A stretch of 64,000 bases of DNA from contig NZ_JARGNB010000001.1 of the NCBI RefSeq assembly GCF_030167915.1, positions 1,488,001 to 1,552,000 of the forward strand, read 5' to 3'. This document shows positions 1 to 64,000 of the stretch, piece after piece (position 1 is the first letter of the stretch; each line of letters starts with the position of its first letter). Source of the stretch: Aquabacterium humicola. GTDB lineage: Bacteria; Pseudomonadota; Gammaproteobacteria; Burkholderiales; Burkholderiaceae_C. Made by a program: the position numbers and the translations under genes. Below the pieces are notes generated by a model. That model saw only the letters and a list, made by a program, of their open reading frames with translations. It was not told the DNA's origin and did not search any database.

Positions 1-2209
1 TGGCCAAGGTGTCCGGGAATACCACGGCGTCGTTGTTCAGCAGCAGCAGGTGCTCGCCGCGGGCCTGCCGGGCGGCCAGGTTCACCGCCCGCAGGAATCC
101 CAGGTTGTCCGACTGGCGCAGGATGGTCGCGCCATCGATGCGGTCGAGCAGTTGCGGCATGCGGTCGCTCGATGCGTTGTCGACGATCAGCAGCTCGAAC
201 TCGGGCGCCTGCAGCGCAGCCAGCGCCTGCAGGCACAACAGGCTCAGGCCAGCCTGGTTGTAGAGCACGATGATGACCGACACCCGCGGCGCCGCCGACT
301 CGGCGAAGCGCAGGCGGGCGCCCGCGACGAGGAAGTCCCCGAGCTGCGCTTCGGCCTCCGCGCGCACCGCTTCCTTGTCGAACACCGGCGCATCGGCCGC
401 CGCAGAGGCCCCCGCGGCGGCGGGCCGCGGCGCCAGCCAGCGCAGCGCCCGCGCACCGCCGGCGCTGGTCGCCAGCCGCAACCGCAAGCGATGGCGCAGC
501 GGCGCCGGCACGATGTGTGACAGCGTGCGCAGCAACCCCGCCGCGCGCTCGCGCAGCGCCAGCCGGGCGACGCCGCCGCGCACCGTGCGCAGCGGCGCCG
601 TGACGCGCCACGACATCGACCCGGTGACCTGGTGGTAGCCCTGCTCCAGCCGGCCGTAGGCCTCGGTCGTCGATGTCAGCTGCGCGCGCAGCGACGCTTC
701 TTCGGCCTTGGCCGCCGCATGCTCGCGCGCGGCCGAGGCACTCTGCTCGGCCAGCTGCTGCGCGAGCTGCGCATGCTGGGCCAGTGCAGTGTCCAGGCGC
801 TGGTGCAGGCCGGCGGCCTCCGCGCGCGACGCCGCGAGCGCCTGCTCCGCCGCTTCGGCCACCGTGCGCAGCTGCCGCTCGGCGGCACGCGCATGCTCGG
901 CATGCGCCCCCAGCCGCTCCAGCCCCTCGACCGGCAGCCGCGGCAGCCACTTGCGATAGAACGCCTCGCGCCAGGTCTTCGCGAGCGCCGCATCCTTCTC
1001 GGCGCTGAGACCCGAATCGCCGATCAGCCGGTAGCTCGCCGACACGCCGGGCACGTGCAGGAAGCGCTCGTGCTGCGCGAGCTGCTGCCAGAAGTCCCAG
1101 TCCTCGTAGACCGGCATCGTTTCGTCGAAGCGGCGCTCGGGCGTGACCAGCGCGCGCGCGAACATCACCGCGTGGATCGGCAGGAAGTTCGCGCACCACA
1201 GGCGGGTGGCGTCGAAGGGTTCGTCGAGCACCGTCGTGCAGCGGCCCTCGGCATCGACCAGGCGCACGCCGGCGTAGGCCACGCGGTGGCGCGGCGAAGC
1301 GGCCAGCGCCGCCTGCAAGCGTGCAATGTGAGCGGCCGACAGACAGTCGTCGTCGTCGAGGAACAGCAGCCACGCGCCGGCGGCGTGCTCGATCGCGACG
1401 TTCGCCGCCGCCGCGCGCTGCAGCGGCGCGCCGGTGCCGACCTGGCGCAGCGGGAAGCGCCCGCAGCGTTCGCCGAGCCGGCGATGGCCCGGGCCGCAGG
1501 CCTCGACTACCACGACCTCGAGGTTCGGGTAGGTCTGCACGGCCACCGAGTCGAGCGCGTCCGCCAGGCTGGGCCGGTCCATGCTGCGGATCAGCACGCT
1601 GACCAGCGGCCGGTCGCGGCCGTCGAGCGCCTCGCCGCGCACCGCGACGCGGGCATGCTCGGTGGCGAACAGCGACCAGCGATCGTCCGCCAGCGCCGAC
1701 GCCTCGAGCAGCTCGAAAGCCTCGGCCGCGTCGGTGGCCGGCACCGCGGAGCGACCGCGGAAGAGGTTCAGCGCGATGACAGCCGCCCCGTCGCCGCGCG
1801 GCATCGCCTGCGCGCGCTTCCAGTCGAGCAGGTCGCCGAGGGCCAGCCAGGCCGTCGGCCGGCCCGGGCTGCCGATCTCGTACAGCGCGATGCGCAGCGC
1901 GCCGCCGTCGCGGCGCACCGCCTCGATCGCCGCCATCGCCAGCGCGCGTCGGTCGGCGTCGGTCTCCAGCGGCGATGGCGCGAGCAGCAGGTCGGCCTGG
2001 TGTGCGGCCAGCGCCGTGCGCACGCGCTCGACCAGCAGTTCGCCGTAGGCCAGCGGCGCTTCGCCGTCGAGCGCCAGCTGCTGCACGGCCGCGCCGGCGT
2101 CGCCGAGGCGGCGCAGCAGCGCGCCGGCCCCGAGCAGTGCGTCGCCGTCGTGCGCGGCCAGCACCAGCGGGCGGCGCGCATCGAGCGGCATGGAACTGAT
2201 CGAGCTCAT
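1..2209 (-). CDS. Multidomain glycosyltransferase (3' end outside the window)
   Basis: The start ATG at 2209 overlaps the stop of the PIG-L gene (ATGA), and the frame stays open to base 1, giving 736 codons without the C-terminus. Residues 1-190 resemble a PIG-L/LmbE deacetylase whose active site is lost (AHDGDA instead of AHPDDE; DADR instead of HPDH). A GT-A family 2 domain follows from about residue 199 (VSVLIRSMDRPSL) with an acidic motif FLDDDD near 283. A coiled-coil-like stretch at about 436-506 leads to a SMSWRVTAPLR linker near 532. A second GT2 domain begins near 641 (VSVIIVLYNQ) with the metal motif LLNNDA just before the edge. It should transfer sugars to a surface glycan in the cytoplasm, the last visible step of the Wzm/Wzt cluster. 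Acceptor and sugar are unknown. Confidence 0.85.
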   Translation of the reverse strand, partial: MSSISSMPLDARRPLVLAAHDGDALLGAGALLRRLGDAGAAVQQLALDGEAPLAYGELLVERVRTALAAHQADLLLAPSPLETDADRRALAMAAIEAVRRDGGALRIALYEIGSPGRPTAWLALGDLLDWKRAQAMPRGDGAAVIALNLFRGRSAVPATDAAEAFELLEASALADDRWSLFATEHARVAVRGEALDGRDRPLVSVLIRSMDRPSLADALDSVAVQTYPNLEVVVVEACGPGHRRLGERCGRFPLRQVGTGAPLQRAAAANVAIEHAAGAWLLFLDDDDCLSAAHIARLQAALAASPRHRVAYAGVRLVDAEGRCTTVLDEPFDATRLWCANFLPIHAVMFARALVTPERRFDETMPVYEDWDFWQQLAQHERFLHVPGVSASYRLIGDSGLSAEKDAALAKTWREAFYRKWLPRLPVEGLERLGAHAEHARAAERQLRTVAEAAEQALAASRAEAAGLHQRLDTALAQHAQLAQQLAEQSASAAREHAAAKAEEASLRAQLTSTTEAYGRLEQGYHQVTGSMSWRVTAPLRTVRGGVARLALRERAAGLLRTLSHIVPAPLRHRLRLRLATSAGGARALRWLAPRPAAAGASAAADAPVFDKEAVRAEAEAQLGDFLVAGARLRFAESAAPRVSVIIVLYNQAGLSLLCLQALAALQAPEFELLIVDNASSDRMPQLLDRIDGATILRQSDNLGFLRAVNLAARQARGEHLLLLNNDAVVFPDTLA

Positions 2210-3006
2210 GGCGCCGGATTGTCCATGGCGTCGAAACGCCGGCGCAGCACGCGCTGGGTCGCCGCGAGCACGCCGTCGAGGCCGCCGCGCAGGTCCGCGG
2301 CGTCGACGAAGCACAGCGCTTCGGCATGGCGCACGGCAGCGCCGAGCGTGTAGGCGCGGTAGTGGTTCAGCGCCGCGACCTGCGACGCGTAGTCCTGCGT
2401 CGCCAGCTGCGAGGCGAAGCAGCGCATCGCCCGCTGCTTCAGCGGCATCACCGGCGTGATGTCGACCAGGCAGTTCGGCAGCAGCGGCTGGCCGACCTCG
2501 TAGAAACCGAGCCGCACGCCATCGATGTCGCGGCAGGCCTCGATCGCGGCCAGGCACAGCGCGCGGTGGTCCGGATGGATCTCGAACGGCGAAGTCACCA
2601 GCAGCCACTGCGCGCCGCTGTCGCGCAGCGCGTCGGCGATGCGCTGGCGCAGCGCGGCGTCCGCGCGCAAGCCGCGGTCGGGCAGGCGCCAGAACTGCAA
2701 CGCGTCGGGCCGTCGCAGGTAGCCCAGCACCCGCGCCGCCGCGCGGCCTTCCGCTTCGCGCTCTTCCACGTCGCCGTTGGCGGCACCGTCGCAGGCCACG
2801 ATCACCTGCGTGCGCACGCCCTGCATCGCGGCCAGCGCCAGCAGGCCGCCGCAGCCGAAGACCTCGTCGTCGGGGTGCGGTGCCAGCACCAGCAGCGAAT
2901 CGATCGCCAGCGCGCGCAGCGGCGCGTACGGCAGCAGCGCATGCTCGGGCAGCGGTTCGGGCGTGGACGCGTCTTTCAAGCGTTGGGTCTCAGGTGAAAT
3001 CGGCAT
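2206..3006 (-). CDS. PIG-L family deacetylase
   Basis: A 266-aa zinc-dependent N-deacetylase of the LmbE/PIG-L family. The family removes acetyl groups from N-acetylated sugars or sugar conjugates. The metal and base motif APHPDDE lies near residue 42, and the second motif HPDHR is intact near residue 175, so it should be active. Its start lies inside the 3' end of the GNAT gene (17-bp overlap) and its stop overlaps the start of the glycosyltransferase (ATGA), so all three are probably co-translated. The next protein begins with a degenerate copy of this same fold. A role in trimming an N-acetyl sugar of the exported glycan is inferred from context. Confidence 0.88.
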   Translation of the reverse strand: MPISPETQRLKDASTPEPLPEHALLPYAPLRALAIDSLLVLAPHPDDEVFGCGGLLALAAMQGVRTQVIVACDGAANGDVEEREAEGRAAARVLGYLRRPDALQFWRLPDRGLRADAALRQRIADALRDSGAQWLLVTSPFEIHPDHRALCLAAIEACRDIDGVRLGFYEVGQPLLPNCLVDITPVMPLKQRAMRCFASQLATQDYASQVAALNHYRAYTLGAAVRHAEALCFVDAADLRGGLDGVLAATQRVLRRRFDAMDNPAP

Positions 3007-4534
3007 CGCCGGCGAGCAGGAACCAGCGCGCCTTCAGCAGCGCGGGCGCCGGGCCGGCGGTGTGCTTGCAGGCCGGCACGTCGATCGGCAGGTCCTCGAC
3101 GCGCACCGCCGCGGCGTCGATCGAGGCCAGGCGCTGCTGCTGCGAAGCGGTGATCCAGCAACGCAGCTGCGGCAGCCCGGCGGCGGCGGCCTGCCGGCGG
3201 GCGAATCCGATCAGCAGCGGAAAATGCGCCGGCGGGGCGACCAGGTCGAGCACCTCCAACGCATCGTCGCGACGGCGCGTGACCAGCACGCCCAGCGGAC
3301 GGCGCCACCAGCGGCTGCGCAGCAGCGTGACCTCGTAGTCGACCTCCGGGCGTTCGAGGAAGCGCCACTGCAGCCAGCGGGCGTCGCGCACGCCGAGCGC
3401 GACGTCCTTCATCGCCTCGGCCATTGCCTGCCAGATGGTGTCGATCACGCGGCGCTGGTCCGGCGCAAAGCGGCCGTCGGCCAGCACGACCCGCTCGCTG
3501 CGGCACGGCAGCGGCGCACCGGAAGCCGTCGCCGGCCAGCTCAGCTGCACCATGCGGTCGACCGCCTCGTACAGGCCGAGGCGGTCGGCCGCGCCGTGGT
3601 GCCGCGCGCTCGGGAAACCGAAGCCGATGGCATGCGGCAGGCCCCAGCCGATCTGCGTCTCGAGGAACGTGGACGCGAGGCGGAACATCGGCCCGCGGCG
3701 CGCCAGCGAGCGGCGCGCGCGCGGCGCGACGATCACGTCGCAGACCTGGCAGCCGAGCTGCCGCTCGCCGAATACGCGCAGCTCGCGCGTGAGGCCCGCA
3801 TAGTGCGCGACCAGCTCGCCGGCGGCATCGAGCAGCACGATGCCGCGGCCGGGGCCGCGGCCGTACTTCCATTGCCAATGGGCAGCGCTCATCTCATGGC
3901 CGAAGGTCTCGGCGAACAGCGCGCGCATCGCGGCCTGCTGTCCGGCGCCGGCCGGCGCCAGGCGCAGCGCATCGACCTCGCCGCGCCGCCGCAGCACCCA
4001 AGCGACGCCACGACGGCGCCCGTCGCGCAGCTCGGCGTTGCGGCGGCGCAGCCGCTCCAGCAGCCGGGCGACATCGTGGCCCTCGGCCGCGAGGCGGGCC
4101 CGCTGGCGATCGACCGCGGCGACCAGCGCTTCGCGATGGCGCAGCAGCGCGGCGCTGGCATCGTGCTCGTGCACCAGCTGCCAGCCGCAGCGTTCGGCGA
4201 TCGCCAGCAGGTGGTCGCGCAGGGGCGAGCCGGCGGCGCTGTCGGGCCCCGGCTGCAGCTGCACTTCGGCGAAGAGCGCGACGGCGGTGGCATCCGACGC
4301 GGCATCCAGGCCGGCCACCGGGTCGTAGCCGTCGACCGGCGCCAGCTGCACGGCCGGCGCCGCGACGCCGACATCGGCCGCCAGCTGGCGCAGCCAGGCG
4401 CGCGTGCGCTCGGGCGCCTCGCGCAACGAGACCGGCGCGTCGCCGTCCAGCGCCAGCGCCTCGCAGGCATCGGCCGGCACGCCGGGCTCGTCGAGCTCGA
4501 TGGCGCGCGCGATAGCCATGGTGTCGGCGCTCAC
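2990..4534 (-). CDS. GNAT-family acetyltransferase-like protein with unknown N-terminal domain
   Basis: The GTG start at 4534 overlaps the upstream methyltransferase stop (GTGA); an ATG five codons later (4519) is the alternative. The protein has about 514 residues. Residues 1-170 are not recognised: acidic, ending in an Arg/Leu-rich helical segment. The second half has GNAT features seen in polysaccharide clusters: an HWQWKYGRGPGRG segment, then a long beta-rich region with VLVTRRR near the C-terminus. It may acylate a sugar or a lipid-linked intermediate in the cytoplasm. The gene sits between a methyltransferase and a PIG-L deacetylase with overlapping ends. Family assignment is fairly secure; the substrate is unknown. 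Confidence 0.75.
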   Translation of the reverse strand: MSADTMAIARAIELDEPGVPADACEALALDGDAPVSLREAPERTRAWLRQLAADVGVAAPAVQLAPVDGYDPVAGLDAASDATAVALFAEVQLQPGPDSAAGSPLRDHLLAIAERCGWQLVHEHDASAALLRHREALVAAVDRQRARLAAEGHDVARLLERLRRRNAELRDGRRRGVAWVLRRRGEVDALRLAPAGAGQQAAMRALFAETFGHEMSAAHWQWKYGRGPGRGIVLLDAAGELVAHYAGLTRELRVFGERQLGCQVCDVIVAPRARRSLARRGPMFRLASTFLETQIGWGLPHAIGFGFPSARHHGAADRLGLYEAVDRMVQLSWPATASGAPLPCRSERVVLADGRFAPDQRRVIDTIWQAMAEAMKDVALGVRDARWLQWRFLERPEVDYEVTLLRSRWWRRPLGVLVTRRRDDALEVLDLVAPPAHFPLLIGFARRQAAAAGLPQLRCWITASQQQRLASIDAAAVRVEDLPIDVPACKHTAGPAPALLKARWFLLAGDADFT

Positions 4535-5490
4535 CGCGGGCCGGGCCGCAGCCGGGCCTGCAGGCGCCGCAGCGGCGCGGTCCAGCGCCAGGAGCGGCTC
4601 TGCAGCAGCTGCTGCTGCGACTGCGTGAGCACCGTGTTCTGCTGCGCCAGCACCGCGTTCTGCTGCGCGAGGGCCACGTTCTGCTGGGCGATCTCCGCCA
4701 GCTTGCGCGAGGCCAGGTCGCGCTGGCGGCAGATCTCGGCCAGTTCGTCGTCCCGCTCGCGCTGGCGCTGCGCGGCATCGGCGTCGGCGATGCGCGAGCG
4801 CCGGCTGTGCAGGTCGCTGAAACCGGTGGCCGCCAGTTCGCTGCAGCGGCCGTAGACCAGCAGCACCTGCTGGCCGGGCCAGAACGGCGAGCTGCCGAGG
4901 TCGCTCAGCGCCGCGTCGCACAGCACCCAGTCCGGATGCGGGCAGAGCGGCACCGTCGAGCGGTCGAAGCGCACGCGGTGCTCGTGCAGCATGCCGTCGA
5001 GCGGCTCCTCGAACGGCAGCAGCAGCACGACGTAACGTCGCGCATGAGCGGCCAGGCGTTCGAACACCGACCAGGGCGCGTCGAAATGTTCGAGCGTATT
5101 GGACGAGAAGACGAGGTCGTAGGCCGGGTTCGCACCGCCTTCGGGATCGGGACTGCCGGCCAGCCAGTCTTCGGCCAGGAAACGGCACTGCGGATAGCGG
5201 CATGCGGCCTTGGCCACCGCGGCGGGCGAGAAGTCGATGCCGGTGACCGCGACGCCGAAGCCCTCGGCCAGCGCCGCGCTGCCGTCGCCGAGCGCGCAGC
5301 CCCAGTCGCAGACGTTCATCGCGTCGCCGCGCATCCGCTCGGCCAGCCATGCGGGCCACATCGCCAGCGCCAGCTCGCCGAAGAAGCGGCTCTGCTCGCG
5401 CCCGTGCACCGCTTCCCAGTCGCCCTCGAAGCGCTGCTCCCAGTAGGGCTGGCTGTTGACGACGGCGGCCGCCTGGCCGTGCAGGCTCAT
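4531..5490 (-). CDS. SAM-dependent methyltransferase with C-terminal coiled coil
   Basis: A 319-aa class I methyltransferase. The ATG at 5490 overlaps the radical SAM stop (ATGA). The SAM-binding glycine-rich motif CDWGCALGDG is near residue 60, followed by GIDFS and the post-motif SSNTLEHF. After about residue 235 the protein becomes an Arg/Glu-rich helix with three tandem copies of a seven-residue AQQNxVL unit, a probable coiled coil. It ends with SRSWRWTAPLRR. The neighbouring glycosyltransferase carries a similar SMSWRVTAPLR tail, as often seen in glycan-cluster enzymes. It probably methylates a sugar of the exported glycan; the acceptor position cannot be predicted. Confidence 0.85.
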   Translation of the reverse strand: MSLHGQAAAVVNSQPYWEQRFEGDWEAVHGREQSRFFGELALAMWPAWLAERMRGDAMNVCDWGCALGDGSAALAEGFGVAVTGIDFSPAAVAKAACRYPQCRFLAEDWLAGSPDPEGGANPAYDLVFSSNTLEHFDAPWSVFERLAAHARRYVVLLLPFEEPLDGMLHEHRVRFDRSTVPLCPHPDWVLCDAALSDLGSSPFWPGQQVLLVYGRCSELAATGFSDLHSRRSRIADADAAQRQRERDDELAEICRQRDLASRKLAEIAQQNVALAQQNAVLAQQNTVLTQSQQQLLQSRSWRWTAPLRRLQARLRPGPR

Positions 5491-6782
5491 GCCGTCGCGC
5501 GTGTCTTCGAGCAGCCCCCGCAGTAGGCCGGGAACAGGCCGTTCCACAGGTTGAAGCGGGTGTTCTCGTAGTGCTCGTTGGCGAGGATCTCCTCGATCGG
5601 GTGCTCGAACAGGTTCCAGTCCGGATCGAGCACGTCCTTGACCTGGCAGCACGGCGTGACGTGGCCGCTGAGCAGGCTGTAGATCCATTCCTCGTCGCAT
5701 CCGGGGCGCAGGCCGTTCGGCCGCCCAACGTTGGAGCCGGGGATGCCTTCGCTGGCGCAGAAGTCCATCACGCCGGTCAGCAGCGTGCGCGCCCGCGCGC
5801 TGTCCTCGTCGATGCGCTGCGCGACCCGCGGCACGTCGTCGAGCTGGCGCAGCTGGTCCTTCGGATAGATGCGCACGTAGGTGACCATCGGGTTCAGCGG
5901 CTGGAAACTCTCGAACACCTCGACGCCGCGCCGCTTCGCCTCGTCGACGATCGCCGGCATCTGGTCCTCGGTGTGGCGGAACAGCGTGCCCTTCAGGCCG
6001 ATCTTCGGGTACTGGTAGCCGTTGGCGTCGCGGTAGCGGCGCAGGCGCTCGATGCCTTCCCAGATGCGCTGCAGGTCGCCGTCGATGCGCGACTCGGCGA
6101 AGGTCTTCGGGTCGATCGAGTCGATCGAGATCGAGACGTAGGCGATCTGCGACTCGCACAGCTTGCGCACCACGCTCTCGCTGAAGGCCGAGCCGTTGGA
6201 CAGCATCAGCACGCGGATGCCGCGCGCGCGCGCCATGTCGGCCATCGCGAAGAAGCCCTTGTGCAGCAGCGGCTCGCCCTCGCCGACCAGCGCGATGGCC
6301 TTCAGCGACGGGAAGTTGTCGAGCATCTTCGCGAAGTTGTCGACCTCGATGTCCGCCTGCACCATGTGGCGGCCGACGCAGTACCAGCAGTTGAAGTTGC
6401 AGCGCGTCGTCGGCTCGATGTTCAGGAAGGTCGGCGAGGCCGACCACAGCCTCGCGTCGACCGCCGTCAGCGGGTGGCCGGCGATGGCCGGCACGCGTTC
6501 GAGGCACTGCGCATGGCGGGCCGCCGTCAGCGTGAACCGGCGGCAGTCGGGGCAATGCAGCAGCGGCGTCTCGTTCAGCCAGGTCTGAGGCCCGAAGCGC
6601 ACGTGCGCGACGAGCTCGAAACCGCGGCGGCCGCCGCACGCGTCACATGCGTGATAGCTGGCGGCCGGCAGGCGCAGGTGCTGCGCGTCCGGTACCAGGT
6701 GGGCGTGGCACCGCTGCCAGGCAGCGGTGGCATCGACCGCGGCGGCCTCGGCCGCGGGCATCGGGCGAGTAGCCGACAACAC
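5487..6782 (-). CDS. Radical SAM/SPASM domain protein
   Basis: The GTG at 6782 is chosen because GGAG lies seven bases upstream and the gene starts three bases after the Wzt stop; an ATG at 6761 is the alternative. About 431 residues. An N-terminal zinc-ribbon-like pair (CDAC, CPDC) precedes the radical SAM cluster motif CNFNCWYC near residue 127, which should hold a [4Fe-4S] cluster. The GEGEP motif of the SAM site follows. The C-terminus (CDEEW, TPCCQ, YCGGC) is a SPASM/Twitch-like auxiliary cluster region. Such proteins modify peptides or sugars by radical chemistry. Lying between a glycan exporter and a methyltransferase, it more likely acts on the glycan or its protein carrier than on a peptide natural product. 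Confidence 0.85.
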   Translation of the reverse strand: MLSATRPMPAAEAAAVDATAAWQRCHAHLVPDAQHLRLPAASYHACDACGGRRGFELVAHVRFGPQTWLNETPLLHCPDCRRFTLTAARHAQCLERVPAIAGHPLTAVDARLWSASPTFLNIEPTTRCNFNCWYCVGRHMVQADIEVDNFAKMLDNFPSLKAIALVGEGEPLLHKGFFAMADMARARGIRVLMLSNGSAFSESVVRKLCESQIAYVSISIDSIDPKTFAESRIDGDLQRIWEGIERLRRYRDANGYQYPKIGLKGTLFRHTEDQMPAIVDEAKRRGVEVFESFQPLNPMVTYVRIYPKDQLRQLDDVPRVAQRIDEDSARARTLLTGVMDFCASEGIPGSNVGRPNGLRPGCDEEWIYSLLSGHVTPCCQVKDVLDPDWNLFEHPIEEILANEHYENTRFNLWNGLFPAYCGGCSKTRATA

Positions 6783-6784
6783 GA

Positions 6785-8038
6785 TCAACTCCAGTGGTGT
6801 TCGAGGGTCACGACCCCCTGCTCGAGCCCGTCCTGGGTCACTTCGAGCTCGAACGCGTAAAGGGCCGAATTGTAGTAGTGCAGGCCGCGCTCGCAGGCCA
6901 GAAAGACATTGATGAAGTAATCGCCCTTGAGCAGCGGCAGCTTCGGCAAGGTCAGGCTGGTGCGGCCGACGCCCCGCGCATCGCGCGGCAGCTCGACGCC
7001 GTCGTTGTGCGAGCCGGCGCTGGCAACCATCGTGCCGGCGCGGGTGAAGATCGCCATGATCACGCTCGGCGCCGGCAGCGCCGGGTCGACCTCGTAGGCG
7101 ATGTCGAGTTGCAGGTCGTTCGCCGCGGTGTGCAGCTTGAGCCGGCGGCCGACCTGCTCGCCACTGCGCGCCTGCAGCGACAGCAGCCGGCCCTGGCCGG
7201 GCCGGAAATCGGCGCTGGCGGCGGCCTGCGGGTCGTCGGCGCCGGCCATCGGCACCGCCACCGGCGCGTCCGGTGCAGCCGCGGCCTCGAAGCCGTGGGC
7301 CTCGCCGCCGATGAAGTCGTTGTACGCGGCAATCACCGGGGCGGCGTCGCCGACCTTGCGCACGCGGCCCTGGTCGAGCCACAGCACGCGCGAGCAGATC
7401 GCCTCGACGTGGTAGGTGGAGTGCGAGCAGAACAGGATGGTCGCGCCGCGGTCCTTCATCGTCATGATGCGATCGAAGGACTTGCGCGCGAACTGGCCGT
7501 CGCCGACCGACAGCGCCTCGTCGATCACCAGGATGTCGGGCTCGACGCTGGTGGCCATCGAGAACGCCAGGCGCACGAACATGCCGCTGGAGTAGCTGCG
7601 CACCGGCTGGTCGATGAACTCGCCGATGCCGGCGAAGTCGATGATCGCGTCCATGCGGCCCTCGATCTGCGCTGGCGTCATGCCCAGCAGCGGGCCGTTC
7701 AGCCGCACGTTCTCGCGCCCGCTCAGGTCGGGGTTGAAGCCGGCGCCCAGCTCCAGCAGCGCGGCGATGCGCCCGCGCACGCGGCGTTCGCCGCTGCTGG
7801 GTTGCAGCACGCCGCAGATCACCTGCAGCAGCGTCGACTTGCCGGCGCCGTTGCGGCCGATCAGGCCGATGGCCTCGCCGCGGCGGACCTGCAGGTCGAT
7901 GTCGTGCAGCGCATGGTGCTGCGCGCCGCTGCCGTCGCCGCCCGTCAGCTGCTGCCAGAGCCGGCGCAGCGGGCGCTGCTCCAGCGAGTAGCGCTTGCTG
8001 ACGCGCGCAAGCTCGATCACGACGCTGTCGTCGGCCAC
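6785..8038 (-). CDS. wzt: Polysaccharide ABC transporter ATP-binding protein, Wzt type
   Basis: A 417-aa ATPase from a GTG start ten bases after the permease stop. Walker A GRNGAGKST is near residue 60, the signature YSSGM near 147, then ILVIDEALSVGD (Walker B) and the H-loop CSHS. From about residue 250 a separate beta-rich domain matches the Wzt C-terminal glycan-binding module that recognises a finished polysaccharide with a modified end. With the adjacent permease it should drive export of an undecaprenol-linked glycan across the inner membrane. The methyltransferase downstream could supply the chain-end modification such modules read. This is family knowledge applied here, not shown by the sequence. 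Confidence 0.92.
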   Translation of the reverse strand: MADDSVVIELARVSKRYSLEQRPLRRLWQQLTGGDGSGAQHHALHDIDLQVRRGEAIGLIGRNGAGKSTLLQVICGVLQPSSGERRVRGRIAALLELGAGFNPDLSGRENVRLNGPLLGMTPAQIEGRMDAIIDFAGIGEFIDQPVRSYSSGMFVRLAFSMATSVEPDILVIDEALSVGDGQFARKSFDRIMTMKDRGATILFCSHSTYHVEAICSRVLWLDQGRVRKVGDAAPVIAAYNDFIGGEAHGFEAAAAPDAPVAVPMAGADDPQAAASADFRPGQGRLLSLQARSGEQVGRRLKLHTAANDLQLDIAYEVDPALPAPSVIMAIFTRAGTMVASAGSHNDGVELPRDARGVGRTSLTLPKLPLLKGDYFINVFLACERGLHYYNSALYAFELEVTQDGLEQGVVTLEHHWS

Positions 8039-8048
8039 GTCGGTGCTC

Positions 8049-8843
8049 TCAGACCAGGTCGGCGAAGCCGGGGCGCAGCCGCACGAACAGCGCATGCGCG
8101 GCCAGCAGCGCGAGCAGCACGCCGGCCAGCGGCCACAGCGCAGGGCCCCAGGCGAAGGCATCGCCGAACCATGCCGCACGCACCAGTTCGATCGGCGCCG
8201 ACAGCGGGTTCAGCTGCAGCAGCACGCGCAGCGGCTCGGGCGCCGCGGCGGTCGAATAGAACACCGGCGACAGGAACAGCAGGCCCGAGGTGACCAGCGG
8301 CACGATGTGCTGCAGGTCGCGCAGGTAGCAGCCGAGCGCGGCCAGGCCGATCGCCAGCGCCAGCTGCAGCGCGATGATCCACGGCCAGGCGGCCAGCAGC
8401 CACAACCAGGTCCAGGCCGGGCCTTCGCCGATCACCACCAGCAGCATCGCGAGCACGGCCATCTGCAGGCCGGTGTGCACGGCCACCTGCATCACCAGCG
8501 CGACGGCCAGCAGCTCGAGCGGGAAGACGACGCGTTTGACGAGGTTGGCGTTGTCCTGCATCAGCCGCGTCGCGCGCGCGGCGACGTCGGCCACCGCGGT
8601 GAAGACGATCAGGCCGGCGAAGAGGCGCAGCGCATAGTCGAGGCCGCCGGCATTCGTTGCCGAGCCGGTCCAGCGGGCGCGGAACACGCCCTGGAAGACC
8701 AGCGCATAGACCGCCACCATCGCCAGCGGCGCCAGCAGCGCCCAGGCCAGCCCGCCGGCGCTGCCGCGGTAGCGCGCGAGGATGTCGCGCTTGGCCAGCG
8801 GCCACGCGAGCGGCAGGTGGTCGATCATCCAGCGCAAGGGCAA
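8049..8843 (-). CDS. wzm: Polysaccharide ABC transporter permease, Wzm type
   Basis: An ABC-2 type membrane subunit with about six hydrophobic segments, partner of the Wzt ATPase that follows ten bases later. The N-terminal KRDILARYRGSAGGLAW segment is the cytoplasmic amphipathic motif typical of Wzm/TagG proteins, and NPLSAPIELVRAAWFGD is the conserved late motif. The 264-aa form starts at TTG 8843, which has GGGAG just upstream. An ATG at 8828 would give 259 residues and is equally possible. The gene begins ten bases after the cyclophilin lipoprotein stop, so the exporter is read from the same transcript as the type I secretion genes. Confidence 0.9.
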   Translation of the reverse strand: MPLRWMIDHLPLAWPLAKRDILARYRGSAGGLAWALLAPLAMVAVYALVFQGVFRARWTGSATNAGGLDYALRLFAGLIVFTAVADVAARATRLMQDNANLVKRVVFPLELLAVALVMQVAVHTGLQMAVLAMLLVVIGEGPAWTWLWLLAAWPWIIALQLALAIGLAALGCYLRDLQHIVPLVTSGLLFLSPVFYSTAAAPEPLRVLLQLNPLSAPIELVRAAWFGDAFAWGPALWPLAGVLLALLAAHALFVRLRPGFADLV

Positions 8844-8853
8844 CCGGCTCCCG

Positions 8854-9708
8854 TCAGCGAAGCTGCGAACACGCGCTGATGGTCACGTTCTCGACCGGCG
8901 CGTTCGGGAAGCCCGGTGTCGCCTGCGTCGCGACCGCCGCGATCGCGTCGATCACCTTCAGGCCGTCCTGCACGTCGGGCAGGATGCGGCCGAACACCGC
9001 GTAGCCGGGGTTCTCGGCGCTCTTGTAGTCGAGGTCCGGGTTGTCCTTGACATTGAAGTAGAACTGCGAGGTCGCCGAGTTCGGCTCGTCGGTGCGGGCC
9101 ATCGCGATGGTGCCGCGCAGGTTCTTCAGGCCGTTGTTGGACTCCAGCACGATCGGCGGCCCGAGGCCCGTCTTCGGCGTGAAGCCGTTCGAGTAGCCGC
9201 CGGCCTGCACGACGAAGTTCGGGATCACGCGGTGGAACAGCGTGTCGCGGTAGAAGCACTGGCCGGTGTTCACGTAGATCATGAAGTTCTCGGCCGTCTT
9301 CGGCGCCGCGGCCGGATCGAGCTCGATCACCATCGTGCCGGTCGCCGCGCCCTGCTTGACGGTCATCGAGACCTGCGGGATCGCCACGTCGATGCGCAGC
9401 GACGCCAGCTCCTTGCCTTCGTTGTTGCGCACGCGCACGCGCAGGTCGCCGGTCGCGAGCACGCGGCAGGTGAAAGCCGCTGCGGTGTCGGACCGCGAGG
9501 TCGGCGTCATCGTGCACCCGGGCTCGACCGAAGCCGTCGACGTGGCCAGCCCGCTGCCGCTCACATTGACGACCAGCATCTTGCCGTAGCCGATGGTGCT
9601 GGGCGTGGCGCTCATGTTGGACACGCTGGCGCCGGCATCACCGCCACCGCCGCAGGCGGCCATCAGGCCGGCGCAGCCGAGCGCCAGCAGGGTCGAGAGG
9701 ATTCGCAT
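8854..9708 (-). CDS. Cyclophilin-type peptidyl-prolyl isomerase, lipoprotein
   Basis: About 284 residues. A lipoprotein signal peptide ends at the lipobox LMAAC, followed by GGGG, so the protein is probably anchored in the envelope facing the periplasm. Residues ~30-120 form an unrecognised Ig-like segment. A cyclophilin domain follows, with FHRVIPNFVVQAGG, TIAMARTDEPNSATSQFYFN and GYAVFGRI, the family's active-site blocks. Start chosen at ATG 9708 (MRILSTLL...); an ATG at 9726 overlapping the TolC stop (TGATG) adds six residues. It catalyses Xaa-Pro isomerisation. Its place directly after the TolC-type gene suggests a folding helper for the secreted or outer-membrane parts of the T1SS, which is inference. 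Confidence 0.88.
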   Translation of the reverse strand: MRILSTLLALGCAGLMAACGGGGDAGASVSNMSATPSTIGYGKMLVVNVSGSGLATSTASVEPGCTMTPTSRSDTAAAFTCRVLATGDLRVRVRNNEGKELASLRIDVAIPQVSMTVKQGAATGTMVIELDPAAAPKTAENFMIYVNTGQCFYRDTLFHRVIPNFVVQAGGYSNGFTPKTGLGPPIVLESNNGLKNLRGTIAMARTDEPNSATSQFYFNVKDNPDLDYKSAENPGYAVFGRILPDVQDGLKVIDAIAAVATQATPGFPNAPVENVTISACSQLR

Positions 9709-9725
9709 GGTCGGAACTCGTTGCA

Positions 9726-11120
9726 TCAGGGTTTGGCGGGCGCGGGCGCGGGCGCGGGCGCGCGGTTCAGCAGCCGGTCGCAGTCGGACACCACCTCGTC
9801 GATGGGCAGGCCGGACAGCGACTGCAGCCGCAGGCGCGACAGCAGGTACTCGTAGCGCGACTGCGCGAGGTCACGCTGCGCGAGGTACTGGCGGCTCAGC
9901 GCGTCCAGCACGTCGGCCGTGGTGCCGAGGCCGGCTTCCTGCGCGCGCACCGCGCCGCGGTAGGCCACTTCGCTGGACTCGGCGGCGCGCTTGTAGGCCT
10001 GCACACGCTCGGCGCCATTGACGACGTTCTGGAAGTTGCGCTGCACCTCCAGCTCGACCGTCTCGCGCTCGGCACGCAGGTCTTCCTCGGCGCGCTGGCG
10101 TTCGGCCACCGCCTGCTTGACGCTGGCATCGATGCCGCCGCCGCTGTAGATGGGCACCGACAGCTGCATGCCCAGGCTCTTCAGGATGTTGGTCTGGCCG
10201 AGGTTGTTGACCGAGTCGTTCTCGTTGCGCGAGATGCTGGCGACGAGGTCGAGGCGCGGATAGTGCGCGGCGGACTGGCGCTCGATGTTGAGACGGGCGA
10301 CCATCACGCTCTGCTCGCGCGCGCGCACGGTGGCGCTGTTGCGCACCGCGATCTCGATCCACTCGAACAGTCCGCCCGGCTCCAGCGGGCCCGGCATGAA
10401 ATCCGCCGCGGGCTGGTTCAGCGGCGGCACGTCGCGCCCGATCAGGCGCTTGAGCCCGCGGCGTGCCACTTCGCGCGCGTCGGCCGCTTCGATCACCCGC
10501 ACCCTGCTGACGTCGGCCTGGGCCTGCGCCAGCGCCTGCTCGGTGCGCGTGCCCTCGCCGCGCTTGAAGCGCTGCTCGGCGCGTGTCAGCTGCGCCTGCG
10601 CGGCGACCAGCTGTGCATCCGCCAGCCCCTTGTTCTCGTCGGCCAGCAGCACCTGCATGTAGGCGGTGCCGAGGCGGTCGATCAGCTCGAGCGCGCGCGA
10701 GCGGTACACCGACTCGGCGACGTCGACCTGGGCCTGCGCCTGCTCGTAGCGCTTGGAGGCTTCGCGGTTGAACAGCGCCATGCGGGCCTGCAGCGAGCTC
10801 TGCGGCGACGAGTAGTCCAGTTGCGTCCGGACCTCCTGGTTGCCGCCGTTGTAGAACGAGCGGCTGCCGGAGACGTCGGCGCGCGAGACGTTGACGTTGA
10901 CCTGCGGCAGCAGGTTCGAACGCGCGATCGGCACGGCCTGGCGCTGCGATTCCAGCTCGAAGCCGGCCGAGCGGAAGTTCGGGTCGCTGTTGCGCGCCGC
11001 CGCGTAGGCTTCGGCGAAGCTCATCGCGTGGGAGGTGCCGGCGATCAGCGCGCCGGCAAGGGCCAGCACGGCGATCGCCGCGCGCTTCAGGCGGTGGTCG
11101 GTCCGACGCCGCATGGTCAC
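9726..11120 (-). CDS. TolC-family outer-membrane protein of the type I secretion system
   Basis: A 464-aa outer-membrane efflux protein. A signal peptide (basic start, hydrophobic core, SHA-MSF cleavage region) is followed by two repeats of the outer-membrane efflux fold, with long heptad-rich helices (for example SVYRSRALELIDRLGTAY) and the SLGMQLSVPIYSGGG barrel segment typical of TolC/AggA proteins. The C-terminus is a short Ala-Pro repeat. It forms the trimeric channel-tunnel that joins the HlyD-type adaptor. The start ATG 11120 overlaps the adaptor gene stop (ATGA). Confidence 0.93.
   Translation of the reverse strand: MTMRRRTDHRLKRAAIAVLALAGALIAGTSHAMSFAEAYAAARNSDPNFRSAGFELESQRQAVPIARSNLLPQVNVNVSRADVSGSRSFYNGGNQEVRTQLDYSSPQSSLQARMALFNREASKRYEQAQAQVDVAESVYRSRALELIDRLGTAYMQVLLADENKGLADAQLVAAQAQLTRAEQRFKRGEGTRTEQALAQAQADVSRVRVIEAADAREVARRGLKRLIGRDVPPLNQPAADFMPGPLEPGGLFEWIEIAVRNSATVRAREQSVMVARLNIERQSAAHYPRLDLVASISRNENDSVNNLGQTNILKSLGMQLSVPIYSGGGIDASVKQAVAERQRAEEDLRAERETVELEVQRNFQNVVNGAERVQAYKRAAESSEVAYRGAVRAQEAGLGTTADVLDALSRQYLAQRDLAQSRYEYLLSRLRLQSLSGLPIDEVVSDCDRLLNRAPAPAPAPAKP
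9738..9761. repeat. Hexanucleotide tandem repeat (GGGCGC)4
   Basis: Four perfect GGGCGC units lie within the last codons of the TolC-type gene and encode its Ala-Pro tail (APAPAPAP). Such a repeat can change length by slippage, but any change of one unit keeps the frame. Confidence 0.85.
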
Positions 11121-12493
11121 TCCTCCGTCATCGCTGCCGCGACGCGCTTGATCAGCGGGTGCAGCAGGTAGGTCAGCAGCGAGCGCTCGCCGGTCTTGAC
11201 GAGCACTTCGGCCGTCATGCCGGGCTGCAGGTTGCGGTTGCCCAGGGACTTCATGCCCTCGGGCGTCAGCTCGACGCGCGCCAGGTAGTACGACACGATG
11301 CCGTTGCCGACCTGCTCGTTGATCGCGTCGCCGGCCAGCGAGACGACCTTGCCGTGCACCACCAGCTGCGGCGAATCGGCGAAGGCCGTGAAGCGGACCT
11401 CGGTCTTCTCGCCGACCTTGACGCGGTCGATCGCGTGCGGCGGCACCTTGGCGTCGAGCAGCAGCGATTCGCCCTTCGGCACGATGTCCATCAGGCGCTG
11501 GCCCGGCGTTACCACGCCGCCGGCCGTGCTGATGCCCATGCCGATGACCTGGCCGGCCACCGGCGCCTTGATCTGCGTGCGGCCGAGCTCGGCGGTGACG
11601 GCCGCCAGGCGCTCTTCGTTGGCCTGCACCTCGCGGCGCACCTCGGCGAGCTGGCCGGAGACTTCCTTCAGGAACTCCTGCTCGCGCTGCGCGATGCGCA
11701 GGCGCGTCTCGGCGATGCCGCTGTGCAGCCGCTGGATGCTGGTCATCAGCTCGGACAGCGAGGTGGTGAGCTCGGCCTGCGACTGCTCGAGCGCCAGCGC
11801 CTGGTTGCGCGGCGCGAAGCCCTCCTCGGCCAGCGCCTGCACATTGCTCAGCTGCTTGGACTGCAGCGACGCCTGCGCCTTGCGGCTCTCCAGCATGCGC
11901 TGCATGCCGGTGATCTGGCCCTCCAGGCCGGCGATCGTCTGGCGCGCGGCGGCGATCTCGTTCGACTGCGCGGCGCGGCGCGACGAGAACAGCTGCTGCT
12001 GCACCTGCATGTGCTGCAGGGCCTGCGGGTCCTTGGCGGCGGTCAGGTCGGGATGGAAGCTGATCGCGCTGGCGCCGCTCACTTCGGCCAGCAGCCGGCT
12101 TTCCATGGCGCGCTGGGCGAGGTAGTTCTGCCGGATCGCCGAATAGGCGGCGCGCGTCGCCGCGTCGTCGAGCGAGATCAGCACGTCACCCTGCTGGACC
12201 TGCTGGCCCTCCTTGACCAGCACGCGCTGGATGACGCCGCCCTGCATGTGCTGGATGGTCTTGCGCCGCGTCTCGATCGACACGGTGGCCGGGGCCGCGA
12301 CGCCCTCGTCGAGCGGCGCGAACGCGGCCCACAGCAGGAACAGGCCGAAGCCGACGATCAGCACCCAGAAGCCGAGGCGGGTGACCGGCTTGGTGTCGGT
12401 CTTCAGCTCGACGTCGTCGAGGTCGGTGATGTCCTTCGCCGGGCCAGCGCCGGCGGAATCCCCGAGCTGCAGCGTTTTGGTGGTCGTGGTCAT
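11117..12493 (-). CDS. HlyD-family T1SS periplasmic adaptor (membrane fusion protein)
   Basis: A 458-aa adaptor. A cytoplasmic N-terminal tail precedes one membrane segment at about residues 38-60 (FWVLIVGFGLFLLWAAFAPL), then a lipoyl half-domain (HMQGGVIQRVLVKEGQQVQQGD), a long coiled-coil hairpin at roughly 150-300, the second lipoyl half (IKAPVAGQVIGM) and a beta-barrel end. This is the HlyD/PrtE/AprE layout. AGAGG lies eight bases before the ATG, so the gene has its own ribosome site 52 bases after the ABC gene. It links the inner-membrane ABC pair to the TolC-type channel. Confidence 0.93.
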   Translation of the reverse strand: MTTTTKTLQLGDSAGAGPAKDITDLDDVELKTDTKPVTRLGFWVLIVGFGLFLLWAAFAPLDEGVAAPATVSIETRRKTIQHMQGGVIQRVLVKEGQQVQQGDVLISLDDAATRAAYSAIRQNYLAQRAMESRLLAEVSGASAISFHPDLTAAKDPQALQHMQVQQQLFSSRRAAQSNEIAAARQTIAGLEGQITGMQRMLESRKAQASLQSKQLSNVQALAEEGFAPRNQALALEQSQAELTTSLSELMTSIQRLHSGIAETRLRIAQREQEFLKEVSGQLAEVRREVQANEERLAAVTAELGRTQIKAPVAGQVIGMGISTAGGVVTPGQRLMDIVPKGESLLLDAKVPPHAIDRVKVGEKTEVRFTAFADSPQLVVHGKVVSLAGDAINEQVGNGIVSYYLARVELTPEGMKSLGNRNLQPGMTAEVLVKTGERSLLTYLLHPLIKRVAAAMTEE

Positions 12494-12545
12494 GGTCTTG
12501 CCTCTTGCAGTGGAGCGCCGTCATGCCGGCGCCCCTCGCTCAAAC

Positions 12546-14279
12546 TCAGTTGTTCTGGCCGGCGCGGGCCGGATTCGGATTCGGGACCGGCGCCAGCGCG
12601 CCCGGGTTGGCCTGGTTCTGCGCGACCAGCGGCAGGAAGCGCGTGATCTGGCCGTTCTCCAGGAACAGCGCGCGGTCGGCGGCGGCCAGCAGGTGCTGCT
12701 GGTGCACGATCATGAAGACCGTGCGGCCGCGGTTCTTCAGTTCGCGCACGGTGCGCACCAGCGCCTGTTCGCCGGCGTCGTCGAGGTTGGCGTTGGGCTC
12801 GTCGAGCACCACGAGCTCCGGATCGCCGAGGATCGCGCGCGCCAGGCCGATGCGCTGGCGCTGGCCGCCCGAGAGCATGCCGCCGGCCTCGCCCATCGGC
12901 GTGTCGTAGCCCTTGGGCAGGCGCAGGATCATCTCGTGGATGCCGGTGCGCTTGGCCGCCTCGATGACCTGCTCGGAGCGGTCGGGCTGGAAGCGCGCGA
13001 TGTTCTCGGCGATCGTGCCGTCGAAGAGCTCGATGTCCTGCGGCAGGTAGCCGATGTGCGGCCCCAGCGCCTCGCGCGACCACTCCTGCAGCGGGTGGCC
13101 GTCGAGCAGCACCTGGCCGCTCACATCGGGCCATATGCCGACGAGGCAGCGGGCCAGCGTCGACTTGCCGGCACCCGAGGGGCCCAGGATCGCGACCACC
13201 TCGCCGGCGCGGAACTCGACGTCCAGGCCCTTGAGGATCGGCAGTTCCCGGCCCGGCGCCGTGGCCTGCAGCTGGCGCAGCGTCAGCTGGCCGCGGACCT
13301 CGTCGCCGACGTGCGTGGCTTCGCGCGCGGGGTGGTCCTCCAGCAGCTTTTCCAGCCGCGCGTAGGACTGGCGCGTGTCGACGAACTGCTTCCAGGTCTG
13401 CACGACCAGGCTGATCGGGCGCAGCGCATTGCCCATCAGCGCGTTCGCGGCGATCATCGCGCCGGCAGAGATCTGGCCGTCGATCGCCAGCAGCGCGCCG
13501 AGCGCGAGCATCAGCGACTGCTGGCTGTACTGCACGTACTTGGTGATCGCCTGCATGCGGTGCGTGCGCTCGGCCGCTTCGCCCTGCACCTGCACCAGCC
13601 GCTGCTGGATCGCCAGCCAGTGGCGGCGCAGGTTGTCCAGCATGCCCAGCGCGTGCGCGGTCTCCGCGTTGCGCAGCTTGCTCTGCAGGTAGCCGGTGGA
13701 CTCCATCTGCACGTCGTTGACCTTCTTGTAGCCCGGCGCCGCGATGCGGTTGCCGACGATCGCCAGCACCAGCATCACGACCGCGAAGGCGATCGAGGTC
13801 CAGCCGAGCCACGGGTGCATCAGGAACATCACCGCGATGTACACCGGGGTCCACGGCAGGTCGACGAGCGCGAAGGTGCCGTTGCCGGTCAGGAACTGGC
13901 GCAGGTTCGTCAGGTCGCCGAAGGCCTGCAGCGGGCTGCGGTTCGCGCCGTTCAGGCTGGACTCGAAGCTGGCGTCGAAGACCTCGCCGTTCAGCGCTTC
14001 GTCGAAACGCGCGCCGGCGCGCACCAGCAGCCGCGAGCGGGCCCACTCGGCGAACGCCATCACGAGGAACAGCATCACGGTGATCAGCGACACGGCCGCC
14101 AGCGTGTATTCGCTGCCGCTGACCATCACCCGGTCGTAGACCTGCATCATGTAGATGGTCGGCGTCAGCATCAGCAGGTTCGCGAACATGCTGAAGACGG
14201 CGACCCACGCGAGCTCGCGCCGGAAACGCGCGAGCGTGCGGCCGAGCGCGCTGCGCTCGAAGAAGGCGGCGTTCTTCAT
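12546..14279 (-). CDS. Type I secretion ABC permease/ATPase, second subunit (PrtD type)
   Basis: A 577-aa fused membrane/ATPase half-transporter. The membrane domain (residues ~20-310) has the YMMQVYDRVM motif seen in PrtD/LapB-type exporters and no N-terminal C39-like domain. The nucleotide-binding domain has GPSGAGKST near residue 363, YLPQDIELF (Q-loop region), signature LSGGQRQRIGLARA, Walker B VVLDEPNANLD and switch His in VHQQH. All catalytic motifs are intact. A Pro/Asn-rich tail follows. The start overlaps the stop of the first ABC gene (ATGA), and the two probably act as a heterodimer. Confidence 0.92.
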   Translation of the reverse strand: MKNAAFFERSALGRTLARFRRELAWVAVFSMFANLLMLTPTIYMMQVYDRVMVSGSEYTLAAVSLITVMLFLVMAFAEWARSRLLVRAGARFDEALNGEVFDASFESSLNGANRSPLQAFGDLTNLRQFLTGNGTFALVDLPWTPVYIAVMFLMHPWLGWTSIAFAVVMLVLAIVGNRIAAPGYKKVNDVQMESTGYLQSKLRNAETAHALGMLDNLRRHWLAIQQRLVQVQGEAAERTHRMQAITKYVQYSQQSLMLALGALLAIDGQISAGAMIAANALMGNALRPISLVVQTWKQFVDTRQSYARLEKLLEDHPAREATHVGDEVRGQLTLRQLQATAPGRELPILKGLDVEFRAGEVVAILGPSGAGKSTLARCLVGIWPDVSGQVLLDGHPLQEWSREALGPHIGYLPQDIELFDGTIAENIARFQPDRSEQVIEAAKRTGIHEMILRLPKGYDTPMGEAGGMLSGGQRQRIGLARAILGDPELVVLDEPNANLDDAGEQALVRTVRELKNRGRTVFMIVHQQHLLAAADRALFLENGQITRFLPLVAQNQANPGALAPVPNPNPARAGQNN

Positions 14280-16057
14280 GCGGCGCTCCCGGGCAGGGCT
14301 TGCACGCGCTGGGCGGCGGCTTTCTGGGCGATGGCTTCCATCTGGGCGCGGGCCTGGTCGTTGGCCTTCTTCAGGGCCGCCAGCACTTCGTCGCGCGGGC
14401 CGAACGAGGCCACCTGGCCTTCGTTGAGCACCAGCAGCTTGTCCGCGGCGGGCAGCAGGGTGGTTCGGTGGGTGATCGCGATCACCGTCGCGCGACGGGC
14501 CTTCAGCGCGTGCAGCATCTGCAGCAGGGCCTTCTCGCCCGCTTCGTCGAGGCTGGCGTTGGGTTCGTCGAGCACCAGGAAGGTCGGGTTGCCGTAGGCG
14601 GCGCGCGCCAGGCCGATGCGCTGGCGCTGGCCGCCGGACAGCACCGCGCCGTCGTCGCCGATGCGGGTCTCGAAGCCCTGCGGCAGCGCCTCGATGGTCT
14701 CGGTCATGCCGACCAGCTGCGCGGCTTCGCGCACCTTGTCCATGTCGACCTTGCCGAAGCGGGCGATGTTCTCGGCGACAGTGCCGTCGAAGAGCTCGAC
14801 GAACTGCGGCAGGTAGCCCAGGTGGGGCCCCAGCTCGGCCTTGTTCCAGGCGTAGATGTCGGCGCCGTCGAGGCGCACCTTGCCGGCGGCCGCGGGCCAC
14901 ACGCCGACCAGCAGGCGGGCGAGCGTGCTCTTGCCGGCGGCCGACGGGCCGATCACCGCGACGACTTCGCCGGGGCGCGCATTGAAGGTCACGCCGCGCA
15001 GGATCGGCGCGGCGGCGCCCGGCGCACCGGCCACCAAGTTCTCGGCCGTCAGCACACCGGTGGGCGCCGGCAGCGGCATCTGGTCGGTCTTCTCGGGCGC
15101 CTTGCCGAGCAGCTGGTCGAGGCGGGCATAGGCATCGCGCGCGCCGATCAGCAGCCGCCACTGGCTGACCAGCTGGGCGAGCGGCTGCAGCACCCGGCCG
15201 CCGAGGATCGACGCGACGATCAGCATGCCGGCGCCGCCCCACAGGCCGTCATGCAGCATCACCCAGCAGGCGGCGCCGAGCAGCATCGAGCTCTGCATCG
15301 TCTGGATCAGCTTCGCGGTGGTGGCCGTCATGCCGCCGTAGTCCGACGCCATCGCCTGCTTCGCGAGGAAGCGGCGCTGCGTGCGCAGCCAGCGCGCGCG
15401 GATCTGGCCCAGCATGCCCATCGACTCGATGACCTGCGTATTGCGCAGCGTGCTGTTCGCGTAGGCCTGGGCCTGGATCGAGGACTGGATGGCCTCGGTC
15501 AGCAGCGGCATCGTGCGCTTCTCGGTGAGCAGCGCGAGGCCGGCCTGCAGCATGGCGCCGATCAGCGCCAGCACGCCGAGCCAGGGGCTGATCGCGAACA
15601 GCAGCAGCAGGCAGACGGCTGCCGCCGGTGTGTCGAGCACCGCGGTCACGGCCGGCGTGCTGATGAAGTCGCGCACGGTCTTCAGGTCGGTGAAGGGTTG
15701 CGGCGAACCGCCGGGGGCGCGCCGCAGGTTGGCGTCGAACGCGACATCGAACAGGCGCGCGCGGACCTTGTGCTCGAACTGTTCGCCGATCCGGTGCAGC
15801 GCGCGGGCGCGCACGAGGTCGAGCAGTTCCATCACGACGTACACACCGAGCACCATCAGCACCAGCATCCCGAGCGTGGTGGCATTGCGGCTGTTCAGCA
15901 CGCGGCCGTAGACCTCGAACATGAACCACGAGGGCGTCAGTGCGAGCAGGCCGGTCGCGACGCTGATCCAGGCCGCCTGGATCATCAGCGGGCGCTGCGA
16001 CATCAGCGCGTCGCGCAGCAGGGACGTCGGGCCGGAAGGTTGGCGTGGCGGGTTCAT
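14276..16057 (-). CDS. Type I secretion ABC permease/ATPase, first subunit (PrtD type)
   Basis: A 593-aa half-transporter related to its downstream neighbour. The membrane domain has SWFMFEVYGRVLNSRN, and the ATPase has GPSAAGKST near residue 369, YLPQFVELF, signature LSGGQRQRIGLARA, LVLDEPNASLD and ITHRTT. It also lacks a C39-like domain, as in RTX-protease and S-layer exporters. Its ATG overlaps the stop of the TnpB-like gene (ATGA), so its translation probably depends on that gene. The pair should energise export of C-terminally addressed RTX proteins, with the giant protein encoded upstream as the likely cargo. Confidence 0.92.
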   Translation of the reverse strand: MNPPRQPSGPTSLLRDALMSQRPLMIQAAWISVATGLLALTPSWFMFEVYGRVLNSRNATTLGMLVLMVLGVYVVMELLDLVRARALHRIGEQFEHKVRARLFDVAFDANLRRAPGGSPQPFTDLKTVRDFISTPAVTAVLDTPAAAVCLLLLFAISPWLGVLALIGAMLQAGLALLTEKRTMPLLTEAIQSSIQAQAYANSTLRNTQVIESMGMLGQIRARWLRTQRRFLAKQAMASDYGGMTATTAKLIQTMQSSMLLGAACWVMLHDGLWGGAGMLIVASILGGRVLQPLAQLVSQWRLLIGARDAYARLDQLLGKAPEKTDQMPLPAPTGVLTAENLVAGAPGAAAPILRGVTFNARPGEVVAVIGPSAAGKSTLARLLVGVWPAAAGKVRLDGADIYAWNKAELGPHLGYLPQFVELFDGTVAENIARFGKVDMDKVREAAQLVGMTETIEALPQGFETRIGDDGAVLSGGQRQRIGLARAAYGNPTFLVLDEPNASLDEAGEKALLQMLHALKARRATVIAITHRTTLLPAADKLLVLNEGQVASFGPRDEVLAALKKANDQARAQMEAIAQKAAAQRVQALPGSAA

Positions 16058-16710
16058 GGGCTCAGACGCGGGGCGCCGGTTCGAAGGGGGGGCGGCATGG
16101 CCGCGGGGTCGTCCTGCGTGACGACGACGTACTCGGGCAGGTCGGCACTGGCCGCTGCGGCCGGCTGGGCTTCCTCTTCCGCGCCGTCGGCATCGGCGAA
16201 GTGGAAGCTCAGCGTGAAGGTGCTGCCCTTCGAGGCGAGCACGATCTCGCGCAGCTTGTCATGGCGGAAGCGCTGTTCGTCGCCGGCGCCGAGGTTCAGC
16301 TGGAAGCGCATGCGGCCGTCGAGCGTGTACATCGATGCTTGGCCGTCCTTGATGCTCAGCGTGTGGCGATCGAAGTACACGGGCGACTGGGGCAGGAACT
16401 GCAGGCGCGGCAGCGGTCGGTCGCCGAGGCGGGCCAGGTTGAACGGACTCTGCGGATGCTGGTAGACGATGCGGCTGGAGCGGGAGACGGAGTAGATCGC
16501 ATTGCAGACCATCTGCGAGCCGAGCCCCGGAAACTGTTGCCGCAGTTGCTTGTACGCCATGTGGTGCAGCGCGACCCGGTTCCAGCAGCGGGTCTGCTGC
16601 ACCAGCGGCGCCAGTGCGTTGCAGACCGCCGAGAACGCGTGCTGCAGCGCCACCAGCCGCTGCGCCTGCGCTGCGTCGGTGTTCAGCGCGAGGCGAACGA
16701 CGGAATTCAT
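16054..16710 (-). CDS. TnpB-like (WED/REC-only) protein lacking the RuvC nuclease domain
   Basis: A 218-aa protein that resembles only the N-terminal half of IS1341/IS605-type TnpB. Visible matches are a first strand RLALN (6-10), a helix with the Cys-Asn pair (30-31) and W43, MAYKQLRQQF then GLGSQMV (51-68), and a beta-rich part with VYFDRHTLSI (111-120) and STFTLSFHF (163-171), as in the TnpB wedge domain. The sequence then becomes a ~45-residue Ala/Pro-rich tail where TnpB would begin RuvC; no catalytic Asp motif or zinc finger is present. The stop overlaps the T1SS ABC start (ATGA), and the promoter is overlapped by a large inverted repeat. RNA or DNA binding without cleavage is inferred. 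A decayed transposase gene is the alternative, but the intact coupled frame argues against it. Confidence 0.7.
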   Translation of the reverse strand: MNSVVRLALNTDAAQAQRLVALQHAFSAVCNALAPLVQQTRCWNRVALHHMAYKQLRQQFPGLGSQMVCNAIYSVSRSSRIVYQHPQSPFNLARLGDRPLPRLQFLPQSPVYFDRHTLSIKDGQASMYTLDGRMRFQLNLGAGDEQRFRHDKLREIVLASKGSTFTLSFHFADADGAEEEAQPAAAASADLPEYVVVTQDDPAAMPPPLRTGAPRLSP

Positions 16711-16744
16711 ATAGGACGCGGATCATAGCCAAGTCCTATATGAA
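16706..16744. promoter_or_regulatory. Perfect 12-bp inverted repeat over promoter and start codon (candidate operator)
   Basis: TTCATATAGGAC at 16706-16717 is exactly repeated in inverted form at 16733-16744 with a 15-bp spacer that holds the -10 box. One arm covers the start codon; the other abuts the -35 box. A second inverted repeat (GAAGTC/GACTTC, 16742-16757) overlaps the -35 box. A protein bound here would block the promoter; autoregulation by the TnpB-like product is a hypothesis. Confidence 0.65.
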
Positions 16745-16749
16745 GTCAA
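16722..16749 (-). promoter_or_regulatory. Sigma-70-type promoter of the TnpB-like/T1SS genes
   Basis: On the minus strand TTGACT (16749-16744) and TATGAT (16727-16722) are separated by 16 bases, close to the sigma-70 consensus. The ATG begins only 12 bases after the -10 box, so the mRNA would have a leader of about five bases or fewer. No Shine-Dalgarno is visible, which fits leaderless initiation. Confidence 0.6.
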
Positions 16750-16774
16750 TCGACTTCTGCCGTGTCCTTCGGAT

Positions 16775-17302
16775 TCAGTGCAAAGGTGCTGCCGGATGCG
16801 GATTCACGGGGGCGCGTTCGCTGGCGATCGGGGGCAAGTTCCAGCCGGCGGCGGCGACGCGACGCGAGACGGCATCGACCAGCGCATGCAAGGTCGGATC
16901 AGCCACCACCATGGTCAGCGGCGGGCCGTCCCGCAGCTCGAAGTTGAGCACCCAGCGGCCATCGCCGCGGCGGCGCCCGCATTCGATCTTCGTGACCAGC
17001 ATCGGCGGGCGTTCGGCGGGCTGCTCGACGACAGGCTCCGCGGCTTCCGTGCGCGTCGGCACCTGGCTGGCGAGGGCCTGGTGGTGGGCCGAAGAGACGG
17101 CCGCCTTGGCCGCGCGGTCCATGCGCTCGGGCAGTGCTGCGGACATGTCGACCATCGCCTGCAGGTCGCGGCGCCAGCCGACGCACAGGCGGCGCGTCAG
17201 CAGCAGCCAGTGATCGACGGGGCCGGCCGAGGTCTTGACGGTCAGGCGCAGCACCAGCCGGTCTTCGACCGGATCGAAACGCAGGCTGATCTTCTGGAGC
17301 AT
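16775..17302 (-). CDS. Hypothetical protein, T1SS-operon accessory
   Basis: A 175-aa protein I do not recognise. It has two conserved-looking parts: residues 1-55 (beta strands LRFDPVEDRLVLRL then WLLLTRRLCVGWRRDLQAMV) and residues 98-150 (VTKIECGRRRGDGRWVLNFEL followed by an amphipathic helix), joined by a Glu/Pro-rich linker. There is no signal peptide or membrane segment, so it is probably cytoplasmic. It lies between the 95-aa gene and the TnpB-like gene, all in the same direction and just upstream of the exporter, so a role in expression, chaperoning or export of the large cargo is a reasonable guess. The start ATG has no clear ribosome site. Confidence 0.7.
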   Translation of the reverse strand: MLQKISLRFDPVEDRLVLRLTVKTSAGPVDHWLLLTRRLCVGWRRDLQAMVDMSAALPERMDRAAKAAVSSAHHQALASQVPTRTEAAEPVVEQPAERPPMLVTKIECGRRRGDGRWVLNFELRDGPPLTMVVADPTLHALVDAVSRRVAAAGWNLPPIASERAPVNPHPAAPLH

Positions 17303-17365
17303 GAAGGTCGAAGGCCCCGACGGTCGGGACCGTCAGGGCCTGGCAGTGTGGTGGGCGTCGCCGGG

Positions 17366-17653
17366 TCAGGCCGCCGGGGCCGCGTCCTTGCCTTCGGCCT
17401 TGGCGCCGGACTTCGCCGCGCGCTTCTGCTGTTGCTTGGCGATCTCGTTGACCAGCTTCTGCTGCATGTTGAAGCCGGCAGCGAACGCGTCGATCGGCAT
17501 CACCAGCTGGTGCGTGATGTCCATGCGCATGCCGTCCTTGCCTTCCTTGGTCTTGGCCGGGCCGGCGATGGTGGCCAGCTCGATGCGCACGAGGCCGTTC
17601 TGGATCGAGACACCGACGATGCGGTCGGTGAAGACAACTTGCTTGTTAGCCAT
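17366..17653 (-). CDS. Small hypothetical protein, T1SS-operon accessory
   Basis: A 95-aa cytoplasmic protein, not recognised. Residues 1-60 form beta strands (VVFTDRIVGVSIQNGLVRIEL, QLVMPIDAF), followed by an amphipathic helix and a Lys/Ala-rich tail ending KDAAPAA. The layout resembles small beta-beta-helix proteins of unknown function. On the minus strand a TACAAT -10-like box sits at 17762-17757, about 100 bases upstream; no matching -35 box is obvious. There is no Shine-Dalgarno at the ATG. It heads the group of small genes before the T1SS transporters. Confidence 0.72.
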   Translation of the reverse strand: MANKQVVFTDRIVGVSIQNGLVRIELATIAGPAKTKEGKDGMRMDITHQLVMPIDAFAAGFNMQQKLVNEIAKQQQKRAAKSGAKAEGKDAAPAA

Positions 17654-17824
17654 GGAAATTTGACTTCTGAGGAGGAGGTGGCCCCGGCTGGCGGGGAGAG
17701 GTCGTGTCGCTGGACGGCACGACCGAGTGCGGCCGGCGTGTCGCCGGGAGCGCGAAATTGTAGTGGAGCGGACGAGCTGCCCGGGTGCCGGGCATTCACC
17801 GGTGCCGCGGTGGACCGAGCGCCC

Positions 17825-17998
17825 TCAGAGACCGGCTTCGCGCAGGCGCTGCAGAAAGTCCTTGCCGGGCAGCGAGCGCCGGGACACCACACGCGCCCTG
17901 CTTTCCACCTGACGCGGCATCACCTTGGCGACCGGCGACGCGTGGTGCTGCATCGGGCGTTCGAGCGGGTAGTCGGCGGTGGCGGGCGGCGGGGGCAT
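17825..17998 (-). CDS. Small ORF, 57 aa, hypothetical
   Basis: An ATG-to-TGA frame of 58 codons that is Pro-rich at the start (MPPPPATADY), basic in the middle (RQVESRARVVSRRSLPGKD) and ends in an amphipathic helix DFLQRLREAGL. The conserved-looking helical end and mixed composition make it look coding rather than random. No ribosome site is visible. It is the first possible gene after the CRP-like site at 18060-18075 and would be the promoter-proximal gene of the secretion operon. No function can be assigned. Confidence 0.45.
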   Translation of the reverse strand: MPPPPATADYPLERPMQHHASPVAKVMPRQVESRARVVSRRSLPGKDFLQRLREAGL

Positions 17999-18059
17999 GG
18001 TGTCGGAGCAGTTGTCTGGAGGGTATGTGGTGATTGTGTTGTTGTCATGACGATCAGGT

Positions 18060-18075
18060 TGTGATGCGTGTCACC
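18060..18075. promoter_or_regulatory. CRP/Vfr-like site upstream of the secretion operon
   Basis: TGTGATGCGTGTCACC matches the TGTGA-N6-TCACA consensus at nine of ten positions. It lies between the terminator of the giant gene and the 57-aa ORF. About 20 bases downstream on the minus strand, ATGACA and TACCCT with a 17-base spacer could be a weak promoter. Confidence 0.5.
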
Positions 18076-18133
18076 ACGAACGGGACATCCTGATCCCGCC
18101 CCCCGAATGTGGGGTGCCGCGTCATTCGGGCAA

Positions 18134-18164
18134 TAAAAAAACCGCCCCGGTTGCCCGGGGCGGT
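18134..18164 (-). terminator. Rho-independent terminator of the giant RTX gene
   Basis: A perfect 10-bp stem (ACCGCCCCGG at 18141-18150 with CCGGGGCGGT at 18155-18164, loop TTGC) is followed on the minus strand by a run of seven T residues. It lies 49-79 bases after the giant gene stop and should end that transcript before the secretion operon. Confidence 0.9.
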
Positions 18165-18212
18165 CTTGGCGATTCGTCGGGCCGCGCTGGCGCGGCCCTT
18201 GGGAACGCTGGC

Positions 18213-21200
18213 TTACAGCATGCCGGCGACGTCAGCGGCGGTCAGTTCGACCGTGCTGTTCACCGTGCCGACCAGGCTGACCGTCAGGTCACCCACACCG
18301 GCCGTCGCGCCATTGCTGACGTAGTACAGCAGCCAGGACTGGTTGCCCGCCGTACCGCCGGCACCGGTCGCGTCAGCCGAGACCGCGAAGACCGCGATGT
18401 CGCCGTCGGCGATGTTGAACTTGCCAGCCGTGGCGGCCGCGGCGAAGTCGGAAGCGGCCAGGCCGCCCTTGTTCGCAACGACGACCAGGTCGGTCGCGCC
18501 AGCCGGCGAGAACGTGCCCGCGCCGCTGTACGTGAACGTCTCGACCGTGCCGCCACCGTTGCCGGCGCCCAGGAAGGCGCTGAAGTTGAAGGTGTCGGTC
18601 AGGTCGACCTGGTTCAGCGTGTCAGCACCGTTCAGGGCCGCGGTGGCTTCGAACACGAACGTGTCGGCGCTGTCGACCGCCGGGGCCAGGGCCGTGAAGG
18701 CCTCGGTCACGGTGATCGTGCCGCCCGTCAGATCCTGGCCCGTCTGGAAGTCGGTGATCAGGATCGTCGCGGCGTTCGCCGAGTTGTTGAACGCGAAGCT
18801 CAGCTGGTTCGACACGGCGTTGTACGTCACACCGGTCAGTGCGCCCGCTTCAGCAGCGGTCGCGCCAGCGGTCTGCAGCGCAGCGACCCACGTCGCCAGG
18901 TTCAGCGACGCGAACATCGCACCGACCTGGTCCGAATCAGCGCCCGTGGCGATCTGGTTCGAGGCCGCAGCCGGGTTGAACGCTGCCGGAGCCGCCGCGG
19001 CCGTGATGGTCGCGCCGGCCACCGTCACGTTGTCGCCGTTCGCCGTCAGCACCGAAGCGCCGCCGGTGAAGGTCGCCACGTACGACGGGCCCACCGCAGC
19101 CTGGAAGCCGCCGCTGAGGGTGTCGTTGCCCATGCCACCACGCAGGGTGTCGTTGCCGCCGTTGGTCGTGATCGTGTCCGCGGCATCGCTGCCCCAGATC
19201 GTCACGGCTTCGTTGCCGACCATGGTCACCGCCACGCCAGTCGTCGCATGCGGGACCGGGGTGGTGGCGAACACGGTGCCGGCGAAGCTCAGCGTGTTCA
19301 TGTTGCCGTTGAACTGCAGCGTCTTGGCGCCGATCACCAGCGAGTTGGCGCTGGTGTTCAGCACGAAGCTGGTGCCGTGCGAGGCGATCGTGGCGTTCGA
19401 GACGACCACGGCTTCGAAGTCGTTGACCGTCGTCGTCGCCGCAGTGCCCAGCGTGCCGATCACCAGTTCGTCGTCGCCGCCACCGTCCTGCACCGCCGGA
19501 GCGATGACTTCGGTGCCGTCCGAGCCGTTGATCGTGGTCAGCGTGGCCAGGTTGACGGCGCTGAGGTCCAGCACGTCGAAGTCGTACAGGAAGAACTCGT
19601 TGAGTTCGCCCAGGTCGATCGTCGTGTTGCCCGCGATGCCGCCGTTGAAGGCCGCTGCAGCCGCGTCGTTGTTGACCTTGATGACGTCGTGATCACCAGC
19701 GGTGTCCAGCAGCGTCAGGCCCGTCACGCCCACCAGCGAGGCGAAGTTGTACAGGTCGTTCGAAGCGGCGTCCTGGATGAACTCGAAGCCGGTGAGGGTC
19801 ATCGAGGTCGAGGTGCCGATGTTGACCGTGATCACGCCCGGCGACGAGCCGAGGATGAAGGTCTTCGAGCCGAGGCCCGCGAACTGCACCACGTCTTCCG
19901 CGTCCTGCGAACCTTCGATCTTCAGGCTGCCCGAAGCCGTCGTGTTGTCCGAGGTGTGCGAGGTGATGGTGTGCATGCCACCCAGGAAGGTGCCGCTTGG
20001 CGCATTGACGCCCAGGCCGTCCTGGAAGGTCACGACGGCGTTGATGAGGCCTTCCGAGACGTTCGTCGTCGCCAGGTTCTCTTCCGTCACCGTGATCACC
20101 GCCGAGACCGAGGTCTCGAGCGGCGAGTAGCGCACTTCGTTCGCACCGCCACGCAGGGTCAGCACGTCGGTCGTGAAGCGGTGGTCCAGACCGGACTGGT
20201 TCACCAGGTCTTCGCTGCCCTGGTAGATCACCGTCTCGGCGGAGTCACCACCTTCGATCTGGTTCCAGGTCGCGTCGGCCACGGCAGACGTGGTCTTGTT
20301 GTACGTCCACTTCTCGATGAAGCCGGTCAGGCCGGCGACGGTGTTGCCCGTCGCGTCGGCGATGCGGACCGTCTGCTCGAGCACCTGGTTTTCGGCCGGG
20401 TTGCCCGAGGGCGCGGCGTACTGGAAGGTGATCTGGCGAGCGGCGCCGACGCCGGTGAAGTCCATCACCGACGGACCCGTCGCGGCGACGATTTCCTCGA
20501 CGCTGCGCAGGATGTCGACGCGGGAGCCCTGGTCGGTGATGCTGGTGTCGGCGTCGCCGCTGACCACCACGTACTGCGGCGCCGTGGCGCTGCCCTGACC
20601 CACCGGAACGATGATGCGGCCGTCTTCGGCGCTGTAGTCGACACGGTCACCCGTCTCGGTACCGGCACCGCTGTTGCTCAGCGCGAACGTGAACTCGCCC
20701 TGGTTGATGACGTTGGTCACCGTGTCGTCGGCCACCTGAGCCGCGAACGACTTGCGGGTCGTCGCGTTGGTGTTCAGGTCGTCGAAGTCCAGGTACGTCA
20801 TGAACAGGATGTTCTGGTCCGGCGTACCGTTGGCGATGTCTTCGCGGGCGTTGTCGTCCATCAGCGCCGAGTCAGCGACGAAGACGGTGTCGTTGCCGCC
20901 GCCGCCGTTCACGCGCTCGATCTGAACCAGGCCGTCGATGGTGACGTGGGTGGTGCCACCCGACTTCACGGTGCCGTCGACGTAGCTGACTTGCGCGCCG
21001 TTGATGGCCGACACATCCAGCACGTCGTTCTCACGCACGCTTTCGGCCGTGTTGGCTTCCAGCGAGATGAACTCGACGCCGTTCAGCGTGTCGACGGCTT
21101 GCGTGGTGCCCACGCGGCCGGCGGTGCTGGTGACGGTGTCGGTGCCGCCGAGGCTGGCCGCGACGTTGTCCACCGCGATCGTGATGGTCGGCTCGCCGAC

Positions 21201-24200
21201 GATGGTGCCCAGGTCGTTCTGGTAGATGATGCGGTCGTCGCCGAGGTCGCCGGTGAACGTGTTGTTCTTGGCGGCTTCGGTTTCGTCGATCACCAGCAGG
21301 TCGTCACCGGTGCCACCGATCACGCTTTCGACGCCGTCGACGCGGATGACCAGCGACTCGAAGTCGGTGATCGCCGGCTTCGTCAGGCTGGCGTGGGCGT
21401 TGGCGCTGTAGGTCACAGAGCCGGCGGCGAAGCCGTTGACCACGTCGTTGGTCAGGTTGTACATCACGCCGTTCGCGCCGGTCGTGGCCGACGACAGCGC
21501 CGAGACGTTCAGCGTGTCGTTGCCCTGGCCGTCGTTGGCGATGGCATTGCCCGTGCCGGAGACGGTGCGGATGTTCTCGAAGTTCGTGAAGCGGGTCCAC
21601 GACTCGATGACGCCGTTGCCGTCCATGTCGACGCCGACCGTGCCGGCGCCGTCATTGCGCAGCTCGACCACGCCGCCGGTCAACGTGAAGTTGTCCAGCG
21701 TGATCGTGAAGCGGGTGACGCCCGGGGTGAACAGCTTCTGCGTGAACTGCAGCGTGTCGTCGAAACGGCCGCTCACGGCACCGCTGCCCGACTCGGTCTG
21801 GTCGATCAGCGTGATCGACGAGATCGTCAGGCTGCTCAGCGCGGCAACCTTGCTCGGGTTCTGCGATTCCCAGTGGTTCAGCACGTAGACGCGCGCTTGC
21901 GCTTCGCCCAGCACTTGAACGGCGTAGAAGTTCTTGCCGCCGTCCAGCGTGTCCCAGGTCGAGGTGCCGTTGCCGCCCACCGAGCCTTCGACGCGGTCGT
22001 CGCCGGTGCCACCGCTGATGGTGTCGAGGCCGGCGCCGCCGATCAGGAAGTCGTCACCGTGGATCGCGACGCCATTCGGGATGGCAGCGATCGGGGTGTT
22101 GGTGATCGTGTTGTTCACGACCGCGGTGGTCGTGCCGAAGATCACGTCCTGCAGGTTGTTGGCCCCCACGTCGACGACGATCGCTTCGTAGCCCGTCAGC
22201 GTATCGCCGGCGGCCTTGGCGGTCGACAGTTCAGCGCGGTTGGTCTTCTCGGCACCCCAGAACAGGACGTTGGTCTCGTTCAGTTCGCCGTTGCGGCCGT
22301 CGAAGTCCAGCAGCTCGACTTCGTGCTGCGAGACGTTCGTGACGGTGACCTTGGCCGGCTCGCCGCCCGACTGGTTGCCCAGCGTGACGACCGGCGTGAC
22401 CATGAAGACGGTCTCTTCGCCCTGGTAGTCGGCCTGCGTCAGCGTGAGCGTGTCGACGCCGTTGAACGCGGACGCCACCTCGCCGGCCGACGTGTCGTCG
22501 TCCATGAAGCTGTTGATGAAGGCGTTCAGGCGGGCCAGGAAGGCCGTCTGGATGCCGGCTTGCGTGTCGCCGCCTTCGCCGTCTTCCGCCGCGATCGGGT
22601 TGCCGTCGAGGTCGACGCCGACTTGCAGCGTGTACTTCACGCCGTTGACGGCGATCGTGACGATGTCTTCCGTCGTCAGGTTCGTGAAGCGCAGCGTGTA
22701 GGCCTGGTCTTCGGCCAGACGGGTCGTGGCGACGCCGTCGCCGTCTTCGTCTTCGAAGTTGGCCACCAGGTCTTCGGCGTAGGCATCAGCGCCCAGCGAG
22801 ATCTGGCTGCCGATCGTCGCGTCGTCGTTGGTGCTCTCGGCGTCGAGGCGGTCTTCGTACGAGTTGTAGATCAGGCGGTCCTTGGTGGTCGACGTGCCAG
22901 GAGCCTGGTACGTGGCGAGCGCCGAGAACGCACCGTTCGACACCACGCCGCCGACGGCATAACCTTCGGCCACGGTGTCGGAGATGTCACGGCCACCGGT
23001 GTCGGTCACGACGATCGTGTTGCCGATGGCGACCGCGGTCACCTTGGCGTCGATCGCCTGGTAGGCGGTGTTCACCAGGGCAGCCACGGCGGCGGCGCTG
23101 GTCGCGGCGATCAGCGCGGCCGAGTCGGTCACCGAGAACACGGTGCCGGTGGCGCCGCCGATCTTGATGGTGAACGAGGTCAGCGCGACGTCCGGCGACG
23201 ACAGGTCGGTCGTGCCGAGGTCGACGATCAGCTTCGACGGGCCGGTGGTGCTGCTGCCGCCGATGTTGAAGTCACGCTCGAACAGGCCATTGCCCGCGGC
23301 GTCGGTGTCCCACAGGTTGTCGCCGTTGGCATCGGTCTGGCGGTGGATCACGTCCACGCCGTCGCCTTCCGCGACCTGCAGGAAGAAGATGAAGTCGTCG
23401 TTGCCGTCACCGCCGGACAGGGCGTCGTTGCCCATGCGGCCTTCCAGCACGTCGGCGCCGCCGACGGCGTACAGCGTGTTGTCGTTGCCATTGCCACGCA
23501 GGTCCAGGTTGCCGGTGAAGGCGAAGTGGTTCTGCTGGTTGGCAAAGACCAGTTCCGGATCATTGGCGCCGGCGGCCAGGTAATCGACCGAGCCGAGGCC
23601 GGTGGCGATCACATTGTCGAAGTCCTGCACCTGGGCGCGGGCATAGCCGGCCTTGTACAGGGTCTGGTCCGACGTGTAGTTGCCGGTTGCGGCGTTCTTG
23701 TCCGCACCGCCGTAGCCGGCGGCGTTGGCCAGGCCGCCGACCAGGCCAACCGCCAGGTCCATGCGGACCGTGCCGTCACTGGTGACATCGGAAACCGTGC
23801 GCGTGCCGAAGGCTTCGCGCGTCAGCCACAGCGTGTCACCCGAACCGTCGTCGTCCGGAGTGGGGCCAGCGTTCGAGCCAGTCGAGCCCAGGCCCTGCTC
23901 CGCGCCACCTTCGTAGATGCCGCCGTCGGTCTCGAAGACGATGTCGTCGGCATCAGCGCCGCCGATCAGCTCGTCACGGCCGTTGTTCCAGATGCCCGTG
24001 AGGTTGGGGTTGTTCAGGTGGTTGAGGTTGCCACCCATCAGCAGGTCGGCACCGTCGCGGCCTTCGACGTAGTCGTTGTCGTAGCCGGCGATGATGATGT
24101 TCGAGACGTTGCTGCCCGAGATCCACAGCTGGGCCGAGGAGCCGATGCCGTAGTTGCTGGCGCCGGCCTCGTCGCGCGTGTCGACCGCGCGGCCGCCGAT

Positions 24201-25418
24201 CTCGACATCCACGTCATCGAGGAAGCCGTACAGGTTGCCCGAGGCGTCCACGTTCTCGACGTCGTCGAGCTGCATGCTTTCGCCCGAACGCGACAGCACA
24301 CGACCCATGTCGTCGAACAGGCCGTCCGCGCCATCGCGGTCGTCGAGCGACGTGGTGTTGTCGTTGTTCAGCCAGATGCGGACCGGCTCGTCGTCGTCCG
24401 ACGCTTCGAACAGCAGCCAGTCGTTGTCTTCGGCGCTCTGGTTGTTGCCGGCGGACTCGTCGTCCGACGTGATGCCGCCGTCGATCAGCAGCGTGCTGCC
24501 GTCGGTGGCGTCGATGCCCGAGAACTCGGCGAAGAAGAAGTCGGCGTTGCGGTTGCCGCTCAGGTAGTCGCGGCCCGTGCGGCCTTGGGCGATGCCACCG
24601 CCGGCCAGGAAGTCGTTGCCGACGCCGCCGAACGCGGTGTCGGTACCCAGACCACCCAGGAAGATGTTGCCGTTGGTCGAGACGCCGTCGCCGTCGAAGG
24701 CGGTGCCGTCGTAGTAGATGTCACCGAGGAAGTTGTTCGCGGTGTCGGTGTGGTCGAGCGGGTTGCGCGCGTAGGCGTCGACGATCTCGAAGTTCGCCGC
24801 GACACCGGTGATGCTGCGCTCGCCACCGTTGAATTCGATCACGCCGTCGCCGTCGAGGTCCAGGCCGATGACCTGGTTGGCGGGGTTCGTGAAGTCGATG
24901 CGGACGTCCTGGTCGCCGGTCAGGCGCATGACGTCGGCGCCGGCCGCGGTTTCAGCGGTCAGCGTGAACAGCTTGCCGGCGGTGGTGTGGACCGGCACGT
25001 CGGTGGTGTCGTCGATCGCCGCGTAGGCGACGGCAGCCGAGATCTGTGCGTTGAACGCGCGGGCCGCAGCGGCGACGTCGGCGTTCGAGTGGGCGGTCAT
25101 GCCGGCGAAGGCATTCAGGATCGTGACGATCGACTGGCCTTCGTGGCCGGCGCCGCCAGCGTTCAGGACATCAACGACAGCCCCTTCGGCGATGCTGGCA
25201 ACCGCGCCGGAGATGCCGACGTTGGCAACGATCTTCTGCGCGACTTGCGCATAGGTCATGCCCGCGAAGTCGGCGTTGTAGACGGACTGCACGACCGAGG
25301 CCACGCCACCGGAGGCGTTCGCCTGTTCGAGCGCCCAGTCCATCGTCTCGTTGCCCAGCTGCAGGTCATACAGCGCAGCGGCAACTCGAGCGATGACAGT
25401 GCTATTGAAAGATGCCAT
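18213..25418 (-). CDS. Giant RTX repeat protein, probable S-layer or adhesin-like T1SS substrate
   Basis: A 2401-aa, acidic protein in which I see no cysteine, typical of calcium-binding proteins exported by type I systems. The ATG at 25418 is fixed by AGGAG nine bases upstream. Residues 1-110 are Ala-rich helices that resemble surface-layer or DUF4214-like regions. Short RTX nonapeptide groups (GGxGxDxx) occur near residues 259, 663, 1136 and 2090, for example GGNDTLRGGMGNDTLSGG. EF-hand-like loops such as DLDGDGVIE also occur. Between them lie long Thr/Val/Asn-rich beta repeats. There is no Sec signal; the C-terminus ends in hydrophobic and acidic residues (VELTAADVAGML), fitting an uncleaved T1SS signal. 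The adjacent exporter supports secretion. S-layer versus adhesin cannot be settled from sequence. Confidence 0.88.
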   Translation of the reverse strand: MASFNSTVIARVAAALYDLQLGNETMDWALEQANASGGVASVVQSVYNADFAGMTYAQVAQKIVANVGISGAVASIAEGAVVDVLNAGGAGHEGQSIVTILNAFAGMTAHSNADVAAAARAFNAQISAAVAYAAIDDTTDVPVHTTAGKLFTLTAETAAGADVMRLTGDQDVRIDFTNPANQVIGLDLDGDGVIEFNGGERSITGVAANFEIVDAYARNPLDHTDTANNFLGDIYYDGTAFDGDGVSTNGNIFLGGLGTDTAFGGVGNDFLAGGGIAQGRTGRDYLSGNRNADFFFAEFSGIDATDGSTLLIDGGITSDDESAGNNQSAEDNDWLLFEASDDDEPVRIWLNNDNTTSLDDRDGADGLFDDMGRVLSRSGESMQLDDVENVDASGNLYGFLDDVDVEIGGRAVDTRDEAGASNYGIGSSAQLWISGSNVSNIIIAGYDNDYVEGRDGADLLMGGNLNHLNNPNLTGIWNNGRDELIGGADADDIVFETDGGIYEGGAEQGLGSTGSNAGPTPDDDGSGDTLWLTREAFGTRTVSDVTSDGTVRMDLAVGLVGGLANAAGYGGADKNAATGNYTSDQTLYKAGYARAQVQDFDNVIATGLGSVDYLAAGANDPELVFANQQNHFAFTGNLDLRGNGNDNTLYAVGGADVLEGRMGNDALSGGDGNDDFIFFLQVAEGDGVDVIHRQTDANGDNLWDTDAAGNGLFERDFNIGGSSTTGPSKLIVDLGTTDLSSPDVALTSFTIKIGGATGTVFSVTDSAALIAATSAAAVAALVNTAYQAIDAKVTAVAIGNTIVVTDTGGRDISDTVAEGYAVGGVVSNGAFSALATYQAPGTSTTKDRLIYNSYEDRLDAESTNDDATIGSQISLGADAYAEDLVANFEDEDGDGVATTRLAEDQAYTLRFTNLTTEDIVTIAVNGVKYTLQVGVDLDGNPIAAEDGEGGDTQAGIQTAFLARLNAFINSFMDDDTSAGEVASAFNGVDTLTLTQADYQGEETVFMVTPVVTLGNQSGGEPAKVTVTNVSQHEVELLDFDGRNGELNETNVLFWGAEKTNRAELSTAKAAGDTLTGYEAIVVDVGANNLQDVIFGTTTAVVNNTITNTPIAAIPNGVAIHGDDFLIGGAGLDTISGGTGDDRVEGSVGGNGTSTWDTLDGGKNFYAVQVLGEAQARVYVLNHWESQNPSKVAALSSLTISSITLIDQTESGSGAVSGRFDDTLQFTQKLFTPGVTRFTITLDNFTLTGGVVELRNDGAGTVGVDMDGNGVIESWTRFTNFENIRTVSGTGNAIANDGQGNDTLNVSALSSATTGANGVMYNLTNDVVNGFAAGSVTYSANAHASLTKPAITDFESLVIRVDGVESVIGGTGDDLLVIDETEAAKNNTFTGDLGDDRIIYQNDLGTIVGEPTITIAVDNVAASLGGTDTVTSTAGRVGTTQAVDTLNGVEFISLEANTAESVRENDVLDVSAINGAQVSYVDGTVKSGGTTHVTIDGLVQIERVNGGGGNDTVFVADSALMDDNAREDIANGTPDQNILFMTYLDFDDLNTNATTRKSFAAQVADDTVTNVINQGEFTFALSNSGAGTETGDRVDYSAEDGRIIVPVGQGSATAPQYVVVSGDADTSITDQGSRVDILRSVEEIVAATGPSVMDFTGVGAARQITFQYAAPSGNPAENQVLEQTVRIADATGNTVAGLTGFIEKWTYNKTTSAVADATWNQIEGGDSAETVIYQGSEDLVNQSGLDHRFTTDVLTLRGGANEVRYSPLETSVSAVITVTEENLATTNVSEGLINAVVTFQDGLGVNAPSGTFLGGMHTITSHTSDNTTASGSLKIEGSQDAEDVVQFAGLGSKTFILGSSPGVITVNIGTSTSMTLTGFEFIQDAASNDLYNFASLVGVTGLTLLDTAGDHDVIKVNNDAAAAAFNGGIAGNTTIDLGELNEFFLYDFDVLDLSAVNLATLTTINGSDGTEVIAPAVQDGGGDDELVIGTLGTAATTTVNDFEAVVVSNATIASHGTSFVLNTSANSLVIGAKTLQFNGNMNTLSFAGTVFATTPVPHATTGVAVTMVGNEAVTIWGSDAADTITTNGGNDTLRGGMGNDTLSGGFQAAVGPSYVATFTGGASVLTANGDNVTVAGATITAAAAPAAFNPAAASNQIATGADSDQVGAMFASLNLATWVAALQTAGATAAEAGALTGVTYNAVSNQLSFAFNNSANAATILITDFQTGQDLTGGTITVTEAFTALAPAVDSADTFVFEATAALNGADTLNQVDLTDTFNFSAFLGAGNGGGTVETFTYSGAGTFSPAGATDLVVVANKGGLAASDFAAAATAGKFNIADGDIAVFAVSADATGAGGTAGNQSWLLYYVSNGATAGVGDLTVSLVGTVNSTVELTAADVAGML

Positions 25419-25453
25419 GTCTTGAAACTCCTGTTGGTCTAGGAAGTAAGGAC

Positions 25454-25467
25454 TTCTTTGCAAAGAA
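25454..25467. repeat. 14-bp palindrome in the giant gene leader
   Basis: TTCTTTGCAAAGAA is a perfect palindrome 36-49 bases before the giant gene ATG, just upstream of its ribosome site. It could bind a dimeric regulator or form a small mRNA hairpin. Confidence 0.5.
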
Positions 25468-25500
25468 ATCGAGCACGAGTGATCAGGCTCTCACCCGCAC

Positions 25501-25549
25501 TCGACTCAGCGTCCTGCGGCACCAGGTGGTGCGCAAGGCGCTGAGTCGA
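25501..25549 (-). promoter_or_regulatory. Long stem-loop in the 5' leader of the giant RTX gene
   Basis: TCGACTCAGCG (25501-25511) pairs perfectly with CGCTGAGTCGA (25539-25549), and an inner GCACCA/TGGTGC pair extends the structure, giving a ~49-base hairpin. It lies 83-131 bases before the start codon and downstream of the likely promoter, so it should be in the mRNA. Stable leader hairpins are known to protect abundant surface-protein messages. Confidence 0.6.
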
Positions 25550-25608
25550 ATGAGAGGGGAGTCCGCCAATCATGTGCGCGGAGTGTGCGTTGCCGCTTGG
25601 AGGGGCCA

Positions 25609-25624
25609 TGTGATGACCATCACA
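25609..25624. promoter_or_regulatory. Perfect CRP/Vfr-type palindrome upstream of the giant RTX gene
   Basis: TGTGATGACCATCACA matches TGTGA-N6-TCACA at all ten positions. A CATGAT -10-like box lies at 25574-25569 on the minus strand with no good -35 box, as in activator-dependent promoters. The site centre would be about 55 bases upstream of the start point. Confidence 0.65.
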
Positions 25625-25665
25625 AGGGTCAGCAGGTTTTTGCTTGGCTTCAAGTTGTTGGTGTG

Positions 25666-25697
25666 AAAGCAAAACGACCAGGGGTCTCCACCCCCGG
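25666..25697 (-). terminator. Probable terminator of the FecR/CHASE2/TPR operon
   Basis: On the minus strand a bulged hairpin (GGGGT/ACCCC core extended by CC/GG, 25678-25697) is followed by a T-rich stretch (TCGTTTTGCTTT). It lies about 118 bases after the stop of the TPR/outer-membrane gene. Confidence 0.5.
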
Positions 25698-25814
25698 TAG
25701 CGGCGCGATTATGGCACCCGCATCCCCGCTTCCCAGCCGTGGAAGCGGCCTTGTGGCAAGGGAGAACCCGGGTTTGAGTTGCGGTATCGCAACAGTCTGG
25801 CGGGTACGAAGCGG

Positions 25815-27308
25815 TTACCAGCGCCAGCGCAGGCCGCCGTAGGTGGCCAGGCCTTCGTAGTTGAAGATCACGAGGTTGCTCGACTGCCGGACCGCCTGGA
25901 ACTGCACCAGGGCCTCCGCACCGTAAAGCCAGCGCAGCTGCAGCGGCTTGCTCAGTTCCAGCGTCAGCTGGGTCTGGTGCAGCCGACGGGTGGCGCCGTT
26001 TTCCAGCAGCGGACTGTAGCCTTCGCTGTCGAGCACCCGGGTTGCACGCAGCGTGGCATCCAGCCGGATGCCGCCGCCGAGCGTGCTGAGCAGCCGCAGG
26101 CCGACGCTGGCATGGCGCTGGTCGCCGCCGGGGCGGGTCGGGTCGTCGGCGCGGTCGATGCCGATGCGGCCGGCGATGCCGATCGCGGAATCGCTGCCGA
26201 GCAGGTTCAGCGGGCACAGGCTGTTCCAGGCAGTGACGGTGGTCCGGCCGTCCGCGCTGCGGGTTGTCCGCAAGCGGCGCACCTCGCCCTCCAACGTCAA
26301 TCGATGGCTGCAGCCGATGGCCTCGCGGTCGATCGACATGCCCAGCCGCGCCAGCCGGTAGGGTTCGTTGAGCGCACCGCCGACCCAGGTGGCGTGGCCG
26401 TGCAGCTGCGCCCGCCAGGGGCCCCAGCGCTGGCTGGCGACACCCGCCCACTGCAGGTGGTGCCAGTCGGTGCCGCTGTTGCCCGGCGCGTGGCGCACGC
26501 TGCCCTGGATGCCGGTCTGGAACACGGTGCCGACGACCGGACTGCGGGCGAGCTGCCAGGCCATGTCGCCGATCATCGCCGGTCCGCGCCGCGGCCGCAG
26601 CGGCGTGACCAGGGGCTCCGTCTGCGGACCGCCCGGCGGGGTGATCGTGATCTCGTCCAGCCGCGGCGAGTGGTCCAGGTTGGTCTCATAGCCGCCAACC
26701 AGCGAAGCCTCGCGGTAGCTGACCCAGCCGTCGGGCGGCCTCACGGCCGACGGCGGCGGCGCCGGCCCGTTGCCCTTGGTGCGACTATTCGCCTCCGGGC
26801 CGAGCGCCAGCCGCTGCCGAAGTGCGGGCGGGATGTCGGTGCGTTCGCGCCACTCGCGCGCCAGCGCATCCCGGGCGGCGGTTTCACCGAGCGCCGCCAG
26901 GGCGAGCGCGTGATCCGCCTGGGTGCCCAGCGCCGTGGGATCGAGCAGCAGCGACCTTTCCAGCCACAGCAGCGCCTGGGCGGGCTCGCCCTCTTCCAGC
27001 CACAAGGCGCCGAGCATCGCCAGGTAAGCCCCGTGGCTCATGCAGGGCTGCCGCAAGGCCTCGAGTCGCTGCAGCAGCGCGCGCCGAGCCGCCGCCGTAT
27101 TGGGCCAGGCGGTTGCGGCCAGCGCGTTGCAGTAGCCGGCCAGGCGCATGACGTCGCTGACCGACGAGGACGGCAGCTCGGCAGCCACGACCTGGGGGGC
27201 CTGGGCACGGGCGGCGGTGGCGAAGCCGCCCGCCCCGGCGAGCATCAACGCTGGAAGCAGCCAGCGGCGAGCTCGCTCACGCGAGACGCGAAGGTCGCGG
27301 CGCTTCAC
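25815..27308 (-). CDS. TPR-containing outer-membrane beta-barrel protein
   Basis: The GTG at 27308 overlaps the cyclase stop (GTGA) and gives 497 residues with a plausible signal peptide (basic RERARRW, hydrophobic core, ARA-QA). Residues ~60-170 look like tetratricopeptide-type helices (QALLWLERSLLLDPTALG, HALALAALGETAARD). After a Pro-rich linker the second half is a run of amphipathic beta strands ending in LRWRW, an outer-membrane barrel signature (terminal aromatic). Similar TPR-barrel proteins follow FecR and CHASE2-cyclase genes in other bacteria. It may be a surface sensor or export partner for that system; the ligand is unknown. Confidence 0.75.
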   Translation of the reverse strand: MKRRDLRVSRERARRWLLPALMLAGAGGFATAARAQAPQVVAAELPSSSVSDVMRLAGYCNALAATAWPNTAAARRALLQRLEALRQPCMSHGAYLAMLGALWLEEGEPAQALLWLERSLLLDPTALGTQADHALALAALGETAARDALAREWRERTDIPPALRQRLALGPEANSRTKGNGPAPPPSAVRPPDGWVSYREASLVGGYETNLDHSPRLDEITITPPGGPQTEPLVTPLRPRRGPAMIGDMAWQLARSPVVGTVFQTGIQGSVRHAPGNSGTDWHHLQWAGVASQRWGPWRAQLHGHATWVGGALNEPYRLARLGMSIDREAIGCSHRLTLEGEVRRLRTTRSADGRTTVTAWNSLCPLNLLGSDSAIGIAGRIGIDRADDPTRPGGDQRHASVGLRLLSTLGGGIRLDATLRATRVLDSEGYSPLLENGATRRLHQTQLTLELSKPLQLRWLYGAEALVQFQAVRQSSNLVIFNYEGLATYGGLRWRW

Positions 27309-29395
27309 GCGTCGCGCAACTGGATCGCCGCATGTACTCGCATCGGAGCGGACGCACCGGAATCCGCCCATCCCGACCACTTGCCGGAATCCCCGCCATG
27401 GGCATCCGCGGTCGCGGACTTGACCCACAGCGGTTCGGTCGGCACGAGCTCGGCCCACGCCTTGGGGGCGTGCAGCGTGTACTGCCGGCTCAATCCTTCG
27501 AGCAGGTAGTCACCCAGCGATTCGGTGCTGTCCTGGGGCAGCTGGGCGGCCAGCTGGGGTCCCATCAGGATCGGCATCGACAGGTCAAGCGTCATTTGTT
27601 GCAGGCGCGACGCCACGCTGACCGGCTCGCCCAGCGCCGCGTGGGCGCGGCGTCGAGCCGGACCGAACGAGCCGACGAGGGCTCGGCCGGACTCGATGCC
27701 GACGCCAAGGGCGAGCGGCTGGACGGGGCTGTCTTCATGCGTTGGCTGCGTGGGCGCTAGGAGCGTGCGGGTGGCGCGCAGCAGTTCCTGCGCGGCAAGC
27801 AGGGCCTGTTGCGGATGGTCGGCGCAGTCCGAGTAGGCATTCCAGACGGCCAGCACCGAGTCGCCGACGACATTTTCCACCACGCCGCCATGTTGCTCGA
27901 CAACGTCGACCGCGATGCAACAGAACGCATGCAGCATCGCGGCGGTTTCTTCGGCCGGACGGTGGGCCGCGAAGGAGGAGAAATTGCGGATGTCGGCCAC
28001 CAGCACGCTGACTTCGCGCTGGTCGACCTGAACGCGGCCGGAGGGGTCGGTGGCCATCAGGCGCCGCGCCACCGGCGCCGGCAGGTAGGCGCCCAGATGG
28101 GCGGACAGACGTTCGCGCTGCGCGCGGGTGAGCGCATGCTCGGCGGTGGCCAGGGCCACCGACGCGAGCAGCGCGAACAGCGCGGCATTGGTCCAGGGCA
28201 GCCAGAGGTCGGCCTGAAGCAGCAGGGTTGCCGATGCGCCATAGCAGGCGACGGCCAGCAGCGCACCGGCGATCGGCAGGCGCTTGGCCGGGATCGCGCG
28301 CCGGCGCAGCACCAGCAGCAGCAGGCCGGCGATGGTGATCACTGCAAGGCCGTGGATCCATCCGGCCCGCGCCGGCGTGTAGGGCAGGCGGTGGTCGAGC
28401 AGGCCGATCAACGCCTGCGCATGGACCTCGAGGCCCGCGGCCACGGTGGCATGGGGCGTTGCGATCGTGTCGCCGATGCCGAAGGCCGTGGCGCCGACGA
28501 GCGCGATCGTGTCCTTCAGCAGGGCCGGGTCGACGGTGCCGTTGAGCACGTCGTGCGCCGAGACCGAGACGAACGCCCGGCGCTCGAGGCGGTACGGCAC
28601 GCGCAGGTCGCCGTGCTCGTCGACCGGAACGGCCAGACCGGGCAGGCTCGGGCTGGTCAACCAGGCGAAGGGCGCCAGCGGCCCGCCGCCGAACCCGGTG
28701 GCCTGGGCGTCGGACCACACCCAGTCCGGCCCTGCCGATGTGGCGCCTTCGGCCTGCGTCGCGCGCCACAGCGCCGCCAGCGCGAGGCTGGGATAGGCCC
28801 GGCCTTCATGGCAGATCAGCGCCGGCACCTTGCGCACGACGCCATCGCGTTCGGTGCGCGGCGTGATGTGGCCGATGGTGGCGCCGGACTGCAGCAGTTC
28901 AGCGGGATGGCCGTAGAAGCCGTGGCTGCGCGGCGCGAACGGCGGGCAGCCGCCGGCGGCGAGTGCACCCGCCACGGTGCCCACGCGCGGGGTGACGGCC
29001 GGATCGAGCGAGAAGATCTGGCCGGCAACCACCGGCGCGGCCTTCCAGGCCTCGGCCAATGCGCCGTCACCTTCGCGCGGATCGGGGAAGTTGATGTCGT
29101 AGACCTGCACGACGACACCGGCCTGCTGGAGCTTTTCCGACAGCTTCGCGAGCGTGCCGCGAGACCATGGCCAGGGCCCGACCTGCTTGAGGCTGGCCTC
29201 GTCGATGTCGACGACGACCATGCGCCGTTCCGGCCGGGCCGTGGAGCCGATGCGCCAGGTCCAGTCGCCGATGGTCTGCTCGAGCGCATCGAACGCCTGC
29301 GGGGCGATGGCCTGGAGGCCACCGACCAGCAACGCCACCACCAGCAGCACCGCACTGCGGAGCCGCCAGGGATGATCGCGCCAGAAGGTGTACAT
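27305..29395 (-). CDS. CHASE2-domain class III nucleotide cyclase
   Basis: A 696-aa inner-membrane protein. One N-terminal membrane segment precedes a periplasmic CHASE2 domain (~40-330, with VVVDIDEASLKQVGPWPWSR), then three membrane helices (~345-430) and a cytoplasmic class III cyclase domain (~460-640). The two metal Asp sites are present (VADIRNFSSF near 463; VGDSVLAVW near 507). Base- and ribose-selecting positions differ from the usual adenylate cyclase: Asn replaces Lys in ENVVGD, and GEPVSVASR replaces GDxVNxASR. Activity and cAMP versus another product are therefore uncertain. It lies between a FecR-like gene and a TPR/barrel gene and opposite a Crp-type regulator, suggesting a signalling unit. 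Confidence 0.88.
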   Translation of the reverse strand: MYTFWRDHPWRLRSAVLLVVALLVGGLQAIAPQAFDALEQTIGDWTWRIGSTARPERRMVVVDIDEASLKQVGPWPWSRGTLAKLSEKLQQAGVVVQVYDINFPDPREGDGALAEAWKAAPVVAGQIFSLDPAVTPRVGTVAGALAAGGCPPFAPRSHGFYGHPAELLQSGATIGHITPRTERDGVVRKVPALICHEGRAYPSLALAALWRATQAEGATSAGPDWVWSDAQATGFGGGPLAPFAWLTSPSLPGLAVPVDEHGDLRVPYRLERRAFVSVSAHDVLNGTVDPALLKDTIALVGATAFGIGDTIATPHATVAAGLEVHAQALIGLLDHRLPYTPARAGWIHGLAVITIAGLLLLVLRRRAIPAKRLPIAGALLAVACYGASATLLLQADLWLPWTNAALFALLASVALATAEHALTRAQRERLSAHLGAYLPAPVARRLMATDPSGRVQVDQREVSVLVADIRNFSSFAAHRPAEETAAMLHAFCCIAVDVVEQHGGVVENVVGDSVLAVWNAYSDCADHPQQALLAAQELLRATRTLLAPTQPTHEDSPVQPLALGVGIESGRALVGSFGPARRRAHAALGEPVSVASRLQQMTLDLSMPILMGPQLAAQLPQDSTESLGDYLLEGLSRQYTLHAPKAWAELVPTEPLWVKSATADAHGGDSGKWSGWADSGASAPMRVHAAIQLRDA

Positions 29396-29428
29396 CGCCT
29401 TCGCGATTGTTGGCGTCGGGAACGCCGC

Positions 29429-30811
29429 TCAGCGACCCCAGAGGGTCTTGCCGCGGAACAGGCCGTTGCCGACGGCGCGTTCGAACAGGTAGCCGGCTTC
29501 CTTGCCGTCCAGCGACAAGGCACCCGACACCATCTGCGTATTGCTGCGCACGGCGAAAGTGCCGTCGCTGGCGATGTCGCCGCCCATGCGCAGCTCGGTC
29601 TTGCCGCCGGTCGGCGAGGACAGGCCCAGGGCCGTCGCGAAGGTGCGGCGATCGAAGTCCAGCGTCAGCGAGCCGCCGTTGACGGTGGCCGCTTCGGTCT
29701 GCTTGTTGCCGTACTCGAAGCTCGCCTGCGCGCGGCTCAGCCGCATCTCGACGATCGGCGTGTCGCTGATCGGGCGCAGCTCCTGGTTCGGATTCGACGG
29801 ATCGCTCATGCGCAGCAGCACGTCGCCATCCCTGTTGTTCGCGGTGGTCCAGTGGCGGCCGTCGATGACCTTGGAATACTGGACGCTGACGTTGTCGTTG
29901 GCCGCCGCGCCGGAAACCCGCCAGCGACCCCACACCAGCTGCGCCGTCAGGTCGGCCGGGCTGTTCAGCTCGGCCACGCTCGCCGAGGCGATGCTCAGCA
30001 GGTCGGCGGCCGCGCGGTCGCTTTCGCGCAGCGGCGCGAAACCCTTCGCCTCGGCGGCCGCCAGGCTCGCGGCGCGCGCGGCGGACTCCGCGGCATTCAT
30101 GGCCGCCACCCGTTCCTCGGCGCCGGCCACGGCGGCGATGCCGCCGGCGGCCGGGACCACGTGGGTGGTGCGTTCGCCCGGGCGCACCTCGGCCATCAGC
30201 CGGCCCATGTCGGCCGACAGCAGCCGCGCGTCCGCGCCGGTGCAGGGCCCGAGTGCCGCGGCCGAGCAGCCGTTGCCGAGCGCACCGACGACGATCGCGC
30301 CATCGGCCACCGTGGCCCGCACGCCGCTGGCGTCGGCCTGCACGATGAAGTCGGTGCCCCGCACGCCGATCGCCGCGATCGGCGTATTGAGGCGGAAGCG
30401 GTTCTTGTCGGCATCGGTGGCCGCGCCGGAGATCGAGCGGCTGGTGCCCTGCTCCATGCGCAGGCGCAGCTCGTTGGCCTGCGGCTTGTCGACGTCGTAG
30501 CGGTAGGCCTGCACCTCGAGGATGCTGTCCGGCCGCACGCTGACCGCGCCCTTGTCGATGAAGCGCACGTGCACGTGGCCGTTCGCCGACGTCTCGACCC
30601 GGTCGCCCACCAGGATCGAAGCGCCCCGCTTCAGCGGCTCGGACGTGCCGTTCATGTGCACCACGCGCGCCGCGCCGATCAGCAGGCTGACCTGGCCGAC
30701 CGCCTGTTCGCTGGCCAGCACGTAACCGGACGCGGCAACTGTGCAAGCCAGCACGACCGACGAGCGCAGGAGCTGCGGGCGGAGGGCTTGGACCAGTCGG
30801 TTACGTATCAT
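29429..30811 (-). CDS. FecR-domain protein
   Basis: A 460-aa exported protein with AGGAG six bases before the ATG. The signal peptide ends near VLASEQAVG. A FecR-type domain (~45-160) carries LKRGASILVGDRVETSANGH and RLNTPIAAIGVRGTDF, the family's typical blocks. The rest is Ala-rich and beta-rich without a known domain. No TonB receptor or sigma factor gene is nearby, so it is not the iron-citrate type; FecR proteins next to CHASE2 cyclases are a recurrent arrangement. It probably sits in the periplasm and may signal to the cyclase's CHASE2 domain. The cyclase gene follows 33 bases later. Confidence 0.85.
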   Translation of the reverse strand: MIRNRLVQALRPQLLRSSVVLACTVAASGYVLASEQAVGQVSLLIGAARVVHMNGTSEPLKRGASILVGDRVETSANGHVHVRFIDKGAVSVRPDSILEVQAYRYDVDKPQANELRLRMEQGTSRSISGAATDADKNRFRLNTPIAAIGVRGTDFIVQADASGVRATVADGAIVVGALGNGCSAAALGPCTGADARLLSADMGRLMAEVRPGERTTHVVPAAGGIAAVAGAEERVAAMNAAESAARAASLAAAEAKGFAPLRESDRAAADLLSIASASVAELNSPADLTAQLVWGRWRVSGAAANDNVSVQYSKVIDGRHWTTANNRDGDVLLRMSDPSNPNQELRPISDTPIVEMRLSRAQASFEYGNKQTEAATVNGGSLTLDFDRRTFATALGLSSPTGGKTELRMGGDIASDGTFAVRSNTQMVSGALSLDGKEAGYLFERAVGNGLFRGKTLWGR

Positions 30812-30878
30812 CTCGAACTCCTGAACGCCGGGGCGAGGGGCGGGAGAATGAATCTTGCACCGCGCCCGCCCCGCCTGA

Positions 30879-30894
30879 TGTGTTGTGCATCACA
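30879..30894. promoter_or_regulatory. CRP-like site between the crp-type gene and the FecR operon
   Basis: TGTGTTGTGCATCACA matches TGTGA-N6-TCACA at nine of ten positions. It lies 39-54 bases before the regulator's ATG and 68-83 bases before the FecR gene start on the other strand, so it could control either or both. Confidence 0.5.
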
Positions 30895-30932
30895 AGCCGA
30901 TCGGCTTTGTCGCATGCACAGTTCGTCCCCCG

Positions 30933-31631
30933 ATGCCCATCCTCATCCCGATCCTGCAAGGGCTGCGCCTGTTCGACAGCCTGCCGGCCGACAAGCTGGC
31001 CGAGGTCTCGCTCATGATGAACGAGCGCCGGGTCGAGCGCCGCGAAGTGGTGATCAAGCGCGGCGAGACCGACGCGGGCCTCGGATTCCTGATCGAAGGA
31101 CGCCTGCAAACGGTCAATTTTACGTTGGACGGTCGCGAAGTTGGCATTGACTTCATCGAAGATGGAGACTTCTTCGGCGAACTTTCGGTCATCGATGGCC
31201 AACCGGCGCCCGAATACATCATCGCCGTCGCGCCGTCGCGGCTCGCCTTCCTCGACCGCGACCGCGCGCGCGAATTGATGTTCTCGACCCCGCGCGGCGC
31301 CGCGGCGGTGGCCGAACGGCTGGCCGCCCGCATGCGCCGGGCGGCGAGCCACCGCTCGCTGCTGGCACTGCCGAGCTCGTTCCAGCGCGTCTGCGCGCAG
31401 CTCAGCCTGCTGGCCACGCGCGGCAAGGAGGGTCAGGTGGTCATCGTGATGCCGCCGACGCACCAGGAGATCGCGATCATGGTCAATACCAGCCGCGAGA
31501 CCGTGACGCGCACGCTGCAGTTCCTGCAGGGCCTGAAGGTGCTGGCCCGCGATGGCAACCTGCTGGTGGTGCACCAGCCGGACACGCTTCAGCAGGCCGC
31601 CGACGGCAAGGTGGCGCCGGCCAAGGGCTGA
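30933..31631 (+). CDS. Crp/Fnr-family transcriptional regulator
   Basis: A 232-aa regulator (ATG 30933; a GTG at 30885 is a less likely earlier start). An N-terminal cyclic-nucleotide-binding fold (~10-115) contains GREVGIDFIEDGDFFGEL. A helix-turn-helix lies at ~175-200 with SRETVTR, the same R-E-x-x-x-R recognition residues as E. coli CRP, which predicts TGTGA half-sites. In the ligand pocket the conserved Glu of FGEL is kept, but the usual Arg-Ser pair that holds the cAMP phosphate is replaced (Pro-Glu in APEY), so the effector is uncertain. There is no Fe-S Cys set, so it is not an Fnr. Candidate sites lie before its own gene, the giant RTX gene and the secretion operon. Confidence 0.9.
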   Translation: MPILIPILQGLRLFDSLPADKLAEVSLMMNERRVERREVVIKRGETDAGLGFLIEGRLQTVNFTLDGREVGIDFIEDGDFFGELSVIDGQPAPEYIIAVAPSRLAFLDRDRARELMFSTPRGAAAVAERLAARMRRAASHRSLLALPSSFQRVCAQLSLLATRGKEGQVVIVMPPTHQEIAIMVNTSRETVTRTLQFLQGLKVLARDGNLLVVHQPDTLQQAADGKVAPAKG

Positions 31632-31651
31632 TGCCCGGGCAGCGTCAGCCC
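31625..31651. terminator. Hairpin built from the two convergent stop codons
   Basis: GGGCTGA (31625-31631, ending in the regulator's TGA) pairs with TCAGCCC (31645-31651, starting in the protease gene's stop). The 13-base loop contains GCCCGGGC. It could act as a short bidirectional terminator, but there is no T-run. Confidence 0.35.
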
Positions 31652-34593
31652 GGCAGGTACTCGAGCCCGGTCGACGCCAGCCCGACGAGGTCGGCGCTCT
31701 GCGTGTTGTAGTCGATCTGGCAGGCCAGCAGGGCCAGCGCCGCCCGGCTCATCGCGCCGCTGTCGAGCACCGCCGTGAATTCGGCCAGCGTCGCCGGCGC
31801 CGGCGCCGTCCCGATCACATTGCGGTAGACGTGCTGGACGAAGGCTTCGTTGGACGACCCGCCGGCGAACTGCGGCACCACCGACAGCGCCACGCCGATC
31901 ACCGCCTCGTAGCTCATGCCGCCGTCGAACAGCCCCAGCGCGATGCCGGCGTAGGTCTCGTTCTGCAGGTACTGCGGACCGATCAAGGCGCGCAGGATCT
32001 GCGCGGCCGAGCCGGCGGCGCCGTCGAGGTCCAGCGCCACGTGCAGGTCCGAGAAGCGCAGCCGCTCGACGTCGGTCACCAGGTCGACGCCGTCGCGGGC
32101 CGACTTCTTGTCCTTGACGGTCCACTGGCCCGGCTGCGACGTCAGCGTGTATTCCGAGCGCTTGCCGGTGAAGCTGGCCACATCCAGCCCGGCGCCGCCG
32201 TCGATGACGTCGTTGTCGCCGCCCCCGGTAATGCGATCGTTGCCGGCGCCGCCGCTGTAGCCCTGCCCGGTCGCGCCCGCGGCGAGCGTGTCGTCGCCGG
32301 CTGTGCCTTCGATCGTGCCGCTGACCGCGGCGACGGTCAGCCGCGCGGTGTAGGTCGCGCTGCCACCCATGCCGTCGCTGATCACGTAGGTGAAGCTGTC
32401 GCTGCCCGCGTAGCCCGCGGCCGGCCGGTAGCTGAAGCTGCCCTGCTCGCCGACGACCACCTCGCCATGCGCCGCGTCGGCGCCGAGGCTGTAGCTCAGT
32501 ACATCACCATCGATGTCGGTCGCCGCCGGCAGCTGCGACTGCTTCAGCACCTGCGCGATCGCCAGGAAGTCGCTGTTGCGGCCGACCGGCCCGGCGTCGT
32601 TGACCGGCAGCACGTCGACATAGGCGAGGTACAGGTTGCTGCTGCCGGCGGCGACGATCTCGTAGGCCACGCTGTCGACGCCGTGGAAGTCGGCCTGCGG
32701 CGTGTAGCGCAGCTGGCCGTCCGCGCTGATCGACGCGCTGCCATGGGCCGCCGCGCCGGCGATGCGGTAGCTGACGGCCGTCCGCGCGACATCGCTCGGG
32801 TCGGGCAGCGCCGCGGTCAGGCCGCCGTCCTCGTCCACCGCCAGGCTGGCATCGGCCCCGAGTGCGCTGGCGGACAGCGCGATCGTGCGATCGGCAAACT
32901 CCAGCCGCTCGATGCCGACCAGCGTGTCGAAGCCGCCGTCGCCGAGGCGGTCGCGCACGAAGGTCTTGCCGAAGCCGGTGGAGACCTCGTAGTCGGCGCG
33001 CCGGCCCGCGAAGACGGCCGTGTCGGTGCCGGCGCCGCCGTCGATCCAGTCGTTGCCGAGGTGGCCGGTCAGCCGGTTGTCCAGCGCATTGCCGCTCAGC
33101 ACGTCGTCGAAGCGCGACCCGACCGCGTGCTCGATCTGCGTGCCGATCGCCAGCCCGAGGTTCTCGACCGCGTTGGTGCCCGCCGCGGTGACGCCGACGC
33201 TGCTGAGGTGCGCCGCCGCGAGATCGATGCTCACGCCGGCGGCGAGCTCGGACGCATCGATGGTGTCGATGCCGCCGTCGTCGACGAGCGTGGTCTGCGC
33301 GCCCGAAGCCGCCGCTCCGAGCCGGTAGACGTCGTCGCCCGCGTGCACCGCGCGGCTGCCGTAGAGATAACGCAGCGCCTGCACGTCCAGCAGGCCCCAG
33401 TCGGCGCGGAACAGGCCGTCGGCGGAAGAGGTCTGCGACATCACCGACAGCGCGGTGCGGTCGTCCTGCGCACGCAGGTTCGCCGCGTACTGCTCGCCGC
33501 TTTCCGTCGCCCGCGGGTGGCGCAGGCCGAGCGCATGGCCGATCTCGTGCAGCAGCGCGGCATACCCTTCGGTGCCCGGCGCCAGCGCCAGCATCGATTC
33601 GACATCCATCCAGATGTCGCCGGCCTGTTCGCCGGCGCCGGCCTGGTTCGGCTGCCACGACACGCCGCGCGTCGCGGCCTGCTGGCTGACGCCGAAGCGC
33701 ATCTGCCCGGGCGTGCCGCCGGCCTCGTTCACTTCGACGAAACGCAGGCCGGTGAAGGCCTCGACGCTCGCCAGCAAGGTGCGCACGGCCTGCTGCTCGG
33801 CGGCCGTGAAGGCGCGAAAGCCCGCGGCGCCGGGCCCCGACGCCGGCGCCTGCATCACGAAGCTGTAGCTCAGCGTGGCGCTGCTGCCCAGGGCCTGGCC
33901 GGCGTTCCAGCGCAGGTCACCGCCGCTGGCGACGGCCTGCTGGGCCATCTGTGCCGGTTCGATCGCATCGGCGATCAGGAACGGTTCCCAGCGGTGGTTG
34001 CCGTTGGCGTCGAGGCCGGTGAAGACCATCAGGTACTCGACGTTGGTGACGACCGCACCCTGGCCACGACCGCTGCGCGGCCCGATCGTCGCGCTCAGAC
34101 CGTCGACCGAGACCTCGAGGCGCAGGTCGCTCAGCGTCGCCGGCAGCCACGGCTGGCCCGGCACGCTCTCGTACCAGAGGCCGTCGAGCGTATCGATGCC
34201 GGCGCCGCCATCGATGGTGTCCACCCCACCGTTGCTCCAGAAGCGGTTGTCGGCGGCATTGCCGATCATCGTGTCGTTGTGGTTCGAGCCGGCGACGTTG
34301 TTGATGTTGACCAGCGTGTCGCGGCCGCCCCAGCCGTCCTCGACGATGCCGGTGTTCAGGTCGGCCCTGATCGCGGCCGGCGAGGTCCAGTACGCGGCAT
34401 TGGGCTGGTTCCACCACTCTGTCGGGTGCACCAGGCGCTCGATGCGATCGTCGCCCGGCCCGCCGAGCGCGCTGCCGTTGTAGAGCCCGAAGCTGTCGTT
34501 GCCCGCTTCGCCGTGGAGGTTGTTCCAGTTCGCTGTGGCCGTCGGGTCCTGGACGTAGGTGTCGTTGCCGGCGGTGAGCTTGATGTCGGCCAT
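31645..34593 (-). CDS. Serralysin-like RTX metalloprotease with DUF4214 C-terminus
   Basis: A 982-aa secreted protein without a Sec signal. The N-terminal ~150 residues already carry RTX-like repeats. The zinc protease domain has HEIGHALGLRH near residue 349 (HExxHxxGxxH, metzincin) and a Met-turn SVMSQ near 384, both intact. RTX repeats follow (GGAGTDTAVF, GGAGNDRITGGGDNDVIDGGAG), then two cadherin-like beta modules (TDIDGDVLSYSL) and a C-terminal DUF4214 helical domain (ALIGPQYLQNETYAGIALG, FVQHVYRNVIG). It is a probable T1SS cargo, an extracellular protease. It is the last gene of the DUF1800-DUF1501 operon, nine bases after DUF1501. Confidence 0.88.
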   Translation of the reverse strand: MADIKLTAGNDTYVQDPTATANWNNLHGEAGNDSFGLYNGSALGGPGDDRIERLVHPTEWWNQPNAAYWTSPAAIRADLNTGIVEDGWGGRDTLVNINNVAGSNHNDTMIGNAADNRFWSNGGVDTIDGGAGIDTLDGLWYESVPGQPWLPATLSDLRLEVSVDGLSATIGPRSGRGQGAVVTNVEYLMVFTGLDANGNHRWEPFLIADAIEPAQMAQQAVASGGDLRWNAGQALGSSATLSYSFVMQAPASGPGAAGFRAFTAAEQQAVRTLLASVEAFTGLRFVEVNEAGGTPGQMRFGVSQQAATRGVSWQPNQAGAGEQAGDIWMDVESMLALAPGTEGYAALLHEIGHALGLRHPRATESGEQYAANLRAQDDRTALSVMSQTSSADGLFRADWGLLDVQALRYLYGSRAVHAGDDVYRLGAAASGAQTTLVDDGGIDTIDASELAAGVSIDLAAAHLSSVGVTAAGTNAVENLGLAIGTQIEHAVGSRFDDVLSGNALDNRLTGHLGNDWIDGGAGTDTAVFAGRRADYEVSTGFGKTFVRDRLGDGGFDTLVGIERLEFADRTIALSASALGADASLAVDEDGGLTAALPDPSDVARTAVSYRIAGAAAHGSASISADGQLRYTPQADFHGVDSVAYEIVAAGSSNLYLAYVDVLPVNDAGPVGRNSDFLAIAQVLKQSQLPAATDIDGDVLSYSLGADAAHGEVVVGEQGSFSYRPAAGYAGSDSFTYVISDGMGGSATYTARLTVAAVSGTIEGTAGDDTLAAGATGQGYSGGAGNDRITGGGDNDVIDGGAGLDVASFTGKRSEYTLTSQPGQWTVKDKKSARDGVDLVTDVERLRFSDLHVALDLDGAAGSAAQILRALIGPQYLQNETYAGIALGLFDGGMSYEAVIGVALSVVPQFAGGSSNEAFVQHVYRNVIGTAPAPATLAEFTAVLDSGAMSRAALALLACQIDYNTQSADLVGLASTGLEYLPG

Positions 34594-34602
34594 GGACTGC
34601 CC

Positions 34603-35943
34603 TCAGGCCCGCAGCAGCGGGATCGTCTTCTGGTTGAAGTTCGCGAGGTGCGGGAACACCTCGTGCAGCAGGTTGTCGGGCAGGCCGAGCCAGCGCATCA
34701 CCGTCGCGCCGACCTGGTCGGTCGACGTCGTCGGCACATGGCGGCCGTTCTTGCCGAGGTCGCTGTCGTCGGGACCGCCGAGCACGGCGCTCGGGAACTG
34801 GCCGTGCACCGTGCCGCCCTGCACCGGCCCGCCGAGCGCAAACCAGTGGTTGCCCCAGGCGTGTTCGCTGCCGCCGCCGGAGCCCGGACGCACCGTGCGC
34901 CCGAAGTCCGTCATCATCAGCGTCAGCACCTCGTCGTTCATGCCGTTCGTGCGCATGGTCTGGTCGAACGCGGCGACCGCCTTGGCGACGTCCTTCAGCA
35001 GCGTGTCCTGCGTGTTCTCGCCGTTGCCGCGCTGGTTCGCATGGGTGTCGAAGCCGCCGTAGTTGGTGAGGAAGACCTGGCGGCGCAGCCCCTGTTCCTT
35101 CAGCCTCGGCAGCGCGGTGGCGATGGTGCGCAACTGCTCGGCGAAGTAGTTGCTGCCGAAGTCCGCCGCCGGCAGCGGCGCATTGACCATCGCACGCGTG
35201 AAGCGCGCGGCATCGTCCACCGCCGCGCCGAAGGTGCGCGCGTACTCGGCTTCGTAGGCATTGGCGAACTGCCAGCGCGCCATGCGGTTGATCGACTGCG
35301 TGCCCATGGTGCCGGGCTGCGCGAGGTCCGAGAAGCCCCAGTAGCGCGAACCGTTGCGGTCGAGGTAGGCGACGCCGGAGTTGCGGCCGAGCAGCAGCGT
35401 GCGGTCGGTCGACATCGTGACCGCCGCCACCGGGTTGCGCAGCACGGACGGCAGCAGCTCGAGCCCGCGGCCTGCCCAGCCGCTCATGTCGTCCTCGACC
35501 AGCCAGCCCTGCTGGATCGCGACCTGGTCGGAATGCGACAGCAGGAATGGCGGCACGTCGACCGCGCCGTCGATCACCTGCTGCGCCGTCGCCGGCTCCA
35601 TCAGCGGCCCGACGTTGGCGATCCAGCCCAGCCGGCCGTCGTTGTACAGCGTGGCCAGCGGCGCCAGCGACGGGTGCACGCCGAAGGTGTGCCCGGCGGC
35701 CTGCCCCTTCAGCGTGACGAGGCTGTTCTTCAGCAGCGCCAAATTGGCGCGCGCGTTCTGGTAGCTGGTGTAGGCGCCGTCGGTGGGCACCAGGCAGTTG
35801 TGGCCATCGTTGCCGCCGTGCAGGAAGACGATGACCAGCGCCCGGTAGTCGGAACCGGCCGCGGCGCCGGGCAGGCTGGTCGAGCCCAGCAGGCTGGCGG
35901 CGCCGGCCAGGCCGAACGCGCCGAGGAAGTCGCGTCGCTGCAT
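34603..35943 (-). CDS. DUF1501 domain protein
   Basis: A 446-aa protein with a Tat-type signal (RRDFLGAFGLAGAASLLG), so it is probably exported folded. The family belongs to the alkaline phosphatase/sulfatase superfamily; FLHGGNDGHN near the N-terminus and TDFGRTVRPG late are its hallmarks. DUF1501 genes usually accompany a DUF1800 gene, as here: the start overlaps the DUF1800 stop (TGATG). The biochemical role is unknown. The RTX protease gene follows nine bases after this stop. Confidence 0.9.
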   Translation of the reverse strand: MQRRDFLGAFGLAGAASLLGSTSLPGAAAGSDYRALVIVFLHGGNDGHNCLVPTDGAYTSYQNARANLALLKNSLVTLKGQAAGHTFGVHPSLAPLATLYNDGRLGWIANVGPLMEPATAQQVIDGAVDVPPFLLSHSDQVAIQQGWLVEDDMSGWAGRGLELLPSVLRNPVAAVTMSTDRTLLLGRNSGVAYLDRNGSRYWGFSDLAQPGTMGTQSINRMARWQFANAYEAEYARTFGAAVDDAARFTRAMVNAPLPAADFGSNYFAEQLRTIATALPRLKEQGLRRQVFLTNYGGFDTHANQRGNGENTQDTLLKDVAKAVAAFDQTMRTNGMNDEVLTLMMTDFGRTVRPGSGGGSEHAWGNHWFALGGPVQGGTVHGQFPSAVLGGPDDSDLGKNGRHVPTTSTDQVGATVMRWLGLPDNLLHEVFPHLANFNQKTIPLLRA

Positions 35944-37616
35944 CACTTGATGACTCCAAAGTACGGCGTGTTGGTGGCGTAGCCGAGCAGCCACAGAGCG
36001 CCGTCGTCCGGGTTGCGGGCGTCCCAGGGCGCGTCCTTCATCAGCTGCTCGAGGTTGCTGCGCAGCGTCGGCGGCATCGCGCCACGGAAGTAGCGCTCGC
36101 TCAGGTGGTCGGCGAAGACACGCGGCGAGGTCGCGAAGGCCTTGACCAGCGGCTCGATGTCGCAGCCAGCGTCGGTCAAGACCGTGCGGTCGTTGGTCCG
36201 CGTCACGTCGTTCCAGCGCACCCAGTTCCAGTGGCCCATGCGCTGCGTGAGCTCGTCGGCGTTCAGCAGCTTCTGTTCCGGCGCCAGCAGGTTGCTGCCG
36301 GGTGCCCGGTCGGTCGGCGCGTAGAAGCTGAACACGCTCTCGGCGTTGTACGGGTTCTGCAGCGCGGGCCGGATGACGCCCCAGCGGTTCTCGAACGGCC
36401 GCTTGCAGCCGAGCATGCGCATCACCGCGGTGCGGTGCAATACCGGCTCGCGCAGCTTGCCGTCGTCGGTGCGCGCCACGGCCGGGTTGTCACCGGCGCG
36501 GGCCTCGGCATCCAGCAGCACGGCCTTGACCACCGCCTTCAGGTCGCCGGCCACCCCCTTGCCGTTGTCGCGAAAGACCGCCGCGATGCGGCCGACGTAC
36601 GCCGGCGTCGGGTTGCTCTTGACCAGGTGCTGGATCAGGCGCGTCGCGACGAAGGGCGCGATGTTCTGGTGCGACATCAGCAGCGCGATCGCGTCGCGCA
36701 GGTCGTCGGGTGCGGGCCGCCCGGCGGCGAAGGTCTTGCCGAGCACGGTCTTCTGGCCCGCATCGCGCTCCGGCGGCCAGGTCGACGGCACCATCGGCTT
36801 GGCCCAGTTGCCCCAGTTCTTGTTCGGCCGGTTCGGCGGGTCGGGGTCGTACTGCCAGCCGGTGAGCACACGCGCCATTTCCTCGACGTCGCGCTGCGTA
36901 TAGGTCTCGATGAAGCGGCCCCGGCGGTCGCGCTGCGCGGTGCCGTCGGGGTTCAGCTTGTAGACGCCGAGCGAGAACAGCTGCATCAGCTCGCGCGCGA
37001 AGTTCTCGTTGGGCGCGCAGTGCGGGCACTCGGTGCTCTTGGGCCGGTTCTGGACGTTGTCCAGGTAGTTGCCCATCGCCGGGTGCACGCTGAGCTCGTA
37101 CAGCAGCTGGTCGTAGCGGCCGAAGGCCTGCTGTTGCAGCAGGTTGGCCCAGCGCAGCAGGCCGGCAGCCTCGGCCTTGCGGTTCGAGACGACGAGGAAC
37201 TGCGACAGCGACCAGGAGACCCGCGTACGCAGCTGGTCCGGCACGACCAGCATCACGCGCAGCAGTTCGCGCTCGCGATAGACGTGGACCGACTGCGGCG
37301 TCGGGTCGGACCAGTCTTCCGCCGGCTTCACGTCGATCAGCGTCGGCGCCATCGCCTGCTGCTCGTCGATCCACTTCTCGAAGCCCTTGCTGCGCAGCTC
37401 GTCGATCAACGCCGGCGTCGGCCCGAACGTGGCCTGCTCGGCGAAGCGCGACGCGGCATAGAAGCTGACCTTGGCGGCAGCCCCGCCGGTGGACACCTGC
37501 CCTCGGGAGGCCTCGGGGCTGGCGCTGGCCGGCGTCTCGCTGCCACCGCCGCAGGCAGCCAGCAGCGCGGCCAGGCTGAAGACCGCTGCGGCGGCGTGTC
37601 GCGCAGGTGTTCGCAT
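35943..37616 (-). CDS. DUF1800 domain lipoprotein
   Basis: A 557-aa protein whose ATG has GAGAGG upstream. The signal peptide ends in a lipobox (ALLAAC) followed by GGGSE, so it is predicted to be a lipoprotein. The DUF1800 body is recognised by ASRFAEQATFGPT, NENFARELMQLFSLGVY and VLTGWQYD. The function is unknown, but DUF1800/DUF1501 pairs are widespread in exported-protein operons. It is the first gene of the three-gene operon; 109 bases separate it from the DUF3570 gene, with no obvious terminator. Confidence 0.9.
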   Translation of the reverse strand: MRTPARHAAAAVFSLAALLAACGGGSETPASASPEASRGQVSTGGAAAKVSFYAASRFAEQATFGPTPALIDELRSKGFEKWIDEQQAMAPTLIDVKPAEDWSDPTPQSVHVYRERELLRVMLVVPDQLRTRVSWSLSQFLVVSNRKAEAAGLLRWANLLQQQAFGRYDQLLYELSVHPAMGNYLDNVQNRPKSTECPHCAPNENFARELMQLFSLGVYKLNPDGTAQRDRRGRFIETYTQRDVEEMARVLTGWQYDPDPPNRPNKNWGNWAKPMVPSTWPPERDAGQKTVLGKTFAAGRPAPDDLRDAIALLMSHQNIAPFVATRLIQHLVKSNPTPAYVGRIAAVFRDNGKGVAGDLKAVVKAVLLDAEARAGDNPAVARTDDGKLREPVLHRTAVMRMLGCKRPFENRWGVIRPALQNPYNAESVFSFYAPTDRAPGSNLLAPEQKLLNADELTQRMGHWNWVRWNDVTRTNDRTVLTDAGCDIEPLVKAFATSPRVFADHLSERYFRGAMPPTLRSNLEQLMKDAPWDARNPDDGALWLLGYATNTPYFGVIK

Positions 37617-37725
37617 GGGGTTCCTCTCGCGGATCTGATTCGTCTGAAGGCCGATCTGTCGCCGGCCGTGCGCGGCAGGATGCCACCGCGGCCGGCCCGT
37701 TGCCTCGTCAATATGGGTGATCCGG

Positions 37726-38874
37726 CTAGAAGCGCCGGGCCACGCCGACCTGGACGAAGCGCGCGCGCAGCGGCGCGAGCCCCGGCGAGCCGTCGCCGTC
37801 CAGGCGCCACCCGCCGCGCTGCGCATAGTGGTCGAGCCGCAGGTCGGCCGTCCAGCCCCCGGTCAGGCGGAGCGCGAGCTTCAGACCCGCGGTCAGCGCG
37901 CCGAAGCCGGCCAGCCGCGCGTCGGGCGACAGGGTGGCCGGTGCATGCTCGAGGTAGCCCGGGGGCAGCGGCGCGCCGGCATAGGAGTAGACGGGGTCGT
38001 AGTAGAACCACGCAGCACGCTGGGTGTAAACGCGCAGCGACGGCGTCAGCGCCCAGCGCGGCGACAGCGCCTGGACCCACTCGGCGCTGACGGTGTGCGA
38101 GCGGATGCCGAACGAGTCGCCATACCAGCGCCAGCTGGTGCGCAGCGTGGCGCCGAGCCCTTCGAGGTGGTGGTTCCAGCGCAGCAGCACGATGCGCTGG
38201 CGCCGCTCGTCCGGGCGCCGGTCGATGCGCTTGTACGGGTCCGAGTAGTGGCCCTGCCCGTCGGCCAGCGTCAGGTCCAGCTGCACGACGTCCACCGCCG
38301 ACAGCACCTGCGTGAGGCCGGCGCTCAGCTCGACGGTGCGCCGCCGGGCGTGCAGCGACGCATCGTCCATCGAGCCGATGCGGTCGCGGGTGAAGCCGAG
38401 GCCGGCATGCCACTGCCGGTTGTTGTCCTCGCTCGACCAGCTGCCTTCGAGCGACAGCGCCCGTGAACGGAAGTCGTGCTCGTCGGAGCCCGCGGCGCCG
38501 ATGCGCCAGCTCGACCGTTCGCCGTGCTGCGTGAGCTTCACATCGCCGGCCTGCCGGCGATCGCTCATCACCGACGCGCCGGACACCGCGCTGTGGTAGC
38601 GCGGGCTGGCGCCGGACACGCTGTCCTGCGTGGCCGTGGCCGCCAGCGACCAGCGCTCGCCGACCGGGGCCTCGATGCGTAGCGAGGGCGCTTCGACGCG
38701 CACGCGCTTGAGCCCAGGCTGCCAGTCCTGGTAGCCGAGCCACTTGAACGCGACCTGCGTCTCGGTCGGCATGTCCGCGGCCTGCACGCTGCAACCCGGC
38801 AGCGCCAGCGCGGCGGCGAGCAGCCCGCCCCCGAGGCGCGCCGCGGGCGCAGCATCGCCCTCAGTTGCAGCCAC
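37726..38874 (-). CDS. DUF3570 outer-membrane beta-barrel protein
   Basis: About 382 residues from a GTG at 38874 that overlaps the DUF4266 stop by 14 bases; other GTG starts a few codons upstream are possible. A signal-peptide-like segment (GGGLLAAALALPGCSVQA) precedes a string of amphipathic beta strands ending in FVQVGVARRF, with the terminal Phe typical of outer-membrane barrels. DUF3570 proteins regularly follow a DUF4266 lipoprotein and a thioredoxin-like gene, as here. Its role is unknown; an envelope barrel linked to extracytoplasmic redox or metal handling is a guess from that recurrent association. Confidence 0.82.
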   Translation of the reverse strand: MAATEGDAAPAARLGGGLLAAALALPGCSVQAADMPTETQVAFKWLGYQDWQPGLKRVRVEAPSLRIEAPVGERWSLAATATQDSVSGASPRYHSAVSGASVMSDRRQAGDVKLTQHGERSSWRIGAAGSDEHDFRSRALSLEGSWSSEDNNRQWHAGLGFTRDRIGSMDDASLHARRRTVELSAGLTQVLSAVDVVQLDLTLADGQGHYSDPYKRIDRRPDERRQRIVLLRWNHHLEGLGATLRTSWRWYGDSFGIRSHTVSAEWVQALSPRWALTPSLRVYTQRAAWFYYDPVYSYAGAPLPPGYLEHAPATLSPDARLAGFGALTAGLKLALRLTGGWTADLRLDHYAQRGGWRLDGDGSPGLAPLRARFVQVGVARRF

Positions 38875-39145
38875 AGCCGCCGCCGCCGACACCCTGCCCG
38901 CCGGCGCTGTTTTCCTTGCTGCCATGGACGTGCAGGTTGTTGCGCTGCTCCAGCGCATCGGCATCCATCGCCATCTCGGGGCGCGCGAGGTGCTGCTTCT
39001 GCCAGGCCTGCGGCAGACGGGCGGTGCAGCCGCCGGCCAGCAGCAGCCATGCCAGGCAGGCCAGCAGTGCGCGCGGCCGCGCCACAGGACAGCCTTGCAC
39101 GGCGTGCCCCGGCATGAGTGCTTCAAGACGGCCGGATGGGCTCAT
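38861..39145 (-). CDS. DUF4266 lipoprotein
   Basis: A small lipoprotein, 94 residues from the ATG overlapping the TlpA stop (ATGA) or 84 from ATG 39115, which gives a shorter, more ordinary signal peptide. The lipobox is LLAGGC. The mature part has the DUF4266 hallmarks LARPEMAMDADALEQ and a C-terminal GVGGGGCGCN with two cysteines, which could bind metal. The DUF3570 gene overlaps its end. The redox-active TlpA-like protein upstream may keep these cysteines reduced (inference). Confidence 0.85.
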   Translation of the reverse strand: MSPSGRLEALMPGHAVQGCPVARPRALLACLAWLLLAGGCTARLPQAWQKQHLARPEMAMDADALEQRNNLHVHGSKENSAGGQGVGGGGCGCN

Positions 39146-39657
39146 GCAAGCGCCGCTGCGATGCGCCGCTCCAGGTCGGCACGATCGGCCGGGCGGAAGC
39201 CGCGGTGCGCGTGCAGCACGCGCCGGTCCGGTCCGACGAGGAAGGAGCTGGGCATCGCCTTGACGCCGAAGGCCGCCGCGCTGGCGCCGCCCGGATCGAA
39301 GGCGATCGCGAAGCGCGGCGGCAGGCGGTCGAGGAAGTCCTGCGCATCCTCGCGGCGCGCATCGAGGTTGATCGCGACGATCGCCAGGCCCGCGGCGCGG
39401 TGGCGCTCGTGCAGCTCGTTCATCCATGGGAAGGACTGCCGGCACGGGCCGCACCAGGAGGCCCAGAAGTCGAGGTACAGCACCTTCCAGCGCGGTGCGA
39501 CGCCGTCGTCCGGCGGCAGGATCGGCTCGCCGGCCGCGGTGCGCAACGGCAGCGCCGGCGCGCGCGGCTCGGCGGCGAGGGCGCCACCCGTGCTGGCGAT
39601 GGCGGCCAGCGCGAGCGCGGTGCGCAGGCCGTGTCGGCGGGCGGGCGAGCAGCTCAT
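39142..39657 (-). CDS. TlpA-like thioredoxin-fold protein
   Basis: A 171-aa periplasmic thiol-disulfide protein. A signal peptide (ALALAAIASTGGALA-AEP) is followed by a TlpA/ResA-type fold with active site WCGPC in LDFWASWCGPCRQSFPWM and the cis-Pro region KAMPSSFLVG. It probably acts as a reductase for envelope cysteines, with the heme site of the upstream cytochrome and the CGC motif of the DUF4266 lipoprotein as candidates. The gene overlaps both neighbours (ATGA on each side), so the set is co-translated. Confidence 0.9.
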   Translation of the reverse strand: MSCSPARRHGLRTALALAAIASTGGALAAEPRAPALPLRTAAGEPILPPDDGVAPRWKVLYLDFWASWCGPCRQSFPWMNELHERHRAAGLAIVAINLDARREDAQDFLDRLPPRFAIAFDPGGASAAAFGVKAMPSSFLVGPDRRVLHAHRGFRPADRADLERRIAAALA

Positions 39658-41672
39658 CGCGCGCATTCTGACCGCTGGCCGCGCAGCAGCGCCCAGGCCA
39701 GCGCCAGGCCGAGCAGCACGATGCCGCCGGCCGCGCCGCCACCGCCCTGGTTGCGCGGCGCGCCGTCGTCGACCACCGCCAGCGCGATGCGGCGCGGCGC
39801 GGCCGGGGCCTCGGCATCGACCACCAGCTCGCCGCCGAAACGGGCGTCGGCACCGCCGGTCCAGGCGATGTCGACCGCGCAGCCCTGGCCGGGCAGCAGC
39901 ACGACGTCGGTCATGGCGCAGCCTTGCTCGTCGTCGGCGGGCAGGCGCATGAAGCCGCTGCCGAGCACCCCGATCGTCGGCAGGCGCAACAGGGCCGCAC
40001 CGCGGTTCTCGAGCCAGACACGCTGCCGCGCGCCACCCGCGCCCGCTGGCGCGGCGAACACGAGGGACGCCGGATGGGCGGCCAGCCGCGGCTGCGCGGG
40101 CGCCAACGGCGCCGCGGCCGCGTCGACGCCGGGCCAGGGCTCGTCGATCGTCACCAGCGCTTCGGCGGCGCCGGCGCGCACCACCAGCGTCGCGCGGGCG
40201 GCGTCCGCGCCGATGCGCTGCAGCTCGACGATGCACCGGCCCTGCGCCGGCAGCGTCACGCCCGGCTGGCAGGTGCCGCCCATGTGCAGCGCGGCGGCCC
40301 GGCTGCCGACCAGGCGCAGCGAATCGAGCGTCAGCGCGGCCGCGCCGCGGTTGGCGAGCATGACCTGCGCCGCACGCTCGCCGAGCGGCACGGCCACGGC
40401 ATCCAGCCACAGGGCCGACGCCTCCGGCGCGGCCTCCGCCGGCGCGACGCCGGCATCCAGCACCACCCGCAACGGCGCGTCGCGGCCGGCCATGTCGATG
40501 CGCAGCTCGCCGATGCTGCCGGCGCCACGCAGCGCCGGCGCGATCACCTGCAGCGCGCATGCGGCGCCGGCGGCGAGCACTGCGCCGCAGGCATCGTCCC
40601 GCACCCCGAAGCCGCCCTGCGAGATCGTCCTGGCGCCCAAGGTGAGCGGCCCGCTGCCGGCGTTGTGCAGCCGCAGCGGCAGCGTGGTGTCGGCGGCGCC
40701 GAAGCGCAGCACCGGCGCCGACAGCCGCGGCCGCGGCGCCGGGCCGGGCAGCGCGTCACCGCGCAGCGCGGCGATCGACCCTTCCCCGGCGCCGTCGTGC
40801 GCGATGGCCAGGCTGGCGCTGCGCGCGCCGGCCGCCGACGGCTCGAAGCGCAGCTGCAGCACGCAGGCCTGGCCGCCGTCGAGACGACGGCCGGCTTCGC
40901 AAGTGCCGCCGTCGATCACGAAGTCGGGCGCATCGAGGAACACATCCCCCAGTTTCGCCGGTTGCGCCGACCGGTTGGCCAGCTGCAGCACCTGGGCGCC
41001 GCTGGCGCCGCCGACCGCGATGCGGCCGAAGTCCAGCGCCGACGCGCTCAGCGCGACGACTGCCGGCGGCTGCTCGCGGGCCACCCCGCGCAGCGGCACG
41101 CGCACGGGCGTCGGCGTGCCGTCGTGCGTGACCAGCAGGCTGCCGTCGCGTGCCCCCGGTGCACCCGGTGCGAAGGCGATGTCGACCTCGCAGCTGCCGA
41201 AGGGCGGCAGGCTCGCCGGGCAGGCCGGCGACAGCACCACGTAGTCGCCCTGGACCTGCACCTGCAGCGCGTTCAGGCCGAGCTTCGAGCTGGCGCTGAC
41301 CGTCACGCGTTGCGAGGCGCTGCGTGCGCCGAGCGCGGTCGACGGGAAGTCCAGCCGCACCGGCGCGTTGCCGAGGAAGGCGGCGATGTCGGCCAGGTCG
41401 GCGGCACTGTAGTAGCGGTTGAACACGCCCATGCCGCCGGTGTTCAGGGTCACCGCGCGCTGGATCAGGGCCACCGCATTGCGGCCCGACCAGATGTTGC
41501 CGAAGTTGTTGGCGACCGGGTTGTCGCTGTGGCAGTCGGCGCAGGCCAGCTCGCCGGCCGCCGGCGCGATCATGAACAGGCGCTGGCCACGTTCCGGGTC
41601 GGCGGCCTGCGCTGCCGCAGCCGCCCACATCGCGACGGGTGCGAGCAGCGCGGCAGCCAGCCGCCTGCTCAT
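39654..41672 (-). CDS. Cytochrome c domain fused to Ig-like (choice-of-anchor D/Hydin-type) repeats
   Basis: A 672-aa exported protein. After the signal peptide, residues ~25-105 form a single-heme cytochrome c (CADCH). Repeated Ig-like modules of the choice-of-anchor D/Hydin type follow (LDFGRIAVGGASGAQVLQL; LRFGAADTTLPLRLHN; LVFAAPAGAGGARQRVWLEN), each of about 100 residues. The end is GGGGAAGG, a hydrophobic helix (IVLLGLALAWALL) and basic residues, like a GlyGly-CTERM-type sorting signal or a simple membrane anchor. The fusion is unusual. It is overlapped by the CapD-type gene upstream and the TlpA gene downstream, so it belongs to the polysaccharide operon. Its redox partner is unknown. 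Confidence 0.82.
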   Translation of the reverse strand: MSRRLAAALLAPVAMWAAAAAQAADPERGQRLFMIAPAAGELACADCHSDNPVANNFGNIWSGRNAVALIQRAVTLNTGGMGVFNRYYSAADLADIAAFLGNAPVRLDFPSTALGARSASQRVTVSASSKLGLNALQVQVQGDYVVLSPACPASLPPFGSCEVDIAFAPGAPGARDGSLLVTHDGTPTPVRVPLRGVAREQPPAVVALSASALDFGRIAVGGASGAQVLQLANRSAQPAKLGDVFLDAPDFVIDGGTCEAGRRLDGGQACVLQLRFEPSAAGARSASLAIAHDGAGEGSIAALRGDALPGPAPRPRLSAPVLRFGAADTTLPLRLHNAGSGPLTLGARTISQGGFGVRDDACGAVLAAGAACALQVIAPALRGAGSIGELRIDMAGRDAPLRVVLDAGVAPAEAAPEASALWLDAVAVPLGERAAQVMLANRGAAALTLDSLRLVGSRAAALHMGGTCQPGVTLPAQGRCIVELQRIGADAARATLVVRAGAAEALVTIDEPWPGVDAAAAPLAPAQPRLAAHPASLVFAAPAGAGGARQRVWLENRGAALLRLPTIGVLGSGFMRLPADDEQGCAMTDVVLLPGQGCAVDIAWTGGADARFGGELVVDAEAPAAPRRIALAVVDDGAPRNQGGGGAAGGIVLLGLALAWALLRGQRSECAR

Positions 41673-43603
41673 GCCGGCCGGTACTCCGGCACGACCGCGC
41701 GCAAGGTCGCGCGCACCGCGGCATCGTCCAGCCGCTCGCGCACACTCAGGCCCTGCACCCAGGCGAGCACCGCGCTGGCATCGTCGTCGTGCAGCTGCGC
41801 CACGCGCAGGCGCGGCACCGGGGTCGGCAGCGTGGTGTCGGCGTCGGCGAGCAGCTCCTCGTAGAGCTTCTCTCCCGGGCGCAGGCCGGAGTAGACGATC
41901 GGGATCTCGTCGACGGCATGGCCGGACAAGCGGATCATGTCGCGCGCCAGGTCGACGATCTTCACCGGCTCGCCCATGTCGAGCACCAGCACCTGGCCGC
42001 TCTCGCCGATCGCCGCGGCCTGCAGCACCAGGCGCGCCGCCTCGGGGATGGTCATGAAGTAGCGAATGATGTCCGGGTGGGTCACCGTCACCGGGCCGCC
42101 CATCGCGATCTGTTCCTTGAACTTCGGGATCACGCTGCCGCTGGAGCCCAGCACGTTGCCGAAGCGCACGGCGATGAAGCGCGTGGTGTGGGGATGTGGG
42201 CCCGCCTGCTTGGCCAGCGCCGACACCACGCGCTCGGCGGCGCGCTTGCTGGCGCCCATCACGTTCGTGGGGTTGACCGCCTTGTCGGTGGAGATCAGCA
42301 CGAAGCGCTCGGCGCCGCACTCGGCGGCCGCTCTGGCGGCGTGATAGGTGCCCAGGGTGTTGTTGGCCAGCGCGGCGAAGGCGTTGTGCTCCTCCATCAG
42401 CGGCACGTGCTTGTAGGCCGCCGCATGGAAGATCACCTGCGGCCGCCACTGCAGGAACACCGCGCGCAGCGCGTCGAAGTCCTTGACGTCGGCCACCAGC
42501 CGCACCAGCGGCAGCTGCGGGAACTGCGCCGACAGCGCCTGCTCGATCGTGTAGAGGTTGAACTCGCCCTGCTCGACCAGCACCAGCTTCGCCGGCCCGT
42601 ACATCGCCAGCTGCCGGCAGAGCTCGCTGCCGATCGAGCCGCCGGCGCCGGTGACCAGCACCGTCTTGCCCGACAGCACCTCGGCGATGCCGGCTTCGTC
42701 CAGCTGCACCGGCTCGCGGCCGAGCAGGTCCTCGGGCTCGATGTCGCGCACGCGCTCGATGCCGGCGCGGCCGGTGTGCAGCTCGGCAGCCGACGGCACG
42801 GTCAGCACCGGCAACCCGGCCGGGGCGGCGAGCTCGAACGCGCGCCGCCGCTGGGCGCCCCGGGCAGCCGGCATCGCGACGATGATGTGCGTGGCCGCAC
42901 CGCGCACCGCCTTGTCCTGCACCGCCTCGAGCGGCCCCAGCACGGGCACGCCGGCGATGCGGGCGCCCTGCTTGCTCGGATCGTCGTCGAGCAGGCCCAG
43001 CACCAGCCAGCCCTGGTGCTGGATGCCGGCGATCAGGCGCTTGGCCGCTTCGCCCGCACCCATCACGATCGCGCGCTTGACCTCGGCATCGCTGCCGGTG
43101 AGGCGCGAGCGCGCATGCTCGTACAGCATGCGGTAGGCCAGCCGCGCCAGCGCCAGCCCCATCAGCGTGACCACCGGATGCAGTGCCAGCACCGCGCGCG
43201 GCACCGCGGTTAGCTGCAGCATCAGCACCACCACCGCGGAGCCGAGCCCGGCGATCGCGCAGGCCAGCGCCAGGCGCTGGATGTCGCCGAAGCCGGCGAA
43301 GCGCCACATGCCCTGCGGCACGCGCAGCGCGGCGAACGCGGCGAGGTAGGCGCCCACGATGCCGGCGAGCACCCAGCCGTCGTAACCCGGCCGCGCGCTG
43401 ATCCAGCGTTCGAAGCCGAGGCGGAACAGGTAGGTCACGTTCCACGCCAGCACGACGACCAGCGCGTCGATGAGCATCGACAGCGGCACGCGCCGCGGCC
43501 GCAGCGTGGCCAGCGCGCGGTCGAGCTTCAGCCAGAACGACAGGTCGGATTCCTGCTCGTCGCGGTCGTCGTTCGGATCGACGGGATCGGCCGGTCGGGT
43601 CAT
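41669..43603 (-). CDS. CapD/WbpM-type nucleotide-sugar 4,6-dehydratase (membrane)
   Basis: A 644-aa inner-membrane enzyme. About four membrane helices (residues ~40-160) precede two Rossmann domains: VMGAGEAAKRL near 182 and the catalytic NAD-binding TGAGGSIGSELCRQL near 316. The active site STDKAVNPTNVMGASKR has Met in place of the usual Tyr, as in the large WbpM/PglF/CapD class. These enzymes convert UDP-GlcNAc to a 4-keto-6-deoxy sugar. The DegT aminotransferase upstream could aminate that product. The start overlaps the sugar transferase stop (ATGA). Confidence 0.93.
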   Translation of the reverse strand: MTRPADPVDPNDDRDEQESDLSFWLKLDRALATLRPRRVPLSMLIDALVVVLAWNVTYLFRLGFERWISARPGYDGWVLAGIVGAYLAAFAALRVPQGMWRFAGFGDIQRLALACAIAGLGSAVVVLMLQLTAVPRAVLALHPVVTLMGLALARLAYRMLYEHARSRLTGSDAEVKRAIVMGAGEAAKRLIAGIQHQGWLVLGLLDDDPSKQGARIAGVPVLGPLEAVQDKAVRGAATHIIVAMPAARGAQRRRAFELAAPAGLPVLTVPSAAELHTGRAGIERVRDIEPEDLLGREPVQLDEAGIAEVLSGKTVLVTGAGGSIGSELCRQLAMYGPAKLVLVEQGEFNLYTIEQALSAQFPQLPLVRLVADVKDFDALRAVFLQWRPQVIFHAAAYKHVPLMEEHNAFAALANNTLGTYHAARAAAECGAERFVLISTDKAVNPTNVMGASKRAAERVVSALAKQAGPHPHTTRFIAVRFGNVLGSSGSVIPKFKEQIAMGGPVTVTHPDIIRYFMTIPEAARLVLQAAAIGESGQVLVLDMGEPVKIVDLARDMIRLSGHAVDEIPIVYSGLRPGEKLYEELLADADTTLPTPVPRLRVAQLHDDDASAVLAWVQGLSVRERLDDAAVRATLRAVVPEYRPA

Positions 43604-44196
43604 CGGGAGATCAGCAGGCGAACGGTGCGCAGCAGCACGGCCAGGTCGGAGGCCAGCGTCGCGCGCGCAGCATACGCGGCCTGGCGCTTCAGCTTGTTCG
43701 GCAGGATGACCTCGACGTACTCGCGCTCCGGGTCGTCCGCGGCGGCCAGCAGCGCGGCTTCGTCCAGGTGCTCCAGCGACGCGGGATCGGTGATGCCGGG
43801 CCGCACCGCGAGCACCTGCGCGCGCAGCGGCTCCGGATAGTGCGCAACGTAGCGCGGCACCTCGGGCCGCGGGCCGACGAGGCTCATGTCGCCCTTCAGC
43901 ACGTCGATCAGCTGCGGCAGCTCGTCGAGGCGGTAGTGGCGCAGCAGGTGACCGAGGCGCGTGATGCGCTCGTCGCGGCCGACCGTCACCGCCGGCCCGC
44001 GTTCCGGCGCGTCGGCCACCATCGTGCGGAACTTGTGGATGCGGAACGGCCGGCCGTGGCGGCCGATGCGCTCCTGGCGGAAGAACACCGGGCCGCCGGA
44101 GTCGACGCGGATCGCCAGCGCCACCAGCAGCAGCAGCGGCGACAGCAGCAGCAGCGCGACGAGAGACACGATCAGGTCGAACAGGCGCTTGGCCAC
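43600..44196 (-). CDS. Small phosphoglycosyl transferase (PglC/WcaJ-type sugar transferase)
   Basis: A 198-aa enzyme from a GTG start. It has one re-entrant membrane helix (LIVSLVALLLLSPLLLLVALAI) and the catalytic core RIHKFRTM, LDELPQLIDVLKGDMSLVGPRPE, with the expected acidic residues. It is the short monotopic form, lacking the multi-helix N-terminal domain of WcaJ. It transfers a sugar-1-phosphate to undecaprenyl phosphate, starting the glycan chain. It lies between the DegT aminotransferase and the CapD-type dehydratase, so the first sugar is probably a 4-amino-4,6-dideoxy-GlcNAc derivative (inference). Confidence 0.92.
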   Translation of the reverse strand: MAKRLFDLIVSLVALLLLSPLLLLVALAIRVDSGGPVFFRQERIGRHGRPFRIHKFRTMVADAPERGPAVTVGRDERITRLGHLLRHYRLDELPQLIDVLKGDMSLVGPRPEVPRYVAHYPEPLRAQVLAVRPGITDPASLEHLDEAALLAAADDPEREYVEVILPNKLKRQAAYAARATLASDLAVLLRTVRLLISR

Positions 44197-44217
44197 GGCA
44201 GTTCGTCGCGCTCCGGC

Positions 44218-45393
44218 TCAGGCGCCGAGCACGGCGCGTACGCCGGCGATGACGCGCTCGACGTCGGCGTCACTCATGCGCGAGTAGATCGGCAGGCTGG
44301 CCATGCGCTCGTACGCGCGCTGGCTGTGGGGAAAGTCTTCCGCCTTCAGCGCGTAGCGGTCGCGCCAGTAGGGTTGCTGGTGCAGCGGGATGTAGTGCAC
44401 GCTGCAGCCGATGCCGAGCTCGAACAGCTTCTCGATGAAGCGCTCGCGCGAGAGGCCGGCGTCGTCGGCCAGCTGCACCGGATACAGGTGCCAGGCATGG
44501 CGCTCGCCGGCCGGTGCCATCGGCGCCGGCGTCAACGGCAGCGCCGCGAAGGCCTCGGCATAACGCTCGGCAATCGCCGCCCGGCGCTGCTGGAAGCGCT
44601 CGGCCTTCTTCAGCTGGTGGATGCCCAGCGCCGCGGCGATGTCGGTCAGGTTGTACTTGAAGCCCGGCGCGATGACCTCGTAGTACCAGCTCGGCACCGT
44701 GGCGGTGAAGCGGTCGAACGCATCGCGGCTCATGCCGTGCAGGCGCATCACCTTGGCGCGCTGCGCCAGCGCGGCATCGCGCGTCACCAGCATGCCGCCC
44801 TCGCCGGTGGTGATGGTCTTGTTGGCATAGAAGCTGAAGACCGTGGCGTCGCTGTCCAGCGTGCCGACCAGGCGGCCGGCGCTGGTGGTCGGCAGCGCAT
44901 GGGCGGCGTCCTCGACCACCTTCAGGCCATGCCGCCGCGCGATCGCCAGCAGCGCCGGCATGTCGGCCGCCAGGCCGCCGTAGTGCACCGGGATGATCGC
45001 CTTGGTCGCCGGCGTGATCGCGCGCTCCACCAAGGCCGGGTCGATGTTCAGCGTCGCCGGATCGATGTCGACCAGCTTCACGTCGGCGCCGAGGTAGCGC
45101 ACGACTTCCGCCGTGGCGGTGAAGGTGTGCGTCGTCGTGATCACTTCGTCGCCGGGGCCGATGCCCAGCGCCTCGAGCGCGAGGTGCAGACCGGCCGTCG
45201 CGGAGTTGACCGCGATGCAGTGCAGGGACGGCTCGCCGAGGAAGGCCGCGAAGTCGGCTTCGAAGCGCCTGGCCTTCGGCCCGGTCGTGACCCAGCCGGT
45301 CTTCAGTGTGTCGACGACCTCGGCGATCTCCTCGTCGCCGATCTCGGGCGCGGCAAACGGCAGGAAGGGCAGGAGCGGGGCGGCAGCGGTCAT
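44218..45393 (-). CDS. DegT/DnrJ/EryC1 sugar aminotransferase
   Basis: A 391-aa PLP-dependent aminotransferase. The N-terminal [13 protein letters not shown] is typical of the PglE-like branch that aminates 4-keto-6-deoxy-HexNAc. The PLP Lys is in [12 protein letters not shown], and [11 protein letters not shown] holds the cofactor-ring Asp. The start overlaps the methyltransferase stop (ATGA). It should use glutamate to aminate the product of the CapD-type dehydratase encoded two genes downstream. It differs from the second DegT enzyme of this cluster (50364-51476), which belongs to the Wbp uronic-acid branch. Confidence 0.92.
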
Positions 45394-46094
45394 GGAGCGG
45401 GTTTCTGAAGCCAAGCCAGCACGTGCGTGCGCAGCGGCGGCAGGGTGTTGAAGATCGGGTACAGGGCCGGGTGCACGCGGCACAGCAGGCGCGCCAGCGG
45501 CGGTGCCAGCGTGATGCGCTGGTGCCACAGCGTCGCACGCGGGAACAGCGCACGGATGCGCTTCAACGGCACGCCCCGCACATCCCGGTTGCGCGGATTG
45601 TCGACGGTGAAGTCGTACCACAGCACACCGCCGCCGGGCGCGACCCAGGTCCACATGCGCTCGGCCAGGCGCTGCTGGAAACCGTCGTCGAGCAGCGACG
45701 AGAAGACGGTGGACTGCAGGACCAGGTCGCGGCTCGACGGTTCGATGTCCAGCGTGCTGGCATCGCCCTGCCACAGCGGCACCGCGGCCGGCAGCACGCG
45801 CCTGGCCATCGCGAAGCGTTCGGGCAGCAGTTCGATGCCGGCCAGGTGCTCGGGCAGGAAGCCCAGGCGCAGCAGCTCCAGCAGATTGCCCCCCGCGCCG
45901 CAGCCGACCTCGATCGCCCGGCGCCGCGGCAGGTCGTGCCAGCCGAGCCGCGCGAAGAGCTTCAGCATGGCGCGCTGGCGCTCCTGCACCGTCTGCCAGA
46001 CGTCGGGCTGCAGCAGGCTATAGCGGTCGGGCGCGCCGCGGCGCGCGTAGCGCTCGGCGACCGCGCGCGACTCGTCCTCGTGCGGCATCGTCAT
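45390..46094 (-). CDS. SAM-dependent methyltransferase
   Basis: A 234-aa class I methyltransferase (ATG 46094, or 46088). The SAM motif is [11 protein letters not shown] near residue 63, followed by GIELLPER and the late motif [15 protein letters not shown]. It resembles sugar O-methyltransferases of polysaccharide clusters. It is overlapped at both ends (ATGA) by a GT4 glycosyltransferase and the DegT aminotransferase. The acceptor is unknown. Confidence 0.88.
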
Positions 46095-47308
46095 CGCGCG
46101 ACTGCCTGCAGGAAGCGCTCGGCCAGCACCGGGTAGGTGTGGTGCGCCATCACGAATGCGCGACCGCGTTCGCCCATCGCGCGGCGCTCGACGGGCGGCA
46201 CGGCCGCCAGGCGCTTCAGGCCGTCGGCCACCGCCTGCGCCGACTGCGGCGCGACCGTGAGGCCGCAGCCGCTCTCGGCGACCGGATCGTTGCCCGCCTC
46301 GACCGAATGCAGCACGGCGCATCCGGCCATCATGTAGTCCATCAGCTTGTTCGGCGCGATGCCGAAGCGGTAGATCGGCACGCGTTGCCAGCCGATGTAG
46401 GCGATGTCGATCAGCGCCAGGAAGCCGGGAATCTGCGCCTTCGGGATCGGCGGCAGCCACTGCACGTTGGCGATGCCTTCGTCGGCGATGCGCTGCGCGA
46501 GGCGCTCGCGCTCGAGGCCGTCGCCGACCATCACGATGGCGATCGGCTCGCCCTTCAACAGCTTCGCGGCGTCGAGCAGCACGTCCAGCGCGTTCGGCAG
46601 CCCCATCGAGCCGGCATAACCCACCACGGTGCGGCCGGCCGCGCGCTGCAACGCGATCGCCGCGGCGACGTCCTCGCGCAGCGGCGGCGGCGTGCCCTGC
46701 CACTCGTCGAGCGTGATGCCGTTCGGCACGATCGCCAGGCGCTTCAGGTCCAGTCCTCGCGAGGCCATGTAGTCGTGCACCACCGGCAGCATCGAAACGA
46801 CGCGGTCGGCACTCCGGTAGGCGCTTGACTCCGCGGCATGGCACAGCCGGATGAACGGATGGCCCGGCGACATCCCCGACAGCTCGATCGGCGACAGCGG
46901 CCACAGGTCGTGCACCTCGAACACCAGCACCGCACCGGCCAGCCGCGCGATGCGGCGCGCGACCCAGATGTCCATCGGGTAGGTGCTCGAGGCGATCACC
47001 ACGTCGGGCCGGAACCCGTCGACGATCGCGCGGGCGTCGCGCCACAGCGGCCACAGGAAGCGGGCGATGTTCCAGGCCCGGCCGAGGCCGTTGCCCTGGT
47101 ACGCCGGCGTGCGCAGCCAGCGGTAGTGGATGCCGTCGAGCAGTTGGTCGCCCGGCGCCGGCTGGCGCGAGCGCACGTGGCTGTGCGATGCGGCGACGAT
47201 CTGCACCGCATGCCCCTGTCGTACCCATTCGCGCGCGAGGTAGTACGGCCGGTACTCCATGCCCAGCGTCGGATGGCCGGCGTAGTGGTTGATGAGCAAT
47301 AACCTCAT
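46091..47308 (-). CDS. Glycosyltransferase family 4
   Basis: A 405-aa GT-B enzyme. The N-terminal half has LLLINHYAGHP and FEVHDLWPLSP (WbuB-like GT4 group). The C-terminal half has VVGYAGSMGLPNALD, IVMVGDGLERERL and the donor-site region FGIAPNKLMDYMMAGCAVL, which includes the conserved Pro-Asn-Lys and a following Glu in HSVEAGN. It adds a sugar from a nucleotide donor to the lipid-linked glycan on the cytoplasmic face. The start shares bases with the next GT4 stop (TGATG). Confidence 0.9.
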   Translation of the reverse strand: MRLLLINHYAGHPTLGMEYRPYYLAREWVRQGHAVQIVAASHSHVRSRQPAPGDQLLDGIHYRWLRTPAYQGNGLGRAWNIARFLWPLWRDARAIVDGFRPDVVIASSTYPMDIWVARRIARLAGAVLVFEVHDLWPLSPIELSGMSPGHPFIRLCHAAESSAYRSADRVVSMLPVVHDYMASRGLDLKRLAIVPNGITLDEWQGTPPPLREDVAAAIALQRAAGRTVVGYAGSMGLPNALDVLLDAAKLLKGEPIAIVMVGDGLERERLAQRIADEGIANVQWLPPIPKAQIPGFLALIDIAYIGWQRVPIYRFGIAPNKLMDYMMAGCAVLHSVEAGNDPVAESGCGLTVAPQSAQAVADGLKRLAAVPPVERRAMGERGRAFVMAHHTYPVLAERFLQAVAR

Positions 47309-48408
47309 CAGGCCACCGACCCGCGCGGGCGCCGCAGCCCATGGCCCGTGTGCAGCGCGTGCAGGCGCGCGACGAAGCGCTCGACCGCCGGCTCGAACAT
47401 CGCCTGGCGCGCGACCCAGCCGTGGTTGTCGTGCGCGATGCGGTCGGCGCGCACGGCCATCGCGTGCAGCTCGGCCGCATCGGGCAGGCGGCCGTCGCCG
47501 AGGATCAGGCCGTTCTCGCCGTCGTTGACCAGTTCGCGGTTGGCCGGCAGGTCCGACAGGATCGGCACGCAGCCGTGGGCCAGCGCCTCCAGCACCGAGA
47601 CCGACACCGAATCGGAGCGCGGCAGGCTGAAGTACCAGCGCGCCTGGGTGTACCACTGCGCCTGCGCGTCGGCCGAGAGGCGGCCGACGAAGCGCACGCG
47701 GTCGGCGATGGCCGAGTGCTTGACCCATTGCTCCAGCGCGGGGCGCAGCGAACCGTCGTTGGCCAGCACCAGCTCGGCATCGGGCCAGTCGCGCACGATC
47801 GCGCTGAAGGCGGCGAGCACGCGATCGGGCGCGTAGATCGGCTCGAGGCCGCGGTTGCCGAAGAACAGGCGCTCCTGCTTCATGCCGGGCGGCGGCGGCA
47901 GTGTCTCGAGGCCGAACGGAAAACTCATCACCTCGCGCGCGCCGAGCGCACGCATGCGCTCGGCCATGTGCAGCGAGTCGCTGGTGCACAGCGTGCACGC
48001 GCGCAGGACACGCCGGGTCAGCCAGCGCAGCACGACGCTTCGCTCGGGCGTCACCAGGATGTCCGAGCCCCAGGCCGAGCCGGCGATCTTTGCACGCAGG
48101 CCCCAGCCGCGCTTCGCGGCGACGGCCAGCGTGCCGTGGGAAGTCAGGTAGTGCGCATGCAGCCAGGCCGGATCGATCTCCTTCAGCCAGCGACCCAGCT
48201 TCGGCAGGCTGCGCAGCACCGCGGTATTGCCACCGGCGAAGTTCGGCCGCGTATTCAGCGCGAGGCGCCGTTCCGGCGGCAGCAGCTCGGCCAGCGCCGG
48301 CGCAAAGCCGCGCGACGACGCGGCATAGAGCTCCAGCCGCGGTTCGAGCGCACGCGCCCACTTGACGAGGTGCGGGCTTTCGCCGTCGCCGATGAGGACG
48401 AGCTTCAC
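47308..48408 (-). CDS. Glycosyltransferase family 4
   Basis: A 366-aa GT-B enzyme with a GTG start overlapping the acyltransferase stop (GTGA). N-terminal VKLVLIGDGESPHLVKWARAL resembles group 1 transferases that act on surface glycans; LHAHYLTSHG and GSAWGSDIL are acceptor-side motifs. The donor side has FFGNRGLEPIYAPD, RVRFVGRLS and the E-x7-E-like SVSVLEALAHGCVPILSDLPANREL. Product and linkage are unknown. With the other GT4 it gives two visible chain-building enzymes for this operon. Confidence 0.9.
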   Translation of the reverse strand: MKLVLIGDGESPHLVKWARALEPRLELYAASSRGFAPALAELLPPERRLALNTRPNFAGGNTAVLRSLPKLGRWLKEIDPAWLHAHYLTSHGTLAVAAKRGWGLRAKIAGSAWGSDILVTPERSVVLRWLTRRVLRACTLCTSDSLHMAERMRALGAREVMSFPFGLETLPPPPGMKQERLFFGNRGLEPIYAPDRVLAAFSAIVRDWPDAELVLANDGSLRPALEQWVKHSAIADRVRFVGRLSADAQAQWYTQARWYFSLPRSDSVSVSVLEALAHGCVPILSDLPANRELVNDGENGLILGDGRLPDAAELHAMAVRADRIAHDNHGWVARQAMFEPAVERFVARLHALHTGHGLRRPRGSVA

Positions 48409-49127
48409 GGCTGACCCTCTCCGTCGGACGACTTGCGCACCGACCGCCGAGAGAGGCGACGCCACCAAGCGGCCGCCGCGGAACCGGCTCTGCCGGGCCG
48501 CTGGGGGCGCTCCCTTGAGGGGGAAGCGCCGAAGGCGCTCCGGGGGTGGGACATTTCGCCTGCCCAGGCTTCGTAGTGCGGCAGCAGCTCGGGATGGCGC
48601 TCGAGCCAGCGCCGGTCGGCCGCGCGGGTATCACCGACCACCTGCGCCGGGTTGCCGGCAATGACCGCGAATTCGGGGAACTCGCCGCGCACCACGCTGC
48701 CCGCGCGCACCACGCAGCCGCGGCCCAGCCGCGTGCCGGCCTCGATCAGGCTGTGCGGGCCGATGAAGCACCAGGCGCCGATGACCACCGGCGCCTGCAC
48801 CCAGCCCGGCCGCTCGCCGGTCCATTCGACGAAACGCCGGCCGAGCAGGCGCTGCGCACGGTGCGAGCTGTGCGTGACGATGCTGGCATGGTGGGTGATC
48901 TGCACGCCCTCGCCGATCTCGATGCCGGCGCTGGCCTCGATGAAGTTGAACGGGCCGATGTAGACATGGTCGGCCAGCACCAGCCGGTCCTCGTGCTCGA
49001 TGCAGGTCGACGGTGCGATGCGGGTGTTCGGCAGCGCCCGGCCCTGCGAGGTCTCGCCGAAGACCATGCGGTGCCACAACCAGCGCGCGAGGCGGCGGCG
49101 CAGGCGGTTGAAGACCGCGCGCATCAT
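48405..49127 (-). CDS. Left-handed beta-helix acyltransferase with REP-derived C-terminus
   Basis: A 240-aa hexapeptide-repeat acyltransferase (WcaF/LbH class). The beta-helix core (residues ~35-170) has DHVYIGPFNFIEASAGIEIGEG, ITHHASIVTHSSH and VIGAWCFIGPHSLIEAG, with His in position for acetyl-CoA catalysis. From about residue 191 the sequence becomes a basic, Arg/Ser-rich tail unlike the family. That part of the gene is a REP-like palindromic element common in Burkholderiales, which appears to have replaced or extended the original end and supplied the stop that overlaps the next gene. It probably O-acetylates a sugar. The start overlaps the flippase stop (ATGA). Confidence 0.85.
   Translation of the reverse strand: MMRAVFNRLRRRLARWLWHRMVFGETSQGRALPNTRIAPSTCIEHEDRLVLADHVYIGPFNFIEASAGIEIGEGVQITHHASIVTHSSHRAQRLLGRRFVEWTGERPGWVQAPVVIGAWCFIGPHSLIEAGTRLGRGCVVRAGSVVRGEFPEFAVIAGNPAQVVGDTRAADRRWLERHPELLPHYEAWAGEMSHPRSAFGASPSRERPQRPGRAGSAAAAWWRRLSRRSVRKSSDGEGQP
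48430..48556. repeat. REP-like palindromic element inside the acyltransferase gene
   Basis: This stretch holds the GAGGGGGAAGCGCCGAAGGC type of sequence seen many times per genome in Burkholderiales. Its core is a perfect hairpin AGCGCC-GAA-GGCGCT (48525-48539), with a further pair AGCGGCC/GGGCCGCT to its left. Such elements are normally intergenic; here it is translated. The boundaries are approximate. Confidence 0.6.
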
Positions 49128-50356
49128 GCGCCCGCCTCCGGTGCCACCGGCGCCACCGGCCAGGTCGCGAGCTTGAAGAAGTACCAGCCGAAGTACGCGG
49201 CCGTGGCGATCGAAACCGCCCAGCCCGCGGCGGCCAGGCTGCCGAGCTGCAGCCCCAGCGCCAGCGCCGCGAGGAAGGCGCCCTGCCCGATCAGCGCCAG
49301 CTTCAGCGCCCAGGCCTGCGCGCCCCAGGCCATCGTGACCACCGCCAGCGGCGAGGCGACGAAGTGCACGCCGATGTACAGCGCCAGCGCGCGCGCCAGC
49401 TCGCCGGCCTCGCGCCAGCGTTCGCCGAAGGCCCACGCGAAGAGGTCGGGGCCGAAAATCCACAGCAGCAACACCAGCGGCGCGGCGATCGCCGCCAGCG
49501 CCAGCATCGCGCGGCGCACGGTGTGGCGCGCTTCGGCGGTGATGCCCCCCGCCGAAGCGAGCCGCGGGTACAGCGCTTGCGACAGCGCGCCGCCGACCAG
49601 CGTCGCCGGCGCCTTCAGGTAACGCAGCGCCAGGCCCCAGGCCCCCCCGGCGGCGGCGCCCAGTTGCGCGGTGATCAGCGCCATCGTCAGCGTGTCCTGC
49701 AGCGCGCCGAGAAAGGCATGCGGCGTATTCAGCAGCGGGAACTCGCGGTGGCGCCGCGCAGCGGCCTTCAGCTCGTCGGCCGAACCGGTCGACGCGCCGC
49801 GGCCGAGCGGCAGCCGCAGCAGCGCGAGTGCCGCCAGTGCGGCGGCGATCGGCGCCGCGATCAGGCCGTGCACGCCACCCTGCGCGACACCCGCGGCGAC
49901 CTGCGCCGCCGCGCCGCCGCCATGCTGCAGCACGCGCGCGCCGGCCAGCGCCCGGAAGCGCTGCCCGCGCGTGGCCCACAGCGTCGCCAGCGACAGCGCG
50001 CCCAGCACCGCCACCGACAGCGGCAGCCACAGCGGCCAGCTCGCCGCACCCATCCAGGCCCACAGCGCGGCGCCGAGCGCGCACAGCACCGTCGCGCCGG
50101 CCAGCAGCACCAGCCCGAGGCGCCGCAGCGCATCGGCTTCGCGCGCATCGGCCGCCAGCGGCAGCGCGAACTCGTAGCGCGCGCAGGCCACCACCGCGAT
50201 GTTGGCAGCGACCGCGGCGAACAGGTGGTAGATGCCGAACTCCTGCGGGCTGTACAGCCGTGCGAGCCACGGCCCCAGCAGCAGCGGCAGCGCCTGCGCG
50301 AGCGCGCCGCCGGTCAGCAGCGTCAGGGTCGCACGCAGCAGGCCGGCCGCAGCCAT
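49124..50356 (-). CDS. Oligosaccharide flippase (Wzx/MATE-like)
   Basis: A 410-aa membrane protein with about 11-12 hydrophobic helices, typical length for Wzx-family flippases. LYSPQEFGIYHLFAAVAANIAVVACARYE near the N-terminus is the family's usual second-helix motif. It should move an undecaprenyl-linked repeat unit to the periplasmic face. No Wzy polymerase or Wzz is present in the window, so the rest of the assembly machinery is elsewhere. The start is seven bases after the WbpE-type gene. Confidence 0.88.
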   Translation of the reverse strand: MAAAGLLRATLTLLTGGALAQALPLLLGPWLARLYSPQEFGIYHLFAAVAANIAVVACARYEFALPLAADAREADALRRLGLVLLAGATVLCALGAALWAWMGAASWPLWLPLSVAVLGALSLATLWATRGQRFRALAGARVLQHGGGAAAQVAAGVAQGGVHGLIAAPIAAALAALALLRLPLGRGASTGSADELKAAARRHREFPLLNTPHAFLGALQDTLTMALITAQLGAAAGGAWGLALRYLKAPATLVGGALSQALYPRLASAGGITAEARHTVRRAMLALAAIAAPLVLLLWIFGPDLFAWAFGERWREAGELARALALYIGVHFVASPLAVVTMAWGAQAWALKLALIGQGAFLAALALGLQLGSLAAAGWAVSIATAAYFGWYFFKLATWPVAPVAPEAGA

Positions 50357-50363
50357 CGGGTGG

Positions 50364-51476
50364 TCAGGCGGTGGCAGAAGAGGTCAGCGCAGCCGCCAGC
50401 GCGTCGACGATGCGGTCCTGGTCGGCCTCGCTCAGGTCCGCGCTCATCGGCAGGCTCAGCACCCGCTGCGCCGCGCGCACGCTGTGCGGGCAGGATGCCG
50501 GGTCCTGGCCCGCGGCATAGGCCGGCTGGTGGTGCAGCGGCTTCGGGTAGTGCACGGCGGTCGGAATGCCGGCCGCCTGCAGCGCCTGCTGCACGCGCGG
50601 CCGCTCGTCGACCAGCACCGTGTACTGCGCCCACACGCAGTCGCGGTCCGCCCGCACCGCCAGGCGCTGCAGCGGCAGGCCGCGCTGATCGATGAGCCGC
50701 GCATAACGGTCGCCGAGCGCCAGCCGGCGCTGGATCTCCCACTCGAAGCGCTCGAGCTTGGCCAGCACGATTGCGCACTGCAGCGTGTCCATGCGCCCGC
50801 CGACCCCCAGCCGCGTGTGGTGGTAGCGGCCACTCTGGCCGTGCACGCGGATCTCGCGGCAGACCTGGGCCAGCCGGTCGTCGCTGGTGAACAGCGCGCC
50901 GCCGTCGCCGTAGCAGCCGAGCGGCTTGCTCGGGAAGAAGCTGGTCGCGCCGAAGGTCGACAGGTTGCAGCTCTTGCGGCCCTGGTAGCTGGCGCCGAAG
51001 CTCTGCGCGGCATCCTCGATCACGGCCAGGCCATGGGCGTCGGCGACGGCGTTGATCTCCGCCATGTCGGCCACCTGGCCGTACAGGCTGACCGGCATGA
51101 TCGCCCGCGTGCGCGGCGTGATCGCCGCCTCGATCAGGCGCGCATCGATGTTGCAGGTGTCGGGCTCGATGTCGACGAAGACCGGCTTCGCGCCGGCCAG
51201 CACGATCATCTCGGCGGTGGCGGCGAAGGTGAACGGCGTCGTGATCACCTCGTCGCCGGGGCGGATGTCCAGCGCCATCAGCGCGATCAGCAGCGCCTCG
51301 GTGCCGCTGGCCACCGCGATGCAGTGCTTGGCGCCGGTGAGCCGGGCGAGCGCCGCCTCCATCTCGGCGACCTCGGGGCCCATGATGTACTGGCCGTGGT
51401 CGAGCACACGCTGGATGCGTGCGTCGATGCCGGCCTTCAGGGCCGCGTACTGCGATTTCAGGTCGATGAACTGCAT
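50364..51476 (-). CDS. wbpE: UDP-3-keto-GlcNAcA aminotransferase, WbpE type
   Basis: A 370-aa DegT-family PLP enzyme. PLP Lys in [15 protein letters not shown], cofactor Asp in [17 protein letters not shown], and [14 protein letters not shown] at the start match the WbpE/WlbC group. In the Wbp pathway it adds the 3-amino group to UDP-2-acetamido-3-keto-glucuronate made by WbpB. The assignment is supported by the WbpD- and WbpB-type genes directly upstream (19-bp overlap with wbpD). WbpA and WbpI are not in the window. Confidence 0.9.
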
Positions 51477-52063
51477 GGCGTGAGGGTGTCGCCGTCGAGG
51501 CGGTAGCGTTCGCCGGTGGCGGGACAGGCGGCTTCGCCCGAGCCTCCGTTCGGCAGGGAAGCCGGCAGGTCGAGGCGTTCGCCGTGGCGGCTCATCCAGC
51601 CGATGCGCCTGGCCGGCACGCCGACCATCAGCGCGAAAGCCGGCACGTCGCGGCTGACCACCGCGCCGGCGCCGACGAAGGCGTGTTCGCCGATGGTGGT
51701 GCCGCAGACGATGGTGCAGTTGGCGCCCAGCGTCGCGCCGCGCCTGACCAGCGTGCGGCGGTATTCGTTCTTGCGCGGCACCGCCGAACGCGGGTTGAAG
51801 ACGTTGGTGAACACCATGCTCGGGCCGCAGAACACGTCGTCCTCGAGCGTCACCGCGTCGTAGACCGAGACATTGTTCTGCACCTTGACGTTGTCGCCGA
51901 TGGACACGTCGTTGCCGACGTAGACACCCTGTCCGAACGAGCAGTCGCGGCCGATGCGCGCGCCCGCGCTGATGTGCGTGAAGTGCCAGACCCGGCAGCC
52001 GTCGCCGAGCTGCGCGCCGTCGTCGACGATCGCGCTGGGATGCACGCTCACATTGGACGGCAT
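51458..52063 (-). CDS. wbpD: UDP-2-acetamido-3-amino-glucuronate N-acetyltransferase, WbpD type
   Basis: A 201-aa left-handed beta-helix acetyltransferase. Hexapeptide repeats run from [16 protein letters not shown] to [20 protein letters not shown], with the family insert [20 protein letters not shown]. The C-terminal [15 protein letters not shown] tail is also seen in WbpD/WlbB proteins. It acetylates the 3-amino group introduced by WbpE, giving UDP-GlcNAc3NAcA. The start ATG shares a base with the WbpB stop (TGATG). Confidence 0.9.
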
Positions 52064-53124
52064 CAATACTCCAGGGGAAGGTTGATGCGCTTGCCGTCGC
52101 GTGCCGAGCGGTACATCGCGATCAGCAGCTCCAGCGACTTCAGGCCCTCGCGGCCATCGGTCTCGGGCTCGGCCTCGCCGCGCAAGGTGGCGATCACGTT
52201 GTCGTAGTACAGCGGGTGACCGAAGCCGTAGACCGAGGTCGTCTGGTAGCTCGCGTCGTCCAGGTGCGCATCCATCTCGTGCGGTTCGGCGAACTCCCAG
52301 TGCTCGATCGAGTTCACCGCGACTCCGCCGATGCGCACTGTGCCGTGTTCGCCGAGCACGGTGATCGAGCCCTCGAAGTTCTTCGGGTGCGCGAGCATCG
52401 TCACGTTGACCGAGCCCATCGCGCCATTGCGCCACTTCAGCGCCGCGACGCCGGTGTCCTCGACCTCGATGTTGCGCGCCAGCGTGCCGGTGTAGGCCAT
52501 CACGCTCTCGACCGGTCCGATCAGCCAGTCGAGCAGGTCGACGTAGTGGCTGGCCTGGTTCATGAACGCACCGCCGTCGAATTCCCAGGTGCCGCGCCAC
52601 GCCGCGGAGTCGTAGTAGCTCTGCGGCCGCGACCAGAACACGTTGACCGTGACCATGTAGATGCGGCCGAAGCGCCCGAGCTTCAGCGCCTCGCGCAGCA
52701 GCTGCAGCGTGCGGTTGCGGCGGTTCTGCTTGACGACGAACAGGCGCACCCCCGCCTCGTCGCAGGCCTTGACCATCGCCAGGCCGTCGGCCCAGCGCGT
52801 GGCCATCGGCTTCTCGGTCATCACGTGGCGGCGCGCGGCGGCCGCGTCGATGGCCTGCTGCGGATGCAGACCGCTGGGCGTGGTCAGCACCACGCAGTCG
52901 GCATCGCTGCCGGCCAGCATCGCCGGGTAGCTCGCGAAGGGCTTCGCGCCGGTGCGTTCGGCCGCGGCAAAGAGCGCGCCGGGGTCGGTGTCGCAGACGG
53001 CGACCAGCTCGGCGCGCTCGGCATGGCGCTCGATCGCGGCCATGTGGTTGGCGGCGATGCGGCCGCAGCCGGCCAGCGCGAAGCGGACCTTGCGATCGGT
53101 GACGGGAAGCGGGGGCGAATGCAT
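52063..53124 (-). CDS. wbpB: Gfo/Idh/MocA dehydrogenase, WbpB type
   Basis: A 353-aa NAD-dependent oxidoreductase. The Rossmann motif is [12 protein letters not shown] near residue 17; the catalytic Lys lies in [11 protein letters not shown]; and [20 protein letters not shown] holds the substrate-site His. It matches WbpB/WlbA, which oxidises C3 of UDP-GlcNAcA, with WbpE and WbpD acting next. The three genes are consecutive. After this gene there are 48 bases to the Uma2-type gene upstream, so the operon may start here or with that gene. Confidence 0.9.
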
Positions 53125-53172
53125 CTGCGGGCGGCGCGCGGCGAGCCGCGGATTATCCGCCAGCGGGCCGCG

Positions 53173-53745
53173 TCAACCGGACGCGCTGCCGGCGGGGTCG
53201 ACGCCGGCGAAGACCTCGGCGAGCGGCACGCTGCAGTCGATGCTGACCGCGCGCATCGCCTCGTCGCCGCTCATGTCGACGAAGAGCCATTGGTTGTCGG
53301 CGGTGCGGCGGAAGGCCTCGACGCGGCGCGTCTCCGGGTCGACCAGCACGTACTCCTGCAACGACGCGACGCGGCGGTACAGCGCGAACTTCTGGCTGCG
53401 GTCGTAGGCCTGGGTGCTCGGGGAGAGCACCTCGATCACCAGGCTGGGCGCGCGGAAGATCTGGTCCGTGGCGAGGTCGGCCTTGTCGCAGGTGACGAAG
53501 ACGTCGGGGTAGAGGATGGTGTCGTCGGCGATCTGCAGCTTCATCGAATCGGCGAACACCTGGCACGGCGAACCATCCAGGTGATTCATCAGCTGGCGCG
53601 CCAGGTTCAAGATGACCCGGCCATGACTGCGCCGCCCGCCCACCATCGCGAACACGTCGCCACGATGGAACTCGTGCTTCTCGGGCTGCGCGTTCTCCCA
53701 AGCCAGGAAGTCGGCCAGCGTCAGTTTCTGCAGCGCAACACCCAT
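53173..53745 (-). CDS. Uma2 family (DUF820) PD-(D/E)XK nuclease-like protein
   Basis: A 190-aa protein; the ATG at 53745 has GGAGGT eight bases upstream. It has the Uma2 layout: [28 protein letters not shown] at the start, then the putative metal site [10 protein letters not shown] and VIEVLSPST (the Asp and Glu of a PD-(D/E)XK fold), with a Lys in [10 protein letters not shown] and [10 protein letters not shown]. The family is abundant in cyanobacteria and scattered elsewhere; its biological role is unsettled. It is divergent from lysS and upstream of the Wbp operon, probably unrelated to sugar synthesis. Confidence 0.88.
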
Positions 53746-53842
53746 GACGGACACCTCCAGCGTCATTGTGAACGAAGCCGCCAACCGCCTGCCTACAATT
53801 CGCGGTTTCCCCAAGACGCCCCGAGCCGCAACGAGCCGCGCC

Positions 53843-55360
53843 ATGACCACCCACGACGCCCTGCCCCCCGACGACGACAACAAGCTGATCGCCGAGCGTC
53901 GCGAGAAACTGGCCGCGATCCGCCAGCGCGGCGTCGCGTTCCCGAATCACTTCAAGCCGAAGCAGCACGCCGCGGACCTGCAGCAGAAGTACGGCGAGCT
54001 GGCGAACGAAGAGCTCGAGCCGCAGGGCATCCCGGTGGCCGTCGCAGGCCGCGTGATGCTCAAGCGCGTGATGGGCAAGGCCAGCTTCGCGACCCTGCAG
54101 GACGGCAGCTTCGGCAAGACGCACGGCCGCATCCAGCTCTTCGCCGCCAAGGACGCGCTCGGCGACGAGGCCTACGAGCAGTTCAAGCACCTCGACCTCG
54201 GCGACATCGTCGGCGCCGAGGGCACGCTGTTCAAGACGCGCACCGGCGAGCTGTCGGTCAAGCTGACGTCGATCCAGCTGCTGACGAAGAACCTGCGCCC
54301 GCTGCCGGACAAGTTCCACGGCATGGCGGACCAGGAGATGAAGTACCGCCAGCGCTACGCGGACCTGATCACCGACGAGACTTCACGCGCGCGCTTCGTC
54401 GCGCGCAGCAAGGCGGTCAGCTCGATCCGCAGCTTCATGGTCGAGCACGGCTTCCTCGAGGTCGAGACGCCGATGCTGCACCCGATCCCCGGCGGCGCGA
54501 ACGCCAAGCCCTTCAAGACGCACCACAACGCGCTCGACCAGGAGATGTTCCTGCGCATCGCGCCGGAGCTGTACCTGAAGCGCCTGGTCGTCGGCGGCTT
54601 CGAGCGTGTGTTCGAGATCAACCGCAGCTTCCGCAACGAAGGCATCTCGGTCCGGCATAACCCGGAATTCACGATGATGGAGTTCTATGCGGCGTACTGG
54701 AACTACCACGACCTGATGGACTTCACCGAGGCGCTGCTGCGCCATGCCGCGCGCATGGCCACCGGCTCGGCGAGCGTCACCTACAACGGCAAGGCGGTCG
54801 AACTGGACAAGCCGTTCGCGCGGCTGTCGGTGCGCGAATCGCTGGTGGTGCACGCGGGGCTGACGGACGCCGAGTCGACCGATGCGCGCGTGCTGCACGA
54901 CAAGCTCAAGTCGCTCGGCGAGGAGCCGCCGGCGCACTGGGGCCTGGCCGAGCTGCAGTTCGGCCTCTTCGAGGCGGTGGTCGAGGAAAAGCTCTGGCAG
55001 CCGACCTTCATCATCGACTATCCGGTCGAGGTGTCGCCGCTGGCGCGGGCATCGGACGCCAACCCGAAGGTCACCGAACGCTTCGAGCTCTTCATCACCG
55101 GCCGCGAGTACGCCAACGGTTTCTCCGAGCTCAACGACGCCGAGGACCAGGCCGCGCGCTTCCGCGCCCAGGTGGCGAACAAGGAAGCCGGCGACGAGGA
55201 GGCGATGTACTACGACGCCGACTTCATCCGCGCGCTCGAGTACGGCATGCCGCCCACCGGCGGTTGCGGCGTCGGCCTCGATCGCCTGGTGATGCTGCTG
55301 ACCGACAGCCCGAGCATTCGCGACGTGATCCTCTTCCCGGCCCTGCGCCGCGAAGCCTGA
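53843..55360 (+). CDS. lysS: Lysyl-tRNA synthetase, class II
   Basis: A 505-aa housekeeping enzyme that charges tRNA-Lys. An OB-fold anticodon domain ([19 protein letters not shown], residues ~65-160) is followed by the class II core with motif 2 ([19 protein letters not shown]) and motif 3 ([16 protein letters not shown]). Length and motifs are normal. Start chosen at ATG 53843 because [13 protein letters not shown] matches the usual start region. A TACAAT -10-like box at 53794-53799 could be its promoter; the -35 region is weak. The PNPOx-like gene follows 22 bases downstream. Confidence 0.96.
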
Positions 55361-55382
55361 CGCCGGGCCGGCCGCGCGCGAC

Positions 55383-55925
55383 ATGGCCGCCCTGGCGCTG
55401 ACCGACGTCGAGGCGGCGTGCTGGGCGGAGTTGTGGCGCGCGCTCGAAGAACCGGGGCACCCGTGGCGCCTGATGGCGCTGGCCACCGTCGACGGCGAGG
55501 CCGCGGACCTGCGACAGGTGGTGCTGCGCGAGTGCCGGCCGGCCGACCGGGTGCTGGTGTTCTTCACCGATGCGCGCTCGCCGAAGGTGCGGCAGCTGGC
55601 GCAGCATCCGCTCGGTACGTTGATGGTCTGGTCGCGCGCGCTGCAATGGCAGCTGCGCCTGCGCTGCCGCTTCGAGGTCCGCACCACCGGACCGGACGTC
55701 GCGGCGCGCTGGGAATCGCTGCTCGAGGCCCAGGCGACGGGCGACTACCGATCGCCGGCGCCGCCGGGCGAGGCCCTCGATGCGCCGGCGGCGCCGGGCA
55801 TGGTGGGCCACTTCGCGCTGGTGAACGCCCACGTCGAGCGGCTCGACTGGCTGGAACTGCACGAGCATGGCGTGCACCGCCGCGCGGTGATCGACGCCCA
55901 GGGCGCGCGCTGGGTCGCGCCCTGA
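55383..55925 (+). CDS. PNPOx-like FMN-binding protein
   Basis: A 180-aa split-barrel flavoprotein of the pyridoxamine 5'-phosphate oxidase-like group. PWRLMALATVDGEAADLRQVVLRE is the FMN-phosphate-binding part, and FFTDARSPKVRQLAQHP fits the family. It is shorter than true PdxH and lacks its C-terminal substrate motif, so vitamin B6 oxidation should not be assumed. It probably forms an operon with lysS. Confidence 0.85.
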   Translation: MAALALTDVEAACWAELWRALEEPGHPWRLMALATVDGEAADLRQVVLRECRPADRVLVFFTDARSPKVRQLAQHPLGTLMVWSRALQWQLRLRCRFEVRTTGPDVAARWESLLEAQATGDYRSPAPPGEALDAPAAPGMVGHFALVNAHVERLDWLELHEHGVHRRAVIDAQGARWVAP

Positions 55926-55936
55926 GCGGCAGGCTT

Positions 55937-56296
55937 TCAGCGGCGGCCGGCCAGCAGCGTCGGTGCGGCGCGGCCGTCGGTCCGCTGGGCCGCGGCCAGC
56001 GCGCCGCTATCCTCGCCGACCCCGGTGTTCAGCGCGCCGGCGTCGCGGGCAGCGAGCACCTCGGCCTTCACTTCGGCACGCGTCTTCACCGTGCGGATGT
56101 CCTGCGCCTTGTTCAACTGCGGCACGTTGGCCCAGGCCTTGATCGAACCGTCGGCCTTGGCGCGCGCGAGCTCGGCGATCACCTGGCCGCGCGACTTCAG
56201 CGACGCGGTGTGCGCCAGCGTGTCCAGCGTCGGGTCGTCGGCGAACGCGGTGCCGACGGCGGTGGCGGCGAGCGCGGCAATCATCAGCTTCTTCAT
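55937..56296 (-). CDS. DUF4148-type small exported protein
   Basis: A 119-aa protein with a signal peptide (MKKLMIAALAATAVGTAFA) and GGAG before the ATG. The mature part has two repeats of the DUF4148-like motif (SRGQVIAELARAKADG and TRAEVKAEVLAARDAG). Members are common in Burkholderiales as small periplasmic proteins of unknown role. It converges with the PNPOx-like gene (11 bases between stops). Confidence 0.82.
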   Translation of the reverse strand: MKKLMIAALAATAVGTAFADDPTLDTLAHTASLKSRGQVIAELARAKADGSIKAWANVPQLNKAQDIRTVKTRAEVKAEVLAARDAGALNTGVGEDSGALAAAQRTDGRAAPTLLAGRR

Positions 56297-56347
56297 ACAG
56301 GCTCCATCAGGTTCGTGTCGATGGTTGGCACTGTAGAAATCGCGCGC

Positions 56348-56388
56348 CCGAAGAAAAACCGCCCCGGCGCGAATGCACCAATGCGGTT
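56348..56388 (-). terminator. Probable terminator after the enoyl-CoA hydratase gene
   Basis: AAAACCGC (56353-56360) and GCGGTTTT (56381-56388) are perfect inverted repeats with a 20-base loop. On the minus strand the stem is followed by TTCTTC. It lies about 64-104 bases after the hydratase stop. Confidence 0.45.
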
Positions 56389-56451
56389 TTGCGAACAATG
56401 CGCCCGCTTGAAAGGCGCCCCGGGCGCCCTCAGCCCCGGTGTTCAGCGGTG

Positions 56452-57240
56452 TCAGCGGTGCTTGAACTGCGGCTTGCGCTTATTGAGGAAGGCGTCCATG
56501 CCTTCGCGCTGGTCCTCGGTGCCGAACAGCGACTGGAACAGGCGACGCTCGTAGCTGATGCCGTCGGACAGGCCCGACTCGAAGGCGCGGTTCACCGCTT
56601 CCTTGGCCATCATCACGCTCGGACCCCCGAGCGCGTTGATCACGTCGGCCACGGCGAAGGCCTCGTCGAGCAGCTTGTCGGCCGGGACCACGCGCGACAC
56701 CAGCCCGGCGCGCTCGGCCTCGGCCGCGTCGATCATGCGCGAGGTCAGCACCATGTCCATCGCCTTGGCCTTGCCAACCGCGCGCGGCAGGCGCTGCGTG
56801 CCGCCGGCGCCGGGGATCACGCCGAGCTTGATCTCGGGCTGGCCGAACTTCGCGGTGTCGGCGGCGATGACGATGTCGCACATCATCGCCACCTCGCAGC
56901 CGCCGCCGAGCGCGAAGCCCGCCACCGCGGCGATCACCGGCTTGCGCACGCTGCGCAGGTGCTCCCAGTTGCGCGAGATGTAGTCGCCCTTGTAGGCGTC
57001 CATGTGGTCGAGCTGCGCCATCGCGGCGATGTCGGCGCCGGCGGCGAAGGCCTTCTCGCTGCCGGTGAGCACGATGCAGCCGATCGTCTCGTCGGCGTCG
57101 AAGGCCCTCAGCGCCGCGCCGAGCTCGTCCATCAGGCCGTCGTTCAGCGCGTTCAGCGCCTTCGGCCGGTTCAGCGTGATCAGGCCGGTGCGGCGCGGGC
57201 CGTCGCCGCGGGTGTCGATCAGGATGTACTGGGTGTCCAT
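56452..57240 (-). CDS. Enoyl-CoA hydratase
   Basis: A 262-aa crotonase-fold enzyme of fatty-acid beta-oxidation: it hydrates 2-enoyl-CoA to 3-hydroxyacyl-CoA. The oxyanion-hole motifs are [11 protein letters not shown] and [13 protein letters not shown], and both catalytic Glu residues are present (GGGCEVAM and FGQPEIKLG). Length is normal. It starts seven bases after the DUF3108 gene, so it is likely co-transcribed, although the functions look unrelated. Confidence 0.95.
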
Positions 57241-57247
57241 GCGGGAA

Positions 57248-58447
57248 TTATCGGCGCACCGGTTCCCCGGCCTGCATCGGCGCGCGCTCCAGCGTCATGT
57301 CCGCATAAGACGACTCGTCCTGGCGGATGCGGATGCGCGCCGGCAGGTACTGCAGGGTCGGCGCGATCCACACCTCGGCCACCATCGTGCCGGGGCGGGC
57401 GTCGCGGCGCGGCTTGATGTAGTAGACCGGCACCTCGCCGAAGGGCAGGTTCAGCGTCTGCCGCTCGACGATGTCGTAGGTCCAGCGGTCGAGCCGTCGG
57501 TTGATCATCAGCGGGATCTCGATCGTGCGGCCGGTCTGCAGCAGCTCCGGCCGCGTCGTGAACAGCCACGTCAGCTGCACGAACTGGCTCGCTTCGTCCT
57601 GCACGCCGGGCAAGGCGTCGAGCTCGCTGCCGTCGCCGAGCACGATGCGCTCGGGGCCGAACTGCTGGCTCCAGCGCCGCGTGCGCATGAACAGGCCGCC
57701 CTGCTCGCCATCGAAGCGACGGGGCTGCAAGCCGCGATCGGTGAGCTCGCCTTCGCTCGACGCGCGCCGCTTCATCGCGCCGCCGCCGACCGAGACCTTC
57801 AGGTGCACCTGGTAGCGCGAGCCCGAGCGCAGCCACTCGACCACTGCCTCGCCGGGCAGCGGACCGCGGAAGTAGCCGTCGACGATGTAGGACAGCTGCG
57901 TCGACGGCGGCCATTCGAAGCTCGCCGCCGGGACGGCCGGCGCGCTGGCAGCGGTCGCGGCGACGGCGGCGCTGGCTTCGACCGCGGCCGGTGCCGCCGC
58001 CGTCGGCGGTGACGGCGGATCGGACGCCGCGTTCACCGCCGGTGGCAGCTCGGCCACCGTGACGCTGCGGGGCGGCTCGCTGGCCGGCGGCGTCGCTGCG
58101 GCGGGCGATTCCACCGCCGCGACGACGGGCGGGGGCGGCGGCGGCGCAGCGATCGGCGCGGACGCTGGCGCCTGCGGCCGCTCGGCCAGTGTCGGCAAGG
58201 CGCGTTCGGAGCGCTTCGGCGCGGGCGGGGGCGCGGCCTCCGGCGGCGCGGCCTGCTGCAGCTCGCGCACGAAGGCGACCTCGATGCGCGGCATGTCGCG
58301 CGGCGCATCCCCTTCGCCGAAACGGTTGCTGACCAGCTCGTCGGCCGCCAGCAGGTGCACGATCGTCACGACCACCAGCAGGCCCCAGCCGCTGCGCCGC
58401 TGCAGCAGCGGATGCACGGGCGCGCCGAGGCGGGCGGCTTCAGCCAT
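57248..58447 (-). CDS. DUF3108 domain protein with Pro/Ala-rich linker
   Basis: A 399-aa protein with one N-terminal membrane anchor ([21 protein letters not shown]) and a long Pro/Ala-rich periplasmic linker (residues ~60-175). The C-terminal DUF3108 beta domain (~180-395) has [21 protein letters not shown] and [19 protein letters not shown]. The TonB-like layout (anchor, Pro-rich stalk, folded end) suggests it spans the periplasm. Function unknown. The start overlaps the M61 peptidase stop by eight bases. Confidence 0.82.
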
Positions 58448-60170
58448 CGAACCAGCCGCGCCGGTGGGCGAGCACCGCGCGCACGGGTTTGTCGTCGAGC
58501 TGCCAGGCCTGGGTTTCGGTCCACGCGGCGTCGGCGGTCGGCGACAGGCGCAGCGTCTGCAGGCGCTGGTCGCGCACCAGCGTCAGCTCGAAGGGCCGGC
58601 TGCGGTCGATCCAGTTCAGCGCGTCGTCGAGGCGCCGGATGCGCCATCCGTCGACCGCCAGCAGTTCGTCGCCGGCCGACAGCCCGGCCGCCGCCGCCGG
58701 GCTGCCTGCCAGCACCGACTTGACGATGACACCGGTCACCGGCCCCTCGGACAGCCGCAGGCCCAGCGCCGGGCCGAAGCCGGCGCGCTCGCGCCGCACC
58801 GAGATGCCCACCGCCGGCAGCAACTCGGCCAGCGGCAGCTCGCCGGTGCCGTGCACCCAGGCGGCCAGCTCGTTCTCGAAGCTGCGCCCGCCTTCGGCTT
58901 CCAGCGCCGCGGCGATCGCCGCTTCGTCGATCGGCCCGCCGGCGGACGCCTTCCACAGCCGCCGCATCACGCCGTCGAGCGAACCGCCGGCCTCGCGCAG
59001 CGTCAGGTCCAGCGCCAGTGCGACCAGCGAGCCCTTGACGTAGTAGCTGATCGTGGCGTTGACGGTGTTCTCGTCGGCCCGGTAGTACTTGACCCAGGCG
59101 TCGAAGCTCGCATCGGCCACGCTCTGCACGTGGCGGCCCGGCGTGCCGGCGACCGCGTTGGCCGCCTTGGCCAGCAGCTTGACGTAGCGGTTGCCGTCGA
59201 TCAGGCCGGCGCGCAGCAGCAGCAGGTCGTCGTAGTAGGAGGTGAAGCCCTCGAAGAACCACAGCAGCCGCGTGTAGTTCTCGCGTGTGTAGTCATAACG
59301 CGCAAATTCAGCGGGCCGCAGGCGCTTGACGTTCCAGGTGTGGAAGTACTCGTGGCTGATCAGCCCGAGCAGCGTCACGTAGCCGTCGGGCAGGCCTTCC
59401 ATGCGCTGGCGCGGCAGGTCGCGCCGGTTGCAGATCAGCGCGGTGCTGGCGCGGTGCTCGAGGCCGCCGTACCCTTCCTCGACCGCATTGAGCAGGAAGA
59501 CGTAGCGGTCGAACGGCGCCTTCGGGTGCTTCTGGGGATGCCAGAAGCGGATCTGCGTCTCGCAGATGCGCTTGGTGTCGGCCAGCAGCCGGTCGCCGTC
59601 GAAGCCCGGCCACGCGCCGGCGACGATGAACTCGTGCGGCACGCCGCAGGCCTCGAAGCTTCCGCGCCAGAAACGGCCGAGCTCCACCGGGTGGTCGACC
59701 AGCTCGTCGTAGCCGTCGGCCTCGAAGGCCCGCGCGCCGGCCGGGCGCAGCGCCGTCGCGATCTCCCAGCCGGCGGGCAGCTTGCCGAGCGCCAGCCGGT
59801 GCGGCGCGTCCTCGAACCCTTCGGCGCGCAGACACAGGCTGGTGCCGTTGAAGAAGCCGCGGCGCGCGTCGAGAAAGGCCGTGCGCACCGAGGTGTCGAA
59901 GGCATAGACGCGGTAGCTCACCGTCAGCGCGGCGCGGCCGCTGCAGCGCGCGAGCCAGGTGGTCTTGTCGAGCTGCTCCAGCGGCACCTCGCGCCGGCCT
60001 TGCGCGGCCGAGAGACCCGACAGGTGGCGACCGAACTCGCGCACCATGTAGCTGCCGGGAATCCACACCGGCAGCGACAGGCGCTGCTCGTCGGCCGGCT
60101 GCGCGACGCTCATCGTCACGCGGTACAGGTGCCCGTGCGGGTCGTCGACGTCGATGCGGTAGCTGATCAT
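58440..60170 (-). CDS. M61 family metallopeptidase with PDZ domain
   Basis: A 576-aa zinc aminopeptidase of the glycyl aminopeptidase family. A beta-rich N-terminal domain (residues 1-160) precedes the catalytic region with HEYFHTWNVKRLRP near 268 (HExxH) and the following WFFEGFTSYYDD that supplies the third ligand Glu. A PDZ domain lies at about 475-550 (GVIVKSVLAGSPAAAAGLSAGDELL). There is no signal peptide, so it is probably cytoplasmic. All catalytic residues are present. Confidence 0.92.
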   Translation of the reverse strand: MISYRIDVDDPHGHLYRVTMSVAQPADEQRLSLPVWIPGSYMVREFGRHLSGLSAAQGRREVPLEQLDKTTWLARCSGRAALTVSYRVYAFDTSVRTAFLDARRGFFNGTSLCLRAEGFEDAPHRLALGKLPAGWEIATALRPAGARAFEADGYDELVDHPVELGRFWRGSFEACGVPHEFIVAGAWPGFDGDRLLADTKRICETQIRFWHPQKHPKAPFDRYVFLLNAVEEGYGGLEHRASTALICNRRDLPRQRMEGLPDGYVTLLGLISHEYFHTWNVKRLRPAEFARYDYTRENYTRLLWFFEGFTSYYDDLLLLRAGLIDGNRYVKLLAKAANAVAGTPGRHVQSVADASFDAWVKYYRADENTVNATISYYVKGSLVALALDLTLREAGGSLDGVMRRLWKASAGGPIDEAAIAAALEAEGGRSFENELAAWVHGTGELPLAELLPAVGISVRRERAGFGPALGLRLSEGPVTGVIVKSVLAGSPAAAAGLSAGDELLAVDGWRIRRLDDALNWIDRSRPFELTLVRDQRLQTLRLSPTADAAWTETQAWQLDDKPVRAVLAHRRGWFDG

Positions 60171-60173
60171 GGT

Positions 60174-60635
60174 TCAGGCGCCGGCGGCACCGAGGAAACA
60201 ACAGAGGGCGGCCACGGCCGACAGGCGGAATCGCAGCGTGAGCCAGGCCGAGAGACCGTGGCGCGGATAGACCCGGCGGTCGACGAGGTAGCCGGCGACC
60301 AGCAGCACGCCGGCAAGCACCAGGCCCGACTCCGGCGGCATCATGGCGGCCAGCCAGGCCAGCAGACCCGGCACGCTGCCCCAGGTGAACAGCGACACCG
60401 GCGGCGACGGTTCGGCGAAGCCGATGCCCCAGTGCACGCCGCCGAGCAGCGCGACCACCAGGGCGGCGTAGACCGCCAACCCTTGCGCGACCGGTGGGCG
60501 CAGGGGCGCATGCACCAGCCACACCAGCGCAGCGCCGACGACGAAGGGCAACAACCCCAGGTGCCCCATGCGCAGCGCGACGGGCGACAAGGGAGTCGGG
60601 AGGGCAGTGGACGCGGCGGACATGGTGCCCCGCAT
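60174..60635 (-). CDS. DUF3429 membrane protein
   Basis: A 153-aa inner-membrane protein with about five hydrophobic helices and the family motif LLGGVHWGIGF. The start may be ATG 60635 or 60623 (four residues shorter); neither has a good ribosome site. It ends three bases before the M61 peptidase gene. Function unknown. Confidence 0.85.
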   Translation of the reverse strand: MRGTMSAASTALPTPLSPVALRMGHLGLLPFVVGAALVWLVHAPLRPPVAQGLAVYAALVVALLGGVHWGIGFAEPSPPVSLFTWGSVPGLLAWLAAMMPPESGLVLAGVLLVAGYLVDRRVYPRHGLSAWLTLRFRLSAVAALCCFLGAAGA

Positions 60636-60690
60636 TGTGGCGGCCGCCGCAGCGGGCGGTTCGCCGCCGTGGCGCCGGGGCGTCAGCGCG

Positions 60691-61422
60691 TCAGCCTTTC
60701 TTGGCCGCCGCCATGCGCGATTCGATCTGCGCCGCCGGCACCGCGCCGGGCGCGCGGCTGCCGTCCTCGAACACCACCGCCGGCGTGCCGGTCACGCGGT
60801 GCTTCTGGCCGAGCTTCAGGTTGCGGTCGAGCGCGGCGACATCACATTCCGCGGCCGACTTCGGCGGTGTCACGCCGTCGAGCATCCACGCGCGCCAGGC
60901 CTTGCCGGCGTCCTTCGCGCACCAGATGTCCTTGGACTTGGCGGTCGAGTCAGTGCCGAGGATCGGGTACAGGAAGGTGTAGATCGAGACGTCCTTCAGC
61001 GCCATCAGGTCCCGCTCGATGCGCTTGCAGTAGCCGCAGTTCGGATCGGCGAAGACCACCAGCTTGCGCGCACCGCTGCCCTGCTTGACCAGCACGGCGT
61101 CCTTCAGCGGCAGCGCCGCGAAGTCGAAGGCGGTGAGCTTGTCGATGCGCGCCTGCGTCAGGTCGCTGCGCGTCTTGGTGTCGATCAGCGCGCCCTGGAC
61201 CACGTAGTGGCCGTTCTCGTCGGTGTAGACGATCTCGGTGCCCATGCGCACTTCGTAGAGCCCGGGGATCGGCGTTTTGGTGACCTCGTCGATCTTCGGC
61301 ATGTTCGGCAGCCGCTCGGCGAGCGTCTTGCGGATCGCCGCTTCGTCCGCGCTGGCGGCGACGGCGGCCAGCGTGGCCACGGCGAAGGCTGCGGCGCGCA
61401 GCATCGGGAGGGAGGGCTTCAT
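60691..61422 (-). CDS. dsbC: Thiol:disulfide interchange protein DsbC
   Basis: A 243-aa periplasmic disulfide isomerase. A signal peptide (AAAFAVATLAAVAASA-DEA) is followed by the dimerisation domain and a thioredoxin fold with CGYC in FADPNCGYCKRIER, and cis-Pro in TGTPAVVFEDG. The spare Cys pair (WCAKD, AECD) matches DsbC. AAGGA lies five bases before the ATG. It follows the UbiH-like gene by nine bases. Confidence 0.94.
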   Translation of the reverse strand: MKPSLPMLRAAAFAVATLAAVAASADEAAIRKTLAERLPNMPKIDEVTKTPIPGLYEVRMGTEIVYTDENGHYVVQGALIDTKTRSDLTQARIDKLTAFDFAALPLKDAVLVKQGSGARKLVVFADPNCGYCKRIERDLMALKDVSIYTFLYPILGTDSTAKSKDIWCAKDAGKAWRAWMLDGVTPPKSAAECDVAALDRNLKLGQKHRVTGTPAVVFEDGSRAPGAVPAAQIESRMAAAKKG

Positions 61423-61431
61423 CGGAATCCT

Positions 61432-62547
61432 TCAGGCGTCGAGCGCCCGCGCGGTGAGCAGCCGCTTCAGCGGCGCGAAGTGGTTGAGCAGAGTCATGCC
61501 CCGGTTGCGAAGTTCCCGCAACGCCGGCTGTTCGGTGGCGAACAGGTGCAGCAGGCCGTCGGTCAGGCGGGCCATCGCCTGCGTCGGCAGCGCGCGCTCG
61601 CGGGCGTAGCGGCGCAGCAGCACCTCGTCGCTTAAGCGACGCCAGGGCTCGCGCCCGGCGATCACCCGGGCCAGCGTGGCGACGTCGGCCAGGCCCAGGT
61701 TCAGGCCCTGGCCGGCCAGCGGATGCACCACGTGCGCCGCATCGCCCACCAGCACCCAGCCTGCGCCGCACAGGCGTTCGGCACGGGCGATGGACAGCGG
61801 CCAGCCGGCGCGTGCGCTGGCGAGCGCCAGGCGGCCGGCGGCGCCGCCGGTGGCCTCGGCCAGCGCCTGTTCGAAGGCGGCGTCGTCGGCCTGCAGCAGG
61901 GCCTGCGCACGCTCGCCCGGCAGCGACCACACCAGCGCGTAGCTCGCCTGCGGCTGCGGCCGGTCCAGCGGCAGCAGCGCGAGCACGTCGGGCGAGCGGA
62001 ACCACTGGCGCGCGACGCCGGCATGCGGCTTGTCCGCCCGCAGCCGGGCGGCCACGGCGACCTGCCCGTAGCCGTGGCGCTCGAAGCGCACGCCCAGCGC
62101 GTCGCGGGCGGCGGAGTCCTTGCCTTCGGCCAGCACGGTCAGCGCCGCCTTCACGTCGCCGCTGTCGAGCACCAGGTGCGGCGCGAAGCGGGCGGCGGTG
62201 TGCAGCGCGCGGTCGAGCTCGGCGGCATCGACGATCCAGGCCAGCGCCTCGACGCCCTGCTGCCAGGCCGAGAAATCGAGCCGGCCGCCGGTCTGGTCGC
62301 TGCCATCCCCTTCGACGTGCATGTCGTACACCGGCGTCACCGCGTCGGCGGGCAGCGCGTCCCAGACCTTCAGCGACTTCAGCAGCGTGCGCGCGGCGGC
62401 GTTGAGCGCATAGGCGCGCAGGTCGCCCGCCGCGGCCAGCGGCGGCACGCGCGGCAGCGCCACGCGCAGGCCCTGGCGGGCCAATGCGAGCCCGAGGCTG
62501 AAGGCCACCGGGCCGCTGCCCAGGATGCTGACGTCGACCGCATTCAT
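61432..62547 (-). CDS. UbiH/UbiF/VisC-family FAD monooxygenase
   Basis: A 371-aa flavoprotein of the ubiquinone-biosynthesis hydroxylase group. The FAD Rossmann motif is GSGPVAFSLGLALARQG, and the late FAD motif GDAAHVVHPLAGQGLNLGLADV is intact. The acidic residue that usually ends the second strand and binds the FAD ribose is not obvious (VALPRVPPL). The middle motif AYALN is present. It probably hydroxylates a ubiquinone precursor ring; the exact position cannot be told. It is divergent from ychF. Confidence 0.88.
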   Translation of the reverse strand: MNAVDVSILGSGPVAFSLGLALARQGLRVALPRVPPLAAAGDLRAYALNAAARTLLKSLKVWDALPADAVTPVYDMHVEGDGSDQTGGRLDFSAWQQGVEALAWIVDAAELDRALHTAARFAPHLVLDSGDVKAALTVLAEGKDSAARDALGVRFERHGYGQVAVAARLRADKPHAGVARQWFRSPDVLALLPLDRPQPQASYALVWSLPGERAQALLQADDAAFEQALAEATGGAAGRLALASARAGWPLSIARAERLCGAGWVLVGDAAHVVHPLAGQGLNLGLADVATLARVIAGREPWRRLSDEVLLRRYARERALPTQAMARLTDGLLHLFATEQPALRELRNRGMTLLNHFAPLKRLLTARALDA

Positions 62548-62651
62548 GGGCGGGATTGTAGGAAGCGGCTGCCGGTCGTCGGCGGCGTCCTAAAATTGCC
62601 GCCTTTCGCCCCTCTTGGCCGCCCGCCCGGCGCCGGCCCCGAAAGCCTTCC

Positions 62652-63746
<1,095 letters not shown>

Positions 63747-63829
63747 CCCGGCCGGTGCGCGGATGATCGGCGGGTGATGGTAGTCTCGCCCGCGAGGGGG
63801 CGCGATCCGACGGCGCCCGACAAGACGCG

Positions 63830-64000
63830 ATGATGAGGGCGCTGCTGGGAGTCGTGCTGCCCGCCGTGCTGACGGCGGCCGCCTACGCCGCGGCCGGTCA
63901 GCTGGCGCTGATGCTGGCGATCCCGCCCGGCTACGCGGCCCCGATCTACCCGTCGGCCGGCATCGCGCTGGCGGCGATGCTGGTCTACGGCTGGCGCGCG
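63830..64000 (+). CDS. MASE1-domain sensor protein (N-terminus only)
   Basis: The frame from ATG 63830 (or 63833) is open to the window edge, giving 57 residues. It shows two hydrophobic stretches with the MASE1-type motif LALMLAIPPGYAAPIYPSAGIALAAML. MASE1 domains are membrane sensor modules of histidine kinases and GGDEF/EAL proteins; the output domain lies outside the window. Confidence 0.75.
   Translation, partial: MMRALLGVVLPAVLTAAAYAAAGQLALMLAIPPGYAAPIYPSAGIALAAMLVYGWRA

Follow-up and report, generated by a model that had tools for sequence, protein, structure and literature searches.

We analysed a 64,000-nt window of the Aquabacterium humicola genome, which carries on its minus strand a type I secretion system (T1SS) operon led by a gene derived from TnpB. 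The stop codon of this gene overlaps the start of the first ABC transporter gene in an ATGA at 16054-16057. Both ABC proteins, the HlyD adaptor and the TolC protein exceed the NCBIfam cut-offs, and the PrtD-type T1SS set is complete. The features of the locus are as follows:

16054..16710, minus strand: RuvC-less TnpB-derived gene; ATG start, 218 aa; WED and REC only, then a variable tail with LPEYV
14276..16057, minus strand: T1SS ABC transporter 1, PrtD type (NCBIfam TIGR01842)
12546..14279, minus strand: T1SS ABC transporter 2, PrtD type (NCBIfam TIGR01842); its start overlap with ABC transporter 1 is again ATGA
11117..12493, minus strand: HlyD-type adaptor (NCBIfam TIGR01843)
9726..11120, minus strand: TolC-type outer membrane protein (NCBIfam TIGR01844)
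16706..16716, plus strand: operator-like site 1, exact match to TTCATATAGGA; overlaps the start codon and reads TCCTATATGAA on the gene strand
16722..16727, minus strand: predicted -10 box TATGAT, read from the sequence; between both sites
16734..16744, minus strand: operator-like site 2, exact match to TTCATATAGGA; within the predicted -35/-10 spacer, with a one-base overlap with the -35-like hexamer
16744..16749, minus strand: -35-like hexamer TTGACT, read from the sequence; 16 nt from the -10 box
18213..25463, minus strand: giant RTX-like ORF, 2416 aa with 8 GGxGxD; possible exporter cargo

The 218-aa protein is the WED plus REC half of an IS200/IS605 TnpB without the nuclease half. In BLASTP, its residues 7-175 align with a full-length TnpB at 40% identity over 172 columns (E=1e-32), and it has the blocks RCWNRVALH and LGSQMVCNAI in common with the TnpB proteins of the P0122/P0132 clade. 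Directly past the aligned part the full-length relatives begin their RuvC domain (GVDVGENNLAA), while the window protein runs into a variable tail with the conserved LPEYV. The RuvC domain with its catalytic D/E/D is thus missing from the protein, as is the C-terminal zinc finger, before which the protein stops. The AlphaFold2 model (mean pLDDT 86) places the same half at the N-terminus: its residues 1-177 superpose on the WED plus REC half of Cas12f and TnpB (Foldseek/VIA-align), Cas12f rows being at the top of the structure search.

Neither Pfam nor NCBIfam assigns the protein to a family (an NCBIfam row at E 0.22 lies far under the cut-off), and neither TnpB nor Cas12 appeared in PDB sequence searches, whose best rows, at E 0.19 and 0.06, are at chance level. 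The kinship with TnpB is therefore visible solely through its own TnpB clade and through the fold. Across 78 sequences the best conserved stretches are helices 2 and 3 and the middle of WED, with a mean column identity of 0.82-0.87 versus 0.40 in the tail, and residues 1-84 of the window protein hold 8 K/R versus 1 D/E. When aligned with ISDra2 TnpB, the protein could not be brought into a convincing register at the TAM-contact residues K76-Q80, and we therefore make no residue-level claims on TAM contacts. Neither a RuvC-half-like nor a TnpA-like match was found in the window or in 80 loci of relatives (L009-L088), while the same queries match three IS-carrying controls; an active or recent transposon is thereby ruled out.

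The TnpB-derived family is old and maintained. Among 5,556 candidate clusters of 0.55-1.75 times the length of the window protein, 4,974 match at E<=0.01, and among the 120 matches listed the clusters are annotated as hypothetical wherever they are named. For the relatives in species genomes we used the best 80 of 249, all Betaproteobacteria-type judging by record title. The frame is open over 200-317 codons in all 78 readable loci (the remaining two begin too near a contig end), which rules out a random decay product, and a T1SS ABC gene adjoins the TnpB-derived gene in 79 of the 80 loci; the contig of the 80th stops 56 nt past the gene. Members are also present in two of 62 genomes of a gammaproteobacterial order sample, where they are 41-45% identical and each lie upstream of T1SS ABC genes. 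The C-terminal tails of these two members are shorter and different. In an unrooted tree of selected sequences, 16 RuvC-less and 12 full-length, one branch splits both groups (100/98), as expected from a single loss of the nuclease half.

The distribution of the gene is patchy: it occurs in 5 of 20 same-genus genomes besides its own, 2 of 369 genomes in the class sample and 3 of 299 in the phylum sample, the last count including a full-length TnpB from Mariprofundus (G048). Out of 250 Burkholderiales genomes, 12 match the profile; judged by frame and neighbours, these comprise seven RuvC-less genes, four full-length TnpB, some of them truncated at a contig end, and one unclear case (G882). No relative was confirmed in viral contigs scanned with P0132, and the one near relative in the plasmid collection is a full-length TnpB.

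Most of what the earlier note had read from this stretch is upheld by these results. It had described a TnpB N-terminal layout with the RuvC half wholly missing, an intact frame, the ATGA overlap with the T1SS ABC gene, the lack of TnpA or transposon neighbours and a coupling to the T1SS operon. The BLASTP match, the open frames of the relatives and the homologue survey agree with this description, and the predicted fold is that of TnpB WED/REC and not an unrelated one. Its picture of a surface-protein exporter does not extend to the whole family: an RTX-like frame is found in only 8 of the 40 loci of 20 kb or more, and we therefore do not claim RTX proteins as general cargo.

Beyond the observations of the earlier note, we found the two operator-like sites (16706-16716 and 16734-16744) over the promoter of the operon. 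The word TTCATATAGGA is common to the upstream regions of the family, typically as a forward copy in the -35/-10 spacer and a reversed copy over the start codon. With at most one mismatch, a site is present in 77/77 loci that have 150 nt upstream (65 forward, 73 reverse, 61 both). Exact copies number 141 in the 210-nt regions from -150 to +60 and zero in the rest of 1,263,537 bases. The start distance of inverted pairs is 26-28 nt in 45 of 63. A minority of loci have direct pairs 13-14 nt apart (L017, L023, L026, L042, L069 and L079), a few have a single site, and several have extra sites upstream.

Counted from the ATG, TAnnnT hexamers are most frequent at -17 to -11 (21 loci at -17, 19 at -13, versus 0.31 per position upstream). 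This would put a promoter core between the sites and leave the transcript with almost no leader. In the ATG-anchored upstream alignment, no position exceeds 0.1 bit beyond about -38. Written as TTCATATAGGA(A), the site reads TTCMT-AT-AKGAA, a 12-bp consensus that is self-complementary at 5/6 position pairs. Base frequencies at the site mix both orientations, as it matches its own reverse complement with few mismatches, and we used the consensus alone. The gammaproteobacterial variant TTCATATATGAA, at the start codon of L111, is self-complementary at 6/6 position pairs, and L159 has TTCATATATGA beside TACAAT. The site in these two loci can be described as a perfect or near-perfect palindrome, TTCATATATGA(A).

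The sites also track the gene across genomes. In the 7,386,564 bases of its own genome, TTCATATAGGA has two exact copies, both at this promoter, and one further place with one mismatch. Within 40 relatives, the exact word occurs in 6/7 genomes with the gene (the seventh, G015, has a two-mismatch form only) and in 3/33 without it; a reversed control pattern occurs in 4/40. The lone exact copies in these gene-less genomes, G029 (L100, L106), G022 (L095) and G031 (L101), are probably due to chance, and no match to the T1SS proteins of the window was found near any of the four places. The strict inverted pair is found in three of the 250 Burkholderiales genomes, all among the seven with the RuvC-less gene, and in none of the 243 genomes without it. 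In G892, another of the seven, a direct pair lies at the start codon. In G756 and G794, where tolC is first in the operon, two sites 16 nt apart are found upstream of tolC. The site therefore follows the operon head and not the start codon. This holds for two of the three genomes with tolC-led operons; the exception is G799 (L160), where the gene comes after tolC and no site was found within the 7 kb examined.

The site contains a word that also marks the insertion of full-length relatives. IS200/IS605 elements insert next to a target word, found 5′ of their left end, which is also the TAM of TnpB. TTCAT lies directly 5′ of the element start in all 12 readable left ends from four genomes (six copies in G687, two in G807, three in G754 and one in Mariprofundus), and the flanks diverge up to TTCAT. 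As the left-end insertion word, TTCAT would be the TAM of the full-length relatives. Left ends were left out when not shared with other copies (L142), reading N (L148) or of undetermined ends (G712, G882, L109). The empty site corresponding to the Mariprofundus copy, in its relative G083, reads TTCAA and not TTCAT. The TnpB fragments of G754, G687 and G807 are 70-76%, 46-47% and 38-41% identical, respectively, to P0132/P0197. Each operator-like site approximates two inverted TTC(A/C)T words. By a rough count, the chance of a given pentamer in a 12-bp site on two strands is below 2%, and higher for AT-rich TTNAT-like words. The match with the apparent ancestral insertion word supports, without proving, that the site is built from it. 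The G687 genome holds seven near-identical full-length TnpB copies (L142-L155), whose left-end hairpins differ and which are otherwise 98-99% identical.

We also searched the loci for a guide RNA. The 11 nt that follow a site are repeated in the locus at none of 144 sites (control 6/149); for the following 10 nt the counts are 11/144 versus 16/149, and for 9 nt 21/144 versus 44/149. A search at 6 nt is relevant because TldR guides of this length suffice for repression (PMC13418256). No positional peak of the 6-mer ATAGGA shows between -3 and +4 kb; in 61 of 69 loci the stretch from -1000 to +2000 holds it nowhere but in the sites. Between 14000 and 19000 of the window, Rfam gave no match at the gathering score, with two weak rows under it at E up to 1. 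At the 3′ end, the usual place of an omega-RNA, the ABC gene starts at the stop codon of the TnpB-derived gene. In ISDra2 TnpB, the TAM duplex sits in the WED/REC cleft; WED and RuvC carry the omega-RNA scaffold, and a REC/RuvC channel takes up the heteroduplex (PMC10097598). The window protein retains exactly the TAM-reading part. Because the RuvC half, which helps to hold the RNA, is missing and these searches gave no local guide, the participation of a guide RNA appears unlikely.

We propose, with a probability of roughly 0.7, that the protein represses its own T1SS operon, and with it its own gene, without a guide, by reading TTCAT-type words in the promoter. Each near-palindromic TTCMT-AT-AKGAA would probably be bound by a dimer of it. 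The bound sites would straddle the -10 box and the start codon and so block RNA polymerase, and the exporter would be held low by autorepression, with no guide RNA involved. Repression is the natural reading because the protein, once bound at both sites, would sit over promoter core and start codon. Where the earlier note had suggested that the protein binds RNA or DNA and possibly controls the exporter, the present data are more specific and favour DNA, with an operator at the operon head and a TAM-reading surface; binding and control are what we infer from this arrangement. The variable number and orientation of the sites are unlike a rigid operator and count against this proposal, as do the site-less gene of G799, the two-mismatch form in G015, the lone exact copies in gene-less genomes, the TTCAA of the empty site and the patchy distribution of the gene. 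We also consider it fairly probable that what was the TAM-reading half of TnpB now works by itself as a transcription factor independent of RNA, with a dimer reading two inverted TAM words in each 12-bp operator half.

Several other explanations can be weighed against this proposal. The protein could be a truncated TldR, still RNA-guided by a very short guide, with TTCAT as the TAM and ATAGGA as the 6-nt target. TTCAT followed by exactly six conserved nt fits the repression by 6-nt guides and, according to PMC13418256, TldRs are likewise TnpB-derived and linked to non-transposon genes; the guide could be encoded in trans. We nonetheless regard such a TldR as unlikely: the protein lacks the RuvC domain which, with WED, holds the omega-RNA and, with REC, forms the heteroduplex channel (PMC10097598), the repeat, 6-mer and Rfam searches gave no local guide, and the self-complementarity of the consensus and of TTCATATATGAA is not predicted by guide pairing. 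A DNA-binding protein of the same kind may instead act as an activator or as a switch that senses the state of secretion. The additional upstream sites in several loci would suit such a role, and regulators within exporter operons are often sensors. The main sites, however, lie across promoter core and start codon, where repressors typically bind, and make an activator or sensor improbable.

It is more doubtful still that the sites belong to another, unlinked regulator while the TnpB-derived protein acts elsewhere, for example at the exporter itself. The assignment of the sites to this protein is indirect, and G799 has the gene without a site. Against a separate owner, the sites track the gene, strict pairs being absent from the gene-less Burkholderiales genomes and exact copies from the rest of its own genome, and the site word is the left-end word of the full-length relatives. 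Least probable is a post-transcriptional regulator acting on the start of the mRNA, at UCCUAUAUGAA around the start codon, even though in most loci the start codon falls within the right site and WED domains of TnpB contact RNA (PMC10097598). The other site is usually upstream of the predicted -10 box and so would stay untranscribed, and the tolC-first operons have both sites upstream of tolC, far from the start of the gene.

Compared with the TnpB proteins of the P0122/P0132 clade, the window protein has the same N-terminal half and fold but lacks RuvC, the zinc finger and a TnpA-like neighbour, and T1SS genes lie downstream. It is not classed as a TnpB nuclease because the defining domains are absent. 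Cas12f and Cas12m type V effectors have the same WED plus REC fold, but they have RuvC and use a crRNA or sgRNA, and no such parts were found here. TldRs were reportedly presented in a 2024 discovery paper as TnpB-like nuclease-dead repressors. Like them, the window protein derives from TnpB, has no working nuclease, is tied to a non-transposon gene and would repress a promoter. TldRs are RNA-guided repressors in which the nuclease domain persists in inactivated form, alongside a guide RNA cassette (PMC13418256), whereas the window protein is without the whole nuclease half. As no guide was found, we do not class it as a TldR; if a guide RNA existed, it would count as a TldR variant.

PrtD/LssB-type T1SS operons likewise encode two PrtD-type ABC proteins, HlyD and TolC, and the operon described here differs by the TnpB-derived gene at or near its head. 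To our knowledge, no T1SS operon with such a gene in this position has been described. Our searches of open PMC papers gave no description of a RuvC-less TnpB regulator or of a link between TnpB and T1SS.

Both Cas12 and the RNA-guided TldR descend from TnpB; in them RNA is the address and the TAM or PAM is only the licence. If the proposed mechanism is right, the licence-reading half was kept and its word doubled into an operator, a second, guide-free route from RNA-guided nuclease to transcription factor. A guide-free transcription factor made from the TAM-reading half of TnpB would then be a new kind of protein, and its family, with a single origin and members in Beta- and Gammaproteobacteria, would form a new class of DNA-binding regulators in control of a protein exporter. 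Widespread T1SS operons of an uncharacterised family would thereby gain a regulator, and thousands of "hypothetical proteins" a name. It also raises the question of the DNA specificity of a bare WED plus REC module, which, with its defined 12-bp site, might be put to use as a small DNA-binding domain.

The surroundings of the operon also recur in other loci. The giant RTX-like ORF just upstream of the operon has related ORFs in L010 and L013, and the window has a second RTX-like open frame at about 31.6-34.6 kb on the minus strand (985 aa between stops, 5 GGxGxD). Two small minus-strand ORFs at 16775-17302 and 17366-17653 (175 and 95 aa), with no Pfam or NCBIfam match, precede the TnpB-derived gene in the same order in L003, L009, L010 and L013. 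After tolC, at 6785-9726 on the minus strand, lie a gene that by eye resembles a peptidyl-prolyl isomerase and an O-antigen-type ABC pair; both are likewise found after tolC in L009, L010, L013, L015, L024 and L071.
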